Notes under the pieces: generated by a model | Seen by the model: the letters and a program-made list of their open reading frames with translations, nothing else | What the model was told of the DNA's origin: nothing | The model's database searches: none | Shown: positions 1-64,000 of the stretch, one piece after another | Layout of the letters: each line of letters begins with the position of its first letter | Position numbering within the stretch: position 1 is the stretch's first letter | DNA from: Xenopus tropicalis | Lineage: Eukaryota > Chordata > Amphibia > Anura > Pipidae | Assembly: GCF_000004195.4 (NCBI RefSeq) | Contig: NC_030683.2 | Location: 47,381,358-47,445,357 of the forward strand | Direction of reading: 5' to 3' | Length of the DNA: 64,000 bases | Made by a program: the position numbers and the translations under genes

Positions 1-75
1 TAAAAACAAAATAAATAATGAAGACCAATTAAAAAGTTGCTTAGAATTGGCCATTCTACATCATACCAAAAGTTT
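1..75. mobile_element. T2-type MITE fragment cut by the window edge
   Basis: The first bases resemble the inner part of the copy at about 35.19 kb, including the shared stretch 'GGCCATTCT'. It lies at the window edge, so only part of the element is present. Assignment to the TTAA-flanked T2 (Kolobok-type) group rests on that resemblance alone. Confidence 0.4.
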
Positions 76-188
76 ACTTACAGTATGTAATTTAGTTCTC
101 CTTGAATGGGGCAATTTTTTATTTTTTTCCCCACTGAGCAAAAAAAAGCTTGGAAGACTAATGCAACATTACTTTACATGTTGACAAC

Positions 189-455
189 TAGTGATGAGCA
201 AATGTTTTCAACCAGGCATGTATTTGCAGCAAAATTCCGCATTTCGCTGTTTGTGGTATTTTGCAATACTGTCGCAGAGACAAAAAAGTTGCCTAAAAAA
301 CTTTAATGCATCTGGAGTAAGAAAAAAATATTTGCCCACTTAAGAATTTGTTGTGTGCAAATGTATTGACTTCAATGCGTTTCGCAAATTTTTCATCATT
401 TCATACATTTTTAACCAGTTTTGCTAATTTTTCGGCAAAGCGAAACGGCACAGAT
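189..455. mobile_element. MITE fragment beginning TAGTGATGAGC
   Basis: The left end TAGTGATGAGCAAATG matches the ends of the elements at 39.77-40.07 kb and 62.74-63.10 kb. The right end is missing, and the sequence runs directly into the minisatellite that follows. Confidence 0.5.
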
Positions 456-457
456 TC

Positions 458-1145
458 GCTCCTCACTATATACCTACCATGCCCTGCGCTCCTCACTATA
501 TACCTACCATGCCCTGCGCTCCTCACTCCTCACTATATACCTACCATGCCCTGTGCTCCTCACTTCTCACTATATACCTACCATGCCCTGTGCTCCTCAA
601 TCCTCACTATATACCTACCATGCCCTGCGCTCCTCACTCCTCACTATATACCTACCATGCCCTGTGCTCCTCACTCCTCACTATATACCTACCATGCCCT
701 GTGCTCCTCACTTCTCACTATATACCTACCATGCCCTGTGCTCCTCAATCCTCATTATATACCTACCATGCCCTGCACTCCTCACTCCTCACTATATACC
801 TACCATGCCCTGCGCTCCTCACTCCTCACTATATACCTACCATGCCCTGCGCTCCTCACTCCTCACTATATACCTACCATGCCCTGCGCTCCTCACTCCT
901 CCCTATATACCTACCATGCCCTGCGCTCCTCACTCCTCACTATATACCTACCATGCCCTGCGCTCCTCACTCCTCACTATATACCTACCATGCCCTGCGC
1001 TCCTCACTCCTCACTATATACCTACCATGCCCTGCGCTCCTCACTCCTCCCTATATACCTACCATGCCATGCGCTCCTCACTATATACCTACCATGCCCT
1101 GCGCTCCTCACTCCTCACTATATACCTACCATGCCCTGCAACATG
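458..1145. repeat. 37-bp minisatellite, 19 units
   Basis: Nineteen copies of a pyrimidine-rich unit carry the core TATACCTACCATGCCCTG. Most units are 37 bp. The first two and one near the right end (about 1080) are 30 bp, because they lack one of two adjacent CTCCTCA heptamers. Unit variants (GCG, GTG or GCA after CCCT) are mixed along the array. Since 37 is not a multiple of three and the unit has no stop in any plus frame, all three plus frames stay open for more than 700 bp. These open frames are a product of the repeat, not genes. Confidence 0.95.
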
Positions 1146-2185
1146 TTAGGTATATAGAAATAGACATATATATATATATACTGATTTCCCTGTGCAAGTA
1201 CAAATAGTGCCAATACCTCTTTCCAACACTAACATACAGTTGTACTTGACAAACTTTAATAATAAACATTTATTTGATTATATGTGTAGCCAAAGCACAA
1301 ATCTGTCAATGAAAAACCAGCACACATGTGGTGAATACAATGTTATTATAAATAAAGACAAATCTGCATTTAGGTTTGCAGTTTTCTTTATAAAAGGGCT
1401 ATGGAATTAGAGTGATTCGAATGTTTTAAGTTCTACTCAGTTTAGAAATATATTCCTGAGCTTTTCCCTTAATCTTTCATCAGTGAGATAGTTTTCACAA
1501 CACAGAGGAAATTTGAAGAGCTGCTTCAATTATTTAAAAGTACATATTTATGATTAGAAAACCCAGCCATCCATCTCTGCCACAGTTACATTACCAGCCC
1601 TAGCTTGCATCCTGTATGAAGGTAATTCTAAGAAACCAGATAGCTTCAGGAACTTTATGGATAAAGATATCTACCCTTGGGGGTACAGAATACAAGGCTG
1701 AGATTGTCGAGGTCGGAAGAACAGTTCCTTACATCATCTTTAAAAACCTCAGCAACTGAGCAGCATATTTTTACATTTTTTTAGGCTTTGAATAAATTCA
1801 TAAACATACAGGGATTGATTTACTAACCCAACCAATCTTTTCTACAATTTTCTAAATTGTAGGAGACTAATCAAAACTAATGTTTGGCAACCCTCCACAT
1901 ATATAAACACAACAATAACCTACTAAAATTTCTAAATCTACTGCTCAGAGCAACCTATTGGACAGCTGTGTTAATCTTTATTGGTATTATTTTTAAACAG
2001 CATATATCTAAAACCCAGCACCCATAGTGTTCCTTATCACAAACCAAAAGGAAGGGGTCTGTGTTAGATTTAAAGGTGGTTGGGGGTAAATACAAGAAAC
2101 TACCTATTTCAGTGTTTTGCTTTTTACGTCATTCAATTAAATCACACAATTGTTCAGAGAACTGAAGGCTTTTGCAAGCAGGAAA

Positions 2186-2218
<33 letters not shown>

Positions 2219-2997
2219 ATATATATATGCACACACACACACGTAAAAACAAAGGCAATAACACTTTAGAGGGGTGAATTTCCTGAAGCTCCATTTTTTT
2301 CAGTTCAGGTTTTTTGACACCGAAAACCCAAGTTTGTTGCAGGAAAAAAACCCACAATTTTTTAATGATTTATTATGCAACAAAACCTCAACAATTCTGA
2401 ATACAAAAATACGCCATCTAAAACCTGTCAAGATTATTATTATGTAGAGGTCAATGGCAGATGTCCCTTTCACAACTGGAAGATCTTTCTTTGCTTTGTG
2501 GTTTTAGAGATTTTTTTGGGGGGGAGGGGGGTTGACACTGGCTTTTGTGCAACAATAAGGAAAAGTTGCGGTTTTCATGACTTTTCCGCAACTTTTTTTG
2601 TTCGTGCTTTTTCAGTTCGGATCATTTCATAAATGAGCTTATTTGCAGTTTCTAAAAAGTATAAATCCAAAAAAATATCATTTTCATATTTCCCCACTAG
2701 GACTTCTTTACTATGAACTGGGGTCAAATGTTGTCGAAGTACAAAGAGTTGATTTATAGGAATAGAGTAAAACTCATGGATAAGGTGAGAATGGAAGCAA
2801 AGAAAATATTAAAAGTATTTATACCCTGTTTGTAGTTCTCCTACCAAAAAGTGGTTGGGAGGACAAAAAAGATAGCAAATATATGTTCAAAAATAATTTT
2901 CACATTTAGCTTTTAAAAAATCATTAAAAATTTCACTTTTCTTATTGTGTCAAACCTAAATGTGTATTCCTTGTTTTTTTGTGCATAACAAGGATTA
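1146..2997. other. Intergenic stretch with microsatellites, no gene seen
   Basis: Short TA runs occur at about 1165-1182 and 2187-2212, followed by a short CA run near 2231-2243. A G-rich run lies near 2518-2532. I found no splice-flanked open frame and no intact transposon ends. Confidence 0.6.
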
Positions 2998-3002
2998 TAC
3001 AG

Positions 3003-3143
3003 GTCTACCTGAAAATAAAACATTCATTTGATGGTGTTAACTGCTCTGTCACAACAAAAACTGGAAAGGTGGCTGAGAACATAACTACAGAAGCAAAAGG
3101 AGTCACCAATGAGAATTCTGCTGACCAAAAACTCATTTACTGA
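3003..3143 (+). other. Unassigned 46-codon open segment after a possible acceptor
   Basis: After ATTATACAG there is an open frame starting at 3003 that runs 46 codons to a TGA at 3141-3143. Its composition looks protein-like (mixed Lys, Thr, Glu, Val; start VYLKIKHSFDG). About 440 bp downstream another short open segment ends at CCCCAG/GTAAGT (about 3592). I recognise no family. It could be a worn exon or chance. Confidence 0.2.
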
Positions 3144-4379
3144 TACAGTAGAACAATTATTTTATTTGAATTTCAGTTTGGTATTTGGAGATCAGCAGAA
3201 TACAAAAATTATAGATTTGGTGCACATTTACTAATGATACTGCATTTTAAGCCAATTTTACATTTTTGAACATGCATAATGATTTTTGTTATCATGTATT
3301 TGCCTGTTTAAAATATGTTAACCTTCAGTGGTGATCTATATATTGCAGTTAATGTTGCTTGCAGGGAAGTCAACAGCTTTTTCTAGACTCAGATCCTTAG
3401 AAGGTGTATCCTGCAAAAGATTCGCCAGTAGATGTTTTCAACCTATACAATTGGTAACCAGCAAGCAATTGTGAACACATTTTTGCTGTGAATTTTACAA
3501 AATATGATACATTGATTCAAGGTGAATTTTTCATACCACGTAAAATCCATAGAAGGGATCACCCTGAATTATTTCTTACCCCAGGTAAGTTACTCCCTTG
3601 TGTATTATTATCACAATCAGTTTGTAGTTACCATGCATCAGCCAGCTGTAGTAAACATCCAATATAGTGAATAGAAATGTACATTGCATAAGTGCTATTT
3701 ATGTCTGTTTTGAGCAGCACTAACCTCAGTTCCATTGTGTAGGTAACTCCTGTATATTTTATGAAAATGTCTGGCTGTGAATATGGAAATAACAATTTGT
3801 TCTATACATCTCTTGCTGCAAAATTTACTGGCAAAGCATTACTGAAAAATGCAGATTAGAAAATTTCACTGTAAGCCCAGTGACCCCTGTAGTTGTTGAT
3901 TTAACATTGTCTTCTTATAAAACAGCCTTTTCTGGTAAGTTTCAGCCTTTCTTGTCATAACCCTTGTGGACTTTTCATAAAAATGTTAGTCATTGGCAGC
4001 AATATTAATCAGCTACTGCCCTGAATAAATGACCTGAAATAAATGAATTATGCCATAGCAGCAATACTGCACATTCATAGTAATAAAGCAAATAATGAGA
4101 TATGATTATCTAGTCAACTACCTAGACTAGATATATTAAACAAGTGGCTTTCTCACAGATACCTGAGTTCACCAGGGACACAAAATATATACAGTTCTTG
4201 TGTCTGCAAAAGTGTGTACAGGTCAATTTAATGAAATGTTGGTTGAAAGAAATTAATAAATAGAACTTTCTAAAAAAATGTTTCTGGTGAAATATGCCTA
4301 ACAAAGCTACTTACAGCCCTTGTTAACTCCTCGTGGACTTAAATCCTTAACCTCATTAAAGGAATGTTATGTCATCCCT

Positions 4380-4760
4380 AATTCTGAAATATTCTGAAAC
4401 ATGATATTGGTCCTCCCTTTGCTGCTAAAATACCATCTACTCTTCTGAGCAGATTTTCACTAGGTGTTGGAACATTGTTGGTGGCTTTGCTTTTACTGAG
4501 GCATAAGAGGTTGGGCACTGATGCCATGCTTGATTTGTATCAGAGTATCAATTCATTCTACAGGTATTCTGCTAAGCTTAAGGGATCTGTGTATATCAGT
4601 GAAGTTCTTCTACTCCCATTTCTGCAAACCAAATCTGTATGGTCTTTATTTTATAAACAGGGTTATTATCCTGCTCAAAAAAGAAAAGTCTTCTTCAAAT
4701 TAGGAGGCATGGAAATATCAAGAATGGTATGGTATGTTGTAGTTACACTTATGTGAGCAA
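4380..4760 (-). pseudogene. Decayed Tc1-like transposase, C-terminal part
   Basis: Read on the minus strand, the segment keeps the pattern of the end of a vertebrate Tc1-like transposase, including codons for the terminal FQHLV-type, RVEAVIAAKGG-type region near 4400-4470 and the HDN/SPDLNP-type stretch further up. It is broken by stops and indels and no intact frame remains. Both ends of the element are unrecognisable. The family assignment is from memory of the widely distributed vertebrate Tc1 elements. Confidence 0.6.
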
Positions 4761-4769
4761 TGATGGGTT

Positions 4770-6580
4770 TGGCTTAAATATAATTTTATACCAATTCTTA
4801 ATAAGAATTGGTGACACCAGTAGTGACAGGAATATTTAATTTAACTAAATAACAGGCTGCACTGGCGCTATGCCAGTTCAAAATGCTGGTGGAGTGCAAG
4901 CTCCATATGCACTAGATCTTATGAAGTCTGCAACATATGTAACATTTCAATGTATGCATAGCACATGTCTGGGCATTTATATGTGTGGCTTAAATAACCA
5001 ATTCCAGTTTTTATTATTAGTCATCAATAGTCACATTTGGGGATTTTAACCTTGAAAGCAAGCAAGTTGCAAGTAAGACTCAGTCCCTCTGATAAATGTT
5101 TATTGAAGCAGGAGAATACTTAATGAATCAAATAAATGAGTGAAGGACTGGCCAGAAGGGATGACTTTGACATACAGTAGTTGGCCAGCTTGAAGTATAT
5201 TGCAATATAAGGGCAAACAATCCCTGTTTTGCTTAAAGGGGAGGGCATTGCTTGGTAGCTTAATTCACAGAAGGTCTTAATGTCCTATATATATTGATAT
5301 TGAACATATGTTCACCCCATATTTAGTTATTCTCTGTTCACAATTTTGCCTGGGACATGCCCACATTGCTATGACAATGCATGACAAAACAAGTGTAATA
5401 AACCTAGATCAATGTCTTTAAAATCCAAATTAAACTTTAAGAGCACAAACATGCCACTTTATCAAAAATCATAGTCATGTGTCCTAATGTACTCTGAGAG
5501 CACTGAGGCTTGCTTTCATGCTATGTTCCTGCACCAAAAGAAAACCCCATCTCTTAAATGGAATATGTTTGACTAGAGACAAACATACGTTCATAAACAG
5601 CTGTGTCACAGAAAAGGTGCTTATGAATGCAAAATGTATTCAGAATACAATTAGGGCAAGCCATAGGATTCATGATAACATCATTTTAGTCCCATGCATC
5701 CCTCAGTTGCATATTGACTGATTTGGGATGTTCTTAGACATATGTGCTGTCAGTTGTTTATATGGTGTGGTATTGGGAGACAATTTTTTGTTAAACAACA
5801 CAGTAAATGGCTTGTTATGACACAGCAGCTGTCTAGCACAGCTTTAAATGTCAAAGGTTTAAGTAGCAAGTGAGAAGGCAGAGACATATGGTACCTTGCC
5901 TTAGCCTTAAGGCAGTAGAAAAGACAAAAAGGTGATATGCTGTTAACAGGCTGGCTAATAATACTCTTCACAGTTACAAGCCCACTCTAAAAATTGGTGT
6001 TGCATGTACACATGGGATAGATCATTTTTAATATCGGAATTTAATATATTAAAATATAACAGAGCATAAATAAACACACACACACATCTTATAACAAGCA
6101 ATCCTTGTTGGAAAATGGTTTTGTATTTGGTAGATTCCACCATATGGCTTATATATTTTGTGATACATTGCATATCAGAAACTGCAGGCAGATGTACATG
6201 CAATAAAATATACAATTATTGTTTCAAAATACAAACTTAGCATGTCATATGAGCTCTAAAATGTTTGTTCCACTGTTGTTTATACTTATGGAGCAATATG
6301 GTGGTACAAACCTGAACTTACTAATGGACTGCACAATTTATTTTACTGCAGTAACAACAGCATTAAAGGGGAAATATATACCATTTTTCAACATGCGTTC
6401 AATGAATAGGGCTTGTGCCCAACATACTTTTTCCTGTTGTTTTAATCACAAATAATCAATAGTTTGTGTTATTTTTTAAGCTAAATGGGGCAAACAGGGG
6501 AACTGTAGCTACTCCATATTTAGTCCTTATGACAAAAGGTGAAGGGACGGGGGGTTGTATACTGGGAATCTAATCCAAAC
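4770..6580. other. Intergenic stretch, no gene seen
   Basis: AT-rich sequence. The short open frames here (about 60-90 codons) have no splice context or recognisable domain. A short CA run lies near 6075-6086. Confidence 0.6.
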
Positions 6581-6588
6581 CTACCAAA

Positions 6589-6866
6589 CAGGGCCGGAAC
6601 TAGGGGTAGGCAGAAGAGGCAGCTGCCTAGAGTGCAATGATTGAGGGGCGCCAGGCAGGAGCCTCTCCTGCCTACCCCTAGTGCTACTTTGTCATTGCCT
6701 CTGCCGCTTAACATTAGCGGTGGAGGTAATGACCGATCGAATCGCACCGCCCCCCCTGCTCCTCCTCCTGTGCTTTGGCGCGCATGCGCCGTTCGGGGGG
6801 CGGTGAGGTGGGCGGAGTTGGCTGACCGGGTTGCCTAGGGTGTCCGGTCGGCTTGGCCCGCCCCTG
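6589..6866. mobile_element. hAT-type MITE, 278 bp, with perfect 8-bp TSD
   Basis: The element begins CAGGGCCGGAAC and ends GGCCCGCCCCTG, giving imperfect inverted ends that start with CAGGG as is usual for hAT elements. It is flanked on both sides by CTACCAAA (6581-6588 and 6867-6874), an exact 8-bp duplication. It is much more GC- and CpG-rich than its surroundings and encodes nothing. Confidence 0.9.
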
Positions 6867-6995
6867 CTACCAAATGTAATTGCATCCAGGAGATAGGAGT
6901 CAAACTTGTGTCCATGATGGTCAGCTCTGCATGTGTTCCCATCATATATCATAGCATCATAGGTTAGTGCTGTTCTAACCTATGAGAAATTGTAG

Positions 6996-7345
6996 AGATA
7001 TGGGATCCCTTATGCAGATACCTTATCCAGACAGTTCAGAATTATGGGAAGATCATTTTAAGCAAATAATTTTGTTTTTTTGAAAATGACTGACGTTGAG
7101 CAAAAAGAACTATGGTGTATGCACGTGTTTTGCTCCTATACAAAATAAGAAAAAAATAAAAAAGTAGAAAAAAATCCAATTAGTAATACAGATATATTTG
7201 GCTTTAGCCCAGTCTACTGTGTTATGAGCTGCATGAATCTATATGGGTGGCAAAACAATTCTAGTAGGGTTATTGAATGTTATGTTTTAGCAGACTTAAG
7301 GTATGGTGGTCTGGAAAACCCCGGGTCCCAACCCTTCTAGATAAA
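6996..7345. mobile_element. Degraded 'TATGGGATCC' Xenopus MITE
   Basis: It starts with ATATGGGATCCCTTATGCAG and has the internal AAGCAAATAATT stretch shared with the copies at 29.8, 36.3, 38.9 and 42.6 kb. The right end carries GGAAAACCCCGGGTCCC. The ends are more mutated than in those copies, so it is an older insertion. Confidence 0.6.
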
Positions 7346-8995
7346 AGGTTCTGTATTAATAGGTCTCCTAGACCCCCTCTTTAATTGGAAGGGAGTCATA
7401 GTGCAACTTGACTTTATCATCAATTTGGGTGTGTAATCATTATGTATACCCCCTTAGTCAGGAGAAGGTAGTCTTAAGTATATTAGGTAAGATTGTGCCA
7501 TTCCAACCACAATGAGGAGCATAACATTATAAAATTTGTATAACATACTAATATAAAGGGCCTTTGTACCTGGATCAGACTGCATTCAGCTTACAAAAAG
7601 GGCAAATTTGTTTAGCTAGCTGAAAAATTAAAAAGTAGTAAATGACTACCACAGGGATAAAAAAAAAAACAATATATTTTAAATGTTAATTTGAAAACAT
7701 TATACAATAATAATTGTGCTAGATTTATAAAATCAAGAATAATTTTAGAGAGAAAGTTTGCCTGGCACATGGCAAGGGGACTCCTCAAGTGACCATTCTG
7801 CCTCAAGATGAGAGTTTAGATGGTTACAATTTGAACGTGTATAGTTAGTGTGGACGGTGCTAGCTTTTTCTATTTTCATATTCTGCCTTGAGGGTAAATG
7901 GCCAAAGCATTCCTAAGCCTATCCCAAGGCAATATTCTAAAGCCAGAATTCCCTAAGAGATCAAGACTATGCTTCGTTCCTCACTGAAGACTTGAATTTC
8001 ACTTCCAAAGTTTCCATTTGAGATCAGAACTATGTCATTATATCCACCACTGAGTATTATACTTCCCCTTCCTACAGAGAGGATGGCCCCAAACTCTGCT
8101 ACCAGCAGGAGCTGCATCTCCCACCATGAGAGACATGACATGTGCACCGTTGGGACTTGCCCCGCCTCTTAACAACCTACCACACCCCCTACCTATCCCT
8201 CCAATCCCAAACAAATTACACATACACCGGTTTGGATGAAAAGGGCCGCAGAACATTTATTAACAACTTAAGTTTTAACTTAAAACATACCATGAACATA
8301 CATGAACATATGATAACATATCAAAACATAACATGAAAATATATAAACATATCATGAACATATGATAACATAACTTGAACGTTTGTATAACAAACAACCG
8401 CAACAATCCAATAACTGCGCAACGCCATTAGCGCTGCCATCCTAGCCCGGAACCATCTACCCCTCAACACAATCACTTTCTGATACCTCCTTACCCCTGA
8501 GGTGCCAGGTGTGCCAACCATCAATCACCGTGCAACCATTGGTTCCCGGACTCAACCACCCCACCAAGAAAACTCCAATATCAACTCGCCTGTATAGGGA
8601 GGGAGGGTGGGCATTTTCCTGTACTGCCTAAATGGAACAGAAAGCGGGAAACTCCACTCTGCCTATTTATATCCCCTGCCTGCCACATTCGAAAGAACCA
8701 ATCCCCTTCTAACTGGGAGTGGCTTCCCCTACGGCTCTGTCATGCCCCTTGTTCCCTACACTTTTGCTACGGGTCACTGGTCACTTTCAGCAGCCCTGCT
8801 GCCGGTCATGAATCTGCAGTCTCTTGATTATAGGGAATATTAGCAGGCTATCACCTAGCACAAGCAGTAGTAGTGTCTGTATCAATCAACCTACCATGCA
8901 GTCACAGGAGAGAAACTCCTTTCTCCTTATTGTAAATTTACCTGTGCAGTACTCTGGCCAGGTCCTACCACTGCTGTGGCAAATAAAACTTAAAA
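7346..8995. other. Intergenic and repeat-derived sequence without a gene
   Basis: From about 8140 to 8830 the sequence is GC-richer, with repeated ACATATCATGAACATATG-like words (about 8290-8375) that form a short degenerate tandem array. No open frame with a recognisable domain was found. Confidence 0.5.
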
Positions 8996-9009
8996 TAGAT
9001 TATCCTATA

Positions 9010-9125
9010 TCCAGTGTTTTTGATCCAGGTGCAGGCAAAAAAACCCCAGCTTGAAGCCAGTGGCAGGTATGCCTCAAAAATTCCTTCCTGACCCCAATCA
9101 GAAACCTTCCCTGGATCAAGCATTT
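9010..9125. mobile_element. Retroelement-type interspersed repeat fragment
   Basis: It contains AAAAATTCCTTCCTGACCCC followed by CAATCAGA and CCCTGGATCAA. I recognise this string as part of a common frog interspersed repeat, probably retroelement-derived. Boundaries are approximate. Confidence 0.45.
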
Positions 9126-9319
9126 GGAATTAACATAAAGTAATACAATGCTGACTCTCACATTTATACTGTGTAAAGATACAGAAACCACAATAACAGT
9201 GCATACAGGAAAACATCCACATTTGGTTATTAATAGATAATATGAGAACATAAAGAAGAAAACTCCTGACATTTTTGCAAAATATGCAAACAGGGAGAGG
9301 GTGGTCAGTCTGTCTCTAC

Positions 9320-9480
9320 CTGCTCAGAAGACTGCTTCTTCCCCTGACATTATATCCCTCTCTTTCTCTGCCTCCCGTCCCAGCTTTCTCCTGCCTTAAC
9401 TCTTTCCTTCTCACATAATCACAGCTACATCTGATTCTGCCTATCTCTAACTAGTGTAATCTGGCTGCCGTACTAAATTG
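9320..9480. repeat. Dispersed repeat, first copy
   Basis: The words CTGCTTCTTCCCCTGACAT, CCCAGCTTTC and GTGTAATCTGGCTGC recur in the same order at 10945-10965 plus 11745-11870. In the second copy the repeat is split by the hAT element at 10966-11744. Confidence 0.7.
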
Positions 9481-9699
9481 CATTAACAAAATATAAGCAG
9501 GATCCATAATATGCAAGGTTCACAAAACATACAGATAATAAACCCATTCCTATGCATAACTTGCCAATATACTGTTATGAAATATAGAAATACTGTATAT
9601 TCTTACCAATGCCATTAAAAGTAACAAGTGGCAAGTGGTTACGAGACCTGGCAAAAAAGAACAACATACAGCCTAACTGATCTAAGCAATTCTAAGCTA

Positions 9700-10900
9700 A
9701 ATAAATAAATTAGCAGTGCAAAAGGCCAAATATATAGCACTGAGAAGGTCCAAAGGGTGGGGTTGCTAGATGATCATCAAATGTTATATTGACAATGGTG
9801 GAATTGCTTTTATGCCCAGACAAATAAAAGCTGAGCTGAATTAAAATAAACACTAACATTGTGCAGACACTATATGATATAGTCCCAGGGGGTGCTAAAT
9901 AGTAACCTAAATATATATCAATATATAGCACACAAAGGAAAGCTACAGTAAGCAGGTCCTGTATGGTATAAATTGGGGGACTGCTGAATTCTATATATAT
10001 GCACAGATATGGTGAAATGGCATATACCTCATACACAAACTGAGCACTGTAAACCTGAAAGCAACATTTTGCAGGCACTCTGTGATATTTCGGATTACAA
10101 CCTATATATATATATATCTATCGGCCCCAGGCACACAAAGAAAGTGAAAGCAGAGTAAGCCAGCCCTACATGATTAAAAGGGGGCTGCTAAATTACTGTA
10201 CATTCATATCCACAGTTATGGCAAACTCTGGGCTCTCTGAGAACTATAATGTGTTGGTGCTGTATGAGCCAAGTCAACTGCTGTTTAGTTAAATGTGTGG
10301 GTTCTGCATGATAGACTCACAGAGGCAACTGTACTGTATTTCTCTATATACACTAGAGTAACTACTTCTTCCCTAGGCACACAGAACAATGCCAATGAAA
10401 ATGCCAGGGTGCAGTCTCCATAGAATAAAATAACAGGGGTAGCTGAAATGTTGTTCAAATACCTATATAGCTAGCCTAGATGCTCTGCATGAACTAAATC
10501 ATGTATATAGAGATGAAATCAGAGACTTAATAAAACCCCATAAATTAGAGGTCAGAATCTGACAACAGGCTGCTGAATCATGTAACTATATACAGTATCT
10601 ATGGAAATACCATGCAATATACAGACTTAATAAAGCAAGCCCAGGAACGTTATTGTATTCAGGCTTTGCACCTATTCCTGACTGAGCCCCACAGCTCTCA
10701 CTGTATACTTCTATATAATAGAGAGGGTACCTTTTAGGCCTAGGCTGACTAAGTGACTAAAGTGAGATTAACTGCTCCAAAAAGGTAAAATACAGCAAGA
10801 GACTAACAAGCAGCCTGTCCAATAATTCTATCCCCAAAGCCAGCAGTATCCTGAGGAGTTACTGCATATATACTGCAGCTAATACAATTATATTGCAGAG
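9700..10900. repeat. Degenerate long-period tandem repeat
   Basis: A module of roughly 200-250 bp recurs at about 9860, 10075 and 10330. Each module holds a GCA(G)GCAC / TGTGATAT-like start, a TATATATA run, CACACAAAG, a GGGGGCTGCT(A/G)AAT box and a TATGG(C/T) box. Identity between modules is modest. A 122-codon minus frame (10078-9710) runs through it and is judged incidental. Confidence 0.5.
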
Positions 10901-10965
10901 AGCATTTTACCTCATATTTCAACCTGATCATAAGATAAGGAAGTGAACTGCTTCTTCCCCTGACA

Positions 10966-11744
10966 CAGGGTTGCCAGGTTGGTGGTTTTTCCGCCAAATT
11001 GGGCTACTAATTTAAAGCCCAGGCGGGTTTCCAAAGTGCAAACCTGCCAAGGTACAGATTTGGGCTAGTTTTTGGAGCCTTGGTAGGTTTGTAGTTTGGA
11101 AACTAGCCAAATTTGTTCCCCTAGTAAACCTGACGTGCCTGTCCCGCTGCATGCTGGGTAATGAAGTTTGTATTTAACAATTAGTCTACAGGTAGAATTA
11201 ATATAAAACTATTATATCCAGCATGCAATTGGATGGTATAGACAGAGACTCCCATTTCTATTCTATTCAGGCTCAACCTATCTGCTCTACAACCTGCTCC
11301 CTGCTTTATATGGTATGGGATTGTACCATTATTTTCTACTGTGATGTGGGGTGGCTGCCATTTGTTACTTTCTGCAGTTGATCCTTTAATATAGTATAGT
11401 ATAATTTTTAGGATCTCTTGGGGCTGCTGAGAGTTTTAATTCAATGCACCCATATGTATAAAATGTCTGGGGTTAATGCAACATTCTAAATCCATTTCTT
11501 TAGTGACATACCTCTCAGCTGGACTGAACACAGAGGGCAGGGAACTGGAGTAACTGGAGAGGGGGCACGGGTAGTAATTATACGCAAGGCATGTTTTCCT
11601 ATATATACTTTTATGTTTTAGAATATTTTTTCTTTGCGCATATTGGGCTGTTTTTGGGCTAATTTCTAAGTGGATTTTAGCTAGTTTTGGGCTGGTTTTA
11701 AAGCTGAATTTGGCTGATTTGGAAAAATAAATCTGGCAACCTTG
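10966..11744. mobile_element. hAT-type non-autonomous transposon, 779 bp, with 8-bp TSD
   Basis: The ends are CAGGGTTGCCAG and CTGGCAACCTTG, an inverted pair with one mismatch. The flanks are an exact 8-bp duplication, CCCTGACA (10958-10965 and 11745-11752). It interrupts the dispersed repeat also seen at 9320-9480, which gives an independent pre-insertion reference. The inside is built of degenerate 'TTTGGGCTAG' words. No transposase frame is present. Confidence 0.9.
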
Positions 11745-11949
11745 CCCTGACATCACATCCCTACCCTTCTCCACCCACAGCCCAGCTTTCCCCCGTCTCA
11801 TTGCTTCTCACCCAATCATAGCTACACCTGATTCTGCCAAGCTTTAAACAGAAACCAGTGTAATCTGGCTGCTGGTCATTTGGATCCATTATCATCCAGC
11901 CCCTGCGTTTATAGTTCCAGGAATTTACTGGGGTGGTGTTGCACCCTTC

Positions 11950-12500
11950 CACAGTGCATGCACAAACATAATCTACGTGGAACAGTCATCAGTAGGAAGC
12001 CTTACCAGCAACCTCATTATAAATATCAATGTCTGAGGTGTGCAAATGAGCCTAGACAAGCCAAAAGCCTTTTGGAAACAATTGCTGTGGGGCTGATGAA
12101 GTAAAAATGTAATTCTTTGGCCATAATCACTAAAAGGTTTGGTAAACATGGGGGTGGATCAATTTAATGCTTTGGGGTTGTGTGGCAGCCAGTGACACAG
12201 GAAACACTGTACATATAGAGGAAATAATGGATTCCACTAAATATCAACAAATTATGAATGCCAATGTGAAACAGCCTCAATGATTCTAAATATACCCCAG
12301 TAGTCACCATGAGCTACTTGCAGAAAAGTATTGAAATGGCCCCCACAGTCCCCTGATTTACCTATAATTGAAAATCTGTGGGTAGATGCAAGAGTGGGTA
12401 AAAATCCCTAAAACAAGAATTAGAATACTAGCTGGGTACAAAAGGCAATAATCTGTACCAAAGGGGGTTCTACTTAAATACTGACTTGCTATGATGCCCT
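11950..12500 (+). pseudogene. Decayed Tc1-like transposase
   Basis: Frames on the plus strand recall a Tc1-like transposase. An opening segment resembles the region before the first catalytic Asp (near 11998 onwards, 'RGTVISRKPY'). A FGHN-like box lies at 12117-12130 and GGGS-like codons near 12150. Near 12345-12400 a segment reads like the SPDLNPIENLW box, which carries the last acidic residue of the DDE triad. Stops and indels interrupt every frame, so it is inactive. Confidence 0.7.
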
Positions 12501-12509
12501 GATTTTTGC

Positions 12510-14880
12510 ACATGCCACAATTTGTTAATTTGTTTTAAATGCCATGAAATAAAATGAAACTGTGAATTAACATTTGCAAATATGTGGTTCCTGCAGAGTT
12601 GTTTACTACTTCTCACTTACAAACTTAATAACATATGTAATTTGCCCAAACCTGTGCATTCAACTGTATATTAGCATTTTAATATGCTGTTTACTTTTCC
12701 TATGTATAAGTTGCCATTCGGCATATTTATGAATTTGACCTCCATATGCGAACTAAGAAGGCACTTTTCTAAAAATATTTTTTTTTGCAAACTATGCACT
12801 TTACCCTTTAATTCACCAAACTTCCTCTGTAATTCATTTCTTGAAAGGAAAAAGTGCATACATGCAGTGTTCAGCAGGTTTGTCCAGACAATCAGCGGGT
12901 AAAATTCTTTAATCATTGCAAAAGTGAAAGCCCTAAACAGAAACCTTAAGTCTGTCTTCTCTAGATTTCTTGTATTAAATATTCAAAAGTCTCTTCAAAA
13001 TCCCTGCGGCAGTTTATAGAACATGCTGAAAAAAATCTTTATTTAAATGCCTTGCCAACCTGACCTCTTGGCAGACACAGTCAATCTGTCCCCTGCAGTG
13101 TGTTCCAAATTATTTATATCCCACTAAGTATATCCATTTCTTACCAAGTCGAGCATTTGCCATATTATTCACTCAAAATTGAAGAAACATTATTTTGATT
13201 CATATGAAGAGAGATTTAGCACCCAGTCTACAGCTCCCTACTGATTTTGTACCCAAAATAAACTTAGGATGCCTTTCTTGCCCCACAATAGCCAAGTTTA
13301 CAAGTTCGTGTGATAAAACAGTAAAAAATGTGAATGCAACCACTTGCAATCAGTGTAACTTTTATTATATGTATCAATATGATTTGGTAAGCATAAGTAA
13401 AGATGGAGATAGAAAAATGTCAGCCTAAAATGACATCATTGGAATGTGCACCCAAAACTAATATTCAACCATCTGTGGCAGGATAGACCTATAAAAGCTG
13501 ATTCCAAGGTACACCCCCTGCCCCCAATTGCCCCCCAACAGTGAGGTGAGGAGCGGGAGGTGGACACGGCGTTGATGAGTGTGATATGTTGCCCAGGGAA
13601 GTGTATACTGTAAGGTTGAGGCAAATGCCTTATGCTCATAGTCCCCACTCTGACACCCTGTTTAGGAGCCACCTTTAAGTGCCTTGAAATTAGAACTGTA
13701 TACAACAGTATCAAAAGTGATAAAATAGCTTAGTATGCTAAAGAGGAACCCAGACTTCAATTTTTATTGTAATATCCAGATAGCACAATGCTAAAGCAAC
13801 ATTACATACCTGTATACCAGAAATACCTGACATTAGCCAAAGTGCAAACTATCATTATATATAAGGGGTCATTTATGAATGCAAGGCCAGTGAGGAAAGT
13901 GCAATTTTGATTGCAATCACTATAGTTTTTTTCCAATAATGCAGGTTTTCCCCCCAGAATTACAGTGACATAATTGTGACATGTGGTTGCAAGGGGATGA
14001 CGAACTTGAGTTTCATCCAGTTCACCAAAATGAATGCAACAGCACATGCAATTCATCTCAAATCAGATGTGATTGTGTGAAGTCCATCTCGTGTTTCTGT
14101 TATTCAGTGTGAGAATGACATACTTGCCCCATTTTTAACACAGGAACTCTGGACATACCGCCTGGTCTAGAGGAGGTAGTTGTTCCAGGGTTCCCCTGCA
14201 TCAATAAAAGCAACTGTGTGTGACTGTGCCAAGCACAACTATACGGAAGTGAGAAGAGTGCATTAAATGCAAGTATCTATAACGAATGAGGTTTTACACA
14301 CAACTGACTGGGGAAAGCTGCGCTTGCGCCCATAAATTCTACTTGCTGTGTTTTTTCCTATTAATTTTTATGGCTTTTTTGTAATAATCCCAACTGTTCA
14401 AGGTTTCAAAAAAAAAAAAAAAATTTCTGACATTGAATCAAGAAAAAATGTCAACTCGATTTTTAGTAAATCGGCCCTTTTGTATGGAAAATAGTATCCC
14501 TGGAAAGAATGTCCGTGGTGAGTGAGACAGGAACTGGGAATGACAGGGCTAGGTAGGAGGGAACCAGAAGAGTGTGTTAGGGATTATGGGTGTTGTAGTT
14601 TCCTGGGCTGTTGTGGGGATAGGAGGAGACACAAAATGCTAAAAGGGAAAGGAAGTATAGGGGAGGGTTCTCCTTTTACCAGGACCCAAATACAATAAAA
14701 GTAAAAACTGTTAATTACTGAATTTAAAAGCAGGAGTTACATTTCCATGAAAATGTATTATGAGTAGATGATTTTAACTCACTCAGTCCTAGGAAGAAGC
14801 AATGTTCTTTGTGTTTAAGAATACCACATTTCTCCATAGTTAAACTGCAGAATGTTTATTTCCCCTAAAGATTTTCTTTC
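12510..14880. other. Intergenic stretch, no gene seen
   Basis: AT-rich with short incidental frames only. At 13860-14060 a worn palindromic segment ('GGGGTCATTTATGAATGC') may be an old MITE. A run of A lies at 14407-14423. Confidence 0.5.
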
Positions 14881-14886
14881 TCTTTC

Positions 14887-14957
14887 TTAAAGGGATTTTG
14901 TCATTATATATAAATTACGCTGTTTACATAGCAAATAATTCAGCAAAACACTGCTTC
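14887..14957. mobile_element. 5' fragment of the ~584-bp T2-type MITE
   Basis: TTAAAGGGATTTTGTCAT, then AATTACGCTGTTTACATAGCA and AATAATTCA, match the first 70 bp of the full copies at 17632 and 43786. It is cut off where a hAT-like end (CAGAGTCAGACTGG) begins at 14958. Confidence 0.75.
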
Positions 14958-15180
14958 CAGAGTCAGACTGGGTCACCCGGTGGGCCCCAGTGGCCCAGAC
15001 CCAATCACCAAGGCGCTCCCCCGATCTGCTGGTCTCCCTCGCCGACGCGCTGAAGGTAAGTTTCACTTACGCACGATAGGGGGAGGGGGCAGGATAGCAG
15101 GTGGGGGCCCCTGCAGGGGCAGTGTGAAGGCCACTTCAGGGGCCCTTTGGGGGTGCAGGGGCTCCTGAGGCAGTAGCCTT
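14958..15180. mobile_element. hAT-like GC-rich fragment
   Basis: It begins CAGAGTCAGACTGGGTCACC, related to the CAGTGTTGGACTGGG end of the intact hAT MITE at 47791. It is GC-rich inside. No clear right end or target duplication was found. Confidence 0.4.
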
Positions 15181-15183
15181 GAC

Positions 15184-15275
15184 TAACCCCAGACTTGCCA
15201 GGAAGATCACTGCAGAAATGGACAATGAGCACTTTATTAACCCTAGATATGCCAGTGAGATCACTGCATAAATAG
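15184..15275. repeat. Two-copy direct repeat, about 60 bp
   Basis: CCAGACTTGCCAGGAAGATCACTGCAGAAATGG is followed about 55-60 bp later by a diverged copy (AGATATGCCAGTGAGATCACTGCATAAATAG). Confidence 0.6.
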
Positions 15276-15672
15276 ATAGATTGGAAGCGTTACATCTTCC
15301 TAATGCTGCTTGTCTCTCTCTGCCTCTCTTCTATAAATTACTATATCGTTTTATAGGAATATTGCCATATATAAGCAAGCAAAGTTTTGTACCTGTACTT
15401 TTTTAAACAAGGCAGATGCACATTAGGCAGATGACTGTTGCCAAGAATAACTGTAGATATCTCTAACAAGTCACGGGCAAGGTGTTTAGGTGGCAGCAGA
15501 TGGTATCTTCTACACTAACAAAAGTAGAAATGTGCTATATACTGTGAATGAATAGGTGGAAACAATAATTAATATCAAATATTTAAGGCCAATAGTCTTA
15601 ACATGACATGACATGAAAATGACATTATAAAAGCACTGAAATTACTTTTTTTTGTTATTTATAAAATTAAGA

Positions 15673-16260
15673 TTAAAGGACATGTCAACCCAAATAGTAA
15701 TTTTTTTACCTAATAATAGAAAACAGGAAAACAAATTTGTAATGGTTTTTGAGTTATTTGTGTATATAATTGCTATTAAAGGAGAAGGAAAGGTAAAAAC
15801 TAAGTAAACTTTATCAGAAAGGTCTATGCAAATACAACCATAAGCCCTCACAGAAACGCTGCTCTGAGTCCTCTATCAAAAGAAACAGGATTTGTTGTCT
15901 CTTTTTTGTAAACATGTTGTTCTTAATTACTGTGCCCACAGTCTGCACAGCTCTCTCCTCTCCTGCAAGGTATGCCTGTAGCTTGAGATTAACACTTTAT
16001 TAGCCTTTCCTTCTCCTTAAAAGCAGTGTGCTCAGACTGCAGAAACAATGTGACAGACCTGCCTTGCTAGAGGAGACTGACCTTTGCAATATTGTTTAAC
16101 AAGTAGCAACCAGGAAATCAGCAAATGCTGCTTTCTATAGCAATTACATTTACACATAAAGCACTAAAGAATTTTAATAAATACATATTGGAAAGTTGCT
16201 TAGAATTATGTTTTCTTTTACTAGGCAAACAATTCTTTTTGGGGTTGACGTGTCCTTTAA
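15673..16260. mobile_element. T2-type MITE (TTAA target) hosting a second T2 MITE
   Basis: Outer ends are TTAAAGGACATGTCAACCC and GGGTTGACGTGTCCTTTAA, a near-perfect inverted pair that includes the TTAA target. A distinct element of the same superfamily sits inside at 15776-16020. The outer element alone would be about 340 bp. Confidence 0.85.
15776..16020. mobile_element. Inner T2-type MITE, 245 bp
   Basis: Ends are TTAAAGGAGAAGGAAAGG and CCTTTCCTTCTCCTTAA, a long inverted repeat flanked by and including TTAA. It lies wholly within the element at 15673-16260. Confidence 0.88.
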
Positions 16261-16689
16261 ACTGCACCATAACATCTTGCTAGTGGGTAATAGCATCAAT
16301 CAGGTGATATACAACCAGGTTCAATCAGAGCCTGTTATAAATACAGTATTATTTGGAAAAGGGGAGTTCCTGATACCCCATGCTATTCAGCGTGTAAAGG
16401 AAGAGAAAGGGAAAAAGAGAGATAAAGAAAATAGAATTAAAATGGGGGAGCCGGCCTGTAAAATTTTGTAGGATTCTAGGTAAAATGATGTTACTGAAGG
16501 TGAGATTCTAAGGAACTAATACATACTTAAAGGTATTTTTAACTGTCAAGCTAAACAAAAAAAATGTTTTTTTTCCATTTTCATTGACCCTTTGGGATAT
16601 GCAAATAGGTGTTGTCATTTGTTAATAGCTAATGTTATTGCTTTTAATGTGCCCTTTGCAATTTTTTTCAGTGCAACTTTTCCTAAATA

Positions 16690-17248
16690 CCGTATTTTTC
16701 GGACCATAAGACGCACCGGACCATAAGACGCACCAATTTTTTGGGAAGGGAAATGAAGAAAAAAAGATTCTGAAACAAAGTGTCCTAAAATATTTTATGT
16801 GCATTAAAACCCAACCTGTACCAGCAGCACCCAACATATTGCCACCCACCTGTACCAGCAGCACCCAACATATTGCCCCCCACCTGTACCAGCAGCACCC
16901 AACATATTGCCCCCCACCTGTACCAGCATATAACCTACCGATATACTTTAAAAAAATGTTTTTACTTGCCCATGTGGTCTCCGCAGGGCCCTCCTCTATT
17001 CACCGGCGCTTAGCTCTGGCGCATGCACAATGACGCGCATGCGTATGGGCATGCGCGTCATTGTGCATGCGCACAGCGCCATAGCTAAGCGCCAGCAAAT
17101 AGAGGAGGGCCCTGCGGAGACCACATGGGCAAGTAAAAACATTTTTTTAAAGTATATTGGTAGGCTATATTCGGACCATAAGACGCAGGGACTTTTTCCC
17201 CCCACTTCTGGGGGAAAAAAAGTGCGTCTTATGGTCCGAAAAATACGG
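16690..17248. mobile_element. 'CCGTATTTTTCGG' DNA transposon with internal palindrome and tandem units
   Basis: Inverted ends CCGTATTTTTCGGACCATAA and the complement run to 26 bp. Both sides are flanked by TA, which suggests a TA target duplication. Near the left end the unit CGGACCATAAGACGCAC is doubled. Inside are four 34-bp units with CCTGTACCAGCAGCACCC (16815-16930), then a large palindrome (about 16936-17161). No transposase is present. Confidence 0.85.
16936..17161. repeat. Large imperfect palindrome with arms over 100 bp
   Basis: The left arm (TATACTTTAAAAAAATGTTT, GGTCTCCGCAGGGCCCTCCT, GGCGCTTAGCT, CGCATGC) is repeated in reverse complement to the right of a centre near 17043. The centre is alternating GCGCATGCG. 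In RNA or single-stranded DNA it would fold into one long hairpin. Confidence 0.85.
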
Positions 17249-17631
17249 TATATACTGTATACTGTATATGCTTTATGTTTTTACCCTGGCTTAGTGGGAG
17301 CTCATGTTTTGTGTGGAGTCTCTTCCCAGTCAGTGTTTGTATTAAGAGCGAATTTATTTGTTATGGGTAAGTGATGATGCAGAAAACGTATCGGACTGTT
17401 CTTTTAAAGCTTCACTAAAGATTTATGTGTTAATTGTACTGTTCCTGCATTGGCATATTGTGGATGGAGATGCAAATCTTCAATTAGAGTAAAGACTTTA
17501 AATGTCTTAAACATTTTTTAAACTAAATGAAAGTCAACTATATGGTATCAGCTGATCTGCTTCAGAAAAATATACTTGGGAGAGCTATGGTATTATACAT
17601 TCTAGAATAGGTATGAGTAAAATATCAGTTT

Positions 17632-18216
17632 TTAAAGGGATACTGTCATGATTTTTATGGTATACATTTTATTTCTAAATTACACTGTTTACATAGCAAA
17701 TAATTCACTCATTTAAAATTTTATTCTTGGACCAACAAATGTATTTTTTTTGCTGTAATATTGGTGTGTAGGCGCCATCTCAGTGCATTGTGCCTGAGTC
17801 TGAGCTTTCAGAAGGAGCCGGCGCTACACATTAGAACTGCTTTCAGGTAACTTATTGTTTCTCCTACTCCCATGTAAATAAAAGTGCCCATAAGGTCACC
17901 AAGTGAGCGGATCTTCTCCCAATATCCCCACCTACGGGTGGGCAATATCGGCAAATGTAGGTTAATTCGATCGTTTCACCCTGGAAACCCAATAACCCCA
18001 ACTTGCAGCTCTGCAGTAATATGTGACTGAAGTTTATAAGAGCACATGTCACATGGTTGTGGCACCCTGGGAAATTTAAAAATTAAATATAAAAATAAAT
18101 GTTTGTGTTTTTGAAAAACAGATTTCAATGCAGGATCCTGCTGGAGAAGCTCTATTAACTAATGCATTTTGCAAAAATCATGTTTTCCCATGACAGTATT
18201 CCCATATTGCTTTTAA
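17632..18216. mobile_element. T2-type MITE, 585 bp
   Basis: It begins TTAAAGGGATACTGTCATG and ends with CATGACAGTATTCCC followed by a short worn tail to TTAA. It matches the copy at 43786-44368 in order and almost exactly in length (585 versus 583 bp). Confidence 0.85.
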
Positions 18217-18219
18217 AGT

Positions 18220-19820
18220 AAGAAATCTCAGGGCATTTGTTATTAATTAGTGATCTAGATATTGTGTAGGTAGGACATATCTGAACATTCTAGGGCAATT
18301 CCCACCTCAGATTGCAGCATGCTTACCATTCAGATGAATGAGATCCGGCATTTCGATTACCACAATTGTTCCTATACTACAGTGTTAAAAATGCTCTTTC
18401 TGCCTAATAAGGTATTTAGTAGCTGCCCTTTTAGAAAGTCTTAAATGTTGGGAAATAGGTGTGAAAGAATAAGGACAGAACAGTGTTGGACTGGACTGTC
18501 GTAGTATTGGAACTTTTCCTGTTGGGCTCTGGCCTGAGTGGGGCCTTTGTATTTTCTGGAGTATACAGTAGAGCATTAATTCTTTTTCTACCCTTTCCAG
18601 GTTTTGATTGTATTTTTAATAATTCCCAGTAGTGAGGAATACAGGAAGCATATTTAGGTGTCTGTGATGGGGTTTAGGTTGGGGTAGAAATATGTCTGAC
18701 CCTTTTATCATTATGGCCTTCTTACCTATACAGAGTTGGACTGGGGGGTGCAGGGCCCACCAGGGCTGCCGCCCCAGCGGCCCCACACCCCCCAAGGTGC
18801 CTCCTCCGGCCGTGTCCCCCGCAGGGGACCCTGTATAGATAAGAATGGGACAGAAAACACAAAATAATATTTTTGTGGTAAATATTCAGGCCCACCAAAA
18901 ATGTGTGGAGGGGGTTGACCTCATCTTTAAAGTGGTCATACTCTGGATGGGGAAAGTTTACCATTCTATATGAAAACACAACAAGTGTAAGCTTAGTTCT
19001 TAAACAGATATAAACTTGCTTAGTAAGTCAGCCGAGTTTAACAATCCTTGTAAGTCCTGGGAGATTTACAACTCTGGAAAATGAAAATGGTTTTCAATGA
19101 ACTTTTTACTCTTTAAATCAAGATAAAATGAAAAAAGCTGAATAGGGAAAAGAGATTGAGCTACAATGCTATCACAGGCTGGACTCTGCAGCACACACTC
19201 TTGCACTGGTACTTTCTGCCTGCGGGCAATGATAAAGTTGCTGATTAAATTTTAAAATGACTGTCTTTGAAGCTTGGAAGAACGATAGCAGTGTCTGATA
19301 CAATATTAAACGGAGGTGCTATGTTTTTAAAGCAGTATACAAGGGGCTGCACCTTGGAAAAGAACAATGAGATGAAACAGGAGACAACAAGGGACCAAAG
19401 TTCTTTTCCTAGTTCAGATGGTATATGCAAATATTCAGTATAGTATTTCTCACCATACATTTTAATATTAGCTACCTAGGTAAATTTATGGACATATTGA
19501 GAACGGCTGTGAACTTTTCAGCTTTGTTTTATAAATGGAACAAAAAGGGCTATGCAAAAAGAATATATTTATGAAGTTCATACTTACCTTCTAAGACAAT
19601 TATGTTCATGCAGCATTAATTTAAATGAAATGGAGAAGGACACAGTAGCTGAGCAGGTATACATGGCTCATATATAGCCTTGACAAGGCCATTGCTAATT
19701 GAAACTGTTATATATGGAGGGTAAAGGTTTTGCCAAACTTCAGTTTCTTAGATTCCCAGGAGGGTTCTCATTCAGTTAGATTGGCTCCTTTATTACAGTT
19801 ATTAGGGGGAGTAGATTCCT
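18220..19820. other. Intergenic stretch with hAT-like fragments, no gene seen
   Basis: CAGTGTTGGACTGG at about 18480 and CAGAGTTGGACTGGGG at 18731 are hAT-like left ends. The second has a possible right end GGGACCCTG at about 18833, but its flanks (TACCTATA and TATAGATA) match only partly. No coding signal. Confidence 0.5.
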
Positions 19821-19829
19821 TAGCAGTGC

Positions 19830-20421
19830 ATGGTGTCAGGTTCCCCCCCAGGTTATAAAAAGGTAAGGCACCCTGTGCTTGTTTTCTTTTGATTTACACA
19901 CCTGCTGGAGGGAGTGGTGTGGTGCTTTGAGTGTGGAACAGAGGACAGTTTTGTAATAGCTTACTTTTGGATCGAGAGGTTAGATAATAAAGCAACCAGA
20001 GGCCCCAATGACTTGACCAGTAAGGGTTAGTACCCTGCAGTGACAAGGCCACCAGTATAGGGACTTGAGCTGTTAGGCTTAGGAATAGAGAGAACCTTGG
20101 TCATGGGACCACTGTGAGCATCGCCTAGTGCTGGGAATTAATTCACCAATACTACTTTTGGATATTGTGACCATTATATCTGAGACCATGTGAGCAACAA
20201 CCAACTAAGAAAGTGATGGAAGGATTTACGGAATGTTCTGTACCATATGAATCAGTACCCACCATTCTAAGTCTGTCATCTATTGAATAAAGATTTTTGT
20301 CTGTTTTAAAGAGCCATTGGCACCCAAGTTTATTTGAAGAGTTTTTCTTATGGTGGAGATACAGTGAGGTGAGTGAGGGTCCACACGAGTGAGAAAAGTA
20401 ACATGTAACACATTACTTAAC
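19830..20421 (+). mobile_element. Possible solo LTR
   Basis: The segment has an LTR-like order: TGGTGTCAGG start, a TATA-like box GGTTATAAAAAGG (about 19853-19863), a polyadenylation signal TTGAATAAAG (about 20284-20292) and a CA end near ACTTAACA. No internal retroviral genes flank it, and I could not define a target duplication. The limits are guesses. Confidence 0.35.
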
Positions 20422-21024
20422 AGGAGTTGAGCCAAATCTAACCAGGCCTAAGGTACAGCGGATGAGGTATTAGTGATTTTGGGGTACCCCAACCCCATAT
20501 ACCCCTATATATAGTATTTTCTGTATGCACTAAACCTTCACTTTATTCCCCCTACCCCAGTGCCACCTCATTAGAAAATAGGTACCAGTTGGTAACTCTC
20601 CCAGTGTGAATTAATCTTAGATTATGTCCCATTGTAGGGAGTTACAATTAATGTTTATAGATATGGTAAAGTGTAATTTACACTTTGGTCATGACCAGTG
20701 TCCCCTTAAAAGTTTAAAGAGTGGGGGTGGTCCTAGGCCATGGAAAATGTTTTAGGGATGAAGATTTGTCGCTCTTTGTAGGTGATTTATGGGCAGATAT
20801 TAGTCCGCACACCACTGGGAAGGCCCCATACATGGGCCAATAGGTAGCTCAATGAAATCATGGCAGATTTTTTTAAGAGATTTTGTTGTAAAATTGTTCA
20901 AACATTTAAAATACTGTATTTGCTAACTAACAGGTAGATTATTTTCTTCATGCTCAAGAGTTTAGTTTAGTATATTTTACCTAAACGGTATCTCTGATGT
21001 ATTGCCTTTCAGTGATTTTAATTA

Positions 21025-21540
21025 CTATATATACTCGAGTATAAGCCTAGTTTTTCAGCACCCAAAATGTGCTGAAAAAGTCACCCTCGGCTTATACTTG
21101 AGTCGGGTGCCATGGGTCCCTCTAGACTAGCACCCTCTCTCCTTTGTGTGCAAATTAGGCCACCCGCAACCAGACCCTCCAGTGCCCTGGCCTAGACTCC
21201 CATTAGCAATACTTATTTGCCCTTACATCCCTCCAGGACCGGGTCTGCTGCCAGTTTGACAATGTGCAATGAGCGTGGGGTAGTACTCATATTCTTTTTG
21301 TCGATCCTCTTCTCCGCTTACAGAGCTAGTTTACTGTTTTTCTTTTAAATAAATATTGAAAAACATATACCCCACTGATGCCTCAATTTATGTAATTTTA
21401 TTGGTATTAATTTTGATTAGTAGCTGCTGCATTTCCCACCCTAGGCTTATACTCGAGTCAATAAGTTTTTCCAGTTTTCTTAGGTAAAATTTGGTACCTC
21501 GGCTCATATTCGGATCGGCTTATACTCGAGTATATACGGT
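21025..21540. mobile_element. 'TATACTCGAGTATAAGCC' DNA transposon
   Basis: The left end ATATACTCGAGTATAAGCC and the right end GGCTTATACTCGAGTATAT are inverted. Subterminal inverted words (CTCGGCTTATACTTGAGTC and GACTCGAGTATAAGCC-like) repeat inside, near 21090 and 21440. Non-autonomous. I recall the same terminal motif from other vertebrates. Confidence 0.8.
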
Positions 21541-21713
21541 ATTAGTTTCTCTGTGCTTGGTAGATGAGTCATTTATTTAGAGGCACAAGTTGTTTTCTGC
21601 ACCACAGGGCATCTATATAAAAGTGAATCTCCATAATGATTACAACTGGAACAAAAACCTCTAAAACCATGGAAATGAGAATGATAATTAATAGGCCTCC
21701 CTATGTGTAAGAA

Positions 21714-22871
21714 TACCTCCCAACATTTGATAAGTTGGGACAAAAAGAAATAGAAATTTTTGCAACCACACCCCTTAAATACCACTCCCATTTTTAAAAA
21801 ATTTGGCAAGTTATTGTAACACTTGTTTGGCTAGGATATGGCAAACCCGGGCTAGTAGTGTGCTGTAGAGCATGTGTTACATGCGACCTTAATACTTAGG
21901 AGTGGGCCTTCGCTAAGTGGGAGAGAGATAATGGAGCTGAGGGTGGTGTTGAACTACAACTAGATAGAGCTGTGTAGTGCAGTTATAATAATGGACGCCA
22001 GAAAGGTTCTTGCTGATGAAACTAATAACTTGTTTATTATCCAAGACACTTATGAAATAGTGCAACAGGGTATTATACTCACAGACACAGCAGATATAGA
22101 TATGGTCACAATGGAGAATAGCAGGTGTGACCCTAAAGGAAACAGTATAGCCCAACTTGAGGAAGGTGCAGAGTAAAAACTGGATACCCGCGGTGAATAC
22201 CTTTACTATAACGGATTCTTCCAGAGACGTTGGTTCAGGGGCAAAGTACTAACCTGAATCCTGTGTCTACTGGTCCCTTAGAAAGGCAAACAGAGCTGGG
22301 GTAGGCTAAACCCTTAACAACTCCTTTGATGGGGCTAATAGCTGCCCTTGCTAGATAAACTAACTATGCTCACCACTCCTAGAGGGTGCTATGAAATAGA
22401 ACTGACTGTGCTGGCTTGTTCTCATTCACGGGGCCCTGTCCCCGACTTAGATGGTAGATTACTGGGGCTGTGTGCCTCCAGGCTCAGTGGACTGATGCCT
22501 GAGACAACGGCAGGAAAAAAAAAGACACTCCTCCTTGCAAGACACTATATAGTCTGCAAGGGGAGTGGTCAACCAGGGCTAAACCTATTAAGGATAGCTT
22601 AAGAACTGCAACCTGAGTGTAGAGGGCTCTGCCCTATAACAGTACAGATAAGGAAAGATAGCAAAAGGTAGGGATATGAAGCCATAGGGCACTTATGGGT
22701 CACTACATTATTTAAAGTTTGAACACATTTTTGGGTGTTTTGGGGACTTGTTTTATGCCTTATTACAGTTTTGCTACAAAAGGTGAAATTGGCCTTTAAG
22801 CTGCAAGTTCCCCCAAGAGACCTTGTTAAAATTGGGACTGTCCCGCAAAAATCGGGACAGTTGGGAGGTAG
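21714..22871. mobile_element. 'ACCTCCCAAC' element split by an LTR-like insertion
   Basis: The left end TACCTCCCAACA and the right end TTGGGAGGTA are inverted, and subterminal GGGACTGTCCCGCAAAAATCGG lies at the right. The middle (about 21905-22705) looks like a foreign LTR-type segment. The left end is more mutated than the right. Confidence 0.6.
21905..22705 (-). mobile_element. LTR-like segment, copy A
   Basis: Its right part (CACGGGGCCCTGTCCCCGACTT, CACTATATAG, GGGAGTGGTCA, TTATGGGTCACTACA) matches the order seen at 26095-26372. On the minus strand it would begin TGTAGTGACCCATAAG, a TG start, and hold a TATATAG box. A related left part recurs at about 24780-24890 (ACTTCGCTAAG, ATGGACGCCAG). 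Non-coding as far as I can see. Confidence 0.45.
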
Positions 22872-22879
22872 TCAGGCAC

Positions 22880-23650
22880 ATGGGTGCAGGCTAGAGGCAT
22901 GCATGCTTGGCATACAGTAAGTAGAGAGCACACAATGTTGCAGAGGGCTTGTTCATAGTGGCAGCAGCCCCTATACAGAGAAACTCTTGATGCAGCAACA
23001 AGGGGAAATGGTTAATTAGATGATAACGTCTAATTGCAGTGATTTTTTTTTAAGAAAGACAATGAAACCTAAAATGATTTGCTTTGAGACCCCTGCCTAG
23101 CCACGAATATCAAACTCTAGATCTTATTTGCAAGAGTGCTGCTAATTAAATCAATAAACCACAAGACTGGCTGGATGCCATATTTTTACAGACATGTGTT
23201 GTGCAGGACTTGGGAGTGCTACGTTAACATCTGTTATTAAGCCTAAGGGCCTCCTGGATTTCAGGAAAGGGTTAGATAGACCCAGAACACTTACTAGGCT
23301 ATATCAGATGAAAAATAAGTGCCGGCTAAATTTACCTTTTTCCACTTAGTAGTAAAGGTCAAAATATAGTCCAGAAATAGATTTAATAATTCCAAATTAC
23401 AATTAGGCGATGCCTTTTTGCTTGTTATGTACATCTGGGAAAGAAAAGGATTGGTAACGTAGCTATAATTATAACGGGATTCTTTGCTAATGGGAAATGT
23501 ACTGACAATGTCAGGATGACATGTCCATCCTAATACAAATCACGGACAAGATAATTAAATAGTGAGCTGACATTTCTAATGTTCAGTTTCATGACTAGCA
23601 AGGCTAGATTCAGCGCTAGGTCAGTCAGTTGTGGAACCTATTCACACTGC
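22880..23650. other. Intergenic stretch, no gene seen
   Basis: No open frame longer than about 60 codons with a domain, no intact repeat ends. Confidence 0.55.
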
Positions 23651-23654
23651 CAGT

Positions 23655-23830
23655 GAGTTAAAGGGGTGGTTCACCTTTAAATTAACTTTTAGCGTGTTAT
23701 AGAATTGTCAGTTTGTAGCAACTTTTCAGGTATGTCTTTGCTTTTTTATCTTTTCTAGTTTTTAAATTATTTACTTTCTAACTTTTTTTCAGCTTTCAAA
23801 TGGGGGGTCACTGACCCTGGCAGCCCAAAT
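23655..23830 (+). mobile_element. T2-type MITE, left half
   Basis: TTAAAGGGGTGGTTCACCTTTAA at the left is the classic end. CTTTCAAATGGGGGGTCACTGACCC near 23795 matches, in reverse, the element at 35100-35650. The right end was not found. Confidence 0.75.
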
Positions 23831-23834
23831 CTTT

Positions 23835-24710
23835 TATTGTAATTGTTACTTTTTACTCCTTTCCATCTTTCTATTCAGACACCTCCTTTTTAAAATTTCA
23901 GCGTCTCATTCACACATCTGTCTGGATGCACTGAGGGGAGAAGTGAAGGGTTTATTTATTGGAGGCATGTAGAAGAGCAAAGTAAAAAATACAATAGGAA
24001 GAGAATACACAAAGTAGTACATGGAGGACGTACCTACTCATGGTGAAATATTTAACTGCCCTCAGCTGATATTTGTTAATACTGACTCTCAAAAATGAGG
24101 TTACTATAGATTTCATGCTGCAATTAAATGCTGCAGGAGAGGTGGCAAGACTTCTTCTATACTGCCTCTTGAGATGTAAATCAAACCCAGTTAAAAACAC
24201 ATTTAAAATAAAAATGATGCACTGACTGACCCAGATATATCAGTTTTACAGTAATATATTTAACAGTCTCATTTTATGCTGACACATCTACAAATAAGAT
24301 ATATATACAAGATTTATCCTATTCCCAAAAGCCTAAGCAGGGATTCAGACATTATTGCAATTTTTTCCAATAGTTTTGCTCTGGCCGTTTGGCTGAAATA
24401 AAGGTAATTTTATGTAATAAAAATGAGAATGCTTCTGGTAGACCTTTGCCTTTTGAAATATGAACTAGGGGCAAAAGTATTGGTGACATATCATATCTAG
24501 TCAGATCCCAGATACATTAATACTAAAATATCATTGCACTCTCCAAGCACCTATTGCACTTTTGTAATTTATATAATTAATCTTCCTTTATGTATTGCCA
24601 TTCATCAGTTTATATACATTGCACAAATTAATACTTTAGGATTAACTTGCAATAAATGCTATCTGTCTCTATGATAACATTAACAGATCCTTCTGTAACT
24701 CCTTTTTGAC
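23835..24710. other. Intergenic stretch, no gene seen
   Basis: The 82-codon minus frame at 24200-23952 has no domain or splice support. Confidence 0.55.
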
Positions 24711-24714
24711 TATA

Positions 24715-24990
24715 TTAGTCAAAATGTCCAGCTAGTAATAGAACATGGGGTACACTGGACTCCTCTTCCACAGGATGGGACTTCGCTAAGGGGAAGTTAA
24801 TCAAATGGAAGGTGTTGTGTATCTACACCTCCCACTGCAACGTGTATGAAAAAAATGCAATAAGTAAGCAAATGGACGCCAGGAGCTCTTGCAAGGGATC
24901 TAGGATCCCAGGGCTAGGTCATGTGCAGTAGAGTAAAAAGCCAGCTTTTTTGTTAAAGTTCGGCTTTTTACTCTACTACGCAAGAAAAGG
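24715..24990. mobile_element. LTR-like fragment, copy C, with hairpin
   Basis: It shares GGGACTTCGCTAAG and ATGGACGCCAGGA with the segment at 21905-22010. At 24930-24946 and 24962-24978 a perfect 16-bp inverted pair (AGTAGAGTAAAAAGCC) surrounds a short T-rich loop. Confidence 0.4.
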
Positions 24991-25583
24991 GAAGCTACAC
25001 AAGAGCTTACTTATAAACCAGGGACTTTAGCCCATATTCTTCCCTCTATTCCAGTAAGCATAGTTGAGGTCCCCACACTAGCTGAACAACATGAACTTTT
25101 CTTACAATATTTATGTCAACTATGTTGATATTGGCTCATACTCAATGCCACTTTTCAAAAATAGCCTATTTGATTAATAATGATCACTTAAATAAAATCT
25201 TTTTTTTAAATATTTCCTGACACTGCCTAAAAGTTAGGCAGAAAAGTTGAGTGTTGGATAGAAAGTTGCAATAAGTCACAGGTAATGCACAGTAACACCT
25301 TACTTGTCACCATCTGAAACTGACAGAACCTTTTTACGGCAACAGCTGTTTCGGCTGCATGATTTTAAATAAATTAAGTCATCTTGTAAATGAACAGAGG
25401 AACAGTTCAAAGTCTAATGTTAACATTTGGGACACAAGCTGTTCCTTGATCTTGATTCACATGCAAGGGCCTGCTTGCCAAGTATAGTTCTTCATAGAGA
25501 ATAAAGGACCTGTAGGGAAGCATTTTTGGCAGTCCTCAGGTTCTGTCTGTCTTGCCCAAGAGATTTCAGTTGATCATGTAGGT

Positions 25584-25764
25584 CAGTGCTGTTCAACTGG
25601 AGGCCTGTGGGTCGGATGTGGCCAAAGGATTGTTATGGCTCCCAATTTGCTCTAGGGCTCTATAGACTTAATTTTATGACATCATCATTTTATCATCATC
25701 TGCCCCTGTACACTCTGTATGAGAATTAATTGGCCCATTACATGTAATAAGTTGGACTGCACTG
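25584..25764. mobile_element. hAT-type MITE, 181 bp
   Basis: Ends CAGTGCTGTTCAACTGG and AGTTGGACTGCACTG are inverted with mismatches. The flanks ATGTAGGT (25576-25583) and ATGTGGGT (25765-25772) form an 8-bp target duplication with one change. Confidence 0.85.
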
Positions 25765-25789
25765 ATGTGGGTAAAAAGAGAGCTTATTG

Positions 25790-26372
25790 AACTCACAGGA
25801 CAGCTTTTCTGAGGCAAATGTAACAGGTAACATCACATATAGAGTGTAATACAGGCTGACACTCTCCTGAGGACAGATGTGGCAGGAATCTCACTTCACC
25901 CTAAAGTGGCCTGGATCACCCCCAGGGAATTCCTCTAACCTGATTCCCTGTCCACTGGGACTACAGGCAATATAGCCTGGGAGAGATAACTCCAATCTGC
26001 CACTCCTATGTTGGAGCTTTTTATAGCTCAACCCTGCCTTACACTTCTAGAGTGTACTGGTATGGCAGCTACACCTGCTGGTATCTAATGCCTCAGTCAC
26101 GGGCCCTGTTTCCCGACTTTAACTGGACCTGGGCCCAGGCTCACAGCAGACATTCACCCTATTCCTCAGGTGGAAGCAACAAGACAAGCGGCCACTCCTC
26201 TGCCAACACTATATAAGAGTGAGGCAGGAAGTGGTCACCCTACCTGCTGCCCAATAGCATACATCTGTAAATTAACCTATTTAGAAATATTAAGTTCCAC
26301 CCAACAACTAAGGGAACTAAATCTATAGGGATTTAAAGCCATTGGGGCTATTATCCCTATGGGTCCCTACAC
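25790..26372 (-). mobile_element. LTR-like segment, copy B
   Basis: It shares CACGGGCCCTGTTTCCCGACTT, AACACTATATAAGAG, GTGGTCACC and TATGGGTCCCTACA with the segment ending at 22705. Read on the minus strand it starts TGTAGGGACCCATAGG and has a TATATAG box near 26206-26214. A solo LTR is the simplest reading. Internal retroviral genes are absent. Confidence 0.45.
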
Positions 26373-26379
26373 ACCCTTA

Positions 26380-27358
26380 GGTCTTGGCAGTGGTAGTAGT
26401 GGGTCCGATTTATCTAACTAGTGACAAACTGGTGAAGTTCCCAGTAACCAAGCACACAAGACATTATGTCAGGCACAACCTGACATTATTAAACAGTTGC
26501 AGAAAAATGGTGAACAATAGCTCTGGCTAATTCTGTAATATTGTAATCACTATAACAATTCAGCAAGAATAGCCCCCAGCATAAACTTCTCAAACCCCGA
26601 AGTGCACACCTAGGTACCCATTACCTACGTGTCTTGATGCCTCATCCTGGATAACACATATAGAGATGATTTATCAATGTTCAAGTTTTTTTGCAGTAAA
26701 ACAACCAACTTGAATTTTCGATATTTATTAAGTGCAAATAATCAGAAAATTTTAACGTAAAACTGTGGCATCTAAAAGCTTGCGAGTTCATGTAGTAGTC
26801 AATGGGAGTTGTCGTAGGCAAAAATCAAGCCACTTTTCGAGTTTTTCAGTTTTTAAACTCACAGATTCCAAGGTATTTGAGGTTTTTTTTTTATTCATGA
26901 TATTTGGATTTTTTAAAATAAAATAGCAAACATTTGTAAAAAAACTTTCAAATTCACAAATTCAAAAATTGATAAATAAATGGATAAGTGTTGATTTTAC
27001 TTGTGTATCAAGCAAAATATAATGCTAAGAAGCTTGGCAGGGGCAACTTCACTGACTACCGATCAATTAAAAACTTAAGAGTTAAATGACACTGCCCCCA
27101 GTGAACAGAGTACATTAATTAACCATTTTATTAACTAATATTATGAACTTCTTATTACAGTGTCAGCTGTTAGTATTGGGATCTATTTAGTCAATTATAC
27201 GAGCTTCTCCTACATGACCTTGCAGCAGTGGGAATGATTTTTGGGCACCACATAAACATCATTTGGCCCCTACGCTTACATTTATATTACTCACATAAGG
27301 AGTGTGGCCAAGATTGTGTACTGCACTTGGGTTCATTTGCCTTGTACTGAAGGCCCTC
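26380..27358. other. Intergenic stretch with a worn palindromic MITE
   Basis: At 26668-26985 the ends GATTTATCAATGTTCAAG and AATTCAAAAATTGATAAAT are inverted. The piece at 41460-41730 begins similarly (TTATTTATCAGTGTTCAT). No gene seen. Confidence 0.45.
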
Positions 27359-27361
27359 TAA

Positions 27362-27862
27362 GGGGCTGATTTACTAACCCACGAATCCGACCCGAATTGG
27401 AAAAGTTCCGACTTGAAAACGAACATTTTGCGACTTTTTCGTATGTTTTGCGATTTTTTCGGATTCTGTACGAATTTTTCGGATCCAATACGATTTTTGC
27501 GTAAAAACGCGAGTTTTTCGTATCCATTACGAAAGTTGCGTAAAAAGTTGCGCATTTTTCGTAGCGTTAAAACTTACGCGAAAAGTTGCGCATTTTTCAT
27601 AGCGTTAAAACTTAACGCTACGAAAAATGCGCAACTTTTCGCGTAAGTTTTAACGCTACGCAAAATGCGCAACTTTTTACGCAACTTTCGTAATGGATAG
27701 GAAAACTCGCGTTTTTACGCAAAAATCGTATTGGATCCGAAAAATTCGTAAAGAATCCGAAAAAATCGCAAAACATACGAAAAAATTGCAAAGTACCGAT
27801 CATTACGAAAAAAACGCAATCGGACTCCATTCGACCCGTTCGTGGGTAAGTAAATCAGCCCC
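27362..27862. mobile_element. Palindromic Harbinger-like MITE, 501 bp, TAA target
   Basis: Ends GGGGCTGATTTACTAACCCA and its inverse are flanked on both sides by TAA, a 3-bp duplication typical of PIF/Harbinger. Almost the whole element is one palindrome rich in ACGAAAAA / TTTTTCGT words, with a central TTTTAACGCTACG hairpin. It is very similar to the copy at 40584. The frames in it are mirror images, not genes. Confidence 0.9.
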
Positions 27863-27952
27863 TAAGTGTGAATATAAAGCATATTATTTCTATTGTTATT
27901 AAGGCCAATAGGGTGTTAAAAAAACAGCATAAATTGAACATGAATTTGATAT

Positions 27953-28274
27953 ACAGGTATGGGACCTGTTACTCCGAATGCTTGGGGCTGGGATTTTTCA
28001 CATAAAGGGTCTTTCTGTAATTTGGATCGCTGTATCATGTCTACTAAAAAAATCCCTTAAGCATTAATTAAACCCAATAGGATTGTTCTGACTCCTTCAA
28101 GGGTTAATTAAATTTTAAAATCAAGTAGTATAAGGTGCTGTTTTATTATTACAAAGAAAATGTAAATCATTTTAAACAATGTCAGTTATTTGATTAAAAT
28201 GGGAGAGACAGGAGGATGGCGTTACCATAATTAGGATCTTTTTGGATAAAGGGTTTTCAGATAATGGATCATTA
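27953..28274. mobile_element. 'ACAGGTATGGGA' Xenopus MITE
   Basis: It begins ACAGGTATGGGACCTGTTAC, has the internal AACCCAATAGGATTG box shared by the family, and ends with GGATAAAGGGTTTTCAGATAATGG, a worn right side. Confidence 0.75.
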
Positions 28275-28558
28275 ATTAATGCAATGCAAATGTATATTTG
28301 AAGAAACTGCAGTTGGATAAAGCACACAGAAAAATAATATGCATTGCTGCAGATTTTGTAAAAGAATATACAATATGATTTTGTTGTGAGTTAAAAAGGA
28401 ATTCACAAAACCTATTCTCAAATACCCTAAAATGATTCTAATACACCACAATGCATTATGAACAAAAGTTCCTTTTATTTATTTCCTGAAAGAAATAACA
28501 AGTAACTTCGTAAAATTGGCACCAGCTGGTATAATTGCTGTGTGATCACTGACACTAA

Positions 28559-28831
28559 GGGGCTGATTTACTAATCCATGAATCCGAATCCGAATGGGAA
28601 AAATTCGGATTGGAAAACGAACATTTTGCGACTTTTTCTTATTTTTTGCGATTTTTTCGTCGCCGTTACGACTTTCCCATAAATTGTTGCGACTTTTTCA
28701 TTGCCATTACGACTTTCACGAATTGTCGCAACTTTCGTATTGAGAGCTCGAAAAAGTCGCAAAGTACCGATCATTACGAAAAAAACGCATTCGGACGCTT
28801 TTCGGACGTTGTGGATTAGTAAATGTGCCTC
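28559..28831. mobile_element. Palindromic Harbinger-like MITE, 273 bp, TAA target
   Basis: Ends GGGGCTGATTTACTAATCC and GGATTAGTAAATGTGCCTC with TAA on both sides (28556-28558, 28832-28834). It is shorter than the copies at 35239 and 48609 but has the same ends. Confidence 0.88.
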
Positions 28832-28834
28832 TAA

Positions 28835-28905
28835 GGGCTGTGACAGACGGGGAGATTAGTCAGCGCGCGACAAATCTCCCTTGTCGCGGGCAACTAATCT
28901 CCTGA
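28835..28905. mobile_element. 'GGGCTGTGACAGACGGGGAG' MITE, left end only
   Basis: It abuts the right TAA of the preceding MITE. GGGCTGTGACAGACGGGGAG and CTCCCTTGTCGCGGGC match the full copy at 32700-32979. The remainder is missing. Confidence 0.75.
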
Positions 28906-28999
28906 AATTCACAAGTCATGTTTCAGTTATATTACCAACTATCTTACTTGCACTGTCTGAGAGTGACCTGATACAATGTAAATACTTTCTCTCTTCCAG

Positions 29000-29102
29000 A
29001 TGGATGTAACACTCTTATCTTATTTCAACTGTTGCCAATAAAGAATCCATTTTTTCATTATATCTACTTTACGAGTAATGAAGGTGAAGCCATTGAGGAT
29101 TG
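29000..29102 (+). CDS. Candidate plus-strand exon (103 nt), family unknown
   Basis: A pyrimidine-rich tract and CTTCCAG precede 29000, and GTAAGTAA follows 29102. One frame is fully open between them (33 codons plus split codons, ending SNEGEAIED). The last two bases (TG) join in phase with the first base of the next candidate exon at 29256 to give a Trp codon. No ATG-bearing first exon or later exon was identified. It has the feel of a domain core, but I cannot name the family. It lies at the 3' end of the minus-strand gene, so one of the two models may be wrong there. Confidence 0.35.
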
Positions 29103-29255
29103 GTAAGTAATTTATTTTTGGATTTTCTTTTTATAAAGGGGGGGGGGGGGGTAATGGAATGTTTTTAAACATAAAATGCATTTCTGTGGATTTTTATTTC
29201 TGATGTGAAGACATTTACCATCCACCATTAATCAGACATATTTCTTCATCTACAG

Positions 29256-29289
29256 GATATGCTTCAGTCTGAGTCATTATAAATTTCCT
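29256..29289 (+). CDS. Candidate plus-strand exon (34 nt), joins 29000-29102 in phase
   Basis: The acceptor TTTCTTCATCTACAG is strong and the donor GTAAGA follows at 29290. Spliced to 29102 it continues open (WICFSLSHYKFP). It overlaps, on the other strand, the predicted final coding exon of the minus-strand gene. CCTGTAAG reads as a donor on plus and as an acceptor (CTTACAGG) on minus, so at most one of these is likely used. Confidence 0.3.
29277..29287 (-). CDS. Exon 10: possible terminal coding exon
   Basis: After the acceptor TTTGCTCTTACAG the frame gives Gly-Asn-Leu and a TAA at 29279-29277. An AATAAA on the minus strand (29116-29111) about 160 nt further could serve the 3' end. The tail is very short, and the site overlaps a plus-strand candidate donor, so another last exon is possible. 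Confidence 0.4.
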
Positions 29290-32200
29290 GTAAGAGCAAA
29301 CAACACGGGTATTTATATCTTTAATTCTAAGCAATGTTTAAGAGCTGTGAAATATATAGAGCTAAATCTAATTCTTTAATAATAAGGAAGTAACTTGCAC
29401 TTAAATAAGGATAAAAAAAATCCCATTGGTATTCTGTATTATAAAAATACCCATTATGTATTCCATATAATAGATTCCATACTTGTACAATATATTTATA
29501 TATTTGCAAACATATTTACCTTGTTCTGCCTGAGACAGTTGGTCCTTTTCTCTAGAATAACAAGAAAAAAAGGATATTAGTACCAAAGCAAGCTTCTCAA
29601 CAACAATAAATTAAGAAAATGCTTAAAATAATACCTGGTTAATTTCGAAAGGGACCTTGCCAGGTACAGCAATATGACAATCACCATTAAAAATCCACTT
29701 CCCAGGACTATACAAATGATGATCAGATTAATTTGATTATTGTTCTCCAAGTCTTTTATCATCATTAGGATTTTATCTGCATAGAAATAATATTATTAGG
29801 CAAATTTTTACTACAAAGCATTTGTACAGGTATGGGACCCGTTATCCAGAATGCTCGGGACCAGGGGTTTTCCGGATAAGGGGTCTTTCCATAATTCGGA
29901 TCTCCTACCGTAAGTCTACCAAGCAAATTATGTAAACAGTATTTAAACCCAATAGGACTGTTTTGGAAAAACAAGAAAAAGGAAAACATTTTTAAAAATG
30001 TGAATTATTTGATTAAAATGGAGTCTATGGGAGATGGTCTTTCCGTAATTTGGAACTTTCTGGATAATGGGTTTCTGGATAAGGGGTCCAATACCTGTAC
30101 AAGTTAATTCATGTCAATTTGAATATACTATATTTCCAAGTAAACAGATATAACGTAAATAATGTAATTAATAAATGATATTTATTTATCATCTCTCTAA
30201 TATATTAAGACACTATTGCATATCCTCTGTTTCTAGAATGTCTACAGTCTGTTCTCTATGGCACTTGTCACAAACACAGACAGACCCACACACACAGACA
30301 GACCCACACATTTATTTTTAGCGTAATCTGCGAAAAGTATGGTGAAAGCATGCTCAATGTACAAATGCATAGTTTATGTGTATGTTGAATTAAACAAGGT
30401 TTGGTTACCATTTGCTGATGGAGCTGCTGTTGTGGAGCTCATCTGGTTAGAGATTTCTGGTTTGAGAAAAGAAAAAAATATTTTGTTTCATTAAAAATAT
30501 TCCAGAGACACATGTAGAACTTATAAGAAACAAACATTTTAAATGTATTTATTCTGACGCCTAACAGGGTTAATAATTCCTGTGTTTTTTCTATTGCTCC
30601 ACTACAAGGACATTTACATATGGTGCTGATACAGGTTTTGGACATCTATGGATGTGAAAGCACAATTTATAGAGCTTCTACCTATTACATTATATTACAT
30701 TAACATTTATTTATAAAGCGCCAACATATTCCGCAGCGCTGTACAATATGTGGGTTACATACATTGGACATACAGAGTAACATATAAAGCAATCAGTAAC
30801 CGATACAAGAGGTGAAGAGGGCCCTGTACCTATGTTTGGAAACATTGTTCAACTACTTTAAGAAACTTTTGGGTACTGTATACTGCAACTCATCCAGTTG
30901 CTTGGTTTGGTGTTAATAGAAATTAACTCAAATAACTCAAAGCTAAATAAAGGATAGCTTACTAGTCAATTAAAATGGCAATGTGTATAAGAAAGTAGAA
31001 TGGCAAAACGCTTACGTCTCTCAACTCCATTTATAGTTTCTTCTACATCTTCCTCTTTTTCATCTGTTGATAAATTGGGAAGAAATAAAAGCACTATGTA
31101 ATTTAATTATATTTCAAGAGTCATTGTTTTTGGCCTTTGTTATTGGTCTTTGTTATGGTTCCCACATAGGAAAGAAATGCTGCACAGAGCAAAGGCATTA
31201 GGTTGACTCTGGTATACTTTCTCTTTAATAAGGATAAGCTGCTAACATCGAAGCTAGGAGCTAAAACAGGGAAGGACTATAGTACATGTTATATGCAGCA
31301 ACATGGTGCAAAGTCTATGCCCAGTAACCCATAGAAATGATCCAGCAGTCTGCTGGGCTAGTGGCATTACATTTAGGGATACAGTTATCTGGTTACTGTG
31401 GGCTGCTAAACCAAGGCAACATTTGACAATCTTACTACATTACTCCTTTCAAGTTGCTAAAAAAAATCCCTTCAAATTATTATTCTTACTTTGTTTATAT
31501 TCTCTTGCCTCAGTGCTGTCTTCCACTTCAGGAGCTTTAGTAGCATCTGAATGAAACAAATAAAAAATATGTAGTCATACCTTATATGTACGTAACTAAG
31601 CAGAAGTTATTATTATTATTATTACTACATTGTGAGAAGAGTCACTAAGTTTTATTTGATAAGGTATATTTGAGAATAAAACATTTTCATAAACTTTTAA
31701 GAGTATATTGTACTCTTAATATATTTGATATAAGTTTAATCCTATTGAGACTGAGTAATAGCACAGCCAATGGAAGGTTACCAGTTAAAATGAATCTTCA
31801 GGAAGGTTTCCAATAAAATTCAGTGCGGCCTGTTGAGCTGCAATTTCTGATTTTTTTACTTAAATTTTTTTAGCCTTAAGCCAATGTAATTTACATAAAT
31901 ATGAAGATTAAAAGCGTATGCATGAAAAAAATCATATAAATAGAAATCACTCTTAGGCTTCTTAGATAACAGTTTGCGCCACTGTAATAAACCACAGCAA
32001 CCAATGAGTGGGTTCCTTTAAGTCAACTGATATACTTAAGATCATGAAAATATAATCCTCCCGTTTATTGCTGTGGGCTAGGGATGTAGCGAACCTCACA
32101 AAAAAAGTTCGCGAACCCGTTTGCGAACTTCTGCCAAAAAGTGCGAACTTTTGCGAACTTTGCGAACCCCAGAGACTTCAATGAGAAGGCGAACTTTGAA

Positions 32201-35200
32201 ACCTAGAAAAGCCATTTACTTGTTGTAATCAGTAATCAGAAAATAAAAGCAGTCCTTACAAGGACTATTGGGTTACAGCAGATGAGATCAGCAGGACAGC
32301 TGCCCACAGCAGCTACATACAGAGCAGTAGAAAGTAGATTACTAGTCAGCAAAGCTACCTAAACTGTCCCTCAAACCCCTGCACAGCTCTCTCCCTATGC
32401 TAACTCTTCAAGCACACACAGGCAGAATGTAAAATGGCTGCTGGGCTTCGGTTTATTTATGGAAGGGAGTGGTCCGGGGGTGGTCCAGGAGGGAGAGCTG
32501 CCTGATTGGCTGCCATGTATCTGCTGGCTCTGGGGTGAGAGGTCAAAATTTGGCTCCAGCTAAGGCGAACCCAAAATTGCGAACTTGCGAACACCCGATT
32601 TTCTTGCGAATTAGTTCTCCGGCGAACAGTTCGCTACATCTCTAGTTACTAGGGCACGCTTTGCGCAGGTTACTACACAACCCTGATCATGTATTGTTAG
32701 GGCTGTGACACACGGGGAGATTCGTCGCACCGCAAATCTCCCTTGTCGCGGGCGACTAATATCCCCCAAATGTAATCCCACCGGCGACAATGTAAATTGC
32801 TGGTGGGATGGCATACGCGGCGTGGCAATTTGCTGAAGTCACCGAAGTTTCCTCTCAAGCCAACTTCAGCGACTCTGGCAAATCGTGCCACCACGTATGC
32901 CATTCCACCGGCTATTTACGTTTTGGCCGGTGGGATGGCATTTCAGGGAGATTAGTTGCCCGCGACAAGGTCACAGCCCTTAGGCGTAATGGTGGGTGTA
33001 ATGCTGAAAAAAATCTTATCCATTCAAATTAAAAAATAAACACATACCTTGAATCTTAGCTTCCTCAAGTATGCTTTTTTCAGTTTCATCATAATATTCA
33101 TTGCTGTCATCTTCTGTGTCTGAATTGAAAACAATAAAACTTTTTTTAACAATATGCAATATATATAGTGACATGGTACAAAGACGAAAAATTCACAAAA
33201 ACTCAGGTGATGTGCGTCTTTGATGATGTCATTACTATGTAGGAATATAGGGTAAATAGAGTACAACTGTTTTGACTGAGCTTAACTAAAATGCAGAAAA
33301 GCTAAATTGATTTGCAAACTACAATGGGAGCTATAGTATAGGTAAAGGATCTATAATCCGGAATGCTGCTTTGGACTTGGGGTTTTCCGGATAAGGGATC
33401 ATTCTGTAATTTGGTTCATTATAACTTATGTCAGCTTAAAAATAATTTAAACATTGAATTAACCCAACAGGATTGTTTTGCACTGTTATGAATTATTGCA
33501 GCTTAGTTATCAACTACAAGGTACTGCTTTATTATTATAAAGATATACATACATACACTACAGAGATATAGGAAATACGTTTTAAAAATCAAAATTATTT
33601 GTTTAAAATATTTATGCACTTACAATATATACATAGGGGTTAAACCAGCAATACTGATAATAATAATTGTGGGGCTAAAAGTAGGGGAAAAAAGCATTGA
33701 AAGCACATATTGTGTGCAGCAATGTGATACACAGTTTGCTCTGGTCCATTCAATAGCAGCCATGAAAGAAAGAATGTAATATTCTCTCCGGTTGCTCTTG
33801 GTTATTAGAAGGGAGGAATCTGCTCATATTATATCACCCCTTCATGTGTTGCTGGGTATGTTACTGATAAAATCTCCTCCAATCAAAAGTGAAAATATAA
33901 AACATCGCTTAAATCTTACTTTCAAAAGCTGTGGTTTTCCCAGCAACATTTTCAAACTCTTTCACATAATCCTTGGTTATACCTGATGTAAGAAATAAAA
34001 AATGTTACTCCTCAAGAATATCTGATGCGTGTTTGGTTACCTCCTATGCTGTAATTAGGGATGTAGCGAACATCGGCAAAAATGTTTGCAAACCCGTTCG
34101 CGGACTTTCGCCAAAACTCGCGAATATTCGCGAACTTTGCGAACTTCATAGACTTCAATGGGAAGGCGAACTTTAAAACCTAGAAAAGCCATTTCTGGCC
34201 AGAAAACTGATTTTAAAGTTGTTTAAAGGGTGCCACGACCTGGACAGTGGCATGCAGGAGGGGGATCAAGCAAAAATTTCTCTGAAAAATACTTTATAAA
34301 AAAACCGCAAAAAAAACGCAAAAAAAAAAACCGCAAAAAAAAATAACGCCAAAAAAAAAGCAAGCTATTCCTATGTATACGCAAAGGCGAAAAACCGAAG
34401 CGAAAAAACGCAGCGGAAAGAACCGAGGCGAAAAAACGCGGCACAAAAAAAAACACGGCAAACCCAAAATGGCGAACATCGCCAAAAGTTCGCGAATTTG
34501 CGGACTTGCGAACACCCGATGTTCGCGCGAATTAGTTCACCGGCGAACAGTTCGCTACATCTCTAGCTGTAAGGTTGTGGAAATGTTGCCCCAGCCCAGC
34601 CACAATTTTTATGTGATTTTAACTTGCTTGACAATGAATAGAAAAATGGGGATCGAAATTTTTCAGATTTTCACTGTGACTTAACGCAATTGTGATTAAC
34701 CCATTTGAGACCTTTGATAAAAAAGTACCTTTAAAATAATCAAATGCAAAATAACAGTGCTACAGTCTACTTTGAAAATTAAAAAAGGTATCCATATCTC
34801 CATATTTATCAAGCATTCTTAGGTACTGAACCTCAAGCTGTTATATGGTGTAAACAAGTACATTTGCCAATATAATTATTTTATAGATAAAATCACTGAT
34901 TGTGACAAATGGGCTTATATAAAGGTTAATTTTATTGACATTAAACAGGTTGTCTTTAATTTTTAGTATTGTATTGAGAATACTATTAGCTTTTTGTCCA
35001 GCATCTGTCCAGTTTTGAATTTCAGCAGCTAGGTGGTTAGGGTTAGGGTTTAATTTAAATAAAAGTAGCAATTATAATAACATTTTAGCCTAACAGAACT
35101 ATAGTTTTTTGGCTTAAGGGGTCAGTGACCCCCATTTGAAAGTTGGAATTAGAAGATGAAGGCAAATAATTAAACAAACTGTAAAAAAATTACGACCAAT

Positions 35201-36889
35201 TAACTTTGCTAAGAACAGGCCATTCTGTAACATACTAAGGGGCACATTTACTAATCCATGAATCCGAATCCCGAATGGGAAAAAATCGGATTGGAAACGA
35301 AAATTTTGCGACTTTTTCGTCGCCGTCGAGTTTTTTTCGTATTTTGCGTGATTTTTATCGTCGCCGCCACGACTTTATCGTATTTTGCGCGACTTTTTCG
35401 CCGCCATCGTGATTTTTTCATATTGAGCAATTGTAAACGGCGGAAAAACCAATCCGATTTGTTCGCGACGCCGACGAAAAAGTCACGACAATTTGCGAAA
35501 AAGTTGTGACGGCGATGAAAAAGTCACAACGGAAAAAGACGCAAAAATACCAATCATTACGGAAAAAACGCATTTGGACGCTTTTCGGACGTTCGTGGAT
35601 TAGTAAATGTGCCCCTAAAAGTTAAACTGAAGGTGAACCACCCCTTTATATATCCATGCACGCACAAGCACATAGAATATATATAAACATTGGTCTTGTT
35701 GTCCACAATCATTCACAAACAAAAAGCAGGACGCAAAGATCAAAAATGGTTACAGAATTTTTTTTTTTTTATAAAACTTACTCTCTGTGTCTGAGCTTGA
35801 TTCAGTGCTTGTTTGATTTGTAGCATCTTTATTTTCAGCTGCATTAAAAAATAAAAATCAATAAATGCCACATATATACCTTTGGGTGTTAGACTACAAG
35901 ATACAAATGAGTGATAACTCAACTAATGGGAAGTGTATATTAAAAAATATTCTTAATTTATGAGTCAGTTTTATGATTTATCAGATTTAGATTAACATAT
36001 CCCTTTAAAGGAGCTGCAAAATAAAGTAAAAATACAATTTTATTTTATATGGCAGCATAATAGGTATGGGATCCATTATCTGGAAACCTGTTATGCAGAA
36101 AGTTCCTGAGTTCTAAAAAAAAAAAACATACCAGCTACTCTACAAAGGTTAACTAACAAGATGAATAGTATACCATACCAAATGTTTCTATTTTCTGTTG
36201 CCATGTTAAAAAAAAACTACCGCTGAAGATTAACAGTTAAACCCACAAAAGGTTTTACTGTCTGTCTACATAAAATATATGGCAGCATAATGTGGGATCC
36301 ATTATCTGGAAACCTGTTATCTAGAAAGCTCTGAATTACAGGAAGGCCAACTAGCAAAGACTCTATTTTATTAAAATAATTTACATTTTTAATAACGATT
36401 TACTTTTTCTCGGTAATGAGTATTTTGTTCTTGATCTTAAATAAGCTATAACTAATCCTTAATGGAGGCAAACAATCATATTGGTTTTGATTAATGTTTA
36501 AATCATTTTTTATAAGTAAGGTATGTAGATCAAATTACAGAAAGATCTGGAAAATTCCAGGTCAAGAGCATTCTGGATAACAGGTCCCATACCTGTAGTA
36601 AAATTATACCTGTTTTTCTACAAAGGTTAGCCAAAAATGCAAAAAATGTATGTACAGTATATGAAATGTAATTATCCGAATACAAATGTAATAGAACTGA
36701 CACTATGAAATGTAATTTGCCAAAAAAAAACCTCACAACCTTTATAATAATACAGAGAAAATTCGACTAAACTAAATTATTTCTGGAATAAGATTAAAAA
36801 AAAAAAAACAACATACCTGATCCTCTACACAGGTGTATTAATAAGATGATTAATAGAAAATACCAAAAGGTTTTATTTCCTCTTGTCAT
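29277..36889 (-). CDS. Type I single-pass membrane protein, ten short exons, about 200 aa (spans introns)
   Basis: Ten minus-strand exons join without a frame break: 36889-36817, 35838-35782, 33982-33920, 33119-33048, 31546-31490, 31063-31016, 30456-30409, 29776-29635, 29551-29520 and 29287-29277. The sum is 603 nt (200 codons plus stop). Exons 1-7 are each bounded by AG and GT and end in phase 1. The protein has an N-terminal signal peptide (residues about 1-22, MTRGNKTFWYFLLIILL), an acidic Glu/Asp/Thr/Ser-rich ectodomain (about 23-150) with one NQT glycosylation sequon in exon 2, a hydrophobic helix (about 154-178) and a short charged tail. Cell-surface or acrosomal sorting is inference. 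Acidic stalk plus phase-1 mini-exons recalls CD99-type or equatorin-type proteins, but I see no similarity good enough to name it. The last exon is the weakest part. MITEs fill the introns. Confidence 0.75.
29520..29551 (-). CDS. Exon 9: cytoplasmic tail (32 nt)
   Basis: Acceptor GTTATTCTAG, donor GTAAAT. It takes the frame from phase 2 to phase 1 and encodes EKDQLSQAEQ. Confidence 0.6.
29635..29776 (-). CDS. Exon 8: transmembrane helix (142 nt)
   Basis: Acceptor TATTTCTATGCAG, donor GTATTA. Enters in phase 1 and leaves in phase 2. After KILMMIKDLENNNQ comes a helix of about 24 hydrophobic residues starting INLIIICIVLGSG, then a basic stop-transfer region (ARSLSKLTR), as expected for an N-out single-pass protein. 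Confidence 0.8.
29827..30097. mobile_element. 'ACAGGTATGGGA' MITE in intron 7, TA target
   Basis: CAGGTATGGGACCCGTTATCC and GGATAAGGGGTCCAATACCTG are inverted ends, each with TA outside. The inside has TTTAAACCCAATAGGA and AATTATTTGATTAAAATGG as in the other copies. Confidence 0.85.
30409..30456 (-). CDS. Exon 7 of the membrane-protein gene (48 nt)
   Basis: Acceptor CTTTTCTCAAACCAG, donor GTAACC. Phase 1 on both sides. Encodes a Ser/Thr/Ala/Pro stalk (ISNQMSSTTAAPSAN) just before the membrane exon. Confidence 0.72.
30694..30830. mobile_element. Frog interspersed repeat 'GCGCCAACATATTCCGCAGC'
   Basis: TTATTTATAAAGCGCCAAC, ATTCCGCAGCGCTGTACAAT and GGTTACATACATTGGACATAC occur in the order I know from a very common Xenopus interspersed repeat, probably retroelement-derived. 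It lies in intron 6. Confidence 0.6.
31016..31063 (-). CDS. Exon 6 of the membrane-protein gene (48 nt)
   Basis: Acceptor TTTATCAACAG, donor GTAAGC. Phase 1 on both sides. Encodes an acidic block (EKEEDVEETINGVER). Confidence 0.72.
31490..31546 (-). CDS. Exon 5 of the membrane-protein gene (57 nt)
   Basis: Acceptor TTTCATTCAG, donor GTAAGA. Phase 1 on both sides. Encodes ATKAPEVEDSTEAREYKQ after the split codon. Confidence 0.72.
32081..32642. mobile_element. 'GGGATGTAGCGAAC' MITE, 562 bp, TA target
   Basis: Ends GGGATGTAGCGAAC and GTTCGCTACATCTC are inverted, with TA on each side. Subterminal words GTTCGCGAACCCGTTTGCG are typical. The same family is at 34058. It lies in intron 4. Confidence 0.85.
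32700..32979. mobile_element. 'GGGCTGTGACACACGGGGAG' MITE, 280 bp, TTA target
   Basis: Ends GGGCTGTGACAC and GTCACAGCCC with TTA on both sides (32697-32699, 32980-32982), as in PIF/Harbinger. The inside is an inverted set of GATTAGTCGCCCGCGACAAG-like words around a centre near 32845. It lies in intron 4, 70 bp from exon 4. Confidence 0.85.
33048..33119 (-). CDS. Exon 4 of the membrane-protein gene (72 nt)
   Basis: Acceptor TTTTCAATTCAG, donor GTATGT. Phase 1 on both sides. Strongly acidic (TEDDSNEYYDETEKSILEE). Confidence 0.75.
33338..33610. mobile_element. 'ACAGGTATGGGA' MITE, worn, in intron 3
   Basis: GGAATGCTGCTTTGGACTTGGGG, TTTTCCGGATAAGGGATC and AACCCAACAGGATTG follow the family order. 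The ends are eroded. Confidence 0.65.
33920..33982 (-). CDS. Exon 3 of the membrane-protein gene (63 nt)
   Basis: Acceptor CTTACATCAG, donor GTAAGA. Phase 1 on both sides. Encodes ITKDYVKEFENVAGKTTAFE after the split codon. Confidence 0.72.
34058..34563. mobile_element. 'GGGATGTAGCGAAC' MITE, 506 bp, TA target
   Basis: Same ends as the element at 32081, again with TA outside each end. The middle has a long A-rich run with CGCAAAAAAAA and CGCCAAAAAAA words (34300-34460), which accounts for the mirror frames seen on both strands. It lies in intron 2. Confidence 0.85.
35100..35650 (-). mobile_element. T2-type MITE interrupted by a Harbinger-like MITE
   Basis: GGTGAACCACCCCTTTA at the right is the inverted form of the end at 23655, and GGGTCAGTGACCCCCATTTG at the left matches its middle. 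The continuous sequence is split by the palindromic MITE at 35239-35615 with its TAA duplication. Confidence 0.8.
35239..35615. mobile_element. Palindromic Harbinger-like MITE, 377 bp, TAA target
   Basis: Ends GGGGCACATTTACTAATCC and GGATTAGTAAATGTGCCCC, TAA on both sides. It carries CGACTTTTTCGTCGCCG words inside. It lies inside a T2 copy in intron 2. Confidence 0.9.
35782..35838 (-). CDS. Exon 2 of the membrane-protein gene (57 nt)
   Basis: Acceptor AATGCAG, donor GTAAGT. Phase 1 on both sides. Encodes AENKDATNQTSTESSSDTE, with the only N-glycosylation sequon (NQT) seen in the protein and many Ser/Thr, suited to O-glycosylation. Confidence 0.75.
36132..36204 (-). CDS. Exon 1b: duplicated alternative signal-peptide exon
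   Basis: The same length as exon 1a (73 nt), with ATG at 36204-36202, 24 open codons, a hydrophobic core (MATENRNIWYGILFILL) and the same GTATGT donor (36131-36126) in the same phase. The flanks are also duplicated: AAAACTACCGCTG, AACCCACAAAAGGTTTTACTGTCTGTCT upstream of both, and TATATGGCAGCATAAT with MITE pieces on the other side. It could splice to exon 2 and give a different signal peptide. The two peptides differ at many positions but stay open. Confidence 0.65.
36290..36598. mobile_element. 'ACAGGTATGGGA' MITE between exons 1b and 1a
   Basis: TGGGATCCATTATCTGGAAACC at the left and GGATAACAGGTCCCATACCTGTA at the right. A second partial left end of the same kind lies at 36060-36110, on the other side of exon 1b, in line with a tandem duplication that included the MITE end. 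Confidence 0.75.
36600..36640 (-). other. Possible third exon-1 remnant
   Basis: The words TATACCTG, TCTACAAAGGTTAGCC parallel the donor side of exon 1b (CATACCAGCTACTCTACAAAGGTTAAC). The remainder of the exon is not recognisable. It fits a repeated duplication of the first-exon region. Confidence 0.35.
36817..36889 (-). CDS. Exon 1a: start codon and signal peptide
   Basis: ATG at 36889-36887, 24 codons plus one base, then the donor GTATGT (36816-36811). It encodes a basic start (MTRGNK), a hydrophobic core and a CRGS-type cleavage region, a standard secretory signal. The upstream sequence (36890-36970) is shared with exon 1b. Confidence 0.75.
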
Positions 36890-37081
36890 TTTGAATAAAA
36901 AAAATGAATTCCAAAAAAAACTACCGCTGGAGATAAACAGTAAAACCCACAAAAGGTTTTACTGTCTGTCTTGAACGGAAGTCAGAATGCAATTGAGGTA
37001 AAGTCTGGATGGCCTTCTGACTGAACCAAACATAATTGTGATGTCACACCTACCATCCATTGTGACACTGTGATCTCTCAG

Positions 37082-37369
37082 TTAACAAAACATGCTTTGT
37101 GGAACAGTTAAAGCACAGGAACAGGAACACCAAATATAATAGTTTTTAAAGTAACTATAGTATAATGTACTGTTTCCCTTTACTGGTAACATTTGAGTGT
37201 TTGCTTCAGAAGCACTACTATAATTTATATACATAAGCTGCTGTGCAGCCATGGGGTTTAGCCAGTAAAGCTGAAAAATAAGAAAAGCACAGGTTGCACA
37301 GCAGATAACAGATAAACTCTGCAGAAGTTTAGTTCTTACACAAGAACATTTACAGAAGTTGAATGCCAT
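37082..37369 (-). CDS. Unassigned open frame with a membrane helix (95 codons)
   Basis: ATG at 37369 opens a frame with a Cys-rich start, a hydrophobic segment of about 20 residues (LLQSLSVICCATCAFLIFQL, residues about 15-34) and one NYS and one NST sequon after it. That order (short N-terminus, helix, glycosylated C-terminus) fits a type II membrane protein start or a lone exon. The end of the frame shows no domain. It lies about 480 bp upstream of exon 1a on the same strand. No promoter or splice partner was found. Confidence 0.25.
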   Translation of the reverse strand: MAFNFCKCSCVRTKLLQSLSVICCATCAFLIFQLYWLNPMAAQQLMYINYSSASEANTQMLPVKGNSTLYYSYFKNYYIWCSCSCALTVPQSMFC

Positions 37370-37379
37370 TCCTAGCTCT

Positions 37380-38265
37380 CTACAGGGCTACAGACTGAAA
37401 ACCTTTCTAATATAAAATAAGGCATTTGTTGCAAAGAAGTTTATTTGTGGTTTATAAAGTTTATTTCTATGTTCTGGATCAACAGAAATGTAACAAAAAA
37501 TATTTTCACTTTTTTACATTACTTGCCGTTTAGCTGATCATCCCTTGTGATGCCACAGTTGGTTTTAATACAATAGGATGTGAGCTGGACGTGGAACAAT
37601 AGCATGCATAAGGCATTCTCAGTATCTTGGGGTTATTTCACTAGAATGTGATACAGAGCAGTCGTTATTTCATTGACTTTTTTAAACACAGCCTTAATCA
37701 TATGCAAAGAACTGACACTATAGAATGTAATTAACACTATAAATTGTAAAGGAAAAAGGCAAGGGATTCTTTCATAATTGTTATGGTGTAGTTTATTTTT
37801 ACTAAATGACACTGTGTGCTTTGCAAATAATTCACTTTGCCATTCAAAACCTTATATTTAACCAATAAATGTATTTTTAGCTGGAATATTGTGTAGACAG
37901 GGATTTATCTGAATCACCAAGTGAAATAATTTTATTAACTTGTAGTGATTCTAATGTTACTGAAGGGGAAGGTGTTTCAGGGTAAAATGTTAGTGTGCCA
38001 TCACAATAAGGCAGTGATCCCCAATCACCCCTGTTGGTGTTGCTCCCAGTCGCCTCAAAGTAAGTTACATTTCTGGCTGAGAGAGAGGTTTAGAAGCAGA
38101 GACACAGTTTTACTCCAAGCAGTAACCCACTTGCTAGAATTCAGGGCACTTGTGACACTAGAAATGTGACACCAATATATATGGGTGGTGATACCGGATC
38201 ATATTGTGAGGTGCTTACTGCTGGGGTTCCTGTGAGATCCCTAATATAATACAACAATTAAGGGG
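37380..38265. other. Intergenic stretch with a hAT fragment
   Basis: At 38012-38085 CAGTGATCCCCAATC and TTGCTCCCAGTCGCCTCAAAG match the left half of the hAT MITE at 61288. A partial T2-like stretch (ACACTGTGTGCTTTGCAAATAATTCAC) lies at 37808-37840. No gene seen. Confidence 0.5.
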
Positions 38266-38271
38266 CAGATT

Positions 38272-38652
38272 TATTAAAATTTGGATTTGTTTAAGAGGTT
38301 TTTCTACCACGACTAAACTTACAAATTTAAAAAAAATCAAAAGTTTCTATGTTTTATTAAAAACCACAACAACAAAAAAAAGGAGTTGCCACAATGCATA
38401 ACAAATATGTGGATACCTTGAGTCGTAAACTTGACATCACTAAAGTAGCAAGAATAGCTCCCCTAAAAAGTATGAAAAAAATCGAATTCCTTGAATTAAA
38501 TTAAAATATTTTATATGACGCATTTTTACATTCACATTTTTCATGGTTTTGATGCGTAATAAGTGGTTAAACATTTGCTTTTATAAATAGAAAGCATTTG
38601 ACTTTTAGCAGGAAAATAACACAAATTGCTGAAACATTGGTAAATCTGCCCC
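38272..38652. mobile_element. 'GGGGCAGATTTA' palindromic MITE
   Basis: Ends GGGGCAGATTTATTAAA and TTGGTAAATCTGCCCC are inverted. The ends are related to the TAA-target family. The flanking 3 bp differ (TTA/TAA against AGG), so the target duplication is not clear. Confidence 0.65.
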
Positions 38653-38942
38653 AGGCAATAGCAGGGCACTCTAGTACAACAAAATGTGTATTTATCCCCT
38701 AATATATTGTTGGGGGGGGGGGGTTGGTCAAAGGCAGAAAAGATGCAGGCAAATGAAATACAATATTTTTTGCTTCATTTCAGCAGTAAGGAGTAACTGA
38801 AGTTTATCAGAGCACAAGTTACAGGCTCCTGGGAAACTAAGAACACGTCTAGCCTTGCATCAGATTTCAAAAATTAAATATGAAAAATTATTAAATTATC
38901 ATTACAAATAAAGAGAAATGGAATTTAATACTATTTAATAAT

Positions 38943-39263
38943 AGGTATAGGACCTGTTATCCAGAATGCTCGGGACCCAGGGCTGATAAGGGGTCTTTAA
39001 GTAATTTGGATCTCCATACCTTAAGTCTACTAAAAAATTATTTAAACATAATTTAAACCCAATAGGATTCTTTGCCTCCAATAAGAATTAATTATATCTT
39101 AGTTGGGATCAAGTACAAGATACTGTTTTATTATTACAGAGAAAAAGGAAATCATTTTTAAAAATTAGAATTATTTGCTTATAATGGAGTCTATGGAAGA
39201 TGGCCTTTCTGTAATTCGGAAATTTCTGGATAACGGGTTTCCGGATAAGGGATCCCATACCTG
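38943..39263. mobile_element. 'ACAGGTATGGGA' MITE
   Basis: AGGTATAGGACCTGTTATCCAG at the left and CCGGATAAGGGATCCCATACCTG at the right, with the internal AACCCAATAGGATT box. Confidence 0.85.
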
Positions 39264-39292
39264 TATACGGTTTTGTATGCAAATGTATACAT

Positions 39293-39395
39293 AGGTTGGT
39301 ATGGGTCTATGTGTGTGCACTGAGGTTTGCTTGAAAGCCTTGAACTTGATGGACTTTGGCCTTTTTTTATCCCAACTTAACTATGTAACTATATG
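39293..39395. mobile_element. Retroelement 3'-end fragment
   Basis: GGTTGGTATGGGTCTATGTG and CCTTGAACTTGATGGACTTTGG, then TTTTTTATCCCAACTTAACTATGTAACTAT, match the 3' part of a retroelement repeat common in frogs and fishes. Confidence 0.55.
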
Positions 39396-39419
39396 CGTAC
39401 GTTTTGCTTACTGAACAAT

Positions 39420-40536
39420 GGGCCTGATTCACTAAAGGGCGATAAAACGTGCGCTATTTTTATTGTGCGCTATATTACCACGTCTTGATTTTGGCGATTT
39501 TTCGCACGATTCACTATAAGCATACTCGCGCTTTTTTACGCGCGATATTGCATGCGTTATTTAACTCGCAAAGACTATTTCAATGCGGTATTTACTGGTA
39601 CATGCGCTAAATTACGCCCGCGAATAGTCGCAGCATATGAATGGTAGCTTAGAAATAGTGTATAAAAATTGTCGCTGCATATAAATGGTGTATAGAAATA
39701 TTAGCCACATATAAATGGTAGCATTTAAATGGTATCATATAAATAGCAGATGCTTATAAATAGTAGCCGCTAGTGATGAGCAAATGTGTTCTGGTTTCTT
39801 TAGTGAAAAATTAGCAAATCTTTCGAAAGATCCACGAAACGGCCAAAATGTTGTGCGGGCAAAAGAATTGTTGCTGTGACTATTATTTTTTGACGCTTGT
39901 ATCAATTTTTGTATGTGCGGTGAATTTTTGCGTGGCGAATTTTTTCATGCGTTTTGCCATTGGCGGATTGTTTTGCGAAACGCATGAAAAGATCCGCCGT
40001 GAAAAAATTCAATGCACGTCCAAAAATTTGCTGCGAATCCATGCCTGGCGAAACATTTCATCACTTGTAGCCAAATATAAATAGTCGCGCAAATGAACGC
40101 ATGCCATGTTAGCCATACACGCCAATACTTGCAGAAAATTACTGTATTAAAAATGAACATTTCACTGCAAACTGGCGGCTGCGTCACTCTAGGGGAAACA
40201 CATACTTGAATAAATAACACTGTAAGTCCATATTTTATTGCAAAAAATAATTTACTGTACTTTTGTATAATTTTTCGCCTGCCTGTAGTAGGTGTTAATT
40301 TTCGCATAGCCGAATGTGATATTTAGCGCGCAAAAGTTATAGTGAATCATGCGATCGTATTCTTTTCAGCGTGGAAATTAACGCATGCGGTAAAACTAGT
40401 GCGAGAAATAACCCATGCGAAAATGGCGATTTTTCGCACGCGATAATACTATGGTGAATCGTGCGCAAATTATTTTGCGTTTTTTAACGCAAAAAAGCGT
40501 GCGATAATTTTTATCGCCCTTTAGTGAATCAGGCCC
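39420..40536. mobile_element. 1.1-kb palindromic MITE, AAT target, with a nested insertion
   Basis: Ends GGGCCTGATTCACTAAAGGG and CCCTTTAGTGAATCAGGCCC are perfect inverses, flanked on both sides by AAT (39417-39419, 40537-40539). Subterminal CGATAAAACGTGCGC and GCGTGCGATAATTTTTATCG continue the palindrome. The centre holds short degenerate tandem words (AAATGGTAGCATATAAATGG) and a second MITE at 39772-40065. Confidence 0.85.
39772..40065. mobile_element. Nested 'AGTGATGAGCAAATG' MITE
   Basis: Ends AGTGATGAGCAAATGTG and GCGAAACATTTCATCACTT are inverted with mismatches, and the inside is a palindrome of CGTTTTGC and GCGAAACGC words. The flanks GTAGCCGC and GTAGCCAA agree in six of eight bases, a possible worn 8-bp target duplication. 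Confidence 0.7.
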
Positions 40537-40583
40537 AATTTGTCTTGGGGAATGCAGGCTGAGAGCAGTGGAGCTAACACTCT

Positions 40584-41042
40584 GGGGCTGATTTACTAAC
40601 CCACGAATCCGACCCGAATTGGAAAAGTTCCGACTTGAAAACGAACATTTTGCGACTTTTTCGTATGTTTTGCGATTTTTTCGGATTCTTTACGAATTTT
40701 TCGTTACCAATACGTTTTTTGCGTAAAAACGCGAGTTTTTCGTATCCATTACGAAAGTTGGGTAAAAAGTTGCGCATTTTTCGTAGCGTTAAAACTTACG
40801 CGAAAAATGCGCAACTTTTCGCGTAAGTTTTAACGCTACGAAAAATGCGCAACTTTTTACGCAACTTTCGTAATGGATACGAAAACTCGCATTTTTACGC
40901 AAAAATCGTATTGGTAACGAAAAATTCGTAAAGAATCCGAAAAAATCGCAAAACATACGAAAAAGTCGCAAAATACCGATCATTACGAAAAAAACGCAAT
41001 CGGACTCCATTCGACCCGTTCGTGGGTAAGTAAATCAGCCCC
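40584..41042. mobile_element. Palindromic Harbinger-like MITE, 459 bp, TCT target
   Basis: Ends GGGGCTGATTTACTAACCCA and its inverse, flanked by TCT on both sides (40581-40583, 41043-41045). It is nearly identical to the copy at 27362 over long stretches, differing by a shorter centre. Confidence 0.9.
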
Positions 41043-41287
41043 TCTGTGTGCACTCTGCCTTATCCTAGATATAAAGAAACAACCTTGGCATTGTAATTTC
41101 TTGCTCATGATGTCAAAAGTATCATGCAGTTTGCCTTAATTTATAATTATTAGTTGAAAGCATACCTGAATAAATGACCCAGAGTATTGTTATTCAACAC
41201 TAGTGTGACCTTTACCCTATCACTTCAACAGTATTATTCTTTGCCAGATAGGAATTTAAAAAAAAAACAGTGAAACTGATTTTGTCA

Positions 41288-41324
41288 TTAATGGGTTTCT
41301 GGATAAGGGATCCCATACCTGTAG
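41288..41324. mobile_element. 'ACAGGTATGGGA' MITE, right end only
   Basis: GGGTTTCTGGATAAGGGATCCCATACCTGTA is the family's right terminus without the rest. Confidence 0.7.
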
Positions 41325-41732
41325 TTTAAATAGTGGGAGGCAAGTCTTTCCCTAGTCTTATCTCAGGATTATTCTCTTACATGTTTTATTTGTGTTACGC
41401 TATTAATTCACATGTTATTTATCCCTTAGGTTAGTTTAGATGTATGTGACAATAAGGGGGTTATTTATCAGTGTTCATTTTTTTTTAACTGTGATTCAAG
41501 TTTTTCTGCTGTAAAAATCAGGAATTTAAATAATGGTTTAATAAATGTTTTTTTGAAATGTATTAAGTGCAAAAAAACTTGCAAAAAAATGACTTCTGTA
41601 TCTAAAAGCTTGAAAGACCTTGTAAAAGTCAATACAAGCTTCTAAGCAAAATTTTAACTATTAAGTCTTTTCAAATTTTTCATTTTCTAAATGGTGGCTC
41701 AAAAAAAAAAGTTATAAAAAGTTATAAAAGGG

Positions 41733-41734
<2 letters not shown>

Positions 41735-41785
<51 letters not shown>
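41735..41785. repeat. (AT)n microsatellite, about 50 bp
   Basis: Pure alternating AT directly next to the inverted-repeat element at 41786. Further AT runs lie at 42577-42610 and 42937-42955, each beside a MITE end. Confidence 0.95.
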
Positions 41786-41788
<3 letters not shown>

Positions 41789-42498
41789 GTCCAAAAATTG
41801 GGTGCACACCAGGATATTTTTTAAAGATTAAAACGTTACTTTTATTTAAACATGCTGTTACCAACGTTTCGGTCTCCTCCTAAGACCATTATCAAGACCA
41901 CATACACAGTTAAAATCAGCAAATAAATAGATAAAACCTTTAGACACTCCCCCATCCCAGTCACATGACTTTTTTAAAAAACTAGGTACTTTGGCACCGG
42001 CAGGGTTAAATGAACACTGCTCTTTTCTATGTTTTCTAGAGCAAAGGTGAGGAGATGTATTGCTGAGTTTGCTACACTGGCTACAATATTTGCCAGTTTA
42101 TGGTTAAGCATTTAATGTCTTTGTTTCCTTTTTTCTTTTCTGTATTTTCCTGTACCATCTATGGTTACATTTTCTGCATTATTTGTCAGTAGATAAGTAT
42201 GAACTTTTTTAACTTGGTATTTCTTGCACTACATGCTCCCTTATGCATAACAATGACTTTGTTATGCTTTAGCCTACAGGGTTAACTATTCAGTCATGTG
42301 ACTGGGATGGGAGTGTGGGGCTTGGGGGAGTGTCTAGAGGTTTTATCTATTTATTTGCTGATTTTAACTGTGTATGTGGTCTTGATAATGGTCTTAGGAG
42401 GAGACCGAAACGTTGGCCTGTTTTAACAGCATGTTTAAATAAAAGTAACGTTTTAATCTTTAAAAAATATCCTGGTGTGCACCCAATTTTTGGACTTC
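41786..42498. mobile_element. Inverted-repeat element with arms of about 180-200 bp
   Basis: The left arm (GAAGTCCAAAAATTGGGTGC, TTTAAACATGCTGTTA, CAACGTTTCGGTCTCCTCC, CTAGACACTCCCCC-like) is mirrored by the right arm ending GCACCCAATTTTTGGACTTC. The middle (about 41985-42285) is unique and non-coding. The GACCGAAACGTTGG box is a motif I know from many frog and fish repeats. Confidence 0.85.
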
Positions 42499-42572
42499 TG
42501 GATAATTAGACACATGGAGGTAGCACCCAGGTGATTTATATTACGGGTTTGGTGTGCTGAAAATTTTGTGGA

Positions 42573-42611
<39 letters not shown>

Positions 42612-42614
<3 letters not shown>

Positions 42615-42936
42615 GTATGGGATCCCTTATCCGGAAACCCGATATCCAGAAAGCTCTGAATTACGGAAAGCCTGTCTCCCATAGACTCCATTATAAGCAA
42701 ATAATTCAGATTTTAAAAATTGATTTCCTTTTTCTCTGTAAAAATAAAACAGTGCTTTGTATTTGATCCAAACTAAGATATAATTAATCCTTACTGGCAA
42801 AATAATCTTATTGAGTTTAATTAATGTTTTATTGATTTTTTAATAGACTTAAGGTATGAAGATCCAAATTACGGAAAGACCCCTTATCCAGAATACCCTT
42901 GGTCCCGGGCATTCTGGATAATGGGTCCTATACCTG
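42612..42936. mobile_element. 'ACAGGTATGGGA' MITE inside a TA run
   Basis: CAGGTATGGGATCCCTTATCC and GGATAATGGGTCCTATACCTG, both bordered by TATATA. The internal order is the reverse of the 38943 copy. Confidence 0.88.
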
Positions 42937-43289
42937 TATATATATATATATATATGATAGAAATTATCTGCTGGTTATAGATATGATATATTTTCCTGCA
43001 CTTTTGATGTTTTTTTCCTTTTTAATTTGCACCACGTTTTTAATTAAGACATATTTTTGAATAGTTATTTCATTCTCTTTTATATATGGGTATGCTTGTT
43101 TGCCAGAGTTTTCTGCATTACATTGGTACATTGATTGCCAACCAGTTATGGTGTTAATGGGAAAATGTATTCATGTTTTTAGGGGTACAACACTCAAACT
43201 CCCCACACTTCTTCATCCTATAGCAGAGTTGCTTGTGCTTTCTAAGCGATTCTGCCCCTGTCTTTTTGTGGCGCTGCTCCGAACAACCC

Positions 43290-44830
43290 AAGTTTTCCAT
43301 TGACTTTGACAGGATATTTTTTCAAACTGCTGTCACTGTTACAGCTTTGAAGCCACACTCCCCAAGCTTGAACAACATAAACATGGGGTCACTCCAAATG
43401 AAACAGCAACAAAAACAGCCAACAACAGGCAATCAAATTTCACCCATTGACTTTATTGGGGAATTTTACACTGCTGCCAATCTTCGAGCTTTGAAGGCTC
43501 GCTCACCAAACTTGAATCACATATTCCTGGGGTCAACCCAAATTAAAAGGCGACATTTGTTGGATAACCAAAAGTGGAAGGAGCCAACAACAGCCAATCA
43601 AATTTCACCCATTGACTTTAAATAGGGGACTTTGAATTGCTGCCACTCACACTTACAACACAGCTTTCAGGCTACATTCACATAGTCATAGGGTAAAACT
43701 GAATAAAATTATATTTGTTGGATGCCCAAAAGTGGGCAGAGCAATGAACAATCAGATTTCACCCATGAACTTTCAACAGAGAAATTTAAAGGGATACTGT
43801 CATGATTTTTATGGGGTACTTTTTATTTCTAAATTACACTGTTTACATATCAAATAATTCACTCTTTAAAATTTTATTCTTGAACCAACAAATGTATTTA
43901 TTTTAGTTGTAATATTGGTGTGTAGGCAGCCATCTCGGTGCATTGTGAGTCTGAGCTTTCAGAAAGAGCAAGCGCTACACATTAGAACTGCTTTCAGGTA
44001 ACCTATTGTTTCTCCTACTCCCACGTAACTGGAGGAGTCCCAAGCTGGACTTACTTACTATTGAGTGCTATTCTGATATGTACTGGGAGCTGGTTTCTTG
44101 CTCCCTTCCTGTTTTTCTGCTGATCGGCTGCTGGGAGGGGGGTGATATCACTCCAACTTGCAGGTTAATAGTAAAGTGTGACTGAAGTTGTTTAGAGCAC
44201 ACGTCACACGGCTGTGGCACCCTGGGAAATGAAGAATATGGCTAGCCCCATGTAAAATTTCAAAATAAAATATGAAAAAATCTGTGTTTTTGAAAACTGG
44301 ATTGCAATGCAGGATTCTGGTAGAGAAGCTCTATTAACTGATGCATTTTGAAAACAATATTCCTTTAACCTGCTGCCATTCTCACAGTATTGACAGGCTC
44401 CCTAAACTTTTAACGGTCGGTCACGGTTGGCTGCGGGTCAAGGTTAGTAAAAGTGGATGTTGCCACCAACAGGCAATCAGATTTCATCCATTGAATTACA
44501 TTAAAAACAATCCAATTATCACACCGTTCATGTCAGGGTTCCCAAACTTTGCATCTTCAATGGGTGACTATATATCAAGGTTAGAAAAAATGTGCGGAAC
44601 CGTCAACAGCCAATCACATTTGTTTCACTGATTTCAGTGGATAATTTTTTTTAACTACTGCCATTCTACCATGTATAACGGCAGACTTTGCACAGTTTGT
44701 CACTGGGTGACTACATTTCAAGTTTAGAAGAGTGGGCGGAGCCGACAGCAGTCAATCAGATTTCACCTACAGATTTTCATTGGTTTGAATTTAAATTGCT
44801 GCAGGGTCCCTAAACTTTGCAGAGTTAGTC
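43290..44830. repeat. Degenerate satellite, six units of about 136-164 bp, split by a T2 MITE
   Basis: The box CCAACAACAGGCAATCAAATTT / CACCCATTGACTT recurs at about 43413, 43577, 43740, 44465, 44601 and 44741. Once the T2 insertion (43786-44368, 583 bp) is taken out, spacing is about 164, 163, 142, 136 and 140 bp. Units also share a CCAAACTTGAA box and a GGGGTCA(C/A) box. Confidence 0.75.
43786..44368. mobile_element. T2-type MITE, 583 bp
   Basis: It begins TTAAAGGGATACTGTCATG and ends ATTCCTTTAA, including TTAA at both ends. Same family and nearly the same length as 17632-18216. It splits the satellite. Confidence 0.88.
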
Positions 44831-45059
44831 ATTAACAAAGCAGAACTCAGTAAGGAAAGTGCAAAATAAAATCTGCAATTTGCCATTTTTTGTATCTTGG
44901 TGCTTGAGGATGGCTGCAGGCCCCTGTGATTTGTCATTCAGACGCTTGGTCCTTTTACCCACCCATATATTCAACATATTTCAACAATGGTACACATTGC
45001 CAGTTAGATATAGTGTGTACTGGGGGGCTTGTGAAACACTGAATAGGCAGCAAATGGCA

Positions 45060-46010
45060 CATTAGCTGAAATATATCCACCAAACTTGAAACTAGATTTT
45101 CTCTGTTGGCGTGAAGGCAACACAAGATGTGTCCCGGGTAAAGTTATAAAAGGTGCTTCCTCTAGTGCAGTTGGGTGAGTGAAAGCACTGCTGTTAGCCC
45201 TATTTATAATCCTTGCAGGGTGGGTAACTGTGTAATCCCTGGAGTCACCTCGGCAGCTCTGCGGGTTCACTGGAACAACACTCTCAAGGTGGGGGCTGTA
45301 GTAAGCTTGGAGACACAGCTGAGCACAGCGACTTAGGCACTTCCCAGTCCATACAAACAACACATTCTCGCAGATACAATAAGGGGCGTATTTATTATGC
45401 TGTGTAAAACTAATTCGCCGAAAAAACGGAGTAAAAAGCTGTGTAAAATAAATGAAAAAGATCGCCGTCTGAACGCTGGATATTACGCCGGATATTATGC
45501 CATTATTTTCCATAAGTTTTGATGGAAGAAAAAACACGTAAAAAAAATATGCAGATTTTACGCTGTTTTTACACGGCAAAGCCTGGCGATGTGTGTCGAA
45601 TTTTCTCGCCGTTTTTTACACAGCATAATAAATATGCCTCTTGGTGTTGAACAAGAGCCTCGGTCACTTTCCCTTTTAGGGACCACTATGCCTCATTCTT
45701 TAATGGACTGGCAGGATAATGGTATTCTGTATCATAGTCCCCTCCCAAGCCCTTCTGCACCTTTAAAATAGAGGTGTAGGCCAGGAAGTGGGGGGCCTGG
45801 AAGGGGAGGAGAGATTGTTCGCCTACTGCCAGTATCGCACTGGTTGCTGGGATCTTGCTCACACTGCCTCAGGGGAACATCAGGAGACAACTCCCAGTAG
45901 GCTGCACACTGCAATGTCTCTAGGTTGCTTAGCACAACTCTCTCCTCCTGGCTGGTTCCCCTTTCTCTCCCTGGCTCTGGGGCAGGACACAGATTGTCCC
46001 TTAATGATTT
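45060..46010. other. GC-richer non-coding stretch with a MITE inserted
   Basis: A 191-codon minus frame (45579-45004) crosses into the MITE at 45383 and shows no domain, so it is not called. Sequence on both sides of the MITE may come from one older repeat (a TTATAAAAGG box lies near 45146). Confidence 0.4.
45383..45640. mobile_element. 'GGGGCGTATTTATTATGC' palindromic MITE, 258 bp
   Basis: Ends GGGGCGTATTTATTATGCTG and CAGCATAATAAATATGCCTC are inverted. The inside is mirrored (ACACGGCAAAG / GCTGTGTAAAA words). Flanking bases do not give a clean duplication. Confidence 0.8.
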
Positions 46011-46019
46011 AGACTAAGC

Positions 46020-47025
46020 CTGAGAGTTTTAACGTGTAAGAAACTAAGCATAAAATAATGAGCTCTGTGATGAGCTTTCAGGTTCAGAACTGAGAAGAGC
46101 AGTGAGGGAATGTCCTTGTTTTACAGAGAGGATTAAGGTGGCCATGCAAATCAACATGTCATTCTTTTAGAGACATATGATCATAACATGGACCATAACA
46201 TAAAGAGAACAATAGACAATTATTAGAAAGAACAAAATATCATTAAATAAAATTTAAGTATTGGTCGCCTGACCACATATCCATGTAAATTCACCAGTTG
46301 ATTAGCCCGTCAGGAAAGTAATCCTCTGCCACAATCATTCTACAATTATCATCAAACCGTGCAAGAACATATATCAATCATACCTAATTGATTTAAAACC
46401 TCATATTAAATGATAGTGTCTGTATTTGTATAGCTAAGTGTCTGTATTTGTATAGCCACTGTCTGGTTAACACCACTAGATTGCACAGAATGCCTTATGT
46501 TTTTAATAGCTCTGATTTTGTTTAAAGCAAGTGAAACAACAGTATAACAGTGCCCTTTTAATAACATAATAGTTACATTCGCAAACAAAAAAACTAGAAA
46601 ATGTATTATTTATTTTAACCATGTAGGACCCACGATTCTCTGAGTTCTTTATTGGAAGCATACAGACCAGTTTAGTGCAAAGACAAACACTCATTGTAAT
46701 TACAGTGTACTTGATAAACAACATGGGAGGCATATAGTCCTACATAAAGTATAGGCAGTCATGGGAAATGACATCAATTTATGATAAGCCCAAGGGGCTT
46801 CAGTCTGGGAAAGCTGGATTGCCAGCAGTGGTAGTACAAATTATTGGGTTCATTTACTGAATAATCTGTGCTATATACAACCCATGAGGCACATGAGCAT
46901 GTGTCATTTACTGCAGGAGTTATACAGATCTCTGTGATACACATTAAGGGACTTGCCGGAGTTATGGGAACCAGTGAAATGGGAAATTAGGTTTGTGTGC
47001 ACTACAGTGCATGGGGATACGAAGA
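46020..47025. other. Intergenic stretch, no gene seen
   Basis: AT-rich. A short tandem (GTGTCTGTATTTGTATAG, two copies at about 46417 and 46439) is the only structure noted. Confidence 0.55.
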
Positions 47026-47031
47026 TTTATG

Positions 47032-47317
47032 AGTCCTGTGGCAGACGGGGAGATTAGTTGGCGCGCAACAAATATCCGCGATATTCCATCCCACCGGCTA
47101 GAATGTCAATCGCCGGTGGGATGGCATATGCGGCACCAAAATCGCCGAAGTTTCCTCTCAAGGCAACTTCGGCAATTTCGGCAAATTGCTGCACCACGTA
47201 TGCCATCCCACCGTCGATTTACATTCTAGGTGGTGGGATGGCATTGCGGGGAGATTAGTCGCCCTCGACAAGGGAGATTTGTCGCGGGAGACTAATCTCC
47301 CCATCTGTCACGGCCCT
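47032..47317. mobile_element. 'GACGGGGAGATTAG' MITE
   Basis: The left CCTGTGGCAGACGGGGAG and the right CTCCCCATCTGTCACGGCCC are inverted. Internal words (GGTGGGATGGCAT, CGACAAGGGAGATTTGTCGCG) match the copies at 28835 and 32700. Confidence 0.8.
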
Positions 47318-47790
47318 AAAAGGAACACAAATATGTTAATAATGTGGTACACTTGTGTCTACTGCGCAGACAGGAAGCTCAGTGGATACACTGGAAACAA
47401 TGTGAGGTATTTTAGGGACTCTCTGAGACTGACGTAGCTATCGGCCAATTGTTGATGGCCACACCATAGCCCCGCCTCGGTGATGTCTCCATCCCATCCC
47501 TGTGATGTCACCACCACGGCCTCTGCCTTCTGTGATGGCACAACCCCCTGCCCAGAGAAAGGAGCCGGAAAAGGAGACAACCTAACCCTGATTCAGTGCA
47601 GAAGATTATGGAAAGTTATCTTTTTGCAGCATATTGTTACTACAGAAAGACTGAGGTTAGGGTTGTTCAATACAGGCTAGTTCTAGACATATAAGAGGCT
47701 GTCAACAACAAGTTCCTCCACTGCCCATGACATTATATACTGCATTTGCTAGAAAGGGTTACAGCTGGAACCATGAGTTGTTGGTTGAAG

Positions 47791-48029
47791 CAGTGTTGGA
47801 CTGGGCTGGCAGGACACCAGGAAAAAAATGGTCAGCCACGTCAACCCAGGCCCAATGCCTGCCAACAACTTAGGTCCTCCATCCTCACCCTGTAAGAACT
47901 TGATGCAAGTAAAAGAACATGGTGTGCGCTGAGGGGTGGAGGAGGCATGTTTTTAGGTTGAGGATTTACCCCCAACCCGTTCCCCAGGTGGCAACTCCAC
48001 TGGGCCCCAAACACCCCAGTCCGACACTG
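47791..48029. mobile_element. hAT-type MITE, 239 bp, with perfect 8-bp TSD
   Basis: Ends CAGTGTTGGACTGGG and CCCAGTCCGACACTG are inverted. The flanks are GGTTGAAG on both sides (47783-47790 and 48030-48037). Confidence 0.92.
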
Positions 48030-48039
48030 GGTTGAAGGC

Positions 48040-48605
48040 TTCCTCTTTGGTTTTAAAAACACACAAATCCATCTGTATATTTAAAAAAAGCAAATGGTGA
48101 CCTAAAATAATATTAGTTTCTTCCAATGAGATTTTCTTCATGAGGTGTTTCCATTACTTTGTCCACTTTTTCTAATCACTAGAAGAATAAACACAAGGAC
48201 ATTTATGGCTGTAATTAGAAATATTTTTGATAAAACAGTGCAAAATGTGGTGCTAAATACAGTAAATGGTGTGTTTGCAAAGTTCTGTTGGAGTCCTTAC
48301 CTAGCTATTAATAGCATGTACCATGATCATGATTTTAAACAGCTTTTTCTGGTATTTATCAAGGTATCGCTCTTATATCTCTCTCTATAAATCTCTTATT
48401 CCAGACTAAGGAGTAAGTTTGCATTTTTACATGTATCTTTTAGTCTGGATAAGTGTTATAGGTGTTTAATGATTATTTTACATAAAGCAGCCGCTGCTAT
48501 TTTAAGTTTGCTTTCTTTTACTGCAGTATACTATCCACTGCTGACACCTACTGAGCATTTTTGTTATTGCAGCTTACTATGTGTGTGTGTGTAGCAGACA
48601 AACAC
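48040..48605. other. Intergenic stretch, no gene seen
   Basis: A short TG run near 48581-48592 lies just before the next MITE. No coding signal. Confidence 0.55.
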
Positions 48606-48608
48606 TAA

Positions 48609-49016
48609 GGGGCACATTTACTAATCCACGAACGCTCCAAATGCGTCCCAATGCGTTTTTTTTTAATAATCGGTATTTTTGCGACTTTTTCGTCGCTATC
48701 GCGACTTTTTTGTATTTTCCCCGACTTTTCGTCACCTTACCGAAATTTTTGGATTGAACGAAAGAAGGTTCGTTGTGCAACTAACGTTCTTTCGTGCGCA
48801 CGTGCACTGATCGAGCCCATGCAGACATGCACTGAAGGATAAAAGTCAGAAAGGTTTTCCTGGCGTTTACGATCGTTCAATACGAAAAATTTGCGATGAG
48901 AAGTCGTGAAAAATATGAAAAAGTCGCAATGGCGACGAAAAAGTTCAGAAATTATCGTTTCCAATACGAATTTTTGCTGTTCGGGATTCGAATTGGTGGA
49001 TTAGTAAATGTGCCCC
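48609..49016. mobile_element. Palindromic Harbinger-like MITE, 408 bp, TAA target
   Basis: Ends GGGGCACATTTACTAATCC and GGATTAGTAAATGTGCCCC with TAA on both sides (48606-48608, 49017-49019). The centre (48740-48860) holds an unrelated-looking CGTTCTTTCGTGCGCACG stretch. Confidence 0.88.
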
Positions 49017-49055
49017 TAAGAGTACCTTTAAAGTTAGTTGAAGTGCCTCCACAGG

Positions 49056-49575
49056 GTGTCTTTCACCCCAACAAGGTTGCATAGGATGAATCCCCAGATA
49101 TCCCCCACTTGATATACTAGATGTTGTCTAGCCCTAGGCACTTTTATACATATGGTGTGGAATGTAGCAGACTGCAAACATATTGGAGAGAAGTATTTGC
49201 TGCAATAGCAGAAGCAATAAAAATACAGTACATCTCAAACCCTCAAACCATGTGACGACTCTACAGGTAACAAACCAGCTAATGGTTATACGGCAGAGCC
49301 TTTTTCAAGCCCATAGATGTATAACACAACTCTGGAAAAATGTAAACCGCCCCCCAACCCACCAACTATGGCTAGAACAAATGCAGAAGTATATAGATTG
49401 CATACAATACCTATACACCAAAAGAACAATTCCTGACAATTTTGACAAGGTATGGGGCTCCTGGCCCACCCGCTTAGCCCCAAAAAAAAGCAAACGCATC
49501 AACCCACGAATGCTATATCCCCACCACTGAATAAGTGATAACTAATGCACACTATTCACCTTATGTCCATAGGAA
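49056..49575 (+). pseudogene. LINE (Tx1/L1-type) ORF2 C-terminal remnant, upstream part
   Basis: Plus-strand frames resemble the end of an L1/Tx1-type ORF2. The first readable part (about 49142-49250) has the Trp/Cys-rich HxWW-like pattern followed by LQTYWREVFAAIAEAIK, closed by TGA. In a shifted frame there follows ITQLWKNVNRPPTHQLWLEQ and DNFDKVWGSW (49330-49470), which resembles the extreme C-terminus. The stop at 49528-49530 would be the natural end. The 3' UTR is interrupted by the DIRS element, and resumes at 60611. The 11-mer GCCTCCACAGG at 49045-49055 recurs after the poly(A) at 60763-60773, a likely target duplication. Confidence 0.65.
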
Positions 49576-49608
49576 ATCCTTTTTTTTTTTTCTCTGTTAA
49601 ATTTTATA

Positions 49609-49736
49609 TTTTCTCGGTCGGCCCTACCTGTCAGTGCAGGACGACTGGGGTTAAGTTGATCCTCACTGGAGGCAGGACAAACTGAAGAAACTTTTCCCAT
49701 CTCTCTCCACTGTGGCTCCACCTCTTCCTCCAGTTT
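49609..49736 (+). repeat. DIRS left inverted terminal repeat
   Basis: From TTCTCGGTCGGCCCTACC to CTCTTCCTCCAGTTTT the sequence is the reverse complement of 60453-60581. Outside it (49576-49608) the left end is a T/AT-rich tail not shared with the right end. Confidence 0.92.
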
Positions 49737-50416
49737 TTTCAGTTTGTCCTGCCTTGGAGGCAGCAACTTTCCTATCTCCTAAAAAATGTTTTTCTTTCCT
49801 TATTACTTTTATCATTTATTACTGTTTTTTCCTACACAATCCTATCTGGTGCAGCCCCTCTGTGTGTGCTCCCAGATGCAACGCAAAATAAGAAAACGGT
49901 AGAGCCCTGGTGAGTGCTCCCTGCCTTCAAGCACAGATACAAGGCACAGGTAAGCCGAGAGCCCCTTGTGAGTGCTCCTGCGATACGCAGTTTACAAGCC
50001 CCAACCAGGTTGAGCCCATTGTGCGCTCCCCATAACAGGGCACTAGCCAGCTCCTCCGGCATTAGATGCGCTCCCCGGCCTGACCTGGTTGAGCCCGTAG
50101 CCGGCAATATCGCAAGCCGCATCGGCAAGCGGTGACGTCATCCACTAGCGCCAACGCGCACTTATTATGTGCCTTCCCGGGTTTTTTGTTCACTGCGCAC
50201 CTACGTCTTCTAGGCGCCTGGAAGTACCATACAGTACACGGAGGGTAGGCGCCATTACTCGGAGCGTGCATCGCTCCCTCGGGCCCCCCTTTATCGCCCA
50301 TACAGCATATAAACAAGCTGCTCTAACCAGCAGCAGAGGTTTTCACACTTCAGTGGCAATTCAAGCCCGCAGATACTGCAGCCTAGTTCACTTACCCAGG
50401 AATACAGGTACCTAAC

Positions 50417-51898
50417 ATGTCTACTCCAGAGGAGGAGCTTTTTTCACTAATTGAGGCGATTGATCTCCCTGACAAACCTTGCAAATTAAAAGCTAAATAA
50501 AAAAGGCAGGTTAAAACTTCTGCTAAATCCAAGGATCGCTCCCCCTCTCCTCTCAAAGAGAGCATACCCGATCCTGCTAAAATGACCACTACGGCTATGG
50601 TGCATGCCAGTCAGGACTCCCAGTCACAGGCACTTAATACACCTCCAGAGGTTCTTGACACAACAGCACCATTAACAGCACAGATTCCACCTTCTGACAT
50701 TTCCCAGTTTATGTCATGGATCCAATCCGCAGTACAATCCTCTGTACAGCAGACACTATCATCCCATCCACCGGAGACCAGTGCTAAGAAACGCAAACGG
50801 TCAACCTCACCGGTACCTAAGCGTAGACCCGCTACCTCTCCCACACATTCACAAGATTCTAGTTCAATGTCAGGCCACTCCTTAGTAGAGTTAAGCGACA
50901 TAGACTCAGATGAAGAATTTTCATCTGAATATCAATCTAGTGAATCAGATGTCACATCCAAACAACCTGAGGAAATTAAAAATATCCTTTAAGATATCTT
51001 TGCCACATTAGAGATCAAGGAGGAGCAAACAGCTCTTTCAAAAGCAAACAGAGTCTTGGGCAATACTTCTAGAAAAGCCAGAGCCTTTCCAGTGTGTAAG
51101 TCTGTTATAAAATGCGTAGAGTCAGAGTGGCAACAGCCCGATAAAAAGACTAATATCCCAAACAAGTTTTTCGCAACGTATCCTATCCCGGATGATTACA
51201 AACATTGGGACAAAATCCCAAAAGTGGATCCACCCATTGTTAGGTTGGCACGCAGTACTATCTTACCAGCAGAGGACGCAGGTTATCTAAAAGACCCAAT
51301 GGATAAAAAAATAGACTCTGCACTAAAGAAAGAATTCCAGAACACAGCGGCTATTTTAAGACCAGCGGCAGCTGCCGCCACAGTAGCCAGAATGGCAAGA
51401 TACTGGTGTCAGGAACTACAGAGACACCCACCCACCGATCCTAATGAATTTACTACTGAGCTAGAAAAAATCAAATCTGCCCTAGCTTTTCTAGGTGAGG
51501 CAGCCACGGAGACAGCTAAACTGTCAGCCAGAGCCTCAGCAGCATCGGTCACGGCTCGCAGGGCCCTGTGGTTGCGCCAATGGTCAGGCGACACAGCCTC
51601 AAAACACAAGCTCACATCACTAAAATTTACCGGGTCACAGTTATTTGGCCCAGAATTAAAACAAATTATATCAGAAGTCACCGGTGGCAAGGGTGCCTTC
51701 TTACCACATGGGAAACGGCCTAGAAGGGAGTCACATAGAAGAAATTATCATCACCGCTCATGGCCTTCTACCAACAGGCAACAGCGAAACTCTAGAACTC
51801 AAATACAATCACAACCGAACAGAAGGTTCAAGCCCAACTGGCAAAGCCAACCCAAGTCCTCCCGTAAGCCTACCCCAATCAAGGGACAGGATTCCTGA
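50417..51898 (+). pseudogene. DIRS ORF1 (gag-like), two in-frame stops
   Basis: ATG at 50417 opens MSTPEEELFSLIEAIDLPDK. The same frame runs to TGA at 51896-51898 (493 codons), broken by TAA at 50498-50500 and TAA at 50990-50992. The first third is Ser/Thr/Pro-rich and acidic. The middle (about 51056-51660) is helical and Ala-rich, as in putative capsid proteins. The end is basic with many Arg, Gln and Asn, which could bind nucleic acid. There is no zinc knuckle. The frame overlaps the next ORF (from about 51684) in the +1 frame. Confidence 0.8.
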
Positions 51899-52325
51899 CC
51901 CTCCCAACCACAGTATCGTTCAAACGCCAGTAGGAGGAAGATTAAGCAGCTTTGTACAAACCTGGAAAAATTCAATCACAGACACCTGGGTACTAAACAT
52001 TCTAGAACATGGCTACAGCATTCCATTTGCAAAAAAGCCTCCGGAACACAGATTTGTCCCATCCTCCATTCCAACCGACCCAACCAAACAAAAAGCATTG
52101 CTCACCATAATACAGGATTTGCAAAACAACAACGTAATATCCCCGGTACCGCAGGAATATAGTTTCCACGGATTTTACTCCAATATTTTCCTAGTGTCAA
52201 AGAAAGACGGCGGATTTCGCCCAGTTCTCAACTTACACCCACTCAACAAATTCGTATGATACGAACGCTTCAAGATGGAGTCACTTCCCTCAATCATAAG
52301 AGGCTTAACACCAAGCGTCTTTATG
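51684..52325 (+). pseudogene. DIRS RT ORF, N-terminal part, stop at 52257
   Basis: This frame lies +1 relative to ORF1 and overlaps its end. It carries the RT beginning: KALLTIIQDLQNNNVISPV, NIFLVSKKDGGFRPVLNLH. A TGA at 52257-52259 follows a CpG-compatible position. After it the frame continues open to the insertion point at 52325, where the gypsy element begins. The same frame resumes at 57679. Confidence 0.82.
52321..52325 (+). repeat. Target duplication TTATG, left copy
   Basis: TTATG directly before TGTCAGG of the gypsy LTR. The second copy is at 57677-57681. A 5-bp duplication is normal for Ty3/gypsy integrases. Confidence 0.95.
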
Positions 52326-52881
52326 TGTCAGGACAAGCCGGGCGCGTCACTGGAAGAACTCGTAGAGGAAGGACCTCTCCTACACCTCCCACTAAGGATC
52401 ACAGCCACTGAGGATGGAACAGGACTTGAACCAAGTGGAGGAGTGGCAGGAGTGCCGAACCGGAACGTCAGAGCAAAATCGGCAGGCAAAAGCGAGGTCG
52501 GACAGGCGGGAAGTCGGTACAGGCAGCAAGTATTCAAGATCGAGAGTCAGGCCGGGTCAGAGAATCAATAGGCAATCACAGGAAACAAGCTTGGCGTCTT
52601 TCACAAGGAAACGTTCACTTCGCAATGCTGGTAGGCCTTTGGCGTCCTTTTGAGCGCAATGCGCCTGCGCCGGCGTCAAGACGCATGCCAGCGTCATGAC
52701 ACGCGCCGGCGTCATGACGCGCGCCGGCGTCAAGACGCGCACTTGCGTTAATGCGCGCGCGGGCGTCACGACGCACGCCGGCGTCAATATGTGCGCGAGC
52801 GACGGAGCGCGCGCGGCCGTCAGAACGTGCGCTGGCGATCGGGCGCGCGCCTACCTTAGGCGAACGACCAGGTACCTGACA
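52326..52881 (-). repeat. Gypsy 3' LTR (556 bp, seven 18-bp units)
   Basis: The same sequence as the 5' LTR apart from three extra 18-bp units (54 bp) and a handful of changes, most in the units. The gag-pol frame runs into this LTR and ends at 52615, so the last ~90 residues are encoded by the U3 repeats. Confidence 0.93.
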
Positions 52882-53850
52882 TTGCCCCCTCCCAAGGCGC
52901 GGCCTCCGGATGCGCCCAGACGCAGGTTTCCCTGGAAATTTCTTATGGAAGGCCCGAATCAGTTGAGGAGCATGAACATTGGTTGAAGATTCCCAGGAAT
53001 TGTCCTCAGGCGTATAGCCCTTCCACTGGACCAAATACTGCAAGCGACCTCTTCGATACCTGGAATCGAGAATAGCTTGGACTTCGAATTCTTCAACACC
53101 CTGTACTGTCACTGGCTCTGGAGGTGCCCCAATACGACCCGGAAACGGATTCTCCACCACTTTCTTTAGAAGAGAGACGTGGAACACAGGATGGATTTGA
53201 AGGTTAGCAGGCAGCTTCAATTTAAAGGTAACAGAGTTAATTTGCTCCAAGATTGGGAAGGGACCCATAAACCTTTGGCCCAACTTCTTGGAGGGACACG
53301 ATAACCTGAGGTTGCGAGTGGATAACCAAACGAGATCCCCCAGCTTGAATTCAGGACTCTTTCTCCGTCTCTTATCGGCATATCCTTTGTAATTCCTTTG
53401 AGCCTCCCGTAAAGTCTGCTGGAGCAACTCGAAATTATGCCTTAAGAACGAAAGTCTATCCTGAGCTGCAGGAACCGTAACCTCTGTTAGGCCTGGCAGA
53501 GTGGTAATATGGAATCCATAGTTAGAGAAAAAAGGAGTCTGTTTGGAGGAGCTATGTACCGCATTATTGTAAGATAAGGGTAAGAGCGCCGACCAATCTT
53601 CCTGAGAATAAGAGGAAAAACATCTAATATATTGCTCCAACGTCTGATTAGTACGTTCTGTTTGCCCATTCGTCTGAGGATGAAAAGCAGAGGACAGGGC
53701 GAGCTCAATATGGAGTCCCTGGCATAACGCCCTCCAGAAGCGAGACGTAAACTGCGACCCTCGATCAGACACTATCTCCCTGGGTAAGCCGTGAAGCCGA
53801 AAGACCTCTTTAATAAATACTTCTGCCGTTGTGCTGCAGATGGTAACCCC
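52615..53850 (-). pseudogene. Gypsy gag-pol, part 4: integrase core and chromodomain
   Basis: After the frameshift the frame carries the second catalytic Asp (SDRGSQFTSRFW) and the Glu (HPQTNGQTERTNQ), a GPFPILEQINSVTFKL-type integrase C-terminus and a chromodomain (EVQAILDSRYRRGRLQYLVQ, WKGYTPEDNSWE). Chromodomains of this kind bind modified histone tails and steer insertion. The tail (from about 52880) is translated LTR repeat (ARSDGRARSVARAH) and of no clear function. Confidence 0.9.
52882..52893 (-). promoter_or_regulatory. Polypurine tract of the gypsy element
   Basis: On minus GGGAGGGGGCAA stands directly before TGTCAGG of the 3' LTR, the expected place and composition for plus-strand DNA priming. 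Confidence 0.85.
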
Positions 53851-54560
53851 ACCAAGGGTATAAAGTGAGCCATCTTGGTAAACCCGTCAACCACTACCAT
53901 GATTGTGTTAAAACCCCCCGACTTGGGCAGATCCACAATAAAGTCCATGGAAATTCTCTCCCAGGGTTTCTCAGGAACCGGGAGAGGTTGAAGTAACCCC
54001 ATTGGTCGGGAGTGTGTATCCTTGAATCTGGCACATGTTTGACAGGAAGTAACATATTTCATGCAATCCCTTGACATGCTGGGCCAAAAAAAATTCCTAT
54101 TAGCAAGTTCTAGTGTCTTGCGAACCCCCAGGTGGCCGGAAACAGGATGATCATGGACAAATCTGAGTACCTCGAGGCGCAGGTCTTCAGGGACAAAAAT
54201 GTTATTATTAGACATGAGGTAATTACCACGATGATCCATATGTGTAGGTAAATTGTCCACAGACTTGGAGGCGTTCTGGATCTTGTCAAGCAGATCGGCT
54301 TGGAGAAGGAGAAAATTGGAGGCATGAAGGACAGTGCTGGCGGCAGAATCATTCTCGGGTGCAGAAAACAGACGGGACAACGCATCCGCTTTGCCATTCT
54401 TGGAACCCGGTCTAAAAGTAACGTGGAAGTTGAATCTGGAAAAGAAGAGTGCCCATCTGGCCTGACGAGGTCGGAGTCTTTTTGCTGAGCGTAAATATTC
54501 CAAGTTCTTGTGATCAGAAAAAACTAAAATAGGGTGAGACGCCCCCTCCAACAGGTATCG
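53772..54560 (-). pseudogene. Gypsy gag-pol, part 3: RNase H end and integrase N-terminus; frameshift near 53840
   Basis: Same frame. RNase H end (FSDHKNLEYL, GSKNGKADALSR), integrase zinc-binding HHCC (HPVSGHLGVRKTLE, CQTCARF) and the first catalytic Asp (ISMDFIVDLP). Near 53830-53850 the reading frame shifts by one, and the old frame then ends at TAG 53774-53772. Codons from there to the stop are out of frame. Confidence 0.88.
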
Positions 54561-55286
54561 CTATTCTTGGAATGCAGATTTAATCGCAAGTAGCTCTCTG
54601 TCTCCCACATCGTAATTTTGCTCAGAGGAAGATAACTTTTTAGAGAAAAATGCGATAGGATGAAGTAGGCTCTGTACATCATTTCTTTGCGATAGCACAG
54701 CTCCGATGGCATACTCTGAGGCATCCACCTCTAGAACAAACGGCCGTGTAGGATCTGGATGTTTTAGAATGGGAGCGGAGGTAAAACGATTCTTGAGATC
54801 CAAAAAAGCCCGCTGAGCCGCAGAAGTCCAGCAGAATCTTTTTACCGAGCTGGTAAGAGCAGTGATAGGGGCGATTATCTTAGAGAAATTCTTGATGAAC
54901 TTTCGGTAAAAGTTGGCGAAGCCCACAAATCTTTGTACAGCCTTACGACTGTTGGGAACGGGCCAGTCTAATACCGCAGAGACCTTGCGAGAGTCCATAG
55001 ATATTCCGTCTGAAGAAATGATAAAACCTAGGAACTCTATAGAAGACTTTTCGAACTCACACTTCTCCAGTTTGGCGAAAAGTTTATATGCTCGTAACCG
55101 AGAGAAGACTTGCCTGACGTGGTGTCGGTGTTCCTCCAAGGAAGATGAAAATATTAAGATATCATCGAGATAAATAATAACGAAAAGATCCAAAAAGTCT
55201 CTGAAAATATCATTTGCAAAGTGTTGAAACGTCGCTGGGGCGTTGCATAGCCCGAAAGGCATCACTAGGTATTCATAGTGCCCATA
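54561..55286 (-). pseudogene. Gypsy gag-pol, part 2: RT catalytic core and RNase H start; ends at a premature TAG
   Basis: Same frame as part 1. It holds [14 protein letters not shown], the catalytic YLDD ([11 protein letters not shown]), the RT thumb ([16 protein letters not shown]) and the RNase H beginning ([29 protein letters not shown]). The TAG at 54563-54561 cuts inside RNase H, again without a frame change. Confidence 0.9.
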
Positions 55287-57158
55287 TCAGGTGCGAAAGG
55301 CTGTTTTCCACTCATCTCCTTGTCGAATGCGGACCAAATTGTATGCCCCCCGAAGATCTAGTTTTGTGAATACATGTGCTGAACGTAATCTTATAAACAG
55401 TTCCGAGATAAGGGGTAGCGGATATCGGTTCTTAATGGTTACCTTGTTCAAATCTCGGTAGTCTATGCAGGGGCGTAAGGAATGGTCTTTTTTCTCAACG
55501 AAGAAAATACCTGCCCCAGCAGGAGAGGTAGACGGACGGATAAATCCTTTCCTAAGGTTTTCCTCAATGTAGGTCTTGAGAACTTTAAGTTCAGGTTCAG
55601 ATAGAGGGTAGATCCGTCCGAATGGGATCGCTGCTCCGGGAAGAAGATCCACCGGGCAATCATAAATCCGATGTGGAGGAAGTACATCCGCTCCTTTCTC
55701 ATCAAAGACATCTAAGAATTCGTGGTAAGGTTCTGGAACCAGTTTGAGTCGAGGATCAGGGGTCACAACCAGCAATCTCCCAGGAGCCAACTCAGAACAA
55801 GGACAATGCTCAGAGGGAAATGTTATTTGATTCGAGTCCCAATTGATGAGAGGGTTATGAGTTTTTAACCATGGAAACCCCAAAATGATAGGATACAGAG
55901 GGGAAGAAACCACGTTAAATGATAGGGTTTCGGTATGCTGTTGAATTTTTATTAACAAAGGAATAGTCTCAAACAGGACTGGACCAGAAGAAATATTAGA
56001 TCCGTCAGCCAACTTCACCGTCAGTGGGCAGGATCTGGGTCTTAAAGGAATGTCATGAAAACGGGCGAAGTCTCGATCGATAAAGCAACCGCACGCCCCG
56101 GAGTCAATCAACGCAGGGGTCTGGAGCGTCTTTCTTGACCACTGCAAAATAGTAATAACTGACATAAGAGACAGTCCATCAACAGCTTCCGCACTAAGAA
56201 GACCCGGTATAGATCTCTTACTTGTAGGTCGCACCGGGCATGTGCGGAGCAGATGACCAGAGGCACCACAGTAAAGGCACAAGTTCAGGCGACGTCTGCG
56301 TAGCCTCTCTTCGGGAGTCAGAGGGGAACGGATGAGCCCGATTTGCATGGGTTCAGCAGCCCCAGCCGATGACGAGGCCGTGGTGGACGGAGCCAAAATG
56401 GGTTTAGGGAATAGAGGAGCTTTAGGGAGCAGCCAACTGGGTTGAAATGTCCCGGACTTTTCTAGTCTCCTCTCCCTCAAACGTCGGTCTAACTGGACGA
56501 CGACATCGATGAGAGAATCGAAGTCTTCGGGAATCCCCACTCGGGCTAGCTCGTCCTTTAGACCTTCAGACAACCCTATTCTGAATTGATGCTTCAGTGC
56601 AGCTTGATTCCATCGGGTATCTGCAGCGTGGCTACGGAAGTCAGTAACATATTCCTCAACTGGCCGTTTACCCTGGGACAAAGATCTGAGTGCGGCTTCA
56701 GCTGAGGCTTCTCTTTGGGGGTCATCGTATAATACCGCCATCGCCTGGAAAAAAGCAGCAGAGTCACTAAACAACGGACTTTGTTGTTCCAAAAGACGAT
56801 GAGCCCAAGTCTGTGGCTCCCCGGACAGGAGTGAGATAGCGAACCCCACCTTGGACTGCTCAGTCGTATAAACTTGGGGGTTAAGTGTGAATTCCAGCTT
56901 GCAGCTATTCATAAAAGCCCGGAACTTTTTGCGATCCCCCAGAAAACGCTCCGGCAGAGAGAGCTTAAGCTTGGCAATTGGCGGCTGGGCCGCAACAGGT
57001 GGGGGTGCAATAGGAGCATCAGTAGGATCCCTGGGCAGGGGTTGTAGCTGGGCTTGAACTTCTTGGAAACCTGCCTGTAGTTCTTGCACCGCTCGAGTGA
57101 GGGTCGCCATCTGCTGGGTAAGGAGCTGCATAGCAGAAATTTCCTCAGATTCTTCCAT
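55287..57158 (-). pseudogene. Gypsy gag-pol, part 1: gag, protease, start of RT; ends at a premature TGA
   Basis: ATG at 57158 lies 17 nt after the 5' LTR. A coiled-coil-like start (residues 7-38), a capsid region (about 60-230), one CCHC zinc knuckle ([14 protein letters not shown], about 294-307), a protease with IDSGA (about 351-355) and the first RT blocks ([28 protein letters not shown]). The frame stops at TGA 55289-55287 within the RT. The next codons continue in the same frame, so this is one base change in a CpG context. Confidence 0.9.
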
Positions 57159-57162
57159 ACTG

Positions 57163-57174
57163 GCGAAGTGATAC
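57163..57174 (-). promoter_or_regulatory. Putative self-priming primer-binding site
   Basis: On minus, directly after the LTR, the sequence reads GTATCACTTCGC. The nine bases TCACTTCGC are the exact complement of GCGAAGTGA inside the LTR (57472-57464). No TGG-started tRNA complement follows the LTR. Tf1 and sushi elements prime from the folded 5' end of their own RNA, and this arrangement fits that. Confidence 0.6.
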
Positions 57175-57676
57175 TGTCAGGACAAGCCGGGCGCGTCACT
57201 GGAAGAACTCGTAGAGGAAGGACCTCTCCTACACCTCCCACTAAGGATCACAGCCACTGAGGATGGAACAGGACTTGAACCAAGTGGAGGAGTGGCAGGA
57301 GTGCCGAACCGGAACGTCAGAGCAAAATCGGCAGGCAAAAGCGAGGTCGGACAGGCGGGAAGTCGGTACAGGCAGCAAGTATTCAAGATCGAGAGTCAGG
57401 CCGGGTCAGAGAATCAATAGGCAATCACAGGAAACAAGCTTGGCGTCTTTCACAAGGAAACGTTCACTTCGCAATGGTGGTAGGCCTTTGGTGTCCTTTT
57501 GAGCGCAATGCGCCTGCGCCGGCGTCAAGACGCGCGCCGGCGTCATGACGCGCGCCGGCGTCATGACGCGCGCCGGCGTCAATACGTGCGCGAGCGACGG
57601 AGCGCGCGCGGCCGTCAGAACGTGCGCTGGCGATCGGGCGCGCGCCTACCTTAGGCGAACGACTAGGTACCTGACA
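57175..57676 (-). repeat. Gypsy 5' LTR (502 bp, four 18-bp units)
   Basis: On minus it begins TGTCAGGTACC and ends TTGTCCTGACA. The U3 part (57676 to about 57475) is CpG-rich with four 18-bp units of the form CGCCGGCGTCATGACGCG (about 57525-57597). The GCGAAGTGA word at 57472-57464 is a candidate transcript start because it pairs with the site next to the LTR. Confidence 0.93.
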
Positions 57677-57681
57677 TTATG
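57677..57681 (+). repeat. Target duplication TTATG, right copy
   Basis: TTATG directly after CCTGACA of the gypsy LTR, identical to 52321-52325. Confidence 0.95.
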
Positions 57682-59187
57682 TCAAAAATCGACATCAAAG
57701 ACGCATACCTACACATGCCCATCAATCCATTTCACCAGAGATTTCTTCGGTTCGCCCTAGGGCAATCGCACTACCAATTCCAAGCCCTGCCTTTCGGACT
57801 GACGTCCGCCCCAAGGGTGTTTACCAAAGTTCTAGGAGCCCTGCTGGCAGTTCTCAGACTGCAAGGCATTCACGTGACGGCCTATCTCGACGATCTGATA
57901 CTCACGGCACAGTCGGAGGAGGAAGCCAACTCCCACACACAAAAATGCCTTCACCAGCTGCAGCAGCATGGTTGGCTAATCAATTACAAAAAAAGCCTCA
58001 TCAGCCCGACGCAAGAGCTAGAGTTCCTAGGTATGCAAATCAGCACAATAGTCAAGAAGGTGTTCCTTCCACGACACAAAGCTCTCATACTACAGCAGGC
58101 AGCAAAAGATCTACGATTACAATCTCAAACATCAGCTCACGACATCCTCAGATTACTGGGCCTAATGGCGGCCGGCATAGAGGCGATACCATTCGCAAAA
58201 TTTCATCTGCGACCACTCCAGTGGGAGTTCCTAAGGCGATGGAACAAGAATCACCAAGACCTCTCACAAAAGATAGAGCTATCCATCAAAGTGAAGCAAA
58301 GCCTGAATTGGTGGACGCACCTTCCCAACCTCACACAGGGCAGAAACTGGGACTGCCCAGTTCAAGAGGTGGTCACTACGGACGCCAGTCGGATGGGATG
58401 GGGAGCCACCTGGCCACCAAAGGTTTGTCAAGGCACTTGGACACAACAAGAACTCAAACTTCACATAAACGCATTAGAGATAAAGGCAGTATTCTACGCC
58501 TTAAGCCATTGGCAGGCGGCCATGAGAGGAAAACATGTACGAATACAGTTGGACAACAGCACCACGGTGGCTTACTTAAACCGGCAAGGAGGCACGAAGA
58601 GTGCATCCGTGCTCCGAGAAGTATCCCGGATCATGGCATGGGCGGAAACACACCAAGTACTTCTATCGGCAATATTCATTCCGGGCATCCAGAACTGGGA
58701 AGCAGATTACTTAAGTCGCACCACGTTGGACCCAGGGGAATGGAAACTCAAAACGGAGATCTTCCAACAGATAGTGGTCAAATGGGGCCAGCCATGCATA
58801 TATGTCATGGCATCCAGATTCAACTCACAGACCCCAAGGTTCCTGTCAAAGGTCCACGACCCGATGGCGGAGGGAGTAGACGCACTCACCAGCCCATGGC
58901 ACTGCCAACTAGCTTATGCGTTCCCTCCCATACCACTCATACCTCGACTTTTACACAAGATCAGGAGAGAAAGAGTTCCCACCATCCTCATGGCCCCATG
59001 GTGGCCACGCAGAGCTTGGTTTGCGGAACTGATTCAGATGTCAGAAGAACAAACATGGACCCTTCCCTTATCTCCCGATCTTCTGTCGCAAGGCCCGGCA
59101 ACAGCAGAGAATCTACACAAGCTCAATTTAACGGCTTGGATGTTGAAGCCAGAATATGGCATCAAGAAGGATTCTCAAAACAAGTAA
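57679..59187 (+). pseudogene. DIRS RT/RNase H/methylase-like ORF, C-terminal part (502 codons)
   Basis: It continues the RT frame of 51684-52325 after the gypsy insert (the inserted length keeps the frames in register once one TTATG copy is discounted). Motifs: SKIDIKDAYLHMP (RT domain A), FGLTSAPRVFTK, catalytic YLDD at residues 69-72, then RNase H with TTDASRMGWG (about 233), an LDNSTT box (about 290) and a DYLSR end. Beyond lies an AFPPIPLIPR / APWWPRRAWF region resembling the degenerate DAM-methylase-like domain described in DIRS. It is open throughout, but cut from its N-terminus. Confidence 0.88.
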
Positions 59188-60176
59188 TTCAGACTTTGCT
59201 AACGGCAAGAAAGCAATCCACTTACGCAGTATATCACAAAGTATGGAAGCGATTTCTCAATTGGAGCCAAGCCCGCAATATAAGTTGGCAATCATGCAGA
59301 TCCACCCACATTTTAGACTTCCTACAAGGTGTGGACAAAAGAGTAAGAACTTCAGCACTCAAGATGCAGACTTCTGCACTTTCAGCTCTATTGCACAAAC
59401 AGTGGGCCAGTCTTCCAGAGGTTAAATTATTCTTCCAGGCACTTCAAAAGATCCGTCCCCCAGTGAGAGATCCAATCCCTCCATGGGACCTCAATTTAGT
59501 ACTTCGAGCTCTTCAGAGACCTCCCTTTGAACCCTTGGGTTCTGTGGATCTAAAATTCCTGACATGGAAAGTAACCTTCCTCCTCGCAATATGTTCAGCT
59601 AGGAGAGTTTCAGATTTGGCAGCCCTGTCACATTTAAAACCTTGGACTATATTTCATCAGGATAAGGTGGTACGCCGCACTATGCCATCTCACCTTCCTA
59701 AGGTTATATCAAAGTTCCATATCAATGAAGAAATTATTTTACCGTCATTCTGCCCTAACCCGAGCAATGATCGAGAGAAACAATTGCATACACTGGACAC
59801 TGTAAGAGCACTAAAGTTTTATTTACACAGAACAACTGACCTCAGACATTCAGATGCACTTTTTGTTCTGTTCGGAAACAATAAAAGAAGTCAGCAGGCC
59901 TCAAAACGATCCATAGCACGTTGGATAGTTCAAACCATACTTGAAGCCTATAAGGTCATGGAAAGAGAAGCTCCATTTACAGTTAAAGCACATTCCACTA
60001 GAAAAGTTAGTGCTTCATGGGCGCTCCACAATTTTGCTTCAGCTGAAGCCATATGCAAGGCAGCTACTTGGAGCTCCTTACACACTTTTTCAAAATTCTA
60101 TAGGCTAGATGTCATTGCCTCCTCAGAGGCGGCCTTTGGCAGGAAGGTGCTACAAGCAGCGGTAGCACATAGCTAG
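57945..60176 (+). CDS. DIRS tyrosine recombinase, overlapping the RT/RNase H frame
   Basis: A 743-codon open frame. The recombinase proper is the last 330 codons or so (from about 59150). It has a core-binding region (KQSTYAVYHKVWKRFLNWS), an Arg box (CSARRVSDLAAL, near 59595), a HSTRKVSASW box (His-x-x-Arg, near 59990) and a later FSKFYRLDV with the likely nucleophile Tyr (near 60100). The first ~410 codons run antiphase over RT/RNase H and are low-complexity, rich in Arg, His, Thr and Gln. Where translation starts is unknown. This is the only undamaged coding region of the element. Confidence 0.88.
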   Translation: MPSPAAAAWLANQLQKKPHQPDARARVPRYANQHNSQEGVPSTTQSSHTTAGSKRSTITISNISSRHPQITGPNGGRHRGDTIRKISSATTPVGVPKAMEQESPRPLTKDRAIHQSEAKPELVDAPSQPHTGQKLGLPSSRGGHYGRQSDGMGSHLATKGLSRHLDTTRTQTSHKRIRDKGSILRLKPLAGGHERKTCTNTVGQQHHGGLLKPARRHEECIRAPRSIPDHGMGGNTPSTSIGNIHSGHPELGSRLLKSHHVGPRGMETQNGDLPTDSGQMGPAMHICHGIQIQLTDPKVPVKGPRPDGGGSRRTHQPMALPTSLCVPSHTTHTSTFTQDQERKSSHHPHGPMVATQSLVCGTDSDVRRTNMDPSLISRSSVARPGNSRESTQAQFNGLDVEARIWHQEGFSKQVIQTLLTARKQSTYAVYHKVWKRFLNWSQARNISWQSCRSTHILDFLQGVDKRVRTSALKMQTSALSALLHKQWASLPEVKLFFQALQKIRPPVRDPIPPWDLNLVLRALQRPPFEPLGSVDLKFLTWKVTFLLAICSARRVSDLAALSHLKPWTIFHQDKVVRRTMPSHLPKVISKFHINEEIILPSFCPNPSNDREKQLHTLDTVRALKFYLHRTTDLRHSDALFVLFGNNKRSQQASKRSIARWIVQTILEAYKVMEREAPFTVKAHSTRKVSASWALHNFASAEAICKAATWSSLHTFSKFYRLDVIASSEAAFGRKVLQAAVAHS

Positions 60177-60257
60177 CTCCTGCATCATCAGTTATTACGT
60201 TGTATCCACTGTTAATGTTACTACCCTCCCCTTTTTTTACCTTTTGGACGGCTTTGG

Positions 60258-60370
60258 GACATCCCCAGTCGTCCTGCACTGACAGGTAGGGCCGACCAAG
60301 AAAGGAAGATTTTCTTACCTGAAAAATCCTTTTCTCGTAGGCCCGTACTGTCAGTGCAGCATCCCGCCCT
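60258..60370. repeat. DIRS internal complementary region
   Basis: CCCCAGTCGTCCTGCACTGA and GGTAGGGCCGACC are the complement of the left terminus. GAAGATTTTCTTACCTGAAA is the complement of the extreme right terminus. In DIRS replication such a region is thought to bring the two ends together to make a circle. It is followed by a mirrored worn copy (GGCCCGTACTGTCAGTGCAG). Confidence 0.85.
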
Positions 60371-60452
60371 GTTGGGGTGCCGGTTTTTGCTGCTCGTCAC
60401 ATCAGTAGTAGTAGGTAGTTAGGTTTTTTTCTCCACCGGCAGACTCTGGTAC

Positions 60453-60581
60453 AAAACTGGAGGAAGAGGTGGAGCCACAGTGGAGAGAGATGGGAAAAGT
60501 TTCTTCAGTTTGTCCTGCCTCCAGTGAGGATCAACTTAACCCCAGTCGTCCTGCACTGACAGGTAGGGCCGACCGAGAAAA
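60453..60581 (-). repeat. DIRS right inverted terminal repeat
   Basis: From AAAACTGGAGGAAGAGG to GGGCCGACCGAGAAAA, reverse complement of 49609-49736. The right terminus runs on to about 60610 (AGGATTTTTCAGGTAAG), a part found again in reverse in the internal complementary region. Confidence 0.92.
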
Positions 60582-60610
60582 GGATTTTTCAGGTAAGAAA
60601 ATCTTCCTTT

Positions 60611-60762
60611 TTGTCCTTTTCTTGGCATTTATGATAATGTTTGTCCGGAAACAACTGCAGCAATATCTTAAAGATCTTTATTTAACAGATGTACATGCAA
60701 TATATGCTATTGGATCAATAAAGGTTATGATGTTAAAAAAAAAAAATAATAATTTCAAATTG
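60611..60762 (+). mobile_element. LINE 3' UTR and poly(A), downstream part
   Basis: After the DIRS end the sequence resumes with TTGTCCTTTTCTTGGCATTT, then CCGGAAACAACTGCAGC and a TCAATAAAGG polyadenylation signal (60715-60723), followed by an A run (60735-60746). This order matches the tail of an L1/Tx1-type LINE whose coding end is at 49056-49530. Confidence 0.65.
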
Positions 60763-60779
60763 GCCTCCACAGGCCTGGA

Positions 60780-61280
60780 AGTAAGGAAATTTGGAGTGGG
60801 AGGGTAGAGGGCAAGTTAGTTATGTTTTTATTACTTGTACAATGCAGAACAGTGGAACTGAAAGTACTTTCATTTTACCAGTGATCCCTCCTTCTCAGTT
60901 CTTCAGAGTACTTAGTGGAACAGAAGGCATTTACAGTAGTCAAATTCCTAGTAATCATTAAACTAGACTGCCTGTATAGTGATCTCCTTCTAACCTGTAA
61001 GCCTGAGAAATAAACAGCAACTGGACGGAAGGTGCCTCTTGTGATACCAGTGTGCTTAGTTGTTATAATTATCAGTTATTTCAGGCGCTGCTTAGTTTTT
61101 TTTTTACTTTTATGCATTGCTAACCTGTTTAGGCAGCAGTAATACTAACTGAATGACCAGTAATATCTTGCATTTGTCTCTGTGCTAAAAACCTGCAAAG
61201 AAATGCTGAGGCATGGCAAGTATTTGGCATTTGGCAGTGCCTAGAGTGCACGGGTTGGAGCTTAAAGAAACCAGTGTTTG
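60780..61280. other. Intergenic stretch, no gene seen
   Basis: No open frame or repeat ends recognised. Confidence 0.55.
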
Positions 61281-61287
61281 TATAGAG

Positions 61288-61594
61288 CAGTGATCCCCAA
61301 CCAGTGGTTCGTGAGCAACATGTTGCTCCCCAACCGCTTGGATGTTGCTCCCAGTTGGCTCAAAGCTGGTGCTTATTTTTACATTTCTGGTAAGGAGGCA
61401 AGTTTTGGTTGCATGAAAAACAAGTATAATCCCAAACAGAGCCTCCTGTAGGCTGCCAGTCCACATAGGGGCTATTAAGTAGCCAATCACAGCTCTTATT
61501 CTTACCCCCAGGAACCTTTTTTATGCTTGTGTTGCTCCCCAACCCTTTTTCCATTTAACTGTGGCTCATGGGTATAAAAGGTTGGGGATCCCTG
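61288..61594. mobile_element. hAT-type MITE, 307 bp, with perfect 8-bp TSD
   Basis: Ends CAGTGATCCCCAACC and GGTTGGGGATCCCTG are inverted. The flanks are GTATAGAG on both sides (61280-61287, 61595-61602). Internal boxes TTGCTCCCCAACC and GTTGCTCCCAGTTGGC are doubled. A left-half copy is at 38012. Confidence 0.92.
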
Positions 61595-61764
61595 GTATAG
61601 AGAGAGGAGAATGAATGGGTTACACAGACGTACTGTACTCTTTAACCTTAATGTATGGGCAGCCACAAAATGCACTGAACTTCACTAAGATGTTCTACAA
61701 CCCTAAAGGAGCATCATTTGCCAGTGTGAAGTCCAAGTGAAATCACTCCATGTTCTGCTGTCAG

Positions 61765-61870
61765 GTTGTGCCGCTCAGCCAGGTGTGTCCCAGATGGACC
61801 CTAACATGGAAGAGAGAATAAGTAGCTGTACTGTGCCCCGTGGACTGCCCCACACAAATGTTGGCACAAG
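61765..61870 (+). CDS. Candidate exon preceding a kinase domain
   Basis: Open frame after CTGTCAG (61764), with ATG codons at 61794 and 61806, ending ACAAG before GTAATT. It encodes MDPNMEERISSCTVPRGL and ends in phase 2. Spliced to 62090 it reads on in frame. A Lys/Arg-poor, Pro-containing segment of this type is usual before a kinase domain. The start of the exon is not certain. Confidence 0.4.
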
Positions 61871-62089
61871 GTAATTATTTTTTGATGTGTTTGTTGCTCT
61901 GTTTATTTCCCCTTTAAAATACAAATGATATGGGATTTTACACATAATTGATCTTTGTTCTATTAGAATTAGGCTGGGATTTTCTTCCATCAATAAGGAT
62001 CTTGTCCAAGAACAGAGAAGATTCCATGAAAACATTAATACAGATACAACCAGTAACTGGATTCATCAAATGTATTTATTCTCTTTCAG

Positions 62090-62165
62090 GTTTGTGCCTG
62101 AAACCCCACAATCGATTGAGGGCTTTAGACGCTAATCACTTCTTGGCGAGGGTGCATTTGGAAAG
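62090..62165 (+). pseudogene. Kinase-like exon with glycine loop and in-frame stop
   Basis: Acceptor TTCTCTTTCAG, donor GTGAGT. In the frame set by the previous exon it reads FVPETPQSIEGFRR, then TAA (62133-62135), then SLLGEGAFGK. The latter is the glycine-rich loop (GxGxFGxV) of a Ser/Thr kinase, and an intron after the Lys of the loop is common. The stop sits where an aromatic residue is usual, so the exon is probably dead or the stop is a local variant. No further kinase exons are seen before 64000. Confidence 0.5.
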
Positions 62166-62169
62166 GTGA

Positions 62170-62735
62170 GTGTAACTGAGATTAAGATACTGATTCATTT
62201 ATCCAGTGATTAAATCTTACTGGAGACTGAGCACCAAAGTATAGTGCCCCCTATTGTCATTGCTGGATATGTATGAGATATATTGCGGTGGGAATTCTGT
62301 CCGTGTGTCTAGTGACATTAGATACATTACGTTGGGAATTCTGGCTGTGTGTCAAGTGACATTACAAGGACTTGCCTATCGAGTGTAGCTCTTGGGGGAT
62401 AAGTCATTAATATTGCAACATCTGGAATAGGTTTAGTAGCCCCTATTCCACTGGCAATAATCCTAAAGTAAGATGAAAGCTAAAATATGATTATAATAGT
62501 TAGCTATTACTACTTAGTGTTATTGGCAACTCTTAGCTGTGTTGCATTGTCACAAAAAAAGTACAAAAGAAAAGTACAGATGTATTTATAAAGTATCCCT
62601 TACAATGTAAAAAAATAGGGCATGTGAGCAGCAATTTCCCACATACTGTACCTACAGGGCTACACTTACCAACTGGAGAACATACTTTTTCTTGAAGCGG
62701 ATATCTGTACTTGTATCAAGTAGCATTCTGTTCCA
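62170..62735. other. Intergenic or intronic stretch, no gene seen
   Basis: A short two-copy repeat (GGGAATTCTGTCCGTGTGTC and GGGAATTCTGGCTGTGTGTC, 62288-62355) is the only structure noted. Confidence 0.5.
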
Positions 62736-62739
62736 TTTA

Positions 62740-63104
62740 GTGATGAGCAAATTTTTTACATTTTTTTCAAGGAACTGCATCACAAATTTGTCACAACAAG
62801 TAATTGTTGTACAAAAGAAAAATTTGTTGTGCATAAAAACCTACAAAGAAAAAAAACACCCCATTCACTTTAATGCATTTGGAGTGAGAAAGAAACTTTA
62901 TGCATGTAAGAAAAAATTGTCACACATATGAAAAAATTGCTGCACATTGACTTCAATGCATTTTACATTCAGTTCAGTTTACCAAAATGGTGAATATTCG
63001 CAAAAGGCATTGAAGTCAAGTGGCAACTTTCTCGTGGCTGCTTATTTTTGCAGCTACCTTTTCCATGTGAATCTAGAACTGGCAACAAATTTGTTCATCA
63101 CTAA
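62740..63104. mobile_element. 'AGTGATGAGCAAAT' MITE
   Basis: Ends AGTGATGAGCAAATTTTTT and AACAAATTTGTTCATCACT are inverted. The inside is rich in AAAAATTTG and TTTGTTGTGC words, partly mirrored. Family as at 189 and 39772. Confidence 0.8.
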
Positions 63105-63109
63105 TTTGC

Positions 63110-64000
63110 ACTTAATTATAAAACACGGGACCATCTTTCTTTAATAGTTTACAGACATTTGGAATTGAAGTCTCTTTTAACAAATTTGGAAAATATTTGG
63201 ATTCTGAATATAAATCCCAGGTATTGATCAGAGCAGTACTGACCAGTCAGGGTTGACCACTGCCTCTGCTAATTCTCATTAGTGCCCATTAAGGCTTTGA
63301 ACTTTTACAGGAATTAAGGTAACCCTTAAAGAGGAACTCTTTGGAACCAAAATTTGTTAAAGGGCCCCACACAACACAAATCCCCTCCCCAGGTAAAAGG
63401 TAAATGTTGATGAGACAAATTAATGAATATAACCATACCTACTGATTTGAGAAATCATATAATTTAATAATTTATATTACTCCAGCAATAAAAAAAGTAG
63501 TGACTCTTTGCCATAGAGTGAATTCTCCTTCAGATACTGAGTTATTATGGAAGTTTTAAGGTACCACATTTTAGTGTCAATCTGGTATCTATCCCCAGAT
63601 GTATTCTTGATATTTGGAAGGGAACACATTTATAAATACAGCAATAGAAATGTTACACAAGCAACAGTCAAATATTACACAAAAAAGGTGTTCTTAAAGA
63701 TCTCAAAAAATCATGTTTTTATTGCATGATGTCTACTTTTATGTCCAAGACCTGGAGATGCTTTTTTATTTTCTCTTTTCAAAGCAAAAGTCAGTGACAT
63801 CCAAGGTAACGGATGGACTCCTCTCTGTAAATTGATGGCAGAACCCCACAATGTGCAAGAACACTGAATAGGAGACTCCTGGTATTGATAGAGAGCTATG
63901 GCCATTGTAAGGATTACATTGTATGTGTGGTTAGACTTTCGGGCCTATTAGGAGATCTAATTGTATCATGATAAGCCAGTCTGACATTAGAAGTAACTTA
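63110..64000. other. Intergenic or intronic stretch, no gene seen
   Basis: A 28-codon open segment after TTTACAG (63155) leads to TCCCAG/GTATTG (about 63218), but no link in phase to the kinase-like exons could be made. The rest is AT-rich. Confidence 0.45.

Follow-up and report, generated by a model that had tools for sequence, protein, structure and literature searches.

Does a run of very short open segments on the minus strand of frog DNA amount to a gene, and to what family would its product belong? The question is raised by a locus in the window, the 64,000-nucleotide stretch of Xenopus tropicalis DNA analysed here, for which a reading made from the sequence alone had proposed an unrecognised membrane protein. 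The analysis indicates that the gene is genuine: it looks intact, lies on the minus strand and encodes a small protein that would cross the membrane once.

Structure of the gene and of its product

All ten exons are open, GT and AG are found at every splice site, and both a start and a stop codon are present (Table 1). The lengths of the six mini-exons (exons 2 to 7) are all multiples of 3; each is free of stops, in phase 1 at both ends and bordered by CAG on the acceptor side and by GTA on the donor side. The sequence-only reading had counted seven successive segments with AG/GT borders, which describes the six mini-exons but not exon 1, as the latter begins at the ATG and has a GT border only. 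The borders and coordinates themselves, and the maintenance of phase 1 without a stop, were found on the minus strand as proposed.

Table 1. Position of the features of the gene in the window (positions count from the first nucleotide of the window).
Feature	Position	Strand	Remarks
5' leader	36890..37033	-	conserved with X. tropicalis; 24-codon upstream ORF
Exon 1a: ATG start codon, signal peptide	36817..36889	-	73 nt; donor gtatgt; GT border, no AG border
Duplicated 5' leader of exon 1b	36205..36267	-	59 nt at 95% to 36913-36971
Exon 1b: own ATG, hydrophobic signal, phase-1 donor	36132..36204	-	open; within intron 1
Exon 2	35782..35838	-	57 nt; phase 1-1; sequon NQT for N-glycosylation; weak alone against P0002 (E 1.6)
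Exon 3	33920..33982	-	63 nt; phase 1-1; E 4e-4 to P0002; module repeated in X. tropicalis proteins
Exon 4	33048..33119	-	72 nt; phase 1-1; E 2e-6 to P0002
Exon 5	31490..31546	-	57 nt; phase 1-1; E 0.078 to P0002
Exon 6	31016..31063	-	48 nt; phase 1-1; E 0.045 to P0002; counterpart missing in isoform X2
Exon 7	30409..30456	-	48 nt; phase 1-1; best E alone 0.54; in register in full alignment
Exon 8: juxtamembrane stretch, transmembrane helix, stop-transfer	29635..29776	-	142 nt; E 5e-18 to P0001
Exon 9: cytoplasmic tail	29520..29551	-	32 nt; TAG acceptor
Exon 10, coding portion: final residues, TAA stop	29277..29287	-	C-terminus GNL common to P0001-P0003
AATAAA, polyadenylation signal candidate	29193..29198	-	pattern match only

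Open stretches lying by chance between splice-like sites, with no gene behind them, might be expected in AT-rich sequence rich in pyrimidine tracts, and a scan based on codon usage listed 15 segments, none of which is an exon of this gene. The run of mini-exons argues strongly against such an origin. Candidates were defined as segments of 45-75 nt and scored with splice weights; with the cut-offs set at the lowest acceptor score and the lowest donor score that any of the six shows, chosen after the fact and thus favouring the claim, the 7.8-kb stretch that holds the gene yields exactly six candidates, all six being the mini-exons of the sequence-only reading. The opposite strand of this stretch yields none at the same cut-offs. 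In 200 first-order Markov resamples, candidates averaged 0.105, with at most 3 in any one and no chain longer than 1. When the search was extended to 30 half-overlapping 7.8-kb stretches taken from both strands, the three minus-strand ones containing mini-exons of this gene held 6, 4 and 3 candidates, and the remaining 27 held one at most. The six-exon run is thus far beyond the Markov expectation, and the earlier judgement that chance was very unlikely is borne out. As full-length X. tropicalis homologs with the exons recovered in order (see below) already contradict a chance origin, we consider its probability very small.

The spliced product has 200 amino acids. It starts with a hydrophobic N-terminal segment, probably a signal peptide that is cleaved off, followed by an acidic stalk (pI 4.12, charge -21.1) carrying a single sequon, by one helix with a hydropathy peak of 3.18 in exon 8, and by a short tail with a net charge of +0.8. 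These computed features make the type I topology previously suggested (signal peptide, acidic stalk, one helix, short tail, about 200 residues) plausible. The stalk, some 130 residues long, is probably unfolded. An AlphaFold2 model of a related protein (P0002, aligned with P0001 and P0003) has a mean pLDDT of 39.9 and 0 residues at 70 or above; built from three sequences, it is a weak test of disorder. Cell-surface location, glycosylation and a role for the tail would follow from these features.

Relatives in Xenopus tropicalis

Protein searches identified relatives among predicted X. tropicalis proteins. These are P0001, "protein CASP-like isoform X2" (333 aa; E 1.8e-72, 87% of the query), P0002, isoform X1 of LOC108648126 (272 aa; E 3.4e-72, 100% of the query), and P0003, isoform X2 of the same locus (254 aa; E 1.2e-62, 100% of the query). 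Each is encoded on a contig of 133.6 Mb. Failure of the segments to be conserved in a second Xenopus species had been named as grounds for rejecting the gene; the three proteins match along the length. Since the window too comes from X. tropicalis, the comparison is one within a single species. The exon borders of P0001-P0003 are deduced from the proteins rather than read in DNA; isoform models of the X1/X2 type usually rest on reads. The window protein shares plan and sequence with the LOC108648126 and CASP-like proteins over its full length, from the signal peptide through the stalk modules and the helix to the tail and its C-terminal end. Identity to P0002 is 61.6% over window residues 1-200. 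Taken singly, some exons match weakly: exons 2 and 7 have no significant match, and exons 5 and 6 reach only E 0.01-0.08 by tblastn. Exon 5 matches P0003 at E 0.013 (tblastn) with an alignment that extends into the intron, and the match of exon 9 to P0002 (E 5e-4) starts within the intron. Amino acids encoded by exon 1a equal those of P0001 at 21 of 24 positions (87.5%) and those of P0002 at 17 of 24. The membrane exon agrees with P0002 at 36 of 48 residues.

The best alignment between P0001 and the LOC108648126 proteins reaches only 62.5% identity, which suggests that they come from two genes. With at least two such genes apparently in X. tropicalis, the copy in the window might have died or fallen silent recently, its frame surviving by chance and working genes lying elsewhere; the weak donors of exons 6, 7 and 8 (scores 1.5, 1.0 and 0.8) would fit such a history. 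Against it, all ten exons, their GT/AG borders, the start, the stop and the polyadenylation signal candidate are intact. Furthermore, exons 9 and 10 agree with P0002 at 13 of 14 residues and end in the same residue, while the stalk exons agree at 50-71% (taking module 3b as the counterpart of exon 3, which is 48% identical with module 3a), a pattern that points to purifying selection. A dead or silent copy is therefore improbable, and the locus very probably belongs, as an intact protein-coding gene, to the LOC108648126 group, its product having the topology of a type I single-pass surface glycoprotein.

The gene had been proposed to be unannotated or lineage-specific. The group is already predicted in X. 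tropicalis, though uncharacterised; lineage restriction stands up better, as no relative outside X. tropicalis appeared in protein searches, which were limited by shared words and length. In the profile search scoring was confined to the 7995 candidates with the most words in common, and X. tropicalis alone was returned. From these searches, the family appears to be restricted to Xenopus. The viral contigs examined as carriers of stray frog DNA gave 374 pattern matches and no relative by tblastn. Sequence searches of the PDB gave 0 matches to E 10; Rfam at gathering thresholds and a tRNA scan also gave 0.

As the sequence-only reading had anticipated, the Pfam search assigns no credible family to the window protein. 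Its best match, to a domain of type I restriction enzymes (E 0.0022), stays under the cut-off of 27 bits with a score of 18.9. Two matches of P0001, to DEX1 beta-sandwich (27.6 against 27) and ALS_ss_C (26.4 against 23.2), pass their cut-offs; they are taken as spurious because they fall on the 37-aa repeats of P0001 and because the lists of P0002, P0003 and the window protein lack them. Among 8 open frames of the rest of the window scanned against Pfam, no flanking gene was identified. Golgi CASP is marked by the Pfam CASP domain and a long cytoplasmic coiled coil; for P0001, which bears its name, the best 25 of 47 hits (down to E 0.095) do not include the domain, and it is absent from the full lists of the four other proteins. 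Equatorin (EQTN) and CD99/CD99L2/XG have an acidic single-pass type I plan, and many small exons are likewise a feature of CD99-type genes. Had the window protein diverged extremely from one of these vertebrate families, it would still share the general plan with it (signal peptide, acidic stalk, one helix). Neither the equatorin model Afaf (PF15339) nor CD99/CD99L2/XG models, which we take to be in the Pfam library, appear in the full lists to E 10 for both window forms, P0002 and P0003 or, for P0001, in the best 25 of 47; few matches above about 0.1 pass the HMMER filters into such lists. The suggested comparison with equatorin and CD99-like families thus gave no match and, together with a profile search confined in its results to X. 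tropicalis and the lack of PDB relatives, makes membership in either of them highly improbable.

A candidate alternative first exon and the start of the X1/X2 models

Intron 1 contains a second signal-peptide exon with a duplicated 5' leader, newly described here. The segment 36267-36115 duplicates exon 1a and its leader (128 of 172 positions identical), and the two exons differ with NG86 dN of 0.30 and dS of 0.43 (24 codons). Exon 1b is, on its sequence, a candidate alternative first exon. By tblastn, no other significant copy of the exons of this gene was found within the window. The copy is not mentioned in the sequence-only reading. A short signal-peptide-like stretch around 36640-36600 was discarded as a third copy of exon 1; it sits within and at the margin of the part of intron 1 covered by an alignment with P0004, a fourth X. 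tropicalis record.

A tblastn search with P0004 gave one collinear match at 37033-36635 (E 4e-25), corresponding to the leader, exon 1a and the start of intron 1. The leader is matched by P0002 in tblastn as well. The collinear alignment may speak for orthology, although X. tropicalis has two related proteins. The upstream ORF of the leader stops in the window; in the X1/X2 models it continues into the main ORF. In these models the start is 42 codons more upstream, in a stretch that contains a stop in the window, whereas P0001 begins at the conserved methionine. The start of the X1/X2 models was probably placed too far upstream, a point that is new here.

Stalk modules and a possible role

Modules of the exon 3 type occur once in the window gene, apparently twice in LOC108648126 and five times in the CASP-like P0001. 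The two modules of P0002 result from our own partition of the protein; exon 3 agrees with module 3b at 15 of 21 residues and with module 3a at 10 of 21. In P0001, four full 37-aa units are identical at 34-37 of 37 positions and the fifth at 25-27 of 37. P0001 has no counterpart of exon 5, unlike the window gene. P0003 is 18 residues shorter than P0002 at the site of exon 6, with K at the join in place of the Q of P0002. In the window, the last base of exon 5 is "a" and the first two of exon 7 are "aa", so that skipping of exon 6 would produce AAA, a lysine codon, as in P0003. Isoform X2 thus looks like what phase-1 skipping of exon 6 predicts. More generally, every stalk exon being in phase 1-1, skipping, duplication or loss is possible without frameshift.

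Stalk length might accordingly be altered within a species by splicing, and between genes and species by exon duplication, with the helix and the tail of about 20 residues staying fixed and perhaps doing constant work, such as sorting or binding an internal partner. The protein could then act as a negatively charged, glycosylated spacer at the cell surface, keeping cells or ligands apart or presenting sugars; this is the likeliest role in our opinion, tentative as it is. More doubtful is the broader scenario of a Xenopus-only surface family: gain, loss and skipping of phase-1 mini-exons would let the genome tune how long the charged stalk is, and one of two signal-peptide exons would be picked, while helix and tail stayed fixed. 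Fast turnover of this kind would suggest a role at a conflict interface, for example in gametes, skin or immune cells. The nearly frozen tail marks where to seek a partner. Uninformative or misleading names such as CASP-like cover what is a small membrane protein family, so far found in Xenopus only, and one that provides a clear vertebrate case of interchangeable phase-1 mini-exons making up a stalk, the number of modules varying among related frog proteins.

The micro-exon genes (MEGs) of schistosomes work alike. Their exons are small and symmetric and can be skipped without frameshift, and one member shows exon duplication right after the signal peptide exon (PMC8293314). Protein searches with the window protein showed no homology to them. 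Most MEG exons measure no more than 36 bp (PMC8293314), or 3-81 bp by another account (PMC10526429), and MEGs code for secreted proteins, whereas the window gene combines exons of 48-72 nt with a membrane anchor and a conserved tail.

A run of mini-exons on the minus strand

The minus-strand host gene is real and was found correctly from raw sequence. The exon run proposed in the sequence-only reading was confirmed in its minus-strand order, phase 1 and open frames, and in its borders apart from the acceptor of exon 1, which begins at its ATG. Each of the six mini-exons is stop-free, has a length divisible by three, lies in phase 1 on both sides and is flanked by a CAG acceptor and a GTA donor. 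The spliced product has 200 residues.

Features of the host gene and other elements in the window, with tblastn matches to X. tropicalis relatives
Feature	Position	Strand	Remarks	tblastn E
Exon 1 (exon 1a)	36889-36817	-	begins at ATG, hence without acceptor	8e-9 (P0001)
Copy of leader and signal exon	36267-36115	-	inside intron 1; 128/172 positions identical	
Exon 1b	36204-36132	-	own ATG, hydrophobic signal, phase-1 donor	
Exon 2 (mini-exon)	35838-35782	-		1.6 (weak)
Exon 3 (mini-exon)	33982-33920	-		4e-4
Exon 4 (mini-exon)	33119-33048	-		2e-6
Exon 5 (mini-exon)	31546-31490	-		weak: 0.078 (P0002); 0.013 (P0003, match extending into intron)
Exon 6 (mini-exon)	31063-31016	-		0.045 (weak)
Exon 7 (mini-exon)	30456-30409	-		0.54 (weak)
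Exon 8 (membrane exon)	29776-29635	-		5e-18
Exon 9	29551-29520	-	32 nt	5e-4 (P0002, match starting in intron)
Exon 10 (last exon)	stop ends at 29277	-		
Candidate AATAAA	29198-29193	-		
Retroelement	50501-52259 and 57667-60176	+		
Gypsy-type LTR element	52326-57678	-		
Tandem array	489-1139			

Chance occurrence was assessed by counting open phase-1 segments of 45-75 nt, with acceptor and donor cut-offs set at the weakest scores among the six mini-exons, a choice that favours the claim of a gene. The 29.2-37.0 kb interval yielded six candidates, all of them the mini-exons themselves; its opposite strand yielded none at the same cut-offs. In 200 first-order Markov resamples the mean was 0.105 candidates (maximum 3, longest chain one). 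The initial judgement that such a run is very unlikely by chance holds. A wider scan used 30 half-overlapping 7.8-kb stretches on both strands, which together cover each strand except for a terminal 1.6 kb on one side. The three minus-strand stretches containing mini-exons of the gene gave 6, 4 and 3 candidates; the remaining 27 gave at most one each.

The donor of exon 6 is the third weak donor in the gene, a point slightly in favour of a recently dead or silent copy, with working genes elsewhere, and slightly against the main reading. Even with this donor counted, we regard a dead or silent copy as improbable, and the gene together with its topology as very likely correct.

Relatives and predicted protein type

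Comparison of the spliced product with 5.8 billion proteins gave three matches at E up to 10, all predicted X. tropicalis proteins: P0001 (“protein CASP-like isoform X2”, 333 aa, E 1.8e-72), P0002 (uncharacterized LOC108648126 isoform X1, 272 aa, E 3.4e-72) and P0003 (uncharacterized LOC108648126 isoform X2, 254 aa, E 1.2e-62). Each is located on a 133.6-Mb contig. A profile search, which scored the 7995 candidates with most words in common, added a fourth X. tropicalis record, P0004 (E 4.7e-3), by alignment a model that takes in the leader, exon 1 and the first part of intron 1. Helix and tail alone, as a protein query, retrieved no further relatives. Within the limits of the search tool (exact 5-residue words, subjects 0.55-1.75 times as long as the query, records of the window's own genome perhaps excluded), X. 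tropicalis is the only species with members of this family, as judged from sequence matches, and the family is apparently restricted to Xenopus. The suggestion that the gene might be lineage-specific gains ground. The family is not wholly unannotated, since predictions exist for its relatives under no name or a wrong one. No mention of LOC108648126 or XENTR_v10018174 was found in the literature searched.

When P0001-P0003 were aligned to the window by tblastn, separate exons were recovered in order. Exon 10 contributes too little coding sequence for a match of its own; its last residues agree with the X. tropicalis relatives. Compared with P0002, the tail is 93% identical, the membrane exon 75%, the signal exon 71% and the stalk exons 50-71% (exon 3 being compared with 3b, one of two exon 3-type modules in P0002; identity to the other, 3a, is 48%). 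P0004 aligns in one collinear stretch across leader, exon 1a and intron 1 (37033-36635, 48% identity, E 4e-25); therefore, non-coding sequence is common to both as well.

The stalk comprises about 130 residues (pI 4.12, net charge -21.1), with one sequon (NQT). Helix hydropathy reaches 3.18, and the tail is short with a slight net positive charge. Given a putative signal peptide, acidic stalk, sequon, hydrophobic helix and short, slightly positive tail, the product is most likely a type I surface protein, in line with the type I membrane protein first proposed. The structure predicted for P0002 has low confidence along its whole length (mean pLDDT 39.9), which fits a disordered stalk but does not prove one. 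As in the sequence-only reading, no family could be named: neither the window protein nor its relatives have a credible Pfam assignment, and equatorin and CD99 models were absent from the match lists (the list of P0001 comprising the best 25 of 47 matches in both cases). Two P0001 matches above curated cut-offs fall on its repeats and were taken as spurious. No Pfam match among the best 25 of 47 supports the CASP name of P0001, which seems to be an automatic label.

Modular stalk and doubled first exon

The interest of the gene lies in its modular stalk, frozen tail, doubled first exon and apparent Xenopus restriction. The exon 3-type module occurs once in the window gene, twice in P0002 (by our own partition of the protein) and five times in P0001, where four full 37-aa units are mutually identical at 34-37 of 37 positions and the fifth at 25-27 of 37. 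P0003 equals P0002 minus 18 residues at the position of exon 6, which in the window encodes 16 residues (X. tropicalis exon borders being inferred from protein sequences). The join in P0003 is a lysine where P0002 has a glutamine; in the window, the last base of exon 5 is “a” and exon 7 opens with “aa”, so that skipping exon 6 would create AAA, a lysine codon. This agreement, which does not depend on overall similarity, supports the view that the mini-exons are phase-1 cassettes that can be omitted. Stalk length would then vary by splicing and exon duplication, helix and tail remaining constant. In schistosome micro-exon genes, as described in passages of one report (PMC8293314), short symmetric exons can be removed with the frame kept. 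The window gene resembles these in its workings, namely frame-neutral exon removal; kinship is not claimed.

Intron 1 contains a copy of the leader and signal exon. Exon 1b, the signal exon of this copy, could serve with an alternative promoter as a second first exon, to judge from its sequence. The leader copies (36913-36971 and 36209-36267) are 95% identical over 59 nt, far more alike than the coding parts that follow (NG86 dN 0.30, dS 0.43 over 24 codons, too few for a claim of selection on exons 1a and 1b). Their likeness may point to conservation of a leader or promoter element. The X. tropicalis X1 and X2 models start 42 codons upstream, within the window's leader. Because the window reading has a stop there and P0001 starts at a later methionine, ahead of the signal peptide, this methionine is the better start.

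Other elements in the window

The plus-strand retroelement, presumably DIRS-like, includes an ORF resembling LAP2alpha (E 3.3e-21) as well as a reverse transcriptase (E 2.1e-19), and seems to be interrupted in the RT region by another element. Its long frame at 57675-60176 has no Pfam match. Nested within this retroelement, the Gypsy-type element carries gag, protease, RT, RNase H and chromodomain, with an integrase core match under its cut-off; its direct terminal repeats are 96% identical over 443 nt and its own frames are broken by in-frame stops. The tandem array (37-bp unit, 17.8 copies) keeps all three forward frames open over long stretches and is probably not a gene.
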